From: Halapricum sp. CBA1109
Lineage (GTDB): Archaea > Halobacteriota > Halobacteria > Halobacteriales > Haloarculaceae
Direction: 5' to 3'
Assembly (NCBI RefSeq): GCF_009741825.1
Contig: NZ_WPCA01000009.1
Span: 1 to 36,053 of the forward strand
DNA length: 36,053 bases
Part shown: positions 1 to 36,053 of the stretch, piece by piece
Layout: the number at the start of each line of letters is the position of its first letter
How positions within the stretch are numbered: the first letter of the stretch is position 1
The notes under the pieces: generated by a model
What the model saw: the letters and a program-made list of their open reading frames with translations, nothing else
Database searches by the model: none
Told to the model about the DNA's origin: nothing
Position numbers and translations under genes: made by a program

Positions 1-117
1 CCCCGTCTCGGCGATGGCATCCAGCAGCGCCGCGTCCCGTTGCTCGAAGGCCACACCGTCGGCGTACAGTCGTGCCTCGAAGGCCGGCGTCCCCGCGCTG
101 TCGGCGTTACTGGTCAC
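1..117 (-). CDS. ModE-like molybdate/tungstate regulator, N-terminal fragment (runs off window)
   Basis: This is an open frame of 39 codons read leftward from a GTG at 117 and cut by the window edge. It contains ARLYADGVAFEQRDAALL, which I recognise as the start of the haloarchaeal ModE-like winged-helix regulators, where the helix-turn-helix follows just after this segment. It is divergent from the tungstate/molybdate-type binding protein at 182, and two inverted repeats lie between them, which fits a local regulator of that transporter. The DNA-binding helix and any TOBE domain are outside the window, so the family call rests on the first 39 residues and on context. Confidence 0.6.
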   Translation of the reverse strand, partial: MTSNADSAGTPAFEARLYADGVAFEQRDAALLDAIAETG

Positions 118-141
118 AGTTACAGTACCACCGGGTTCGGG

Positions 142-152
142 ATAACGGTTAT
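142..152. promoter_or_regulatory. Short inverted repeat in divergent promoter (ATAAC-g-GTTAT)
   Basis: Five-base arms around one central base. The repeat sits 30-40 nt before the ATG at 182, where the basal promoter of the binding-protein gene should lie, and also upstream of the GTG at 117. It could be a TATA-like element or half of an operator. It is short, so chance is possible. Confidence 0.35.
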
Positions 153-161
153 GTCAGGGCC

Positions 162-180
162 GACACAACGTCGTTGTGTC
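162..180. promoter_or_regulatory. Perfect 8-bp inverted repeat abutting the binding-protein start, candidate operator
   Basis: GACACAAC-gtc-GTTGTGTC, eight-base arms with a three-base spacer, ends two bases before the ATG at 182. It covers the start region of a transcript that would be leaderless. This is a natural place for a metal-oxyanion-responsive repressor, and the divergent ModE-like gene is the obvious candidate. The repeat also contains the alternative in-frame GTG at 176, which argues for the ATG at 182 as the true start. Its role is inferred from symmetry and position. Confidence 0.5.
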
Positions 181-181
181 T

Positions 182-1084
182 ATGACGGAACAACGGTCGC
201 GGCGGGCCGTCCTCGCGGGGGCGGGCACGCTCGGCGTCGGCGGCGTCGCGGGGTACGTGTCTACGAGGGGCGACGGCGGCGAGCGGGTGTCGCTGTTGGT
301 CGCCGGGAGTCTCGCCGACGCCGTCGAAAACGGCCTGCGGGCGTCGCTGGACCGACCGGTCACCGTCGAGGCCCACGGCTCGGCCCACCTCGCGCGACTG
401 GTCGCCGAAGGCCAGCGCGACCCGGATATCGTCAGTGTCGCCGACCGGGCGCTGTTCTCGGGACCGCTTTCCCCGGCGTGGAACGCCGCGTTCGCTACCT
501 CCAGTCTGGTCGTCGCCTACACCACCGAGACGCCCGGCGGCCGGCGGGTCGCCGAGGCGGGCCCGGACGGCTGGTACCGGGCGCTGGCGGACGAGGACGT
601 CAGCCTCGGCCGGACCGACCCGAGACTCGACCCGCTTGGCTACCGGACGCTGTTCCTGTTCGAACTCGCTGCCGAGTTCTACGACGACGCGGGACCGCTC
701 CGGGAGCGCCTGCCGAGCGACGACCAGCGCTACCCCGAGACACAGCTTCTGAGCCAGTTCGAGACCGGCAACGTCGACGCGGCGGTCGTCTACCGGAGCC
801 TCGCCGAGGCCCGCGGGCTGGACTACCACACGCTCCCGCCGGAGATAGACCTGAGCGACCCCGGGATGGCCGACCGGTACGCGAGCGTGACCTACGAGAT
901 GCCCGACGGACGCGTCCTCGAAGGCGCGCCGATCGTCTACGGGTCGACGGTGCGCCGGCAGGACCCGGCAGTCCGCGCAGTGTTCGAACGCCACGTCGGG
1001 GGCGCGTACCTCGGCGAATACGGCTTCGAGACGCCCGAGTCGTTCCCGCGGTACAGTGGCAATGTCCCCGACGGCCTCGCGTGA
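182..1084 (+). CDS. Tungstate/molybdate-type ABC transporter substrate-binding protein
   Basis: A 300-residue extracellular oxyanion-binding protein of the WtpA/ModA type. The N-terminus has a twin-arginine-like signal (QRSRRAVLAGAGTLGVGG), the usual haloarchaeal export route; no lipobox cysteine follows. The mature part contains VSLLVAGSLADAVENGLRAS, then segments resembling haloarchaeal WtpA proteins (VEAHGSAHLARLVAEGQRDP, SLGRTDPRLDPLGYRTLF, FETGNVDAAVVYRSLAEARG). These suit capture of an oxyanion outside the membrane and delivery to the permease encoded next. The stop overlaps the permease start, so the two are co-translated. ATG 182 is preferred over GTG 176 because the latter lies in the operator-like repeat. 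Tungstate versus molybdate cannot be decided from the sequence. Confidence 0.85.
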   Translation: MTEQRSRRAVLAGAGTLGVGGVAGYVSTRGDGGERVSLLVAGSLADAVENGLRASLDRPVTVEAHGSAHLARLVAEGQRDPDIVSVADRALFSGPLSPAWNAAFATSSLVVAYTTETPGGRRVAEAGPDGWYRALADEDVSLGRTDPRLDPLGYRTLFLFELAAEFYDDAGPLRERLPSDDQRYPETQLLSQFETGNVDAAVVYRSLAEARGLDYHTLPPEIDLSDPGMADRYASVTYEMPDGRVLEGAPIVYGSTVRRQDPAVRAVFERHVGGAYLGEYGFETPESFPRYSGNVPDGLA

Positions 1085-1850
1085 CCGCCGCTGGCGGACG
1101 GTCGCGGCCGTCCTCGGCGGCGCACTGGCGCTGTACTATCTGGTGCCGATCCTCTCGCTGGTCCTCGCCCGGCCACCCGGCGCTGTCGCCGCCGAGTTGG
1201 GGTCGCCCCGCGTCTTCGAGGCGGCGGCCACCTCGCTGTTCGGTGCGCTGGTCGCGACGGCGATAGCGACCGCCTTCGGCCTGCCGCTTGCCTACTGGCT
1301 GGCCCGAACGGAGTCGCGCCTGCGAGTCCCGGTCCTCGCCATCGTCGTCCTCCCCCTCGTCCTCCCGCCAATCGTCGCCGGAATGGTGCTGTTGACCGTC
1401 GTCGGCCCGTCGACACCGCTCGGACGTATCGCCGCCTCCCTCGGCGTCCCACTGACCGGGTCGCTCGCGGGCGTCGTCCTCGCCCAGACGTTCGTCGCTT
1501 CGCCGTTCGTCGTCGTCACCGCCCGTTCGGCCATCGGCGACGTCGACCGACAGTTAGAGGCCGCCGCGCGGACGCTGGGGGCCGACCGGACGGGAACGCT
1601 CCGGCGCGTGACGCTCCCGCTTGCGTGGCCCGGCATCCTCGCCGGCGTGGTGCTGGCGTTCGCCCGCGCCCTCGGGGAGTTCGGCGCGACGCTGACCCTG
1701 TCGTACTACCCCCGGACGCTCCCGGTCGAGATATGGGTCGCCTTCTCGACGCAGGGGCTCGACCGCGCGTTTCCGGTCGCCGTCGTGTTGCTCGGCGTCT
1801 CGCTGGCGGCGCTCGCGGCCGTCTTCGCGCTGGGCCGAAACCCGTGGTAG
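1062..1850 (+). CDS. Tungstate/molybdate-type ABC transporter permease
   Basis: A polytopic permease of about 262 residues with roughly six membrane segments, of the ModB/WtpB type. The cytoplasmic EAA loop that contacts the ATPase is clear near the C-terminal third: EAAARTLGADRTGTLRRVTL followed by PLAWPGILAGVVLAFARALG. The start overlaps the end of the binding-protein gene by about 23 bp (ATG 1062; an in-frame GTG at 1056 is also possible), indicating translational coupling. No ATP-binding subunit follows: the next gene is convergent and its stop codon abuts this one. The ATPase must be elsewhere, perhaps beyond the left edge, or be shared with another importer. Confidence 0.85.
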   Translation: MSPTASRDRRWRTVAAVLGGALALYYLVPILSLVLARPPGAVAAELGSPRVFEAAATSLFGALVATAIATAFGLPLAYWLARTESRLRVPVLAIVVLPLVLPPIVAGMVLLTVVGPSTPLGRIAASLGVPLTGSLAGVVLAQTFVASPFVVVTARSAIGDVDRQLEAAARTLGADRTGTLRRVTLPLAWPGILAGVVLAFARALGEFGATLTLSYYPRTLPVEIWVAFSTQGLDRAFPVAVVLLGVSLAALAAVFALGRNPW

Positions 1851-2354
1851 TCAGGCGGCGCTCGCCTGTCGCGGGCGATAACGGACGGCGTACCAGACGG
1901 CGGCCGCGAGGACAGCTGTCAGTACCGTCGGAACGGGACTGGTGCTGAGATACAATCCCGGCGTCGGCGGCCGGTACTGTGTCAGCGGCCACAGGACGGC
2001 GTAGGAACGACCGCTCGGCGTCAGAAGCAGCGCGTCCGCGAGCAGGTGTGAGAGAGCACCGACCCCGAGCAGCGCCGTCACGCGCCGTCGCTGGCCCGGC
2101 CGGACGACCATCGTCCCGACCAACACGGCGACGGCGGCGGCCCCGCCGGTGTGGAGCCCGCCCCAGTCGAAGGGAATCCCCAGTAGGCTCCGGACCTGTG
2201 CCGCAGGAACCACGAGTGCTATCTTCGTCAGGTCGGGGACGAACGCGCCGGCCATCCCGACGGTGACGTACCGGGCCGTGAGCCACTCGTACCGCAACGC
2301 CAGCAGCGTACAGAGGCTGTAGGCCATCAGCGCGTGTGCGAGGAGATCAGGCAT
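1851..2354 (-). CDS. YdjM-like membrane-bound metal-dependent hydrolase family protein
   Basis: A 167-residue integral membrane protein of the DUF457/YdjM family ('membrane-bound metal-dependent hydrolase'). It starts MPDLLAHALMAYSL and carries the histidines and aspartates typical of the family: the early H in DLLAHALM, GAFVPDLTKI, WGGLHTGGAA and GALSHLLADALLL. About four membrane segments. The actual substrate of this family is unknown. The start at 2354 overlaps the end of the upstream gene (stop at 2347) by 8 bp, so it is read as part of that operon; the 50-residue upstream extension of the open frame is arginine/serine-rich shadow sequence. Its stop abuts that of the convergent permease. 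Confidence 0.75.
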   Translation of the reverse strand: MPDLLAHALMAYSLCTLLALRYEWLTARYVTVGMAGAFVPDLTKIALVVPAAQVRSLLGIPFDWGGLHTGGAAAVAVLVGTMVVRPGQRRRVTALLGVGALSHLLADALLLTPSGRSYAVLWPLTQYRPPTPGLYLSTSPVPTVLTAVLAAAVWYAVRYRPRQASAA

Positions 2355-2829
2355 CGTCGTCCTCCCGGATGGCGAGCGCGAGCGTCCCCCTGTCGATTCG
2401 GCTGTGCCGGACCAGTCGGGCGAGGACCCACAGCCCCGCGAGGAACGATATCGTCCACGCATAGTAGTGGCCACTCGGGGGAACGCCGAATCCGCTCTCG
2501 GCACGCAGGGTCGACCGGTCCGTGAGTGTCCCGAACGCCCGAAGTGTCTCGCCGGATTCGACCGTCACAGAGACACCAGTGACGACCAGTTCGCGGGTGT
2601 GCTGGCCGTCGGAAACGGCGACTGTCAGCGGGTCGGTAGCGACCACCGTCCCGGTCAGAGTGACCTGCTCACCGACGTACGGTTCGGTGTCCGCGACGAA
2701 CTCGGAGTTGTCCGGATACGCGCCGAGGCCCGGGGCTGGTTGGAGAGTCCCGTACCAGACGACGAGTCCGAAGAGGGCACCGAGTAGTACCGACAGCGAG
2801 AGGACACGCAGTAGTGTAGATCGAGACAC
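2347..2829 (-). CDS. Membrane-anchored protein with an OB-like domain, function unknown
   Basis: 160 residues. There is an N-terminal membrane helix (about 6-27), an extracytoplasmic segment with a beta-rich stretch around EQVTLTGTVVATDPLTVAVS that looks like a small OB fold (the CcmE/nucleic-acid-binding style 'V.L.G.V...D.L.V' pattern), a second membrane helix (about 120-142), and an acidic cytoplasmic tail. I do not recognise a named family; the OB-like reading is pattern-based. The start is GTG at 2829. It lies 39 bp after the unknown gene at 2869-3390 and overlaps the YdjM-like gene, so it is probably mid-operon. Confidence 0.6.
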   Translation of the reverse strand: MSRSTLLRVLSLSVLLGALFGLVVWYGTLQPAPGLGAYPDNSEFVADTEPYVGEQVTLTGTVVATDPLTVAVSDGQHTRELVVTGVSVTVESGETLRAFGTLTDRSTLRAESGFGVPPSGHYYAWTISFLAGLWVLARLVRHSRIDRGTLALAIREDDDA

Positions 2830-2868
2830 AGATGTAATTCCGACCGTCGGGGAGGATAACCGTTCCGC

Positions 2869-3390
2869 TCACGAACCGACGCGAACCAGCACGAGGGCGA
2901 TAGCGAGGAGGCAGAGCCGGGCGATGACGTTCGAGAACATCCCGACAGCGGCGAGCAACGCGGAGTTTGCGACGACAGCCGACCCGAGAACGAGACCGAT
3001 AGCGCGCAGCGGCGACTCTCGAACGCTGTTTTCGACATTGTCGAACAGCAGTCGGGTCTCCGAGGCACGCCACGAGGAACGACGTGTAGACTGAGAGAAT
3101 CGCCCGACGAGTGGTCCGAGAAGTCGGGACGAACGAGGGTCGGCGGTGACAGACACCGTCTGTACGGGCGCCCGAAGCCAGTCGAGAACAACGGAGTGGG
3201 ACACACCACGGCCGAGTGCCGATTGCCGCCAAGCGGTCACGAACCGTCCCGGCGAGCGACCGCCCCCGACTGCCTGCCGGACACTCCGGAGAACCGAGAG
3301 ACATACCGACTGGTCGAATCCCGTCCGTAGCTGCTGGCGTTTCGAACGGAGGAGCTCGACGGCCCTAGACGACTGACGGGGGTCTTGCAT
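2869..3390 (-). CDS. Haloarchaeal membrane protein of unknown function
   Basis: About 173 residues, not recognised as a named family. The N-terminal two-thirds is basic, serine- and arginine-rich and soluble (RQSSRAVELLRSKRQQLRTG near the start). The C-terminal third has two hydrophobic helices (LRAIGLVLGSAVVANSALLA and IARLCLLAIALVLVRVG). ATG 3390 is chosen because a good Shine-Dalgarno (GGAGGG) lies about 10 nt upstream, while the in-frame GTG at 3399 would be too close. It follows the DUF4330 gene by 25 bp, so the two are probably co-transcribed and may act together at the membrane. Confidence 0.6.
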   Translation of the reverse strand: MQDPRQSSRAVELLRSKRQQLRTGFDQSVCLSVLRSVRQAVGGGRSPGRFVTAWRQSALGRGVSHSVVLDWLRAPVQTVSVTADPRSSRLLGPLVGRFSQSTRRSSWRASETRLLFDNVENSVRESPLRAIGLVLGSAVVANSALLAAVGMFSNVIARLCLLAIALVLVRVGS

Positions 3391-3415
3391 CAGTATCACT
3401 CCCTCCTCGGTTCAA

Positions 3416-4171
3416 TCATCGCTGACGGTACTCCGCAGTGTGAACCACTGTCCCGGGAATCCAGTGGGAGTCGGTCACGAGTGGGAGGTGCGAGCCGGTT
3501 TGGACCCGGTTTCCGGCGAAGTATCGTGTGTATCCGAGCCGAATGGTCTGCAGTGTCAGATCGACACGCAACCGGCTCCGGGTACCGTTTGCTACCGGCA
3601 CTGCAGAGACGGACGTGACCTCGGTGAGTGTCGTGTCGTTGAACGTGAATGTGTCGCCACGGTCGAGGGACGACGACACCGACGCGGGAACCGTGGCCTC
3701 GATCGTGACGTTCGTTCGACTGGTTGGAAGCGTGTCCGAGGGCCGATCGATAGCCAATATTTTGCCCCTGCCACCGTACTCGTCGGTGCCGAAATACATC
3801 ACCCGGCCCGCTCTGAACTGGCGGTTTTGTTGTTGCGGTGGGTTGTTGCTATCGTATCTGATCCGGACGTACAGGCGAGAGGTATTGTCGCCGCGGGAAG
3901 GCGAAAAATATGTATCCGATATCGTGGTTTCGCCGCCACCCCCGACGGCCGAGAGGGTATCACCGACAGTTATCTGCGAGGCTATCGCTTCGGGTTGGTC
4001 GTTGAACACGACAGTCGCGTAGCGTGTTTCGCCCGGTTGTGTGTCTGTCTCCCCGGCAGGGACGAGGACGAGTCCAGCTACAACGACGACACCGATGACG
4101 GCGATCACGACTATCGCGTCGACTATGTTTATCAGGCCGAATAGACGACCCTGTTCGTCGAGCAGCGGCAT
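3416..4171 (-). CDS. DUF4330 family membrane-anchored protein
   Basis: 251 residues beginning MPLLDEQGRLFGLINIVDAI, a characteristic DUF4330 start, followed by a single membrane helix (about 16-37) and a large beta-rich extracytoplasmic domain. That domain has repeated strand patterns (ETRYATVVFNDQP, VTIEATVPASVSSSLDRGDT). The biochemical role of DUF4330 is unknown. It is the first gene of the leftward group and sits next to the divergent glycan locus, so a role in envelope or glycan export is conceivable but only inferred. Confidence 0.8.
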   Translation of the reverse strand: MPLLDEQGRLFGLINIVDAIVVIAVIGVVVVAGLVLVPAGETDTQPGETRYATVVFNDQPEAIASQITVGDTLSAVGGGGETTISDTYFSPSRGDNTSRLYVRIRYDSNNPPQQQNRQFRAGRVMYFGTDEYGGRGKILAIDRPSDTLPTSRTNVTIEATVPASVSSSLDRGDTFTFNDTTLTEVTSVSAVPVANGTRSRLRVDLTLQTIRLGYTRYFAGNRVQTGSHLPLVTDSHWIPGTVVHTAEYRQR

Positions 4172-4313
4172 TGGCTTTCGGATACAAGATTCGGTCGGCA
4201 GATAGTCGTTTTGCTACGGTGGCCGACAGCGACGGATGCGACGCCTCTGTCCAGTCGGCGTGCCGGTGTCTGACGGCAGTGAGACGTACGACACCGGAAA
4301 AGAACCGTGATTT

Positions 4314-5702
4314 ATGAGCGCGCGCCTCAATCTTGGGGACGTGTTGCGTGCTGACTGGACACTCGTCTGCGGCGGAGTCCTCGCCGGCACAGCGTTGGCT
4401 CCCCTGTTCGTCGGGACGGAGATAGACCCGTCGACAGTGGGTGTCGTCGTCTCACTACTCGGCGTGTCTGCTCTCGTCGTTGGAGGGGTGTACGCGATAC
4501 GGCGGCGGGTGATTTGGGGTGGCGTCGTTGTCGGTGCGATCCTGCTCAGACTCCCGTATGTCACACTGACGCCGATCCACGACGACTCGCTTCATTTCTT
4601 GACGAACACGTACGAGGTGATACACGCAGCGAGTCGCCTATCACTCCCGCTGTCGGGCGTTCCGCTCCGGTATATCGGCGTCAACACTGTTATGGGAGTG
4701 TTCGTCGTCGCGTTCGGTGATTCCGGTGTCAATATCGCCTCGTTCAGTGCGGCTATCGGTACAGTTCCTGTACTCGGTGTAACGGCGGCAACCCTCTTCG
4801 AGTCGCGAAGGGCCGGCATCGCCGCTGGTGTGTTCGGAGCGACGCTCCCGATCCACGTCTATCACTCGTCTTGGGCCTACAGCGAGCCTATCGCGCTGTT
4901 CGTTTTCTCTTTGTCGATGTATGGGTTCGTAGCCGAACGGTACCTCTTGGCAACCGGGCTAACGGGTGTCCTCAGTGTTATGCGGGCGGAGTACGTGCTG
5001 TTGGTACTCCTCCCGCTGATGGCGCTACTCGTGCTCCGTTCGTCACGAGCGTACTACCTCGCCATCAGTAGTCCGTTTGTCCTGGTTGGACTGCTGCTCG
5101 CGATACCGAGGCTATTTCTCGGGACCGTCGTATCGATAACGGGACCGCTTTCCAGCGTCGTCGTCCCTTCGTACGTCACCACGTCCGGATTCCTCGCTGC
5201 ACCGATAAGACACGTCGCCCAGAACACCGTCTTTTACGTCGGCCACTTCCTCCATCTTGGTGTCCCATACTGGGAGAGCAACCTCGTCAACCCGTTCATA
5301 CTTCTGTTCTTTGTGGTCGGGATGTACGAACTCCTCCCGTCGGTCCGGTCGTCGGTTCTCTCACTCGGACTGTTCTCCAGTGTGGCAGCAGCCGGATATG
5401 CTGCCGAGCAGGTGTTCGGAGTGACGCATCTGTATGGAGTCACACTGCTTGTGACGGGCGGCATGTGTTTCGCCGTCGTGTTGCTAGCAGAGCCACGGCA
5501 CGACCGTCGACTGCAGCCGCTACTGGCGACCGGACCGTACTTCGGTCTCCTCGCCACCGGGTTTCTGGGGGCACGGTACATACTACCGGTGGCACTCGTC
5601 GTCGTCCTCTACGCAGGCTACGGGGCACACCGCACGTTCGGCCAGTCGGACCGTCTGAGTACACTCACGATCAGGGTTCCGGAGCGACTGGTGCGTCGCT
5701 GA
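4314..5702 (+). CDS. Polytopic membrane protein, GT-C (GT39/PMT-like) glycosyltransferase candidate
   Basis: 462 residues with about eleven to thirteen hydrophobic segments and little soluble sequence. After the second or third helix an acidic pair sits in a short outside loop (TPIHDDSLHF, D90-D91), the usual place for the catalytic acid of GT-C transferases using polyprenyl-phosphate sugars. The helices around SWAYSEPIALFVFSLSMYGF and a later MRAEY segment also resemble PMT/ArnT-like membrane transferases. If so, it would move a sugar from a dolichyl-phosphate donor on the outer face of the membrane. It lies just upstream of the STT3-like gene on the same strand. Family assignment rests on topology and one motif. 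Confidence 0.6.
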   Translation: MSARLNLGDVLRADWTLVCGGVLAGTALAPLFVGTEIDPSTVGVVVSLLGVSALVVGGVYAIRRRVIWGGVVVGAILLRLPYVTLTPIHDDSLHFLTNTYEVIHAASRLSLPLSGVPLRYIGVNTVMGVFVVAFGDSGVNIASFSAAIGTVPVLGVTAATLFESRRAGIAAGVFGATLPIHVYHSSWAYSEPIALFVFSLSMYGFVAERYLLATGLTGVLSVMRAEYVLLVLLPLMALLVLRSSRAYYLAISSPFVLVGLLLAIPRLFLGTVVSITGPLSSVVVPSYVTTSGFLAAPIRHVAQNTVFYVGHFLHLGVPYWESNLVNPFILLFFVVGMYELLPSVRSSVLSLGLFSSVAAAGYAAEQVFGVTHLYGVTLLVTGGMCFAVVLLAEPRHDRRLQPLLATGPYFGLLATGFLGARYILPVALVVVLYAGYGAHRTFGQSDRLSTLTIRVPERLVRR

Positions 5703-5756
5703 TCGGCACTACGTGCTCGGTTCCGCCGTGGCGAAAGCGAACGAGTATGGCCGGAG

Positions 5757-5763
5757 TTTATAC
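5757..5763 (+). promoter_or_regulatory. TATA box of the STT3-like gene
   Basis: TTTATAC is centred about 27 nt before the ATG at 5787, the spacing for a leaderless haloarchaeal transcript. It supports the start at 5787 rather than the in-frame codon at 5766. Confidence 0.6.
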
Positions 5764-5786
5764 TGTTGTTGGTCGCAGGGGCATCT

Positions 5787-8105
5787 ATGACCGACGTGGC
5801 CGAGGCGACAGCGTCCTTGGTAGCCGACAGGCCGGACGTGGCTGCGGACCTCGAGACGCTCCTCGATATCGACGCCGACGGGACGTGGACCTTCGAGGAC
5901 ATCCCGATGGACTCCGGGACGTTCGGGGAGATCGTCTCGCGTGGTATCGCGGCGGAAGTCGACGACGGCTACCGGATAACCGACCGCGAGGCCGTCCGAC
6001 GCGGCCTCGAAGGTGACGAGACGAGCGCCGGGGAAGACGACGAGACGGCCGACAACACGTCAGGGGTTGTGCACGCTGCCCGTGAGCGGATGCTGTCGCG
6101 GTCGGTCGCCGCAGTCGCGGGCGTCCTCGTGTTCGTCGCCCTGATCCGGATCGGGGTCATTCAGGGGTCGGTGTTGCGAAACGGGGAAATCGTCCTCGCC
6201 GGCAACGACGCCTACGCGTACTGGCGACAGGTCTCACGGATCGTCGCGAGCGACGTCGGGCTACTCGACCTCTCGAACCTCCCGTCCCGCAGCGCCGACG
6301 GGGACGTCCTGTTCGTCGTCGGTATCTGGTGGGTCGTCGCGCTGACCGGCACGAGCGTCGCCACGGTCCTCGCTTGGTACCCGGTCATTGCCGGTGTCGC
6401 AGGCACCGGCCTCCTCTATCTGGTTGTTCGTTCGCTGACCGACGACCGCCGTATCGCACTGGCCTCGGCCGTTATGCTCGGGATTACGCCGGTCCACGCG
6501 TTTCGGACGGCGCTCGGCTTCGGTGACCACGACGCGCTCGACCTGCTGTGGCTGACCGCCGTCGTCCTCGCGCTCGTCGTCCTCGCTTACCAGCGAAGGG
6601 AGGAGGCTTGGCGGCGGACGACCGGTGCCGCCGTCGTGACCCTCGGCGTGGCGGTGGCCGCTCAGATGCTGTCCTGGCGCGGTGGAGCGCTCTATCTCCT
6701 ACCGGTCGGGCTCACCGTCGTCGCTGTCGTGCTGGACGACATCCGTGCTGGCCGGGCACCGCTGAGGGCCAACGGGCCGTTGCTCGCGGGCCTCGGCCTC
6801 GGGGCGGTCCTCGGACTGCTGCCGCACCTCGCTTTCGGGTGGCTCCCGGCGTACCGGGCGGCGATACCGGGGCTGCTGTTCGGCGGTGCCGCCGCAGTCG
6901 TGGGCGTGGCGTCGGTCGTCGACCGACTCGGGTACGGGGTGCGAGCGACCGCGGTCGTCGAAGGGGTCGTCGGCATCGCCAGCGTTGCCGTGGTCGCCTC
7001 TCTCCTCTCGGGACCGGTCGAGGACTTCCTCGCGTATATGGCGACGACCGGCGAGCGGAACATCGCCGAGACGGGGTCGCTGATCGGCGGCGACGTGGGG
7101 TCGATCGGCGGCCCGATATTCCTGTTCGGGCTGCTGTTGTTCCTCGCCGTACCGTATCTCGTCATCGTGTCCCTCCGGGCGTACCGGCAAAGCGCGCCGG
7201 CGTGGCTCGTTCCGGCCGCGTTCGCGTGGTACTTCCTCCTCGCGTCGGTCGTCCAGCAGCGCTTCGCCGTCGCGCTCTCGCCGTTCGTCGCCATATTCGC
7301 CGGCGTCGGATTCGTCCATCTGGCGAACTGGGTCGACCTCGCACGTCCGGTCGGGATACTCGATGGCAAGCGGGACATCGCGGTCAGTCTCCCGGACCGT
7401 CGACAGATCGGACTCGTCGTGATCCTGTTCCTTCTGGTCGGGAGCCTCAGTTTCGTCCAGGTTCCCGTGAAGATGCAACAGGTGGCTGTCGACGACGCGG
7501 CCTACGAGACCGGCGCGTGGATCGCTGAGAACGCCAGCGAACAAGGCCTCGAACACCCGAACGACACCATCGCGACCGACTGGGACCGGGTCCGGATGTA
7601 CAACTACCTCGCCGGATCCGTCGACGGGCCGGACAACTTTGCCCAAGCGACGTTCGGGCGATTCGCTGAGGGGACGAACACGACGCGGTGGTACGGACGC
7701 CTCGAAACCGGGTACGTCGTCCTCGAACGGACCGACAGGAACGCCTCCGCGGGGTCGGTATTCGACCAGCTAGCCGCCCCAATCGCGCGGCCAGCGGCGC
7801 TCTCTGCGAGCCACTTCCGACTCGTCTATGCCCGCCCGGACGACCACATCGCGGTGTACAGGCTACTCCCGGGAGCGCGGATAGAAGGGACTGGTCCAGT
7901 GAACTCGACGGTCGATGTCCGGGCCAACGTGACCGTCAGCGGAAGCGGATACCAGTACGAACAGACCGTCGAGACCGATCGCAACGGGACCTACAGAGCC
8001 GTCGTCCCGTATCCGGGCGAGTACCGGATCGGCAACCGGACGGTCACCGTCCCCGGGTCCGCCGTCCGGACCGGCGGGACAGTCAGCGACACCGAACGGC
8101 CGTAG
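5787..8105 (+). CDS. STT3/AglB-like oligosaccharyltransferase with degenerate WWDYG and an N-terminal winged-helix-like domain
   Basis: 772 residues. Residues 1-90 are soluble and look like a small winged-helix-type fold (WTFEDIPMDSGTFGEIVSRG, then a predicted wing, DDGYRIT). From about 105 to 580 there are about thirteen membrane segments in STT3 order, with the family's catalytic-loop motifs: NDAYAYW (D141), GDHDALD (246-252) and NIAE (425-428) at the position of the TIXE/SVSE motif. The C-terminal domain is extracytoplasmic. Where WWDYG should read the sequon's +2 Ser/Thr, I find DWDRV (598-602), so only the central W-D survives. Known AglB attaches lipid-linked glycan to asparagine; this one may recognise another acceptor or be inactive. 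The leaderless TATA fixes the start. Its stop lies 2 bp from the convergent gene. Confidence 0.8.
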   Translation: MTDVAEATASLVADRPDVAADLETLLDIDADGTWTFEDIPMDSGTFGEIVSRGIAAEVDDGYRITDREAVRRGLEGDETSAGEDDETADNTSGVVHAARERMLSRSVAAVAGVLVFVALIRIGVIQGSVLRNGEIVLAGNDAYAYWRQVSRIVASDVGLLDLSNLPSRSADGDVLFVVGIWWVVALTGTSVATVLAWYPVIAGVAGTGLLYLVVRSLTDDRRIALASAVMLGITPVHAFRTALGFGDHDALDLLWLTAVVLALVVLAYQRREEAWRRTTGAAVVTLGVAVAAQMLSWRGGALYLLPVGLTVVAVVLDDIRAGRAPLRANGPLLAGLGLGAVLGLLPHLAFGWLPAYRAAIPGLLFGGAAAVVGVASVVDRLGYGVRATAVVEGVVGIASVAVVASLLSGPVEDFLAYMATTGERNIAETGSLIGGDVGSIGGPIFLFGLLLFLAVPYLVIVSLRAYRQSAPAWLVPAAFAWYFLLASVVQQRFAVALSPFVAIFAGVGFVHLANWVDLARPVGILDGKRDIAVSLPDRRQIGLVVILFLLVGSLSFVQVPVKMQQVAVDDAAYETGAWIAENASEQGLEHPNDTIATDWDRVRMYNYLAGSVDGPDNFAQATFGRFAEGTNTTRWYGRLETGYVVLERTDRNASAGSVFDQLAAPIARPAALSASHFRLVYARPDDHIAVYRLLPGARIEGTGPVNSTVDVRANVTVSGSGYQYEQTVETDRNGTYRAVVPYPGEYRIGNRTVTVPGSAVRTGGTVSDTERP

Positions 8106-8107
8106 TG

Positions 8108-10057
8108 TTACCGCCCGGACCGAGTCCGGTTCTCGTGGAGGTACACGGTGTCCGGGCCGTTCGTGTATATCTTCGACTCCCGTTCGATACCGTCGGGGAG
8201 TCGTAAGAACAGGTAAGTGTTGCTTCCGAGACGGGATCCCCTCGGCCCGTAACGGACGCCGTCGGTCCGGGCTTGTCGCGGAATCTCGTATCTAGCGTCC
8301 GCGGAGAGGTTCGAGAGAACGATGGTCGCCTCGTTGTTGCTAGTACGCTCTAGCGGGAGGGTCGTCTTGGCTCTCCGAGTCTCAATGAGCGCCTCGCCGG
8401 CGTGGTCGTCCGCCCACGACTGCTGTGCGCTGTCGTGGCCGGTGTAGTAGCGCCACTTGTCCGGGACCTCGTCACCGACTGGTGAGAGCGCGACGCTACC
8501 GACGGGCGAAGCGAGAGCGAAAACCACGAACACGAACACGACCGAACCGACGACTGCACCGCGGTACCCGGCGGGGAACCGGTCGGCGAGCGTGAACAGT
8601 CCGATCGTCGCCAGAAGGTTGAGTCCGAAGAAACCGAGCAACAAGTAGATTCGCTGTGGCGGGATGTCGTTCGCGTTGACGAAGACGCTGAGAGCGATCA
8701 ACAGCAGGCCGCCACCGATCCACGCGACGATGACGTCGAGCGACCACTCACGGCGGCGGATCCCGAGGCCGATACCCGCGACGCCCAGCGTGAACAGTAT
8801 CGCCTGCCCGGCAGTCGAAAACAGGAGGACCGACAGCGAGAGACTGGAGTAGCGCCCGCCGGAGGTACCGCTCGAACCACCGCCGCCACCAGCGCCGCCC
8901 CCACCGGGAAGGAGCGTGTCTGTGAGTGACGCGACGAGGTTCGTGGCCCGACTGAGGAAGCTCAGGTCGGCGAACAACGAGAACGCGACCAGTCCGACGA
9001 CCACGACGGCGACGACCGACGTCGTCGTGCTCCGAGTCGGCGGTTCGGGGTAGTCGAGGTACCTGAACAGCCGCGTCGCCTGTTCGTACACCCACAGCGG
9101 AGCCAGCAAGATGAGTGCGGCCCCCGCGCTGTACATATGCCCGGTCAACAGCGCGAGCATACAGACGCCGACGGGGACGACGTACCGGAGGTACTGGTCG
9201 GATCGGTAGACGAAGTGGAAGAACACGATGACGACGAACAACAGGAACGGCCGGAAGAAGTTCGTCTTGAACGGGAACATCCCGCGGCGGAGGGTAAAGC
9301 CCATCAGTGCGAACACCAGGGCGCCGAACAGTGCCATCCGTCGGTCGACCGCCGGGACGACCCGGTCGAGCACTGCGATCATCGCCACGCTGACTAATAG
9401 CGCGAGGACGGACAGCAACTGGTAAGCGAGTCGCTGTGAGAGCCCCGTCGTCAACATCCCCTCGGCGACGTATATCATATGTCCGGGCGTCCGGCGGTAG
9501 AGTACGTCGTTCGGAACGAAGCCTGTGCGGGCAATCTCGCCGGCGGTTATGACGAAGCCACCGTCCGGCGTGACGACGCCGGCGGGGTAGACGAACTGTG
9601 TACTCCAGTATGTCAGGAAGGCCACGACGAGAATCTGCGGCAGGACGTGCCGTTTGGGCTGGCCGACCCATATCTGGTAGGCGACGAACGCCGCCACACC
9701 GCCGAGGACGAGATAGTGGCCGATCGGACGGGTGTACAGCCCGTTACGGTACAGCGCGAGCACGACCACGACGTACAGGCTCGTGACGACGACCGGAATC
9801 CGCCAGTCGAGTGGGCGGGTCGGAACGTCGAACTCGACACGGCCGAGCGCGAGCGCGAGTATCGATCCGGCGAACGCGCCCACGACCGGCCCGAGGAAGG
9901 CGTAGAAACCGAGCGAAGCCACGAGAGCGACCGACGACGCCCCGACGACGGCCATAACGTGTGGGGCGAACCGGCGGAGGACTCCCGCTGCTCGCCCCGT
10001 CAGCCCGTAGTCTGCATCGTCCCCAGTGTCGTCGTCGGCTGTCACGTCCCCGGTCAT
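8108..10057 (-). CDS. Large polytopic membrane protein, possible GT-C glycosyltransferase
   Basis: 649 residues: a short acidic cytoplasmic N-terminus, about twelve to fourteen membrane segments, then a C-terminal soluble region of about 120 residues, probably outside. The loop after the early helices, VVTPDGGFVITAGEIARTG, carries an acidic residue in the position used by GT-C enzymes, but I see no diagnostic motif. A glycine/serine linker (LLPGGGGAGGGGGSSGTSGG, near residue 380) divides the membrane domain. Its ATG overlaps the stop of the alkaline-phosphatase-superfamily gene upstream (ATGA), so the two are translationally coupled and probably work on the same glycan. Alternatives are a glycan polymerase or a transporter. 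Confidence 0.55.
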   Translation of the reverse strand: MTGDVTADDDTGDDADYGLTGRAAGVLRRFAPHVMAVVGASSVALVASLGFYAFLGPVVGAFAGSILALALGRVEFDVPTRPLDWRIPVVVTSLYVVVVLALYRNGLYTRPIGHYLVLGGVAAFVAYQIWVGQPKRHVLPQILVVAFLTYWSTQFVYPAGVVTPDGGFVITAGEIARTGFVPNDVLYRRTPGHMIYVAEGMLTTGLSQRLAYQLLSVLALLVSVAMIAVLDRVVPAVDRRMALFGALVFALMGFTLRRGMFPFKTNFFRPFLLFVVIVFFHFVYRSDQYLRYVVPVGVCMLALLTGHMYSAGAALILLAPLWVYEQATRLFRYLDYPEPPTRSTTTSVVAVVVVGLVAFSLFADLSFLSRATNLVASLTDTLLPGGGGAGGGGGSSGTSGGRYSSLSLSVLLFSTAGQAILFTLGVAGIGLGIRRREWSLDVIVAWIGGGLLLIALSVFVNANDIPPQRIYLLLGFFGLNLLATIGLFTLADRFPAGYRGAVVGSVVFVFVVFALASPVGSVALSPVGDEVPDKWRYYTGHDSAQQSWADDHAGEALIETRRAKTTLPLERTSNNEATIVLSNLSADARYEIPRQARTDGVRYGPRGSRLGSNTYLFLRLPDGIERESKIYTNGPDTVYLHENRTRSGR

Positions 10058-11337
10058 TTGTACCCCAGTGCTTCGAGCCGTGACTCTATCTCGTCGGTCG
10101 TCTCCGGTTGTGCCGCCGGGTCGATGCGACCGAGTTCGGCGAGGCGATCGTGGGCGAACGCGGCGAGGGAGTCCCGGAGGGCCGACGGCGACTCGTCAGT
10201 GCCCGACACAGTCTCCTCGAGGATGTCGTTCGTGTCGAGGTCGCGTTCCTGCCGGAGCAGTGTCTCCCCGTCGGTCACCGCGAAGCGGCGGCGCGTCTCG
10301 TCGTCCTCCGGCGCGACGCTGGCGAAGACGTGCCGGTCCTCGGAGAGGGAGAGAGAACCATCCGTATCCGCGATGACCGCGCCCGGAAGGTCGGCATCGA
10401 CGCCCGCAAGCGCCGACGCCGTCGGCGCGACGTCGATAGTACTCACAGGAGCTGTCACGGTCGCCTCGGCACCGCCCGGTGGCGAGAGGACGAGCGGAAC
10501 GTGGAGCAGTTCCGTTCGGAGTTGGCGGGGATGGGTGTACTGGCCGTACTCGCCGAACACCTCGCCGTGGTCCGCCGTGATGACGACGAGGGCGTCGTCG
10601 AGGCGGCCCCGGTCGTCGAGCGCATCGAGGAACGCGCCGATCTCGGCGTCGAGACACCGTATCTCGTCGTCGTAGGAGTCGATCAGTAGCTGCTGTTCCT
10701 CGTCGGTGATGTCCTCGGGCCGCTCCCACGCCTTCCGATAGAGCGTCTCGGCCTCGCCGGCCGAAAGGGACCGGTCGGCGTAGTGGGTCTCGGGCGCGTG
10801 GTACGGACCGTGGACGTCCATGTAGTGGTTCCACAGGAAGACGGGCCCGTCGTCGATACCGTCGAGCCACGACAGGGCTCGCTGGTGTATCTTCTCGGCC
10901 CGAGCGTAGTACTCGCCCCTGTTGAAGACGTACTTGTCGAGGGCCTTCTGTGCCAGCGCGAGAAAGCGGTTGCGGGCGAGATAGAGGTCGTCGTCGAACG
11001 CGTCGAACCCGTCGTCGTAGCCGTAGGCACGAGAGAGATACGGATTCGAGTGGAACGCCCCCGTCTGGTAACCGCTATCGGCGAGTCGTGACGGGAGCGT
11101 ATCGGGGACCTGCTGGAAGTTGTTCCCGACGAACGCCTCCGGCCAGCGACCGGTCAACAGCGGCGGCGCTGCCTCGCGGGTGTGCGAACTGGGCGCGTAC
11201 GCGTCGGTGTAGCGGACGGCCGCGTCGGCGAACGCGTCGAGGGCAGGCGTCGTCTCCCTGTCGTACCCCAGTCCGGAGACGTGGTCCGCGCGGAGGGCGT
11301 CGACGCTGAGGAGGATGATATCCGGCGGCTCCGCCAT
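10054..11337 (-). CDS. Sulfatase-like alkaline phosphatase superfamily protein (Ser type)
   Basis: 427 residues with the sulfatase/phosphodiesterase core: first metal ligand in IILLSVDALRADH (D13), nucleophile region YAPSSHTREAAPPLLTG, and late metal ligands in VITADHGEVFGEYGQYTHP. The sulfatase signature CxPSR reads SSHTR here (S50-R54), so formylglycine cannot form by the cysteine route; a serine-type (AtsK-like) or phosphotransfer role is more likely. There is no signal peptide, so the enzyme is probably cytoplasmic. The C-terminus ends in EALGYK, a tail shared with the other four superfamily members here. The start at 11337 is set by a TATA box 28-35 nt upstream; the longer frame to 11406 is rejected. 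Coupled by an ATGA overlap to the membrane protein downstream. Confidence 0.75.
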   Translation of the reverse strand: MAEPPDIILLSVDALRADHVSGLGYDRETTPALDAFADAAVRYTDAYAPSSHTREAAPPLLTGRWPEAFVGNNFQQVPDTLPSRLADSGYQTGAFHSNPYLSRAYGYDDGFDAFDDDLYLARNRFLALAQKALDKYVFNRGEYYARAEKIHQRALSWLDGIDDGPVFLWNHYMDVHGPYHAPETHYADRSLSAGEAETLYRKAWERPEDITDEEQQLLIDSYDDEIRCLDAEIGAFLDALDDRGRLDDALVVITADHGEVFGEYGQYTHPRQLRTELLHVPLVLSPPGGAEATVTAPVSTIDVAPTASALAGVDADLPGAVIADTDGSLSLSEDRHVFASVAPEDDETRRRFAVTDGETLLRQERDLDTNDILEETVSGTDESPSALRDSLAAFAHDRLAELGRIDPAAQPETTDEIESRLEALGYK

Positions 11338-11365
11338 TGGTAGTCCCAACTGGGAGACCGAGACG

Positions 11366-11373
11366 TTATAAAC
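11366..11373 (-). promoter_or_regulatory. TATA box of the sulfatase-like/membrane-protein pair
   Basis: On the minus strand GTTTATAAC reads across here, centred about 32 nt before the ATG at 11337, consistent with a leaderless or near-leaderless transcript. Confidence 0.6.
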
Positions 11374-11406
11374 GCACCTGTTCGGGACACGAGAAGCGTT
11401 CCACAA

Positions 11407-11757
11407 CTGTTTTTGTCGGGTTCGATGATGATCCGGTAGTGATAATTGGTTGGTATCCTAGAGGCGGAATATGAGTTCGACGTACCTCTGTATCAGTGCA
11501 CAACCCTCGATACGTCTGGGATAAAAGGATGTATCTCCCCGATATATCGATGGACCTTACCTCTGAGACAATCTCTCTAACGAGGAGGAGGGTGACCACA
11601 TCGTGACTCTCGTCTATGTTCTCTCTATCATAAGAATTTCATCACAGATGAATTATTCCTGTGAGTGGCGGAGGTCTCTCCGCGGAGGATTGTTCGAAGC
11701 CGACGGGAGCACAAGCGCCGTTCGATGCGACGCTGGACCGACCAAGATAGATCCGAA
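11407..11757. other. AT-rich intergenic region between divergent genes
   Basis: About 350 bp, noticeably AT-richer than flanking DNA, between the leftward sulfatase-like gene and the rightward flippase. Translation gives no credible protein in any frame. It should hold the flippase promoter; the A/T-rich stretch around 11629-11656 is the best place but no clear TATA is aligned with ATG 11758. It marks the left edge of the low-GC block. Confidence 0.4.
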
Positions 11758-13173
11758 ATGAGCATCGTCACGTCCATCGGGAAAATAACCGCCGCCAAGA
11801 TTCTGAACCGTATCCTCGGGTTCGCCGCGTTCGTCTTCTTCGCCCGGGAACTCGGAGCCGGCGAGTTCGGTATCTTTGTACTCTTCCAAGCGTCGCTAGG
11901 ATTGCTCTCACTGTTCGCGGACCCGGCGATCGGACAGGCGGCTGAACAGCGGGCCAGTTCCGGGGAGCCAGCCGACCGCGTCTATGGGACGGCCCTCCTC
12001 CTGAAGAGCGCGTTGCTCGTCCCGCTGATAGCCGTGATAGTATGGTTCAGCGGACCACTCGATGCGTATATCGGGGGTGAGGTGACGACCCTCCTGATCG
12101 TCGCGACAATCGTCCAGCAACTGGGGAGCCTCCCGGAGGTGATGCTTCGAGCGGAACTCCGCGTCGGAGAGACAGCCTCGTTGATGGCGGTCAGACAGGT
12201 CGTGTGGGCCGTCGTCGGTGCCGTCCTCGTCCTCCTCGGATTCGGGTTCTACGGGTTGATATACGGACTGCTGGTCGCTGTGACGCTCCGAGCGCTGCTC
12301 GCGCTGTACAAGTGTGAGACGAGCCTCGGGCAACCCTCCCGTGAGCAGTTCTGGTCGATAATTAACTACGCTAAATACCAGGTCGTCGCGAACAAGGTCG
12401 CCCCACAGCTATACAGTTGGACGGATGTGACGATTATCGGTATCTTCCTGACATCGAGTCTGGTCGGGGCATACGAGGTCGCTTGGCGCGTCGTCGGGAT
12501 CGTCCTCATCTTTCCCGCGGCCATCGGGACGACGATATTCCCGCACATTAGCGCTTGGAGCAGGAACAGTGATACTGAGCAGATCAGAGAAACCCTCTCG
12601 CGGGTACTCGTCAGTGTCGTATCTGTCTCGATTCCGGCCTTCTTTGGCGTGTTATTACTCGGTCGTGAGATTCTGAGACTAATCTTCGGCCCGGAGTTCA
12701 CTGTTGCTTGGCTCGTGTTGATTATACTGATGGGGCAGAAGTCAGTAGAGGCGATCAAGAACACACTTGCCAGAGTCGTCGCTGCGATGGACTATCCGCA
12801 ATACAACGCCATCGCAACAATCGTTGGAACGACCCTCAACGTCGTCCTCAATGTTGTTCTCGTCTGGAAGTTTGGTATCGTTGGTGCCGCCGTTGCGACG
12901 ACAGTGGCGACAATAGTCGGTATGTTGTTGCTTGGCGGCTTCCTTCGTCGGGTACTCTTGTTCACGTATCCAGTGAAAAAAATCGGCTGGATGGTCGTTG
13001 CCTCTACCGGGATGGCTATCATCATCGCAGCACTCAAAACGATAATCGTGATCAACTCGCTCCCCCGACTGGTCTCCATCGTCCTGCTCGGTGTTATCTT
13101 ATATGTCGTATTGGTAAGCACGTTCCAGCCACTCCGGGAGGACCTCGGGAAGATACTCCAACAAATAAAGTAA
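11758..13173 (+). CDS. Polysaccharide/lipid-linked glycan flippase (Wzx/AglR-like, MATE-type fold)
   Basis: 471 residues with about twelve to fourteen membrane helices and the sequence feel of the polysaccharide-biosynthesis (RfbX/Wzx) family: N-terminal helix ILNRILGFAAFVFFARELGA then GEFGIF, the typical 'G..FG.F' start, and a central YEVAWRVVGIVLIFPAAIGT. In haloarchaea, AglR-type members move dolichol-linked sugars to the outer face of the membrane. The frame stays open upstream to 11665, but the arginine-rich leader there is unlike the family; ATG 11758 (MSIVTSIGK) fits the usual N-terminus. Codon use drifts from GC-rich at the 5' end to AT-richer at the 3' end. Confidence 0.8.
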   Translation: MSIVTSIGKITAAKILNRILGFAAFVFFARELGAGEFGIFVLFQASLGLLSLFADPAIGQAAEQRASSGEPADRVYGTALLLKSALLVPLIAVIVWFSGPLDAYIGGEVTTLLIVATIVQQLGSLPEVMLRAELRVGETASLMAVRQVVWAVVGAVLVLLGFGFYGLIYGLLVAVTLRALLALYKCETSLGQPSREQFWSIINYAKYQVVANKVAPQLYSWTDVTIIGIFLTSSLVGAYEVAWRVVGIVLIFPAAIGTTIFPHISAWSRNSDTEQIRETLSRVLVSVVSVSIPAFFGVLLLGREILRLIFGPEFTVAWLVLIILMGQKSVEAIKNTLARVVAAMDYPQYNAIATIVGTTLNVVLNVVLVWKFGIVGAAVATTVATIVGMLLLGGFLRRVLLFTYPVKKIGWMVVASTGMAIIIAALKTIIVINSLPRLVSIVLLGVILYVVLVSTFQPLREDLGKILQQIK

Positions 13174-13531
13174 CGATCGGTAGTTGGGTAACAACGGACG
13201 AGTTACGATTTACGCACTGGGAGTGCTCCGCCGTCGACAGCTTTGAGAAGGTTCCAAAATTGGTAAATGCAGTTCGTGCTACCTCGTAGTATAGCAACGA
13301 AGACCGATCACTATATCACAGAAACCAATACTACAGAATCAAATTCCACAGTGTATACTAAATATCCCCAGATATGAGAACGAGAGAAACCAGACGTTGT
13401 GGCACCGGCAAACCACTTGTGACCACGAATCGTGGTATTAGAGGGAATCACGGCGTCGATGTCGGATTCAGCACTACAAAAAGACAGTAACGGAGGCGCG
13501 GACTGACGGAAACTCGCTGTACATCTAAAAA
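13174..13531. other. Non-coding AT-rich gap
   Basis: 358 bp with no convincing gene. Short frames on both strands give cysteine- and serine-rich peptides without family resemblance. One small hairpin is visible (ACCACG-aat-CGTGGT at 13422-13436). Possibly decayed sequence between imported genes. Confidence 0.35.
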
Positions 13532-14476
13532 ATGTCAGACTACACATTCTCTGTTATCATCCCGACACTCGACAGAGAAGAGAAACTCCTAGAGTGTACG
13601 AAGCGGTTATCTGAGCAGACAAGACAGCCTGAAGAAGTAATCATTGTCGACGACGGAGATCTTGATATTGGGGTCCAGACAAAAATCAGAGAGACTCTCG
13701 GAGGAACCGAGTTGAGGATTACGTCATCTGATGGACCACCCGGCACATCGACAGCGAGAAACACGGGTATCCGTACGGCATCAAGCAATATCATCGTCAC
13801 TCTTGATGACGATGTGTGGCTCGGAGCGGAGCATTTGGAAAGACTAGAACACCTATATGAGCAGTATGACTCGGACACACTGGCTGGTATCGGAGTCGCA
13901 GGCCGCACTGATTCACTGACGAGTACCAGACGACGCCTCGTCGATATCCACAACAGAATCTTCTATCGAATCAACTCCGGTTGGCGCATCAACTCAGCAG
14001 GGTTCCAGAAGGCAAGTATCGTTAGCGAACCAGCGGAAAGTGAATGGATAAGTGGCGGCGTGGCGAGTTACAAACGAGCGGTCTTGCTAGACCATCCCTT
14101 CCGACATTGGGAAGGAGGACGTGAAGTCCACGAGGATATCGAGATCTGCTGGCGGTTGAAAAACGAGGGGTATCACTTCATCGTCGATCCAGAGTTACCT
14201 ACGAACCACAGTAAGGGAGAGCGCCACGAGAGCGGCCTCAAGACAGGTATGAAGAAGGGACGAAATCGAGTCAGGATGTTTCGAGAAAACGGGCGCCTCC
14301 GTCATCTACCATTATTTGTATGGGGATGTATCGGACTGATCATCGCACATCTTGTTCATCCGTTTATTAGTGAGTCCGAAGGACGGTACAGGTTCATTGC
14401 GGGTATCGGTGTAATACTCGGTGTGATCCAGCAGTTCCCATCTATCTTTTATCACTCGGCAAAGAGTAGCGAATAG
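13532..14476 (+). CDS. Family 2 glycosyltransferase with C-terminal membrane segment
   Basis: 314 residues. The GT-A fold begins FSVIIPTLDREEKLLECTKR; the nucleotide-sugar site is EVIIVDDGD (36-43) and the DxD metal motif is TLDDDVWLG (D92-D94). The later acid of the active site is in the EVHEDIEICWRL segment, a typical GT2 'ED' motif. A hydrophobic helix (LFVWGCIGLIIAHLVHPFI) near residue 275 may anchor it to the inner face. Likely adds a sugar to a lipid-linked glycan; the sugar is not predictable. The gene is AT-richer than the flanks, like its neighbours. Confidence 0.8.
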   Translation: MSDYTFSVIIPTLDREEKLLECTKRLSEQTRQPEEVIIVDDGDLDIGVQTKIRETLGGTELRITSSDGPPGTSTARNTGIRTASSNIIVTLDDDVWLGAEHLERLEHLYEQYDSDTLAGIGVAGRTDSLTSTRRRLVDIHNRIFYRINSGWRINSAGFQKASIVSEPAESEWISGGVASYKRAVLLDHPFRHWEGGREVHEDIEICWRLKNEGYHFIVDPELPTNHSKGERHESGLKTGMKKGRNRVRMFRENGRLRHLPLFVWGCIGLIIAHLVHPFISESEGRYRFIAGIGVILGVIQQFPSIFYHSAKSSE

Positions 14477-14549
14477 CTGCCAACGTTTCCAAAACCGGGA
14501 GAGTCGGTCCGGTCGTAAACTGTCAGAGATAACTACGTGGTATCGAATA

Positions 14550-14557
14550 GTATATTA
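14550..14557 (+). promoter_or_regulatory. TATA box before the methyltransferase-like gene
   Basis: GTATATTA lies about 28 nt upstream of the ATG at 14581, the leaderless spacing, so this gene has its own promoter. Confidence 0.5.
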
Positions 14558-14580
14558 GACGCCTCAAGATCAGTTATCAT

Positions 14581-15267
14581 ATGGTGATTTTGTCAGTCGT
14601 GACTCGTCTCTTCGGAGTATTCCCGGATCGACTGCAGAGATACGTATGGGAGTTAGCAGAGAGGAATACACTGCTACTGTGGATGCGGGTGTATTTCACT
14701 AAGGGAACTATATTCAAAAAGAAAGGGTGGTTTGAGAGCAGTGTCTCAGGCGGCGTTCCGGTCGACGGAAGTGGCAATCCGACGCCGTGGTATACGTATT
14801 CAGCTATCGATTTTTTGGATGAAAGGATCAGCAGAGACCTCCGCGTGTTCGAATACGGGGGTGGATACTCTACCATATGGTATGCCCAAAGAGTAGAGGA
14901 GGTGATAGCCGTGGAAGATTCGAAGGAGTGGACTGAAATCGTTACGAAACGCCTCCCGAGGAACGGAGAAATCGTGTATCGAGACTCGAAAAAAGAGTAT
15001 ACCGGAGAGATACTGAACCGCGAGAAGTTCGATATAGTCGTAATCGACGGTTCGTACAGAACGGATTGTGTCGAATCATCTCTCAAGTCACTGTCTGATC
15101 AAGGAGTGATAATCTGGGACGATTTCGACTGGTTAGACGAGGATGACTACCAATTACTCATCGAAGACGGATTCTCTGTACTTCCATTCCGTGGATTGAA
15201 AGCCGGTGAAGCCAGCTACAAGTGTACAGCCATATTTTACAGAGAGAACAACTGTCTCGGGATATAG
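14581..15267 (+). CDS. SAM-dependent methyltransferase-like protein (Rossmann fold)
   Basis: 228 residues. The C-terminal 150 form a class I methyltransferase-like Rossmann fold: glycine-rich motif I VFEYGGGYSTIWYAQ, the acidic end of strand 2 in VIAVEDSKEW, strand 4 FDIVVIDGSYRT and strand 5 GVIIWDDFDW. The N-terminal part has a YFTKGTIFKKKGWFES segment of unknown role. The substrate is unknown; the glycan locus suggests sugar or lipid-sugar methylation. Its own TATA box and AT-rich codons suggest independent acquisition. Confidence 0.65.
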   Translation: MVILSVVTRLFGVFPDRLQRYVWELAERNTLLLWMRVYFTKGTIFKKKGWFESSVSGGVPVDGSGNPTPWYTYSAIDFLDERISRDLRVFEYGGGYSTIWYAQRVEEVIAVEDSKEWTEIVTKRLPRNGEIVYRDSKKEYTGEILNREKFDIVVIDGSYRTDCVESSLKSLSDQGVIIWDDFDWLDEDDYQLLIEDGFSVLPFRGLKAGEASYKCTAIFYRENNCLGI

Positions 15268-15282
15268 CAAACCCTCAATACT

Positions 15283-15290
15283 GTTAAATA
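15283..15290 (+). promoter_or_regulatory. TATA box before the small phosphatase-superfamily gene
   Basis: GTTAAATA is centred about 29 nt before ATG 15316, suiting a leaderless transcript. Confidence 0.5.
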
Positions 15291-15315
15291 GCTGAATTCC
15301 AACTGTACCGGATAT

Positions 15316-16206
15316 ATGGATATTGGTGACGCTGTGTATGGATTGAAAAATCCGAAATCTATTCTCCGACAATTAAATCGGTTGTACTTTTCGTTCAGTG
15401 CAGGTGAGTTTAACCAAGGAGGTACTTCCGTGTTAGACGAAGATTGGGATAACCTGATCGTCCTTGATGCGTGCCGATATGACACATTCTTAAACAACCA
15501 CTCGTTTGAAGGAAAGCTCAGTTCACGAATCTCGAAAGGGTCGAATACCTACGAATTCCTGAAGGCGAATTTCTCCGGTCGTGAGTTATACGATACGGTG
15601 TATGTCTCTTCGAACCTGTGGTTCCCCAATATAAAAGACGAGATCGATGCCGAGGTACATTCATTCGTTCCGGTCACGACCGAGGGCCCAAAAGTAGCTG
15701 TCAGACCCGAAGCCGTCACAGAACGGGCATTAGAAGTCAACCAATCCCACCAGGATAAGCGGTTGATAATTCATTATACACAGCCCCATTATCCGTATTT
15801 CGGTCCGACTGGACAGGAGTACTTCGATCATCACGACACGTCGAGTCTGCAACTGGCGATGCGACGCAACGGGGACGATATCCCGAAAGATGTCGTGCAA
15901 CGTGCATACGAAGAGAATCTCGATATGGTTCTGGAAGAGGTCGAACGACTGCTACCCGAACTGCGTGGAAAGACAGTCGTCACGGCCGACCACGGTGAGA
16001 TGCTGGGCGAGCGGTCGTTCCCGATTCCGATCACCGACTACGGCCATCCAAACACGATCTACACCGAGGAACTGGTCAAAGTTCCGTGGCTCGAAATCGA
16101 CGAGGGCTCACGGAAAGAGATCACTGCCGAAAGGCCGGATAACGACATAGATATCTCGGACGACGAGATCGATGCGAATCTGCGGGCACTGGGGTACAAG
16201 ACCTGA
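15316..16206 (+). CDS. Small alkaline phosphatase/sulfatase-superfamily protein
   Basis: 296 residues, shorter than normal sulfatases. First metal ligand in NLIVLDACRYDTF (D51), nucleophile region KGSNTYEFL (S76 or T78), then HYTQPHYPYFGP, and TVVTADHGEMLGER plus DYGHP for the remaining metal ligands. No CxPSR and no signal peptide. The tail NLRALGYKT matches the superfamily tail found in this locus. It is paralogous to the convergent gene at 16993-17916 (shared DACRYDTF, QPH, TADHG, GHP and VPWL blocks). Likely a phospho- or sulfo-ester enzyme acting on glycan precursors; the reaction is unknown. Base composition becomes more GC-rich toward the 3' end. Confidence 0.7.
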   Translation: MDIGDAVYGLKNPKSILRQLNRLYFSFSAGEFNQGGTSVLDEDWDNLIVLDACRYDTFLNNHSFEGKLSSRISKGSNTYEFLKANFSGRELYDTVYVSSNLWFPNIKDEIDAEVHSFVPVTTEGPKVAVRPEAVTERALEVNQSHQDKRLIIHYTQPHYPYFGPTGQEYFDHHDTSSLQLAMRRNGDDIPKDVVQRAYEENLDMVLEEVERLLPELRGKTVVTADHGEMLGERSFPIPITDYGHPNTIYTEELVKVPWLEIDEGSRKEITAERPDNDIDISDDEIDANLRALGYKT

Positions 16207-16249
16207 AAGGGGCCACTCCAGCGTTGACACGTCACCAGCGATACCGAAC

Positions 16250-16258
16250 CTATATATT
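16250..16258 (+). promoter_or_regulatory. TATA box of the decayed FkbM methyltransferase
   Basis: CTATATATT lies about 27 nt before ATG 16281. It supports that ATG as the ancestral leaderless start of the pseudogene. Confidence 0.5.
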
Positions 16259-16280
16259 CAGCGTCCCGTCAATTCGCTCT

Positions 16281-16988
16281 ATGGTGCGAGACAACTTTCG
16301 GCCAAGGTAGTCGGCGGTCTGCGGGATATCGCTCTCAAAACACCACTGCAGAACCTGTCAATTGCGAAGAAAGGATATGACTACTTCCGTGGCAGTCTCG
16401 CACCGTCGAAGCCGCTCTTCGTAGAGTACGAAGGATATGAGTTGTACATCGACCCAACCGACCGAATCGGGTACCAGATATACCGAGGTAAGTGGGAACC
16501 CAACGTCACGAGGGCAATTAAGCAGAACCTCCTGAGGGAGGCACAGCTATCGATATCGGCGGGCACTTCGGCGTCTACACGCTTCTGATGCGGAGATGTA
16601 TCGGCGAAATGGGAAACGTCGTCGTATTCGAGCCACATTCAGAAAACGCGGAAATGATTCGGAAGACGATAGAACAAAATGGTTTCGACAACGTCGAGTT
16701 GGTTGAGGCAGCAGTTGATGAGACATCCGGCACAACGACCTTTCGTGCCGTCGGAGAGACGAGTCTCTCTTCGACGCACGACGCGATGGATATATACAGC
16801 GTATCGAGTCTATCCTCTTCGAGATACACGAGTTACTCTCAGAAGACGAACTCAAGTATCTATTCGGTCGCCTCACAGACAACGGAAAACTGTTCGACAT
16901 CCACACAGAACGGGCCGTGGCTGACATTGCTACGTTTCGATACGAGTCGAAGCACGTTATTTGGCGGAATGACAAACAGGTTTTGTAG
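16281..16988 (+). pseudogene. FkbM-family methyltransferase pseudogene (several frameshifts, internal deletion)
   Basis: Pieces of one FkbM methyltransferase occur in order in different frames. ATG 16281 opens for nine codons (MVRDNFRPR) and stops. The frame then shifts: VGGLRDIALKTPLQNLS and VEYEGYELYIDPTDRIGYQ run to about 16535. A second shift follows: GTAIDIGGHFGVYTLLMRR (SAM motif I) and NVVVFEPHSENAEMI run to about 16790. The middle of the protein is then missing, and the C-terminus, ESILFEIHELLSEDELKYLF, resumes in a third frame and ends at TAG 16986-16988. At least two indels and one internal deletion are needed, so this is real decay rather than a single sequencing error. FkbM enzymes O-methylate sugars. 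Confidence 0.8.
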
Positions 16989-16992
16989 GATG

Positions 16993-17916
16993 TCAGTCGA
17001 CGTAACCGAGATCAGCTAGCCGATCCCGAACGACCGCTTCTCCGTGGTCGTCGTCGACTTCCACTGGCGGTGCGGTTACTATTTCCCGACGCTCACCATT
17101 CTGGTATGACAGCCAAGGGACCTCGACGATTTCGTCGATATAAATCCCCGGGGGGTGGCCCCACTCGCGCATCGGCACAGGATAGGCCCGATCGCCCAGT
17201 GCTTGGCCGTGGTCTGCGGTGACGATATGTTTGCCTTCTATCTCGTCTAGTATCGTCTCGACGACAGGGAGAACAGAAGCCAAGTTCTCTCTGTATGCGT
17301 TCCAGATATGAGTAGTGTCAGTTGTGCCATCTAAGACGTCGCGCCAGATGTCACGCTTGTTTGGTGGATAGTGCTCTCGTCCAGTTTCGCCGATGAACGG
17401 ACAGTGAGGCTGACTGAAATGCAGTATTAGTCGTTTGTCGGGGAACCGTTCTGCCGCGGAAAGCGCATACTCGAGTGTTTTTTCTGGTAATACGGTATTA
17501 AATTTATCGTCCCATCCCTCTTTGTCCCAGACTTCTATCTGACAGTGGAATTCAGTCTGAATTGGGTCCCGATCGATGAGTTGGTCTTGCTGTCCGTTGT
17601 ACAGAACTGGCATCGCAGTCACATATACCGTGTCGTGCCAAACTTCCCCATCGAATTGTCCACGGAGGACGTTTCCGGTCGAGCACTGGATTGATTCCCG
17701 TTTTGCAAGTTCCCCCGGCAAGTCTGACATCTCACGGAAGGTATCGTAACGGCACGCATCAAGGATTGTCAGAACATCCCAGTCGTGATCCATCCATCTA
17801 ATACCGTCAGGGTTGTAGCGTCGTCTTCCACCTCGCTGGTGCCACAACCGGTTCGCTTTCCGAGGAAAATACCAAGGGTGGGACATCGCTTCGAGTATCC
17901 GCTGACCCGGCCTCAT
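16993..17916 (-). CDS. Small alkaline phosphatase/sulfatase-superfamily protein (paralogue of 15316-16206)
   Basis: 307 residues with the same plan as the convergent paralogue: VLTILDACRYDTF (D53), CSTGNVLRGQF (S79/T80 at the nucleophile site), LILHFSQPHCPFIGETG, and HIVTADHGQALGDRAYPVPM with WGHP for the late metal ligands. Sulfatase CxPSR is absent. The C-terminus ends RLADLGYVD, the shared tail. There is no signal peptide; the N-terminus is basic and aromatic. It ends 4 bp from the end of the FkbM pseudogene. The catalysed reaction is unknown; context suggests glycan or lipid phosphate chemistry. Confidence 0.7.
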   Translation of the reverse strand: MRPGQRILEAMSHPWYFPRKANRLWHQRGGRRRYNPDGIRWMDHDWDVLTILDACRYDTFREMSDLPGELAKRESIQCSTGNVLRGQFDGEVWHDTVYVTAMPVLYNGQQDQLIDRDPIQTEFHCQIEVWDKEGWDDKFNTVLPEKTLEYALSAAERFPDKRLILHFSQPHCPFIGETGREHYPPNKRDIWRDVLDGTTDTTHIWNAYRENLASVLPVVETILDEIEGKHIVTADHGQALGDRAYPVPMREWGHPPGIYIDEIVEVPWLSYQNGERREIVTAPPVEVDDDHGEAVVRDRLADLGYVD

Positions 17917-18033
17917 ATTCGTTATGTTACTGCGATGAATACAACGGTCTATACGTCTTTCGGTAACACCATCAGATGTCTAACGATCAAGAAGATCCCG
18001 AGAGAAGTGCAATCTATGAAATTATTCTCTTAG

Positions 18034-18063
18034 TTATATTAATAATTATTTATATTAATAATT
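18034..18063. repeat. Two tandem copies of a 15-bp AT-only repeat
   Basis: TTATATTAATAATTA is followed directly by TTATATTAATAATTT. The array provides the last codons and stop (TAA) of the leftward methyltransferase gene and continues beyond it. A pure A/T tandem pair is very unusual in DNA of this GC content. Confidence 0.7.
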
Positions 18064-18808
18064 TCGCACAGAGAACCGAGTCCAATGTCCCCTCAAACTC
18101 CGGTGTATCATCACGGTCGACCGGGAACCAATCCTCTTCTTCCCGCGCATAAATCTGATACTCCGATAGCGAGGCTTCGTCAGGTATCGCTTCTTGGATC
18201 CGGTCCCACGAATATACCCTCGAGTTGGACAGTGTAGAGTATGTCTTCGCAAACGGTGTCGTGAATAGGAGTTCCCCGCCATCGGAGAGGACCCGGGTGA
18301 GTTCCTCGAAAGCACGAATATCCGCTCGTTCGTCGTCTTCCGAATACATCCCGACATGCTCGATGACACTGACCGAAATAATCGCGTCGAACGTCCCGGT
18401 ATCGAAGGGTAAATCGGTGAAATCGGCGGCTCGAGACGTGAGATTCCGGTGTGAGAGTTCATAACCATCTAGGTCGACAACTGTCGTTTCATACCCCATA
18501 GACGCAAGGGTGTACGCAACCGGACTCCTCGCACCACCGGCGACAAGGATTGAAGATGGTGGATCAATATCCAAATGATTGTAGACGTAGGGATATTCGA
18601 CGACACGCTCACGGCTTGTCATCGGTTGATCCAGCGTCGTTCGAAGCCAACGATCAAGCGACGACAAAACGCCGTTTTGCTTGTTTACTTTTCTGTATAG
18701 AGCCGCCCTCGCACGCACGCCGAGCGGTGCATCCTCCAAAGCGTTTCCCCGTGGCCCTGGAAAGAACAGATCGAGAGATCGGTCTCGATCAGAGTTGTCA
18801 TCACTCAT
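18050..18808 (-). CDS. Class I SAM-dependent methyltransferase
   Basis: 252 residues. Methyltransferase core: motif I SILVAGGARSPVAYTLAS, the acidic end of strand 2 in TTVVDLDGYELS, motif near LPFDTGTFDAIISVSVIEHV (Methyltransf_11-type), and GGELLFTTPFAKTYS after strand 5. The first 70 residues, including ALYRKVNKQNGVLSSLDRWL, resemble lead-ins seen in glycan-cluster methyltransferases. The substrate is probably a sugar or glycan lipid (inferred). The last residues are encoded by an AT-only tandem repeat (18034-18063), so the tail may have been altered. No promoter box is clear; ATG 18808 is the natural start. Confidence 0.75.
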   Translation of the reverse strand: MSDDNSDRDRSLDLFFPGPRGNALEDAPLGVRARAALYRKVNKQNGVLSSLDRWLRTTLDQPMTSRERVVEYPYVYNHLDIDPPSSILVAGGARSPVAYTLASMGYETTVVDLDGYELSHRNLTSRAADFTDLPFDTGTFDAIISVSVIEHVGMYSEDDERADIRAFEELTRVLSDGGELLFTTPFAKTYSTLSNSRVYSWDRIQEAIPDEASLSEYQIYAREEEDWFPVDRDDTPEFEGTLDSVLCAKLLI

Positions 18809-18867
18809 ATTTATTTCCGAACGACAGCAGTTCTGTCTTACTACACAATTGATGCATCCGGGGGCCG

Positions 18868-18898
18868 GCCCTCACGGAGTGAAACTGGTCAGGAGGGC
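18868..18898. other. Possible structured remnant (hairpin) in the gap before the GT4 gene
   Basis: In the 279-bp gap 18809-19087 a GC-rich patch stands out: GCCCTC (18868-18873) pairs with GAGGGC (18893-18898) around a 19-nt loop, and a second imperfect hairpin centres on TATAGCTAT at 18913-18921. Such nested hairpins occur at ends of IS200/IS605-type elements or in small RNAs. There is no transposase here. The rest of the gap is AT-rich, and the GT4 promoter probably lies around 19049-19060. Confidence 0.3.
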
Positions 18899-19087
18899 TT
18901 TGAATGCGAGGGGTATAGCTATCTCCCCCATCGAAATTAATCATTGATGGAGCGACGTACAGAATGTATTTTAAATCTGCGGATTGCCCTATCTACAAGC
19001 CGAGGAAACGAGGTGATCTGATGTCGAAAAGTACTGAAGGGGCATTCTTTAAGACAGGGTGCAGAGAAACACTGAGATGAGATTCCG

Positions 19088-20194
19088 ATGAGTAATTCCG
19101 GAATCCCGGAGACGGCAATCGTGTTCAAGCCCGGTGACGGACGTGGGGGAGCACAGACCTACGTCTCACGAATTGCCGACTGGATGGACAGTCCCGTCCA
19201 TACCCTGTACACTGATCTCGACAGTTCCGACTGGGGGGAGACTTCAGTTGTCGAGTTCGGCTCACGGCCTAGTCTTCCACTCGTCGGTCGGAGAGCGGTC
19301 GGATCGTTCCTCGACAGGTTAGAGTATGCGTTCTGGACTCCGCCGGCCGAGTACGACGTGATCGTATCGAGCGGTCTCGTCGCGAAGACAGTCCAGCACC
19401 GACCTGACCAGACTCGGATCCATCTCGCGCACGGATTCCACCGCGGAGCGTTCGGCCTCCCACCACGGGACGAGTTCGCCAGCAATCGGTTGTTGCGGTT
19501 CCTACAACAGACCAATCGTCTTAGCCTTCGACGAAGCGAACGCCAAGACGCTCAGCAGATGGATTATCTCATCGTAAACAGCGAGTTCACGAAATCCATC
19601 GTCGAACATTATCTCGGGGCCACCGTCGACCGCGTGATCCACCCGCCAGTATCAGTGGAGAGTTACGAAGATGACCGCCCAGCTGACGAGGATTTCTTCC
19701 TGTTTCTCGGACGAGTCGCGGCGGTCAAAGGCGTCGAACAGATCGTCGAGGCGTTCGAGGAGTTGCCCTACCAGTTGCGCGTCGCAGGCGACGGACCGCT
19801 TCGGGAGGAATTACAATCGCAATCGGGTGACAACGTCGAGTTTCCCGGCTACGTATCTGAAGAGCGAAAGCGAGAGTTGATGGGTAAATGCCAAGGATTC
19901 ATTCAGAATTCAGTCATCGAGGATTTCGGTATCACAACAGTCGAAGCTATGGCATCGGGAGCACCAGTCGTCGCAGTGAATCACCAGAACAACCCGTACT
20001 TGGTTGAAGACGGTGACACGGGTATCCTCTTCGAACCGTCGAAGTCAGTCGAACCACTCCGGGAAGGCGTCCGGGCAGCAGCGGCGACTGACTGGGATCA
20101 CGAGCACATTCAAGAGAGCGCGACCCCATATAGTGAAGCACACTGCAGACAGAAGTGGAAGCAACTACTCGCTGACGCCCACGAACCCACCTAA
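19088..20194 (+). CDS. Family 4 glycosyltransferase
   Basis: 368 residues with the GT-B plan of GT4. The N-terminal acceptor domain has a glycine-rich loop (KPGDGRGGAQTYVSRIADWM). The C-terminal donor domain opens FFLFLGRVAAVKGVEQIVEA, followed by LRVAGDGPLREEL, and the E-x7-E motif for donor binding is EDFGITTVEAMASGAPVVAV. It transfers a sugar from a nucleotide donor with retention, presumably to the cytoplasmic lipid-linked glycan. It ends 4 bp before the next gene, so the two form an operon with the GT4 after it. It marks the return to GC-rich codon use. Confidence 0.85.
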   Translation: MSNSGIPETAIVFKPGDGRGGAQTYVSRIADWMDSPVHTLYTDLDSSDWGETSVVEFGSRPSLPLVGRRAVGSFLDRLEYAFWTPPAEYDVIVSSGLVAKTVQHRPDQTRIHLAHGFHRGAFGLPPRDEFASNRLLRFLQQTNRLSLRRSERQDAQQMDYLIVNSEFTKSIVEHYLGATVDRVIHPPVSVESYEDDRPADEDFFLFLGRVAAVKGVEQIVEAFEELPYQLRVAGDGPLREELQSQSGDNVEFPGYVSEERKRELMGKCQGFIQNSVIEDFGITTVEAMASGAPVVAVNHQNNPYLVEDGDTGILFEPSKSVEPLREGVRAAAATDWDHEHIQESATPYSEAHCRQKWKQLLADAHEPT

Positions 20195-20198
20195 CACT

Positions 20199-21587
20199 AT
20201 GGATCACGCGGACCGAGTCGTCCTCATCGTCCTCGACAGCGTCCGTGCGGACGCACTCACGGAGACGACAGCGCCGAATCTGACGGCCCGCGTCGACAGC
20301 GATTGGCTCACCTACGAGAACGCCATCTCGCCCGCGCCGTGGACGCTGCCCGCGCACGCCAGCATCTACACCGGGCGACTCCCCCGGGAACACGGCGCGA
20401 CAGCGCACAACAAATACCTCTCGACGGACCATCCGACGCTGGCGTCGCAGTTCGAAGCCGCCGGCTACCACACGCGACTGTTCTCGAACAACCCGTTTCT
20501 CTCCGAGACGTTCGGGATGGTCGAGGGGTTCGAGGAGGTCGTACTCCACCTCGACACGAAACTTCGTCCGGACGCGACGGGTCTCTGGGTCGCCGACATC
20601 CTCGACCGGAGCGATAGCTGGACGGAGACAGTGCGGACACTGCTGGCTAGCGGGAACCGCTGGACACCGGTGAACCTCCTGTACGAACTGCTCACACTGA
20701 AAACAGACCGCGTCGGACCGGCCGACGACGGGGCGGAGCGTACTGTCGATTACTACCTCGGGAACGACAGTGACGGGCCCGAGTTCACGCTGTGTAACTT
20801 TATGGAGGCGCACTTGCCCTACGATCCGCCGGAGCCGTTCCGGTCTAGGCACCTCCCCGACGGAGCGACCGAGGACGACGCCGCCTCGGTGAATCAGGAG
20901 CCGTGGGACTACGTCCTCGGGGAGCGCGACACCGATTTCGCCGTGCTCCGGGGACTCTACGAGGGCGAGATAGCGACCCTCGACGCCCAGTTAGAACGGC
21001 TCTTCGAGGGCCTCGAAGCCGATGGCGCCCTCGTTGAGTCGCTGATCGTCGTCTGTGGCGACCACGGAGACCACTTCGGCGAACACGGGTTGCAGGGTCA
21101 CGCGGGCAGTCTCCACCGCGAACTGCTCGACGTACCGCTTTTCGTGCGGTTCCCCGGTGGCGAACACGGCGGCGAAAGCGTCTCCGAGACGGTATCGTTA
21201 CGGCAACTGTACAGTAGTCTCTTGCAGTGGACTGACACGCCGACGCCGGAGGCGGAAAGGGCGCCGGATCCGCTCCCGATGCCGGGCGAGCCATCGACAC
21301 AGGAGGGAGTCGTCGCGGAGTATATGGGCGTCCAAGACATCGACGTCGATCCGAGAGCGCTCGAAGCGTACGATTACCGACGGACGAGCGTCCTGACGGC
21401 CGACTCGGAGTTGATCGAATCGGACGACGGCGTCGACTATCACGACGGACCCACCGACGCGGAGACGCTCCGGGGGCTGAAATCGGAGATACTCGACGGT
21501 GTGCCGGACACCGTCTCGACCGGTCGTGACGGGGACGTTCCCGCGTCCGTCAGAGAACGGCTCGAAGCGACGGGGTACGTGCAGTGA
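20199..21587 (+). CDS. Sulfatase-like alkaline phosphatase superfamily protein (Thr type)
   Basis: 462 residues. Metal ligand in VVLIVLDSVRADALTE (D13); nucleophile region ISPAPWTLPAHASIYTG, where threonine (T49) takes the place of cysteine as in LtaS/phosphoglycerol-transferase-like members; late ligands in LIVVCGDHGDHFGEHGLQGH. There is no signal peptide or membrane helix, unlike LtaS. The C-terminus ends RERLEATGYVQ, the locus-wide tail. A phosphotransferase or phosphodiesterase acting on a sugar or lipid-sugar is more likely than a sulfatase. ATG 20199 lies 4 bp after the GT4 stop, and the stop overlaps the next GT4 start, so translation is coupled both ways. Confidence 0.75.
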   Translation: MDHADRVVLIVLDSVRADALTETTAPNLTARVDSDWLTYENAISPAPWTLPAHASIYTGRLPREHGATAHNKYLSTDHPTLASQFEAAGYHTRLFSNNPFLSETFGMVEGFEEVVLHLDTKLRPDATGLWVADILDRSDSWTETVRTLLASGNRWTPVNLLYELLTLKTDRVGPADDGAERTVDYYLGNDSDGPEFTLCNFMEAHLPYDPPEPFRSRHLPDGATEDDAASVNQEPWDYVLGERDTDFAVLRGLYEGEIATLDAQLERLFEGLEADGALVESLIVVCGDHGDHFGEHGLQGHAGSLHRELLDVPLFVRFPGGEHGGESVSETVSLRQLYSSLLQWTDTPTPEAERAPDPLPMPGEPSTQEGVVAEYMGVQDIDVDPRALEAYDYRRTSVLTADSELIESDDGVDYHDGPTDAETLRGLKSEILDGVPDTVSTGRDGDVPASVRERLEATGYVQ

Positions 21588-22752
21588 TGCGGGTAGCGTT
21601 CGTCAACCGGATGCTGGGTATCCGCAGGAGCGGCGGCGGGATGTGGGACTACCGGATGGCCGAACAGCTCCGCGAGCGCGGCGTCGACGTGACGTTCTAC
21701 GTCGCCGAGCCGCTCACGGGCGAACTTACAGAGGACCTCTCGCCGTTCGAGTGCGTCCCGGTGCCGACGCCACACCTACAGGATATCGCCTACGCGGCGC
21801 CCCGGGGTATCGGCGGCGTGCTCGCGGACATAGACGCGCGGGTGTTCGCGTCGAGGGTCCACGCCAAGCTGGTCGACGAGGCGTTCGACGTGGTCCAGTA
21901 CAACACCAACCGGGAGTTCGCGCGGTACACCGACCGCGTGGACGCGCCGACGGTCCTGAAACTCAACGGACCGCCGTACTCACTCTATCGGGACGTACTC
22001 AACCCATTCACTGAGAGTTCCTACGACGTACTCGAAGCGTTCGACGCCGTCGTCACGACCGGCGCGACCACCGAAGCGGTCCGCGAGCGGAGCGGCGTCG
22101 AACCGGTCGAGATCAATCCCGGGGTCGACACCGACCAGTTCACACCGGGTGCGAGGCCGGTCGACGGTCCACGGTTCCTGTTCGTCGGTCGGTTCGTGCC
22201 CGCGAAGAACCTCACCACGCTGGTCGACGCGTTCGCCACGGTGAGAGACCGCTGTCCGGACGCGGAGCTGACACTCGTTGGCGACGGTCCGCTCCGCGAT
22301 AAGGTGGCCGAGCGCGTCCGGGAGAACGAACTCGACGCTGCCGTCACTCTCCCGGGGTACGTTCCGAACGAGGACATCCCGGAGTACTACCGGGACGCGA
22401 CGGCGTTCGTCCTCGCGTCCAGTCACGAGAGCTTCGGTATCGTCCTGTTGGAAGCGATGAGTGCCGGGATTCCGGTCGTCGCACCGGCGATAGACGCGAT
22501 CCCACGAATCGTCGACGACGGCGAGAACGGGCTGCTAGTCGAACCGGACTCCGCGTCGCGCTGGCCGACGCGATGGAGCGGGTGGCCGAGGCGCCGGACC
22601 TGTGTGAACGGATGGGTGAAAGCGGTCGACAGAAGGCCACGCGCGAGTTCCAGTGGGACCAGCGCGGTGAGAAACTGCTGGAACTCTACGAGTCGCTCCG
22701 CGAACGGGAGCGTGCCTCACCGGCCGAGCCGACGTTTCAGTCCGACCAGTAG
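21587..22752 (+). CDS. Family 4 glycosyltransferase with a C-terminal frameshift
   Basis: GT-B glycosyltransferase: N-terminal loop NRMLGIRRSGGGMWDYRMAE, donor domain FLFVGRFVPAKNLTTLVDAF, VGDGPLRDKV, and E-x7-E in HESFGIVLLEAMSAGIPVVA. After GLLVEPDSAS (near 22558) the reading frame is lost. One missing G between 22555 and 22562 would restore ALADAMERVAEAPDLCERMG and the rest of a normal GT4 tail to TAG 22750-22752. As written, the frame instead runs on to 22816 with an arginine-rich false tail. ATG 21587 overlaps the previous stop by 1 nt (GTG 21584 also possible). The repaired gene overlaps the convergent GT2 by 36 bp. The catalytic core is intact, but the last helix, which packs on the N-domain, is lost. 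Confidence 0.8.
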
Positions 22753-23643
22753 TTCGAACCCGCGGTGGCCGAACAGAGCGACCAGATACAGGAGGAGGCG
22801 CTTCGGTGAGACCTGATACCCCAACGCGGCCCGTAGCTCTCGGCGGCCTGCCACAGTGTCGCCGTTGTGGAGATACGCGACGGCTGTATCGGTGTGGTGA
22901 GTCGCCCACGCGTCGGAGAAGACTGCGTGCTCCCGGAGTGTGGACTCGTATCGGTCCAGAACTAGCTCGCGGTACTGCTTTTGCTGATCGGCGTTGCGGG
23001 ACATCCCGCCGTCGTGAACCGACCGGACGACGAGCGGATCAGGGACACACCCGACGGCGTGTTCGCGCGCGATGCGGAGGTAAAGGTCCCAGTCTTCTTG
23101 ATACCGCAGGGACTCGTCGAACCCGCCGACGCCTTCGAACACCGAGGCCGGGACGACGACTCGTGAGGGGGAACCGAGGTGGTTTCGAACGAGTAAGTCC
23201 CGGAAGATGTCGCCCGCGAGGGATGGGCGTGCGGTGTGGACGACCTCGCCATCGTCGGTCACCGAGACACGACCGGTGTACGAGAGCCCGAGGTCCGGCC
23301 GTGTCTCGAACTGTCGGACCTGCCGTTCGATCTTTCGGGGCTTCCACCGGTCGTCGTCGTCGAGAAACGCGAGCAGGTCCGCATCGGTCGCCGAAGCGGC
23401 TTGGTTTCGCGCGGCCGGAAGCCCCTGCGGACTGTCGTTGCTGACGTACGTCAACCGGTCACTCCCGTAGACATCGGCGTACTGTGAGACGACGGCTTCG
23501 GTGCGATCATCAGTGCTGGCGTCGACGACGACGGCCTCGATGCGCTCGTAGGTCTGATCGAAGATACTTTCGAGGGCCGCGTCGAGTCGCTCCGGACGGT
23601 CCATCGTCGGGACGATAGCGGCGACCTGTGGACGGTCAGGCAT
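22717..23643 (-). CDS. Family 2 glycosyltransferase
   Basis: 308 residues. The GT-A core starts VAAIVPTMDRPERLDAALES, with EAVVVDASTDDRTEAV for the nucleotide and DLLAFLDDDDRWKPRKI for the metal-binding DxD (D95-D98). The later acid motif is in SLRYQEDWDLYLRIA (ED). The C-terminal region VSPKRLLLYLVALFGHRGFE is hydrophobic and may attach to the membrane. It is the last gene of the seven-gene leftward run. ATG 23643 is preferred over the 6-codon upstream extension. The donor sugar is not predictable. Confidence 0.82.
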   Translation of the reverse strand: MPDRPQVAAIVPTMDRPERLDAALESIFDQTYERIEAVVVDASTDDRTEAVVSQYADVYGSDRLTYVSNDSPQGLPAARNQAASATDADLLAFLDDDDRWKPRKIERQVRQFETRPDLGLSYTGRVSVTDDGEVVHTARPSLAGDIFRDLLVRNHLGSPSRVVVPASVFEGVGGFDESLRYQEDWDLYLRIAREHAVGCVPDPLVVRSVHDGGMSRNADQQKQYRELVLDRYESTLREHAVFSDAWATHHTDTAVAYLHNGDTVAGRRELRAALGYQVSPKRLLLYLVALFGHRGFELLVGLKRRLGR

Positions 23644-23736
23644 CGCTATCTCACCCGCCAAGCCCGCGCGAATCGGTTGCGGCTACGCCAATAGTTATCA
23701 TCTTATCCAAGCCATCCAACAGAGAATACCACGGTA

Positions 23737-24693
23737 TCATACCTCGGTATCGACGAACCACTCGTAGAGCCTGTCCAACCCGGTCTCCAGCGGCACCGTC
23801 GGTTCGACCCCGAGTTCCCGTATCCGGCTGTTGTCCGTGACGAGGCGCTCGATGTCGCCGGCCTTCGGATCGCCGGTCGCGCGGACGTTCGGCTCGCCGT
23901 CGTAGAACCGCTCGGCCATCAGTTCCGCGAGTTCGCGGATACTGGTCGGCTCCGTGCCGCCGACGTTGAACGGCCGGCCGACGGCGTCCGGGTGGGTGCC
24001 CAGAGCGACGAGCGCCGCGACCGTATCCGAGACGTAGACGAACGTCCGGACCTGCTCGCCGCTGCCCAACATCGCCAGTTCGGAGGGGTCGGCCTCGAGT
24101 TTCCGGAAGAAGTCGTACATCACGTACCGGGGCTGGCGCGGCCCGTACGTGTTGAAGATGCGGAGCGCGCTGACGTCGATGTCGTAGGTCTCCCCGTAGG
24201 CGAATCCGAGTTTCTCGGCGGCGAGTTTCGACGCGCCGTACGGCGAGACGGGATCGAGGGGGTGGGACTCGGCGATGGGGACCGACTGTGGCGGCCCGTA
24301 GACGGCCGCACTCGACGCGAGAACGATCCGATCGACGTCGGCGTCGACACCGGCTTTGAGGACGGCCTGTGTCCCCGTGGCGTTCACCTCGAAGTCGTGA
24401 CGCGGTTCCTCGACGCTCGTCGGGACGTGGGCGTTGGCCGCGAGGTGGAAGACGAGGTCCTGCCCGGCCGTGGCCGTCGAGACCGTCTCTCGGTCGCGGA
24501 CGTCGCCCTCGACGAACTCGACGGCGTCCGCGACAGCGTCGAGGTTCCGCCGATCACCGGCCGAGAGGTCGTCGAGGACCGTGACGGCGGCGCCGCGGTC
24601 GACGAGGTACTCTGCGAGATGGCTCCCGATGAACCCCGCACCGCCGGTGACGAGGACCGACGCGTCCGACAGATCGACCTGACCACTCTCCAT
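23737..24693 (-). CDS. NAD-dependent sugar-nucleotide epimerase/dehydratase (GalE-like SDR)
   Basis: 318 residues, an extended short-chain dehydrogenase. The NAD motif is VLVTGGAGFIGSHLAEYLVD (G17-G23), the catalytic serine is in VLASSAAVYG (S127/S128), and the tyrosine and lysine are in YGASK (Y152, K156). The C-terminal part has RIFNTYGPRQ and RTFVYVSDTVAALVAL, typical of UDP-glucose 4-epimerase-like enzymes. It interconverts or modifies UDP/dTDP-sugars to supply the glycosyltransferases around it. Start 24693 lies 2 bp after the GT4 stop; the large upstream extension of the frame is shadow sequence over the GT4 gene. Epimerase versus dehydratase cannot be settled. Confidence 0.88.
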   Translation of the reverse strand: MESGQVDLSDASVLVTGGAGFIGSHLAEYLVDRGAAVTVLDDLSAGDRRNLDAVADAVEFVEGDVRDRETVSTATAGQDLVFHLAANAHVPTSVEEPRHDFEVNATGTQAVLKAGVDADVDRIVLASSAAVYGPPQSVPIAESHPLDPVSPYGASKLAAEKLGFAYGETYDIDVSALRIFNTYGPRQPRYVMYDFFRKLEADPSELAMLGSGEQVRTFVYVSDTVAALVALGTHPDAVGRPFNVGGTEPTSIRELAELMAERFYDGEPNVRATGDPKAGDIERLVTDNSRIRELGVEPTVPLETGLDRLYEWFVDTEV

Positions 24694-24695
24694 TG

Positions 24696-25862
24696 CTACT
24701 CCGTTCCGGCCCGCCCTACTAAGGTGTTGTACTTCGAGAGGATCGTCCCGGCGACGGTCTCCCACCGGTAGGTTTCCCGGACTGTGGCCCGGTTTCGGTC
24801 CCCGACGGCGACGCGTTTGGAGGGGAGGTCGAGGTAGTATCTGATCGCGGTCGCCACGGCGCGTGCGTCGGGCGGCGAGGAGACGATAGTGCCGTTTTCG
24901 CCGTCGGTGACGGCGTCGGGGATGGCTCCGGCCGCCGTCGAGACGACGGGGAGGCGGGCGTTCATCGCTTCGAGGATGACCGTCGGGAGCCCCTCCCAAG
25001 TGCCGAGGAACACGAACAGATCCGAGGCGTGGTACGACGCCTTGAGATCCTCGAACGGGAGGGTCCCGTAGAACTGGATCCGGTCGTCCGCACGGCCCCG
25101 GAGGTCGTCGACGTACGCGTCGTCGCCGGAACCGACGACGAGAGCCTGTAGGTCGGTATCGGGCAGGTGGTCGGTGACGGCGTCGACGAAGACGTCCGGG
25201 TGTTTGGCCGGGACGAGACGGCTCACGAACAGCACGGTCGGGACGTCGGGGTCGAGGCCGTACTCCTCCTGAAACGCCCTGACATCCGCGTCGGGCACGT
25301 CGTACTCCGCCGGGTGGATGGCGTTGGGGACGACCGAGACCGACGCCGGATCGACGTCGAAGCGGTCGAGGAGGCGTCGCCGTTCCGTCGCACCTTGGAC
25401 GAAGCTGTGATCGACACGGTCGAAGACGTACTGGGCAAACGGTCGATAGACGGTGTTGAGCGCCCGGACGAACGAACTGGTCGACGTTATCTCGGCGGAG
25501 TGGACGGTCATCACCGTCGTCGCGTCGTCGGGTATCGCGTGGGCGGCTTCGAGCGTCGAGAGGAACCACGGACTGTGGAGGTGATAGACGTCGTGGTCGC
25601 TGGCGTCGAGACGACGGTAGAGCTCCCGCGAGACGGGGTTCCGGAGGAGTGACAGATCGGTGTCACAGTAGTGGACACGGCCGTCGACCGTGGATTGTGA
25701 GGAGGCATCCTGCAGACTGCGGTCGGTCGTATACGTCGTCACGTCGTGGCCCGCCGCCTCGGCCGAGCGGTTCAGCCGGTAGACGTAGTTCTCGATACCG
25801 CCGATAGACGGGCGGTAAAGGTGTGGTACTTGTGCGATGTCGAGTGTAGTTTGTGTGGTCAT
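24696..25862 (-). CDS. Family 4 glycosyltransferase
   Basis: 388 residues: an N-terminal domain with the GG loop in PSIGGIENYVYRLNRSAEAA, the central TVMTVHSAEITS of GT4 acceptor domains, the donor domain TVLFVSRLVPAKHPDVFVDA with VVGSGDDAYV, and E-x7-E in WEGLPTVILEAMNARLPVVS. The start ATG 25862 overlaps the stop of the upstream GT4 by one base (TGATG), so the two are translationally coupled. Retaining transfer of a sugar to a cytoplasmic glycan intermediate is expected; the donor is unknown. Confidence 0.87.
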   Translation of the reverse strand: MTTQTTLDIAQVPHLYRPSIGGIENYVYRLNRSAEAAGHDVTTYTTDRSLQDASSQSTVDGRVHYCDTDLSLLRNPVSRELYRRLDASDHDVYHLHSPWFLSTLEAAHAIPDDATTVMTVHSAEITSTSSFVRALNTVYRPFAQYVFDRVDHSFVQGATERRRLLDRFDVDPASVSVVPNAIHPAEYDVPDADVRAFQEEYGLDPDVPTVLFVSRLVPAKHPDVFVDAVTDHLPDTDLQALVVGSGDDAYVDDLRGRADDRIQFYGTLPFEDLKASYHASDLFVFLGTWEGLPTVILEAMNARLPVVSTAAGAIPDAVTDGENGTIVSSPPDARAVATAIRYYLDLPSKRVAVGDRNRATVRETYRWETVAGTILSKYNTLVGRAGTE

Positions 25863-26920
25863 CAGTCCTCCGAATCGGCGACCGCGAGATACGTCGAGGC
25901 GACACTCTCCCAACTCGGGAGGGACGCCGAGACGTCGACACCGGCGACGCGGTCGACGGCAGTCCCGAGGGCGTCGGGTGTCGGTTCGATCAACGCACCG
26001 CAGGCGTGGCGTTCGACGAGGCTCCTGTGTGCGGGAACGTCCGAGAGGACGACCGGCACGCCGAACGAGAGCGCCTCCAGCGACGCCACCGGCATCCCCT
26101 CGTAGGCCGAGAGGCTCACGAAGGCGTCCGCCGTTGCGAGCCAGCGCCACTTCTCGTCGTCGTCGACGTAGCCACGGACGTGAACCCGGTCGCTGGAGAC
26201 GGCCGAGACGACATCGTCGTGAAGCGGCCCATCGCCGGCGATCACGGCGTGTATCGAGGGATCGGCCGCACAGACCGCGTCCAGACAGCGCGCACACAGT
26301 GCCGGTCGTTTCTGGTACGTGTGGCTGCCGAGGCTGACGAGAAGCGTCGCGTGGTCCGGAATGTCGAATCGCTCACGGATCGGTCCGACCGACTCCCCTG
26401 CCGGCGTCGAGAGCCCGTTGGGAACGTACGCCGCGTCCTCGACGCCGAAAGTCGATACCTCAGAGCGTAGCTGTGGGGAGACGACGGTGTAGGTCGGCCC
26501 CTCCGGCACCGTCGCCCGGAGCCGACCGTAGAACCAGCGTTCGAGACGGCTCGTTGCCCACAGATACGGAAGCCGACGGCGGGGGTAGACGCCGTCACGT
26601 GCGAGACAGTACTCTGCCATCTCGGTTGTGTGGAAGGTGACGAGCGTCCGGTCCCAGAAATCGGCGTCCGGGACAGTCGGGGAGAGCGGCTGGTGCATCC
26701 AGATGAGGTCGTACGCTCCGGACCCCGAGAGGTCACGGAACTGCTTTTGCCACCACCGGGCGATGCCGGGGACGCCGACGGTCACGCCACCGACCCGTGC
26801 CGCCGCGCCGTCGGGGAGGCGGTAGTCGACGTCGTGCCCCATCGCGTCCCACTGCTCGCCGACGCGTTCGGCGACGGCCTTGATGCCGAGCCTGTGAGGG
26901 GTGAGGACGAGACAGTTCAC
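25862..26920 (-). CDS. Family 4 glycosyltransferase
   Basis: 352 residues. The start is GTG 26920, chosen because it forms a GTGA overlap with the stop of the upstream phosphodiesterase-like gene and gives a sensible N-terminus (NCLVLTPHRLGIKAVAERVG). Donor domain: LLVSLGSHTYQKRPALCARC, VIAGDGPLHDDVV, and E-x7-E in YEGMPVASLEALSFGVPVVL. The acceptor domain contains DLIWMHQPLSP and TLVTFHTTEMAEYC. The upstream part of the open frame (to 27808) is an arginine-rich shadow. Donor and acceptor unknown. Confidence 0.85.
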   Translation of the reverse strand: MNCLVLTPHRLGIKAVAERVGEQWDAMGHDVDYRLPDGAAARVGGVTVGVPGIARWWQKQFRDLSGSGAYDLIWMHQPLSPTVPDADFWDRTLVTFHTTEMAEYCLARDGVYPRRRLPYLWATSRLERWFYGRLRATVPEGPTYTVVSPQLRSEVSTFGVEDAAYVPNGLSTPAGESVGPIRERFDIPDHATLLVSLGSHTYQKRPALCARCLDAVCAADPSIHAVIAGDGPLHDDVVSAVSSDRVHVRGYVDDDEKWRWLATADAFVSLSAYEGMPVASLEALSFGVPVVLSDVPAHRSLVERHACGALIEPTPDALGTAVDRVAGVDVSASLPSWESVASTYLAVADSED

Positions 26921-28554
26921 TCCAGATACCCCATCCCTTTGAGCCGGTCTTCGAGCGCCTGTTCTTCCGCGCTCGTCATCTCCGCCGCTGTCCCCGGAAT
27001 CGCCCCCTCGTAGGTCGTCCACCGCGGGTCGTGGTCGACAGCGGAGAGCGAGAGCGGCGCGCCGTCGAAACGCTCGTCGAGCGGGATGTCGTGTAGGTGC
27101 AACAGCGTCGGCGTGACGTCGAGTATCGACGGTGTCGACCCCGGCGACCACTCGGAGTCGATGTCGGGGCCGGCAGCGACGAGCAGGCCCGTATCGGTGT
27201 GATCGATGCGCCCTGCGTCGGCCGGGATGAACGTCTTCCCGCGCGGCTTGGCGCTCCCGATGACGTAGTCGTCGTGCTGGTGGAGCACGATGTCGGGGGC
27301 GTCCGCGACGTACGGACCCTCGTAGACGTCCTCTCGCGGCTTGACCTCGGTGAACGCCGGCGTACCGTCCGGCCCTTCCAACGCGGCGAGGCGGTCGATC
27401 AGTTCCGACCGGAGGTCGTCGTAGGCCCCCTCGTCGACGATACCGTCGTCGTAGTACGTCTCGGCGTTGATGACGACACCGACGTCGACGCCACTGAACC
27501 CGATACCCTGATAGAAAGCCCGGCTTCGCTCGTAGTCGATCACTTCCTCGTCGACCCCGGCTCCGAGGCCTGCCGGGGCGAGACGGGTGGCGAGGTCGTA
27601 CAGCCCGGCCGTGGCGAGCAGGCGTTCGAGGCGCTGTTTGGTGACGCCGACCGACCCGAGGGCGGCCAGCAGACGACCCGCTACCGACCGTCGACCGTCG
27701 GCCTCCGCTCCCATCGCCCGATCCATCCACGCAGACTTCCGCTCCGACCCGACTGTCGTCTCGGCGTAGCCGTTCTCGGCGAGCCACGTGTTGAGCGCGA
27801 CCGACCACTGCTTTGGCTGGCCGATACCGTGGTCGGAGACGACGACGACGTTCGGATCACCGCCGGCCGCGTCTAGGATGTCCCCCATACAGTCGTCGAC
27901 ACGTTCGAATATCCGACGGACGTTCTCGCGGTCGTCGAACTTGTGGACGGCTCCGTCGGTCTTCTGAAACTCGACGAAACAGAGGTCCCACTCGTACGCG
28001 TCCATCAGCGCGAGGGTGAGGTCCCGCCGGGAGTCAGTCAGCGAGCGCCACTCTTCGAGCAGTCGCCCCTCGGAAACGTCAGCCGCCTCCGAGGGAGCGT
28101 AGACGCGGTAGTCGTCCATCCCAACTCGCTCTAGGACGTCCGGCGGGTACGTGTCCGGCGTGTCGGTGGCGAGATACCCAGGGACGAGAGCACCGTCTAT
28201 CTCACGCCCGGGATGGGTTACGGGGACGTTAACGACGAGCGAAGTCCGGTCGTTGGCCGTCGCGTAGTCCCAGAGCCGACGCGCCCGGACGGTTTCGTCG
28301 GAGACCGGCGTGACGTGATATGAATCAGGGTGGCGCTCGTAAAACCCAAACACACCGTGTTTTCCCGGGTTGACGCCGGTAGTGAGCGACGACCACGCCG
28401 GCGGTGTCGTCGCCGGGACACAACTTCGGAGCCCCGAGGCGACCCCGCGGTCGAGCAGCCCCGAGAGCGTGTCGAGGCGGCCCGAGTCGAGCCACTCGTC
28501 GATCAGATCGAAACACGCGCCGTCGAGGCCGAAGACGATAGTCCGGGCAGTCAT
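26917..28554 (-). CDS. Alkaline phosphatase family phosphodiesterase-like protein (NPP type)
   Basis: 545 residues of the type I phosphodiesterase/nucleotide pyrophosphatase family: TIVFGLDGACFDLIDEWLD (metal ligand D11), nucleophile region CVPATTPPAWSSLTTG (T49/T50), LCFVEFQKTDGAVHKFDD for the second metal, VVVVSDHGIGQPK, and RIDHTDTGLLVAAG near the C-terminus. Members cleave or transfer phosphodiesters; in a glycan locus it could handle sugar-phosphate or nucleotide-sugar bonds (inferred). No signal peptide, so probably cytoplasmic. The tail EDRLKGMGYLE matches the shared superfamily tail. It lies 49 bp after the frameshifted GT2 and overlaps the GT4 start by 4 bp. Confidence 0.8.
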   Translation of the reverse strand: MTARTIVFGLDGACFDLIDEWLDSGRLDTLSGLLDRGVASGLRSCVPATTPPAWSSLTTGVNPGKHGVFGFYERHPDSYHVTPVSDETVRARRLWDYATANDRTSLVVNVPVTHPGREIDGALVPGYLATDTPDTYPPDVLERVGMDDYRVYAPSEAADVSEGRLLEEWRSLTDSRRDLTLALMDAYEWDLCFVEFQKTDGAVHKFDDRENVRRIFERVDDCMGDILDAAGGDPNVVVVSDHGIGQPKQWSVALNTWLAENGYAETTVGSERKSAWMDRAMGAEADGRRSVAGRLLAALGSVGVTKQRLERLLATAGLYDLATRLAPAGLGAGVDEEVIDYERSRAFYQGIGFSGVDVGVVINAETYYDDGIVDEGAYDDLRSELIDRLAALEGPDGTPAFTEVKPREDVYEGPYVADAPDIVLHQHDDYVIGSAKPRGKTFIPADAGRIDHTDTGLLVAAGPDIDSEWSPGSTPSILDVTPTLLHLHDIPLDERFDGAPLSLSAVDHDPRWTTYEGAIPGTAAEMTSAEEQALEDRLKGMGYLE

Positions 28555-28603
28555 AGACGGGAGCGCTCAGATAGCTGTCGGCTGGGGACGAGACAACCGT
28601 CGA

Positions 28604-29946
28604 TCATGTGCTCTTCTGGTTCTGGAGTGCGTGGAGGACGATAGCGGTGAAACAGGAGAACGTTCCGACGAGAAACAGGAGGACCGACAGCAACGAGAGG
28701 CCGACCGGGAGCGTTCCCCAAGCGAGGTACCGTTCGAGCGCCCAGAACGCGACGCCGACACCCGCGAGTATCGACGCTGCCCCGGGAACGCCGAGCGCCA
28801 GGATCGGGTGCCGCCGCTCGACGGTCGTCAGGATGCTGTGGACCAGCGAGAGACCGTGTCTGACCGGATGGTAGCTGTTGGAGTCCTCGACATCGTGGTA
28901 GACAGTCGTCCCGACCTCCCGGATCTCGTAATCCCGGTCGAACGCGTGGTAGAGGATGTCCGTACTCGCGTCCATCCCGGTTCCGATCGACTCGTCGGCC
29001 GCCAGCGAGTCGACCGCAGCGGTACTGTACGCCCGGAATCCGCTCTGGGTGTCCGAGATGCGCTGGGAGGCAGTGACGGTACCCAGACTGACGTTCAGGA
29101 GGGAATTTATCACCCCGATACCGAACCGGCGGTACAACGGGACATCGGCGCTGGACCCCGTTTTGAACCGGCTACCGATGACGATCTCCGCGTCGCTCTC
29201 GCGCTGGGTTTCGAGGAGGCGGGATATCTCTTCGGGTTCGTGTTGGCCGTCGCCGTCGACGACGAGAGGTGGTCGACCGAGCGGTCGCTGGCAGCGGTGA
29301 ACAGCGTCCGGAGCGCCGCCCCGTACCCGCGGTTCGTCTCGTGCTCGCGGACCGTCGCGCCGGCGGCACGGGCGCGGGTGGCCGTCCCGTCGGTACTGCC
29401 GTCGTCGACGACCAACACCTCGTCGGCGTACTCGGTCGCACCGTCGACGACATCGTCGATCGTCGCCGCCTCGTTGTGGGCCGGGATACCGACGAGGACG
29501 GACGTCTCAGTCGACCGCTCCGCGACGACACCCTCGACGGCATAGCCGCCTTCGTCGAGACGGTCGAGAGTGGCGTCGAAGTCGATCCGCGGACACGACG
29601 GTGGACGAGTGATCGCGGCCGGATACCCCCGTTCACGCGCCGTCGAGGCGATTTCTCGCACGAGGGCGGACGGGTCGGGGTCCCCACGTGTCGGTCCGAA
29701 CGTTGGCACGTCCAGCTGCCGGGCGAACGTGACGCTGTCGGCATCGGGGATGTCGGCGTGCCCGACGAGCACGTCGTGCCCGCGGTGGCGTGCGTACAGG
29801 ATGGCGCGGGCCAGTGCCGCCTCGTTGTCCCGGGTGGCGACGAGGACAATCGCAGGCCGATCCGTCCGCGAGAGCCCCTGTGACTCGGTGGTGTGTGTAC
29901 GGGCTATCGCCACGTCGTCCGCGTCCGACACACCGTCGTTGCTCAT
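28604..29946 (-). pseudogene. GT2 polyprenyl-phosphate-type glycosyltransferase split by a single frameshift
   Basis: Residues 1-145 form an unusual N-terminal domain (PAIVLVATRDNEAALARAIL, then DVLVGHADIPDADSV). From about 148 a GT2 domain begins: SVLVGIPAHNEAATIDDVV and EVLVVDDGSTDGTATRARAA. At about 29265 the frame breaks exactly in the DxD region. Adding one base restores LVVDGDGQHEPEEISRLLE and joins the second frame (28604-29137), with YRRFGIGVINSLLNVSLG, SDTQSGFRAYST and two C-terminal membrane helices. That layout is like DPM1/AglJ-type enzymes that charge polyprenyl phosphate, so this is a candidate priming enzyme. As written, neither half can be active. Start ATG 29946; stop 28604. 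Confidence 0.75.
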
Positions 29947-30000
29947 CTACTCCCTACTACCCGAAGCGTCGTTAGAAAAGTTTCGGCCCCCGACGCGGCG

Positions 30001-30963
30001 TCACTCTTCGACGGTCACCCAGAGTCGAACCGAGCGGTAGGCAGTGTCGACAGACGGCGACGACGGCACGTTCCCACGGTAGAGTAACACGACCAGTCGG
30101 AGGCGGTCGCCACTCGTTGTCGGCGTGATATCGCGTCGCTGTTGCCACATCTCCCCGTCGGAGAGTTCGGCGGTGAAGCTGTCGAGTGTCTCGGTCGAAC
30201 TGACCGTACGCGACTCACCGTTTCCGGCAACTCGTTGGAGTTCGACGACGCCGGAGTAAGTCACTGCCTGATTCTCGTTGTTCTCGACGCCGACAGTGAT
30301 CCGTTCCGTCTCGCCCGCGGTGAGCGTGTCAGGGTACTCCCCGCCCGCGGTGTCGTTCTCCGGGAGAACGTACAGTTCCGTGTACGACTGCCCCTGTTTC
30401 GGGACGGCGGTGACGTACCCGACGGCTGCCAAGGCGAGGAGGAGAGTCACGACGGCGAGCACCGAGAGCGCGGTATCCCGCCGGTCGTTCGAGACCGAAA
30501 GCGTGCGACGGACCGAGTGTAGCCACGGACTGAACTGGAGCGTGAACCGCTCGTCCGGCGGGAGTCGCGACCAGCGGAACGCGGCGACGGCCACAAAAAG
30601 CAGCGTCAGCGCGACTGTTCCAAGGACGACCCCGACGAAGGTGACGCCGATCCCCGACCGTTCGATACCGAGGCCGTACAGCGACAGGAGCCCGATACTG
30701 AACGTGCAGGCGTAGACGAGTCGAGTGAGGAGATCCGGCCTGCTCGGGATCCGCTCGTCCGCCCCGGAGACCGGAGCTTCGGGAAACAGAGCCGCGACGA
30801 ACGCGTATCCGGGAACGAAGAGGACGAACGGAAGACCGAACAGGACCCGGAGTAGCGAGTCCTCGAGGACCGAGACAGCGGCGGCCGCGAGAAGCGTGAA
30901 CCCGACGATAGCGGCGAGGTCGGTCGGGACCGACTGTGAACGCGCCGAGTCGCTGTCCATCAT
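30001..30963 (-). CDS. DUF1616 family membrane protein
   Basis: 320 residues with five membrane helices in the first 190 (DLAAIVGFTLLAAAAVSVL; LFGLPFVLFVPGYAFVAALF, the family's conserved 'P.V.F.PGY' segment; three more), then an extracytoplasmic beta-rich domain of about 120 residues (ITVGVENNENQAVTYSGVVE). DUF1616 proteins are found with archaeal glycosylation genes; their biochemical role is not known. It is the first gene of the seven-gene leftward run, and a TATA-like box (30985-30991) fits a leaderless start at 30960 or 30963. Confidence 0.75.
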   Translation of the reverse strand: MMDSDSARSQSVPTDLAAIVGFTLLAAAAVSVLEDSLLRVLFGLPFVLFVPGYAFVAALFPEAPVSGADERIPSRPDLLTRLVYACTFSIGLLSLYGLGIERSGIGVTFVGVVLGTVALTLLFVAVAAFRWSRLPPDERFTLQFSPWLHSVRRTLSVSNDRRDTALSVLAVVTLLLALAAVGYVTAVPKQGQSYTELYVLPENDTAGGEYPDTLTAGETERITVGVENNENQAVTYSGVVELQRVAGNGESRTVSSTETLDSFTAELSDGEMWQQRRDITPTTSGDRLRLVVLLYRGNVPSSPSVDTAYRSVRLWVTVEE

Positions 30964-30984
30964 CCGACGGTTGTCGAACGACGA

Positions 30985-30991
30985 CTAAAAG
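30985..30991 (-). promoter_or_regulatory. TATA box of the seven-gene leftward glycan operon
   Basis: TTTTAGT on the minus strand is centred about 28 nt before ATG 30960. Genes from 30963 down to 22717 follow with gaps under 100 bp or overlaps, so this is probably the main promoter of the whole run. Confidence 0.5.
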
Positions 30992-31009
30992 GGACGTGAT
31001 TGTGACCGC

Positions 31010-32104
31010 TCAGACCGACGGCGTCGGCCCAAGCGGCGACTCGCCCGGCAGTTCGTCGCGGTCGTGGGGCGCCTCGAAGTCGAGGGCCGGGCCGACGGGG
31101 ACGATCCGTTTCGGGCTCACGTCGGGGTGGGTCGTGTAGTAGTGTTCGGTGATGTGGTCCATATTCACCGTCTCCGAAACGCCGGACTCACGGGTCGCTT
31201 CGCTCTCGCGGGTCGTACCTCCCCGCTCGCTTGCACTCCCCGTTCGTTCGTTCGGCGCCCCCTCACTCCGTTCGGCGCCGCCAGTCTGGTACAGATCACG
31301 CAGATACGGCCAGAGGTTGTCGTACTCCCGGATCAGCTTGTGGTTGCACATAAAGTGGGTGTGATACACCGCGTCGAAGCGGACCAGCGTCGTGAACATA
31401 CAGATGTCCGCCTCGGTCAGGCGGTCGCCGGCGAGGTAGCGCTGGTCCGCAAGCACCGAGTCCCAGTGGTCCAAGGCGTCGAACAGCTCCGTGACAGCCT
31501 CGTCGTAGGCGCGCTGGCTGTCGGCGAACCCGCACTTGTAGACGCCGTTGTTGATCGGTTCGTAGATGGCGTCGATTATCTCGTCGACGTCGTCCTGATA
31601 CCCCTCGGGATAGAGGTCAACGTCGTTGTCGGCGACGTCGTCGAACTGTGTCGAGAGCATCCGGAGAATCTCCTTGGATTCGTTGTTGACGATGGTCTCT
31701 TCCTGTTTGTCCCAGAGGACGGGGACGGTCACGCGGCAGGTGGCGTCGGGGTCGGCCTCGACGTACAGTTCCCGGAGGTACTCAGAGCCGTACAGCGAGT
31801 CCTCGGTACAGCCCTCCTTCTCGGGGGTGAACTGCCAGCCGTCGTCGTCGCGGAACGGGTCGACGTAGTCGACGCTGATGGCGTCCTCCAGTCCGAGCAG
31901 TTTCCGGGCGACGAGCGTGCGGTGGGCCCACGGGCAGGCACGGCAGACGTAGAGGTGGTACCGACCGGCTTCAGGCTGGAAGCGGGCGTCCGGGTCGTCC
32001 CGAATCTCGTTCCGGAAGGTCGTGTCCTGTCGGTCGAAGGCACCGTCCTCGTTGGTTGTCTGGTAGGCGTCGGTGCGCCACTCGCCGTCGACGAGCATAT
32101 TCAT
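31010..32104 (-). CDS. Glutathionyl-hydroquinone reductase-like GST (YqjG/ECM4 family) with a low-complexity insertion
   Basis: 364 residues. The thioredoxin-like domain has the xi-class GST active site [11 protein letters not shown] (C54, catalytic C57), and the C-terminal helical domain shows [20 protein letters not shown] and [19 protein letters not shown]. The family reduces S-conjugated hydroquinones; in haloarchaea, which use gamma-glutamylcysteine, the thiol partner must differ. Between [10 protein letters not shown] and [10 protein letters not shown] (about residues 274-307) there is a 30-odd-residue insertion rich in E, R, S and G ([19 protein letters not shown]) that I do not expect in the family and that looks like an in-frame repeat insertion into a surface loop. 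Cytoplasmic, not connected to the glycan locus. Confidence 0.85.
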
Positions 32105-32205
32105 ACACGTGCTTGGGGCGACAGTCTGAAAAACACGGTAGTGACACCGGCGTAACTGCTTCGGCGCCGGCGAGTGGCGTGGGACGACACGGCATAGGGG
32201 GAGTC

Positions 32206-32219
32206 GGCCTTCGAAGGCC
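32206..32219. promoter_or_regulatory. 14-bp perfect palindrome in the rpl10e promoter
   Basis: GGCCTTCGAAGGCC is followed directly by TTATG. It lies 41-54 nt before the rpl10e start at 32260. The TTCGA-then-CTTA-like arrangement resembles strong haloarchaeal BRE/TATA regions, so part may be the basal promoter; the symmetry may also be a regulator site. Confidence 0.4.
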
Positions 32220-32259
32220 TTATGCCCACGCTCGGCGAGGGTTTCGCCAAGAGAAACCT

Positions 32260-32790
32260 ATGTCGGACAAACCCGCCTCGATGTACCGGGACATCGACAA
32301 GCCGTCGTACACCCGGCGAGAGTACATCACCGGAATCCCCGGTTCGAAGATCGCACAGCACCAGATGGGCGACAAGCAGAAAGACGCCGACGAGTACCCT
32401 GTCCAGATCAGCCTGATCGTCGAGGAAACGGTCCAGCTGCGCCACGGTTCGATGGAGGCGTCCCGCCTGTCGGCCAACCGCCACCTGATCAAGGAACTCG
32501 GTGAGGGCAACTACAAGATGACCCTCCGGAAGTTCCCCCATCAGGTCATCCGAGAGAACAAACAGGCGACCGGTGCCGGTGCGGACCGTGTTTCCGACGG
32601 GATGCGCCAAGCGTTCGGGAAAATCGTCGGCACCGCCGCCCGGATCCAGTCGGGCGAGCGACTGTTCACCGCCTACTGCGAGGTCGAACAGGCCGAGGCC
32701 GTCAAGGAGGCCTACCGCCGCGCGTACAACAAGATCACGCCGCCGTGCCGCATCAAGGTCGAGCGCGGCGAAGAGCTGCTCGTCTCCTGA
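32260..32790 (+). CDS. rpl10e: 50S ribosomal protein L10e (uL16 family)
   Basis: 176 residues starting [20 protein letters not shown], with the strongly conserved blocks of archaeal/eukaryotic L10e: [19 protein letters not shown], the [12 protein letters not shown] segment and [20 protein letters not shown], ending with the [10 protein letters not shown] strand. It belongs to the large subunit near the peptidyl-transferase and tRNA-binding region. Length is normal for haloarchaea. ATG 32260 is set by the family N-terminus; the open frame upstream of it is spurious. It stands alone, followed by a T run (TTTTT, 32807-32811) that could terminate transcription. Confidence 0.97.
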
Positions 32791-32806
32791 TCGCCGGCCG
32801 AGTTCG

Positions 32807-32811
32807 TTTTT
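32807..32811 (+). terminator. T run after rpl10e
   Basis: TTTTT lies 17 bp past the stop in GC-rich DNA, the usual minimal archaeal terminator. The rest of 32791-32960 holds no gene. Confidence 0.4.
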
Positions 32812-32960
32812 GCAGCCGTCCCTGAGAGCCAGCGCTCGGTCGACGGAGTAGTGACACGGCTGAGGGTTCACGGATCTTCGACGCGATACCACGGGGTTCT
32901 GTCAACCGAAACGCAACGGCTGGAGTAGTTTACGGACCGATTGGCCAGCTGTGCCGCACA

Positions 32961-32969
32961 TTTATATCA
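32961..32969 (+). promoter_or_regulatory. TATA box of the HTH_10 regulator
   Basis: TTTATATCA is centred about 27 nt upstream of GTG 32991, the standard leaderless spacing, and supports GTG as the start. Confidence 0.6.
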
Positions 32970-32990
32970 TACGACGATAAATTCAGGCGT

Positions 32991-33647
32991 GTGAGTATTA
33001 TCGTCGAGTATAGCGTTACGTCGCCGGAGCTAGCGCTGTACGACGCGACGACGGTGGTTCCGGAGGTGCGTGTGGAGTTGACCGACATGGTCGCCACCGA
33101 CCCCCAACAGCCGGTGATGTTTTTCTGGGTCGTCGACGGTGACCAGGCGGCGTTCGATTCGGCCCTAGAGAGCGACGATAGCGTCCGAGAGGTGCGCGTA
33201 TACGCCGACACGGACGACCGACGGCTGTATCGAATCGTGCTGTCCCCGGAGACGGGTATCGTCTCGTACCCCAGATGGGTCAGCGCCGGCGGCGGCCTCA
33301 TCAAGGCGTCCTGTCAGGGTGGGATGTGGTCCGGGACGATGCGGTTTCCTGACCGTGAGGCCTTACAGGAGGTCATCCACTGGCTCCGGGAGAACGACAT
33401 CGTGCTCACGGTCAACGCGATATACGACGAGCAGGCGGCCGCGGAGCCGATCGCAAACGGACTGAGTTCCGGACAGGAGCGGACGCTCGAGCGGGCCTAC
33501 GAGATGGGACACTACGAGATTCCACAACGGGCGACCGCGGCCGAGGTGGCCGAGACGCTGGACGTCTCCCAGCAGGCGGTCTCCGAGCGCTTGCGGCGGG
33601 CGTACGCGAACCTCGTGCGACAGCACGTCCTCGACGGGACCGAATAA
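32991..33647 (+). CDS. HTH_10 (bacterio-opsin activator-like) transcription regulator
   Basis: 218 residues. The N-terminal 150 are an alpha/beta sensor-like domain of the kind found in Bat-family regulators (SIIVEYSVTSPELALYD at the start, MRFPDREALQEVIHWLREND near the end). The C-terminal 60 are the HTH_10 DNA-binding domain: LSSGQERTLERAYEMGHYEI, then ATAAEVAETLDVSQQAVSER. These are common haloarchaeal regulators of unknown individual targets. The GTG start is fixed by the TATA box. It ends 36 bp before aspS, and the aspS promoter overlaps this gap. Confidence 0.88.
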   Translation: MSIIVEYSVTSPELALYDATTVVPEVRVELTDMVATDPQQPVMFFWVVDGDQAAFDSALESDDSVREVRVYADTDDRRLYRIVLSPETGIVSYPRWVSAGGGLIKASCQGGMWSGTMRFPDREALQEVIHWLRENDIVLTVNAIYDEQAAAEPIANGLSSGQERTLERAYEMGHYEIPQRATAAEVAETLDVSQQAVSERLRRAYANLVRQHVLDGTE

Positions 33648-33653
33648 ACGGTG

Positions 33654-33659
33654 TTTAAG
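33654..33659 (+). promoter_or_regulatory. TATA box of aspS
   Basis: TTTAAG is centred about 28 nt before ATG 33684, just after the stop of the regulator. It indicates a separate, leaderless aspS transcript and argues against the in-frame GTG at 33651 as start. Confidence 0.55.
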
Positions 33660-33683
33660 TCCGGCCCGCCGGTAAGGCCGCCT

Positions 33684-34988
33684 ATGGACGACCGAACTTA
33701 CAGTGCGGACGCCGAGCCGGGCCAGACGGTCACCGTCGCCGGCTGGGTCCACGAGATCCGTGACCTCGGCGGTATCGCATTCATCATCGTACGCGACACG
33801 ACAGGCAAGATTCAGGTCAAATTCGAGAAAGACGAGATGGACGAGGACCTCGTCGAGACGGGGCTTGACGTCCACCGCGAGAGCGTCGTCACCGTCACCG
33901 GCGCCGTCGAGGAAGAAGAGCGCGCGCCGACAGGCGTCGAAATCGTCCCCGAGGACGTCGAGGTCGTCGCCCCGGCCGACCCGGAACTGCCGCTGGACCC
34001 CTCCGGGAAAGTCGACGCCGAACTCCCGACGCGGCTGGACAACCGGACGCTCGACCTCCGGAAGCCCGACGTGAAGGCCGTCTTCGAGATCCGGGCGGAG
34101 GTCCTCCGCAGCGTCCGCGAGGCGTTCCGCTCGGTCGACTGTACCGAAATCAACACCCCGAAGATCGTCGCCACCGGCACCGAGGGCGGGACCGAACTGT
34201 TCCCGATCACCTACTTCGGCCGCGAGGCGTTCATGAACCAGAGCCCGCAGCTGTTCAAACAGCTGATGGTCGGCTCCGGGCTGGAGCGGGTCTTCGAGAT
34301 CGGACCGATCTTCCGCGCCGAGGAGCACAACACCCCGCGGCACCTCAACGAGGCGACCTCCATCGACTTCGAGTCGGCCTTCTTCGACCACACCGAGGCG
34401 ATGGACGTCTGTGAACACGTCGTCCGGTCGGCCTACGAGGGTGTCGCCGAGAACTGTCAGGCCGAACTGCAAGCGCTCGGCCTCGCCGAGGAGTTCTCCG
34501 TGCCCGACGGTGAGTTCCCGCGGCTCACCTACCAGGAGGCCATCGACAAGATCAACGCCACCGGCGAACTCGACGAGCCGCTGGTGTGGGGCGACGACCT
34601 CTCGACGGAAGCCGAGCACGTCCTCGGACAGGAGGTCGGCGAGCACTACTTCGTCACCGACTGGCCCAGCGAGATCAAGCCCTTCTACATCAAGGATTAC
34701 GACGACGACGAGGAGATTTCGACGGGCTTCGACATGATGCACCCCTCGATGGAACTGGTCTCCGGCGGCCAGCGTGAGCACCGCTACGACCGCCTCGTCG
34801 ACGGGTTCGAACAGCAGGGGCTGGACCCGGAGGCCTTCGAGTACTACACCAAGATGTTCCGCTATGGGATGCCGCCCCACGCCGGGTGGGGCCTCGGCGG
34901 CGAGCGCCTCGTGATGACGATGCTCGGGCTGGAGAACATCCGCGAAGCGGTCATCTTCCCGCGAGACCGCCAACGGCTGTCGCCGTAG
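33684..34988 (+). CDS. aspS: Aspartyl-tRNA synthetase, archaeal type
   Basis: 434 residues, the normal archaeal length. The N-terminal OB-fold anticodon-binding domain ([20 protein letters not shown]) is followed by the class II catalytic core: motif 2 in [20 protein letters not shown] and motif 3 in [20 protein letters not shown] with EAVIFPRD. It charges tRNA-Asp. Haloarchaea often lack AsnRS and use a non-discriminating AspRS with GatCAB, but the window cannot show which type this is. A T run (35008-35012) follows the stop and may terminate it. Confidence 0.96.
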
Positions 34989-35007
34989 AACCGGTCGCAG
35001 CTTCTGT

Positions 35008-35012
35008 TTTTC
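35008..35012 (+). terminator. T run after aspS, at the edge of the candidate mobile element
   Basis: TTTTT lies 20 bp after the aspS stop. It is part of the GTTTTTCG direct repeat that also appears at 35762-35769. Confidence 0.4.
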
Positions 35013-35126
35013 GGCGTTGTTGAAGTCGTCAACCAGTGACAAGTCTCAAGGGCTGTGCTGAATGTAGAGGGTGTATCCATCAGCTCCTTTGGTTAGGCGG
35101 TATCGCCGCCCAGGGAGGAAAGACGA

Positions 35127-35405
35127 CTATTTTGGGTTGGTGACGGTCGGTTTTTCTGATTCGCCGGATTCCTTCTGGCGGTACGTGTTGAATCCGAGGA
35201 CTCGGTTGAGGGGACACTTCTGGACGAGGGCGGTGACCAGCAGTATCGCCCCAACGAGGAACACAATTACGGAGGTGAGCGCTTGGGGTAACGGGCCGAC
35301 TGCGAGGCCAAGCAAGCCCGCGTAGCCAGCGACCCCTGCCAGAACTAGGATGGGGCCGATAACGAGACGAACAATGCGGTCCATCCCGCCGACGTTCTTC
35401 TTCAT
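35127..35405 (-). CDS. DUF2892 family small membrane protein
   Basis: 92 residues: the family's short conserved start (MKKNVGGMDRIVRLVIGPIL), two membrane helices, the cysteine-containing KCPLNRVLGFNT segment typical of DUF2892 (a YgaP-like membrane unit), and a polar tail. Members are often linked to rhodanese or sulfur/redox genes; the function here is unknown. ATG 35405 overlaps the stop of the NTF2-like fragment by 4 bp (ATGA), so it depends on that small gene for translation. It lies inside the candidate mobile element. Confidence 0.8.
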   Translation of the reverse strand: MKKNVGGMDRIVRLVIGPILVLAGVAGYAGLLGLAVGPLPQALTSVIVFLVGAILLVTALVQKCPLNRVLGFNTYRQKESGESEKPTVTNPK

Positions 35406-35581
35406 AGTATTTTCCTCGTAGTGGTATACGAGCCTGCTACGGGGTAAATAGTCGTCACGTCGTCCTCGTGTGACCCGACCCTCGCCATTGGACCGGCATC
35501 CCCGTTCAATAGCGCTTCCAGTACATCATAGAATTGGTCAGATATAGCTTGGACTTCCTCTTCTGCGGTTGATATTGCCAT
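35402..35581 (-). pseudogene. Truncated NTF2-like/SnoaL-type protein, N-terminal remnant (59 codons)
   Basis: A short frame with ATG 35581: MAISTAEEEVQAISDQFYD, then EALLNGDAGPMARV and HEDDVTTIYPVAG. This is the recognisable first half of haloarchaeal SnoaL/NTF2-like proteins (full proteins are roughly twice or more this length). After VAGSYTTTR the similarity stops and the frame ends in the ATGA overlap with the DUF2892 gene. It is either a truncated gene now serving as a translational leader, or a pseudogene. A candidate TATA (minus strand, near 35600-35608) lies upstream. Confidence 0.55.
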
Positions 35582-35639
35582 ATGTTAGTCTCTCTACGTT
35601 CATAGAGGGCGCCCACCCAAGTGAATCAGTGACATTTTC

Positions 35640-35654
35640 ACACCACGATGGTGT
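35640..35654. promoter_or_regulatory. Inverted repeat upstream of the NTF2-fragment/DUF2892 pair
   Basis: ACACCA-cga-TGGTGT, six-base arms, lies about 60-70 bp upstream of ATG 35581 (minus strand). It is a possible operator; the rest of 35583-35740 has no gene I can support. Confidence 0.3.
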
Positions 35655-35892
35655 TACTAGCATCCGGGTGACACACGACCAACCAGCAGGGACCCGTGCT
35701 GCATACGCGCCCTGTATCCAGCACGCCGTTTGTATCAAACTTTGAGGACTTCAACAGAGCCGTTTTTCGAGTGTGCAGAGCGGTGGCCACGCCGGCGTTT
35801 CATCGCCGGACGCGGGGAAGGGCAGGCCTGCCGTTGCTGTCGCCGTGCGATGCTGTTGCGGTGCGGTAAAGCACACTGTACAACTACCGCGA

Positions 35893-35945
35893 GCGCTCTA
35901 CCCGAGCGCGAGCGGGCCCTTTTTTTTCCCCCCAAAGTTTTTTTT
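35893..35945 (+). terminator. Hairpin followed by two T runs
   Basis: GCGCTC (35893-35898) pairs with GAGCGC (35904-35909); after a GC-rich spacer come eight Ts (35920-35927), CCCCCC, AAAG and eight more Ts (35938-35945). It has a terminator form for the + strand, but no + strand gene is visible upstream in 35770-35890, so it may terminate noncoding or element-derived transcription, or be a low-complexity artefact. Confidence 0.35.
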
Positions 35946-35951
35946 GCGTAG

Positions 35952-36053
35952 GGGAGGGGACGCCCCTCAGCGTCCCCTCCCGACCCGTGCGAAACGGGGC
36001 GCTGCGCGCCCCGTGAGCAGACGAGGGGGGGTCGGCCCCCCGCCCGACCCCCC
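35952..36053. other. Three consecutive strong GC hairpins to the window end
   Basis: Hairpin 1: an 11-bp stem, GGGAGGGGACG (35952-35962) with CGTCCCCTCCC (35971-35981). Hairpin 2: a 9-bp stem, ACGGGGCGC (35994-36002) with GCGCCCCGT (36006-36014), and a competing stem CCCGT (35984-35988) with ACGGG (35994-35998). Hairpin 3: a 10-bp stem, GGGGGGTCGG (36026-36035) with CCGACCCCCC (36044-36053). Stems are perfect. No open frame explains them. They could be a structured RNA, a replication or termination region, or a hard-to-assemble contig end. Confidence 0.5.

Follow-up and report, generated by a model that had tools for sequence, protein, structure and literature searches.

Our results suggest that many haloarchaea possess, next to their canonical AglB, a second STT3-type oligosaccharyltransferase pathway, in which a glycan carried by dolichol pyrophosphate (DolPP) would be delivered to a surface acceptor without the WWDYG motif; we give this reading a probability of about 0.5. 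A sugar-phosphate transferase of Pfam family PF02397 would start the glycan on its dolichol-pyrophosphate carrier at the cytosolic side. The STT3-like family, which lacks the WWDYG pocket for a Ser/Thr at position +2, would then take the DolPP-linked glycan and pass it on to an acceptor at the cell surface. The likeliest acceptor would be an Asn of a surface protein, which in Halobacterium may be Asn-2 of the S-layer glycoprotein. We infer the enzymatic activity, the DolPP-linked donor and the protein acceptor of the family from conserved residues, gene associations and predicted structure.

The starting point is a window of 36,053 nucleotides from Halapricum sp. CBA1109. Its member of the family (P0001) is an intact open reading frame of 772 amino acids, with an ATG at 5787 on the forward strand (Table 1). 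It matches Pfam STT3 (PF02516; 2.5e-10, 40.9 bits against a cut-off of 24.5) and AglB_L1 (4.3e-8, 33.6 bits against 23.6), and scores 119 bits with NCBIfam archaeo_STT3 (TIGR04154), below the cut-off of 450, as do other members of the family (141.1 in G161, 164.5 in L021, 143.8 in L005). A preliminary description had read NDAYAYW with D141, GDHDALD, NIAE and DWDRV (598-602) in this protein, and all of these motifs are present where it placed them. The second acidic motif keeps D247 and H248 and has Asp at position 249. No WWDYG lies elsewhere in the protein, since WWD occurs nowhere in it.

Table 1. Features of the window discussed in the text (residue numbers refer to P0001)
Feature	Position	Strand	Basis or remark
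462-aa hydrophobic protein, beside P0001	4314..5702	+	no Pfam family over cut-off; possibly GT-C-like, by eye
STT3/AglB-like membrane protein without WWDYG (P0001, 772 aa)	5787..8105	+	Pfam, NCBIfam, alignments, model, fold search
N-terminal domain, residues 1-74	5787..6008	+	winged-helix-like order of elements in model
NDAYAYW (140-146), first acidic motif	6204..6224	+	D141 aligned with Asp of GNDPWYY, A. fulgidus AglB
GDHDALD (246-252), second acidic motif (DHH of AglB)	6522..6542	+	
NIAE (425-428), TIXE/SVSE loop site, E428	7059..7070	+	aligned with IAE of A. fulgidus AglB
R492, QxRF motif	7260..7262	+	alignments
DWDRVRMYNY (598-607) in place of WWDYG	7578..7607	+	alignments
AglB_L1 peripheral domain (696-745)	7872..8021	+	Pfam, alignment
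649-aa hydrophobic protein	8108..10057	-	no Pfam family over cut-off
Sulfatase-family protein	10054..11406	-	Pfam
Polysaccharide flippase (Polysacc_synt_3)	11665..13173	+	Pfam
Family 2 glycosyltransferase	13532..14476	+	Pfam
Three genes: family 4 glycosyltransferase, sulfatase-family protein, family 4 glycosyltransferase	19088..22816	+	

The absence of WWDYG is a property of the family. We aligned 107 sequences, a set that contains duplicates because some genomes were entered twice (e.g. L006 and L034) and that shrinks to 73 when each sequence must be <72% identical to those kept earlier. Among the first 30 homologues, L011, L016 and L019 have in-frame stops and were for this reason left out. 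WWD is found in 0/107 sequences, P0001 included, which excludes a local mutation or an assembly error. The claim that an STT3-like protein lacks WWDYG is thus borne out, but its wording as a loss, an event in a single gene, is not, because the family has a conserved replacement motif of its own (W599 and R603 in 105/107 sequences each, N606 in 107/107). Nor is the loss total. In a profile-profile alignment (probability 99.9, E 5.3e-37), D598-W599-D600 falls on W571-W572-D573 of the canonical AglB of the same genome, so that the second Trp of WWDYG is retained as W599, and its Asp as D600 in P0001 (6/107 family sequences).

The catalytic side is intact, in agreement with the earlier statement that the metal- and lipid-side residues are kept: D141, H248, R492 and F493 are each present in 107/107 sequences, E428 in 106 and D247 in 100, with Glu in the other seven. 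The second His of the DHH motif is Asp in P0001 (2/107 family sequences). Since the donor and catalytic sides are preserved and WWDYG is absent, the family probably selects its acceptor differently from WWDYG proteins, as far as can be judged from sequence. Of the different acceptor proposed in the preliminary description, another mode of acceptor choice is therefore probable; as to its nature, the linkage with the S-layer gene in Halobacterium favours a protein over a lipid or glycan.

This family is distinct from canonical AglB. The genome of the window also encodes a canonical AglB with WWDYG, a protein found above the TIGR04154 cut-off in all 110 genomes of the window's taxonomic family, and the motif is present in each of the 21 canonical AglBs that we read. 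In a tree, the two groups lie on opposite sides of a branch with support 100. In H. salinarum, the canonical AglB is VNG1068G, according to the cited part of PMC6591318. Genome surveys show that many haloarchaea have the STT3-like family in addition to canonical AglB, presence being defined by a best E <=1e-60, with split or partial copies (G070, G253, G306, G385, G393, G418) counted as present. Outside the class, a search of 198 genomes from the same phylum gave a best match with an E of 5.4e-43 that covered only model positions 97-528. In the profile search of contigs, an alignment as query gave relatives and a single protein gave none; the best 80 of 134 relatives were kept. AglB is the only homologue in Hfx. 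volcanii in the cited passage of a review (PMC3871713). The idea that the family supplies the low-salt transferase missing in that species is unsupported, as Hfx. volcanii is not among the PF02397-positive controls (9/14).

Sugar-phosphate transferases of family PF02397 start lipid-pyrophosphate glycans, and their distribution follows that of the STT3-like family. PF02397 is present in 204 of the 214 genomes with the family versus 41 of the 177 without it. Within the 27 genera that were mixed for family presence in the genome survey, the figures are 104/112 and 9/99, with 26 genera going in the same direction and one tied. The genes are also close in the chromosome: the nearest listed PF02397 place is <=50 kb from the nearest family gene in 34/42 genomes, versus 1/42 for canonical AglB, our neighbourhood control. 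These 42 genomes are those with a PF02397 place listed among the 64 of the window's taxonomic family with both genes; distances take the nearest copy on each side among the places listed, and unlisted second places, e.g. in G019 and G084, fall outside the count. PF02397 could thus provide the sugar-1-phosphate transferase starting the pyrophosphate carrier, in the window's genome too, where its single match is on another contig (C113) and not beside P0001. Likewise, G003 has its PF02397 1.9 Mb away from the family copy that is closest to P0001. PF02397 is missing from ten of the 214 genomes with the family, and one of these ten is a Halobacterium (G201). A subclade working without PF02397 was considered and rejected: the difference between 2/6 and 34/57 fully flanked loci is not significant (both flanks are nearly complete in 63 of 80 loci).

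The association with PF02397 might also be explained by a polysaccharide ligase or polymer finisher, moving the pyrophosphate-linked glycan to a membrane lipid or to an exopolysaccharide still under synthesis. Such a non-protein acceptor requires no sequon pocket, and it fits the association too, because PF02397-type proteins, judging by NCBIfam family names, also start exopolysaccharide in bacteria. The surroundings of the gene repeatedly include PF02397, flippases, glycosyltransferases and sugar-nucleotide genes, and so resemble exopolysaccharide loci; among NCBIfam families, the PF02397 protein of Halobacterium G161 matches EPS_sugtrans best (262.8 bits, below the cut-off of 295.55); and outside Halobacterium the typed neighbours indicate no acceptor. 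Yet, the family retains D141 and E428, the residues of AglB-type transfer to Asn, the gene is close to the S-layer gene in Halobacterium, and an N-terminal domain shared with insertases may hint at nascent proteins. We regard this explanation as unlikely, though far from negligible.

The genus Halobacterium provides indications of a protein acceptor. According to the cited parts of three sources (PMC2952790, PMC6591318, PMC8674786), the second N-glycan of H. salinarum is DolPP-derived, GalNAc-linked and repeating, it is attached to Asn-2 of the S-layer protein, and its transferase is not known; one of them reports a pyrophosphate-linked glycan in the cells (PMC8674786), and another that the Asn-2 glycan persists when Ser-4 of the Asn-Ala-Ser is replaced (PMC2952790). 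The STT3-like family is a candidate for this transferase, on the basis of gene context and sequence. In G161, whose bacteriorhodopsin is identical to that of H. salinarum, a stretch of 14 kb holds the S-layer gene (csg), the STT3-like gene, glmS, two GlmU-like genes and PF02397. The STT3-like gene lies 3.3 kb from csg, with an ABC ATPase and a permease in between, and 4 kb from PF02397. The S-layer protein of G161 retains Asn-2 but not Ser-4; one S-layer peptide published for H. salinarum reads differently in it, which means that the published work used a strain other than G161.

Similar patterns emerge across the genus, always in small numbers. The H. salinarum-type S-layer gene is present in 4/4 Halobacterium genomes with the family versus 1/9 without it (G178, of the csg type), a pattern seen post hoc. 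Taking the S-layer-like proteins from among the matches listed, leaving out that of G166, and predicting mature N-termini from the signal pattern, we find Asn at position 2 in 3/4 genomes with the family versus 0/8 of those read without it (4/7 versus 0/10 when counted by protein). G453 departs from this pattern: the gene is 4 kb from csg, yet the predicted mature S-layer N-terminus lacks Asn-2. The four Asn-2 N-termini also bear on whether the protein could be an ordinary N-X-S/T oligosaccharyltransferase, with the +2 Ser/Thr pocket rebuilt from W599, R603 and N606. These residues are almost invariant, W599 stands at the second Trp of WWDYG in the alignment, and two of the N-termini read NAS; but the other two, ANAD and ANEV, are natural sequences without Ser/Thr at +2, and the replaceable Ser-4 in the cited part of PMC2952790 also argues against such a pocket if the same enzyme is at work. 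We consider a rebuilt pocket improbable.

The predicted structure agrees with an oligosaccharyltransferase. The AlphaFold2 model of P0001 (pLDDT 91.3, pTM 0.85) has the predicted GT-C membrane fold of these enzymes, and its best solved match in Foldseek is A. fulgidus AglB (7e9s; E 2.2e-22, TM 0.65/0.59), followed by eukaryotic STT3, PglB and DPY19, with ArnT and Pmt4 also found. The presence of DPY19, ArnT and Pmt4 among the matches, and of two hydrophobic proteins without Pfam family on either side of P0001, could suggest a transferase of single sugars from dolichol-phosphate-sugar, similar to AglS or DPY19. This is very improbable, because the matches to AglB and STT3 are much stronger, P0001 carries the AglB_L1 peripheral domain, and the linkage is with PF02397, the maker of pyrophosphate carriers. 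Even less credible is the inactive or regulatory paralogue of the preliminary description: the divergence of P0001 in the DHH and replacement motifs and the in-frame stops of three homologues point that way, but across 107 sequences the catalytic residues show little or no variation and the presence and absence of the family follow PF02397.

Residues 1-74 fall outside the part of P0001 that can be aligned with canonical AglB and are common to P0001 and haloarchaeal insertases of the EMC3/TMCO1 type. A second STT3-type pathway might thus be more specifically a translocon-docked and sequon-free one, in which the insertase-type domain would bring the enzyme to the nascent chain and a polymeric DolPP-linked glycan would be placed on an Asn near the new N-terminus (Asn-2 in Halobacterium). 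We propose this version tentatively, and find it doubtful as it stands.

The copy in the window is a divergent member of the family, and the glycan locus around it also encodes a flippase and glycosyltransferases. Together with L005, it is eroded further in the family motif, where N602 is replaced by V and GESxSYGYA is gone, and its donor is less certain. Relatives of its two hydrophobic neighbours (462 and 649 aa) were absent from the 81 neighbourhoods compared.

A large family with the catalytic side but without WWDYG contradicts the picture of a universal pocket in the cited part of PMC3703281, where the Ser/Thr pocket is present in all oligosaccharyltransferases and paralogues of one organism share one pocket type. 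If our reading is true, an STT3-type enzyme operates without the +2 Ser/Thr pocket thought universal among them, and an enzyme that N-glycosylates without sequon would be a useful tool. The Asn-2 transferase of H. salinarum has been missing for decades and the STT3-like family is a good candidate for it; in a genome near H. salinarum, it offers a candidate gene for three old facts that lacked an enzyme, i.e. a second N-glycan carried by pyrophosphate, attachment at Asn-2, and tolerance to a destroyed sequon.

Among known systems, AglB-L of A. fulgidus (3WAJ, 5GMY, 7E9S) resembles P0001 in predicted fold, both acidic motifs, the IAE loop, the Arg of QxRF and the peripheral domain, whereas P0001 lacks WWDYG, has an additional N-terminal domain, and has a central C-terminal unit (the DK/MI motif region) that gave no alignment with it. 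Canonical haloarchaeal AglB belongs to the same superfamily and shares the membrane motifs, but has its own WWDYG, exceeds 450 bits with TIGR04154 (119 for P0001) and is rarely near PF02397. Campylobacter PglB and eukaryotic STT3 use pyrophosphate-linked donors, as we suppose for the STT3-like family, and share the GT-C oligosaccharyltransferase fold. Unlike the family, both carry WWDYG, according to the cited part of PMC2952790. The closest counterpart may be the Asn-2 transferase of H. salinarum, with which the family would share a pyrophosphate donor, no need for Ser at +2, an S-layer substrate and an H. salinarum-like host; this enzyme is not named in the cited passages, and its identification with the STT3-like family is our proposal, made from sequence.

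Our analysis showed that the 772-residue window protein (P0001), encoded by an uninterrupted reading frame, belongs to a haloarchaeal family of STT3-like proteins with a motif of its own at the WWDYG site of canonical AglB. The preliminary description had reported WWDYG as missing from the window copy, and this extends to its relatives: WWD occurs in none of the 107 aligned sequences, window copy included. The alignment drew on 27 of the first 30 homologues, fetched from the taxonomic family, and on 80 loci from named genomes (the best 80 of 134), whose genera include Haloarcula, Halorubrum, Natrinema and Halobacterium. The site mostly reads S597-x-W599-G-x-N-R603-x-Y-N606-Y, with W599 and R603 each present in 105 of the 107 sequences and N606 in all. 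Val at 602 is confined to two sequences: DWDRVRMYNY of the window copy and VWDRVRVYNY of L005, the locus closest to it. N140, D141, H248, R492 and F493 are invariant, E428 is found in 106 sequences, and position 247 holds Asp (100) or Glu (7).

A search of 146 genomes from the window's taxonomic family gave, among the matches listed, full-length homologues in most of the 22 genera. Elsewhere in the phylum (198 genomes from outside the class), the best match had E 5.4e-43 and was limited to the membrane part. In the accessible literature we found no description of the family, and six plasmid records with relatives call them 'STT3 domain-containing protein' (three), 'LamG-like jellyroll fold' (two, H2 and H5) or 'hypothetical' (one). 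Part of the family has a C-terminal extension (L008, L012, L015, L017, L018, L028 and L030; 980-1017 aa); this extension, or the LamG-like annotation, perhaps marks a glycan-binding module.

Canonical AglB scored above the TIGR04154 cut-off in all 110 genomes of a set from the taxonomic family, made of about 109 that were at least 90% complete and the window's own (2.97 Mb, 79% complete), and WWDYG was present in the 21 canonical sequences read. A canonical copy elsewhere in the window's genome, a check already proposed with the preliminary description, is indeed present on another contig and reads VLSWWDYGHW. P0001 itself matches the Pfam STT3 (2.5e-10) and AglB_L1 peripheral (4.3e-8) domains above cut-off, and scores 119 bits against NCBIfam archaeo_STT3, far below the cut-off of 450. 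In a 71-sequence tree, the seven canonical AglBs formed one side of a branch (support 100), and P0001 paired with L005 (100) within a group of 15 (100).

On the donor side, PF02397 sugar-phosphate transferases pass sugar-1-phosphate to polyprenol phosphate and thereby start pyrophosphate-linked glycans, a role that we assume for the archaeal members. We clustered the genes of 81 neighbourhoods (80 named loci, the best 80 of 134, and the window; contig ends cut some). Two clusters were tied as commonest neighbours: PF02397 (41 of 81, or 42 with the profile) and a broadly defined group of NAD-dependent epimerases (41). Nucleotidyl transferases came next (34), then family 4 glycosyltransferases (26). 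A survey of 391 genomes of the class found PF02397 in 204/214 with the family and in 41/177 without it. Kinship alone does not explain this association, because it holds within the 27 genera having both states (104/112 versus 9/99; same direction in 26, one tied; Cochran-Mantel-Haenszel z 11.6). Distances were compared in 42 genomes from the taxonomic family of the window: among the matches listed, the nearest PF02397 place lay at most 50 kb from the STT3-like gene in 34 of them, versus one for canonical AglB. The two genes seem to be gained and lost together. The 41 genomes with PF02397 but no member of the STT3-like family include G038, G040-G043 (genus g3) and five of seven in genus g68; such genomes may use another transferase for these glycans.

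The window copy is surrounded by flippase, glycosyltransferase and sulfatase-family genes, but PF02397 is not nearby, so we are less sure for this copy than for the family that the donor is pyrophosphate-linked. Three alkaline-phosphatase-superfamily genes lie within this single 36-kb window. A stretch of genes has a third-position GC of 0.53-0.64, versus about 0.7-0.9 in other selected genes, and is perhaps a recently acquired glycan island. The window's DUF4330 protein belongs to a type found near the STT3-like gene in 17 of the 81 neighbourhoods.

Coordinates of the genes and regions discussed
Feature	Sequence	Positions	Strand
DUF4330 protein	window	3416-4171	
STT3-like gene (P0001)	window	5787-8105	+
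N-terminal domain of P0001, residues 1-74	window	5787-6008	
Alkaline-phosphatase-superfamily gene (sulfatase or phosphodiesterase type)	window	10054-11406	
Genes of low third-position GC	window	13532-20194	
Alkaline-phosphatase-superfamily gene (sulfatase or phosphodiesterase type)	window	20199-21587	
Alkaline-phosphatase-superfamily gene (sulfatase or phosphodiesterase type)	window	26917-28554	
EMC3/TMCO1-type protein with the N-terminal domain	L142	1489-2370	
EMC3/TMCO1-type protein with the N-terminal domain	L140	1465-2367	
EMC3/TMCO1-type protein with the N-terminal domain	L143	1465-2367	
Tandem S-layer genes	G201, contig C1	209500-218400	

On the acceptor side, the Halobacterium genome G161 holds both a canonical AglB with WWDYG and a family member (FSRWSRNRLYNWF). 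Its bacteriorhodopsin is 100% identical over 260 residues to the query sequence, itself a full-length match to PDB bacteriorhodopsin, which we take to be that of H. salinarum. The genus is assigned through Halobacterium sp. CBA1126, whose locus L074 shares its match, at an identical place, with G453, a genome of the genus of G161. The family gene starts 3.3 kb past a gene that scores 1181 bits against the S-layer model TIGR04216 (cut-off 400), with an ABC ATPase and a permease in between; the family gene is followed on the opposite strand by glmS and two GlmU-like genes, and PF02397 lies 4 kb on, a set that would be in keeping with an amino-sugar linkage. At its predicted mature N-terminus, the S-layer protein reads Ala-Asn-Ala-Asp, i.e. 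Asn-2 without Ser-4. One S-layer peptide given in the accessible part of PMC8674786 differs from the G161 protein, which shows that G161 is not the strain used there but a close relative or a different strain.

According to the accessible parts of these papers, the S-layer glycoprotein of H. salinarum carries a second N-glycan of 10-15 repeats of a sulfated pentasaccharide, with GalNAc linkage and DolPP origin (PMC8674786), at Asn-2, where it persists after Ser-4 is changed to Val, Leu or Asn (PMC2952790). The same parts give only one known oligosaccharyltransferase gene (PMC2952790), state that the handling of this glycan by AglB 'is still not clear' (PMC6591318), and place a Ser/Thr pocket in all such enzymes (PMC3703281). 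As far as these parts go, the WWDYG-less family falls exactly where the literature on this glycan has a gap.

Four of 13 Halobacterium genomes have the family. All four have a H. salinarum-type S-layer gene, versus 1/9 without the family (p 0.007), a pattern noticed post hoc. Whether Asn-2 tracks the gene was asked before any N-terminus except that of G161 was read: it is predicted in 3/4 genomes with the family, the exception being G453, versus 0/8 read without (p 0.018), or in 4/7 proteins read (ANAD, ANAS, ANAS, ANEV) versus 0/10. The family gene lies about 3, 4, 19 and 47 kb from the nearest csg-type (S-layer) gene, the last in G201, where two H. salinarum-type S-layer genes stand in tandem with STT3-like gene remnants between them. 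Since numbers are small, we weigh these counts as supporting rather than decisive.

Residues 1-74 of P0001 are not part of the alignment with canonical AglB; they form a separate domain that also heads Halobacterium proteins of about 300 aa (39% over 76 residues, E 8e-11); the three scanned belong to the EMC3/TMCO1 (YidC/Oxa1-type insertase) family. Judging from this sequence likeness, the domain could bring the enzyme to the translocon and so to the first residues of an emerging chain. We propose a second oligosaccharyltransferase pathway in which PF02397 would load dolichol phosphate with a sugar phosphate, after which glycosyltransferases would lengthen the glycan and a flippase would turn it to the outside. 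The STT3-like enzyme, which keeps the metal-site residues and the Glu, would then transfer it to an acceptor at the cell surface that position or docking, rather than a +2 Ser/Thr, would select; in Halobacterium this acceptor would be Asn-2 of the S-layer glycoprotein.

On A. fulgidus AglB, a 73-sequence family HMM aligned residue by residue with the membrane part (E 1.6e-33) and matched the peripheral domain separately; the central C-terminal unit, with WWDYG and the DK region, stayed unaligned with this HMM. When the family is compared profile against profile with 14 canonical haloarchaeal AglBs, its TDW-D pairs with their SWW-D (probability 99.9, E 5.3e-37, positions 106-763). The AlphaFold2 model of P0001 (73-row alignment; pLDDT 91.3, pTM 0.85) retrieved A. 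fulgidus AglB first from the PDB with Foldseek (E 2.2e-22), followed by STT3 of human and yeast, PglB and DPY19. In AglB, a helix follows WWDYG (PMC3703281, accessible part); in the P0001 model, a two-residue strand is followed by a predicted helix, 599-609, that begins at W599.
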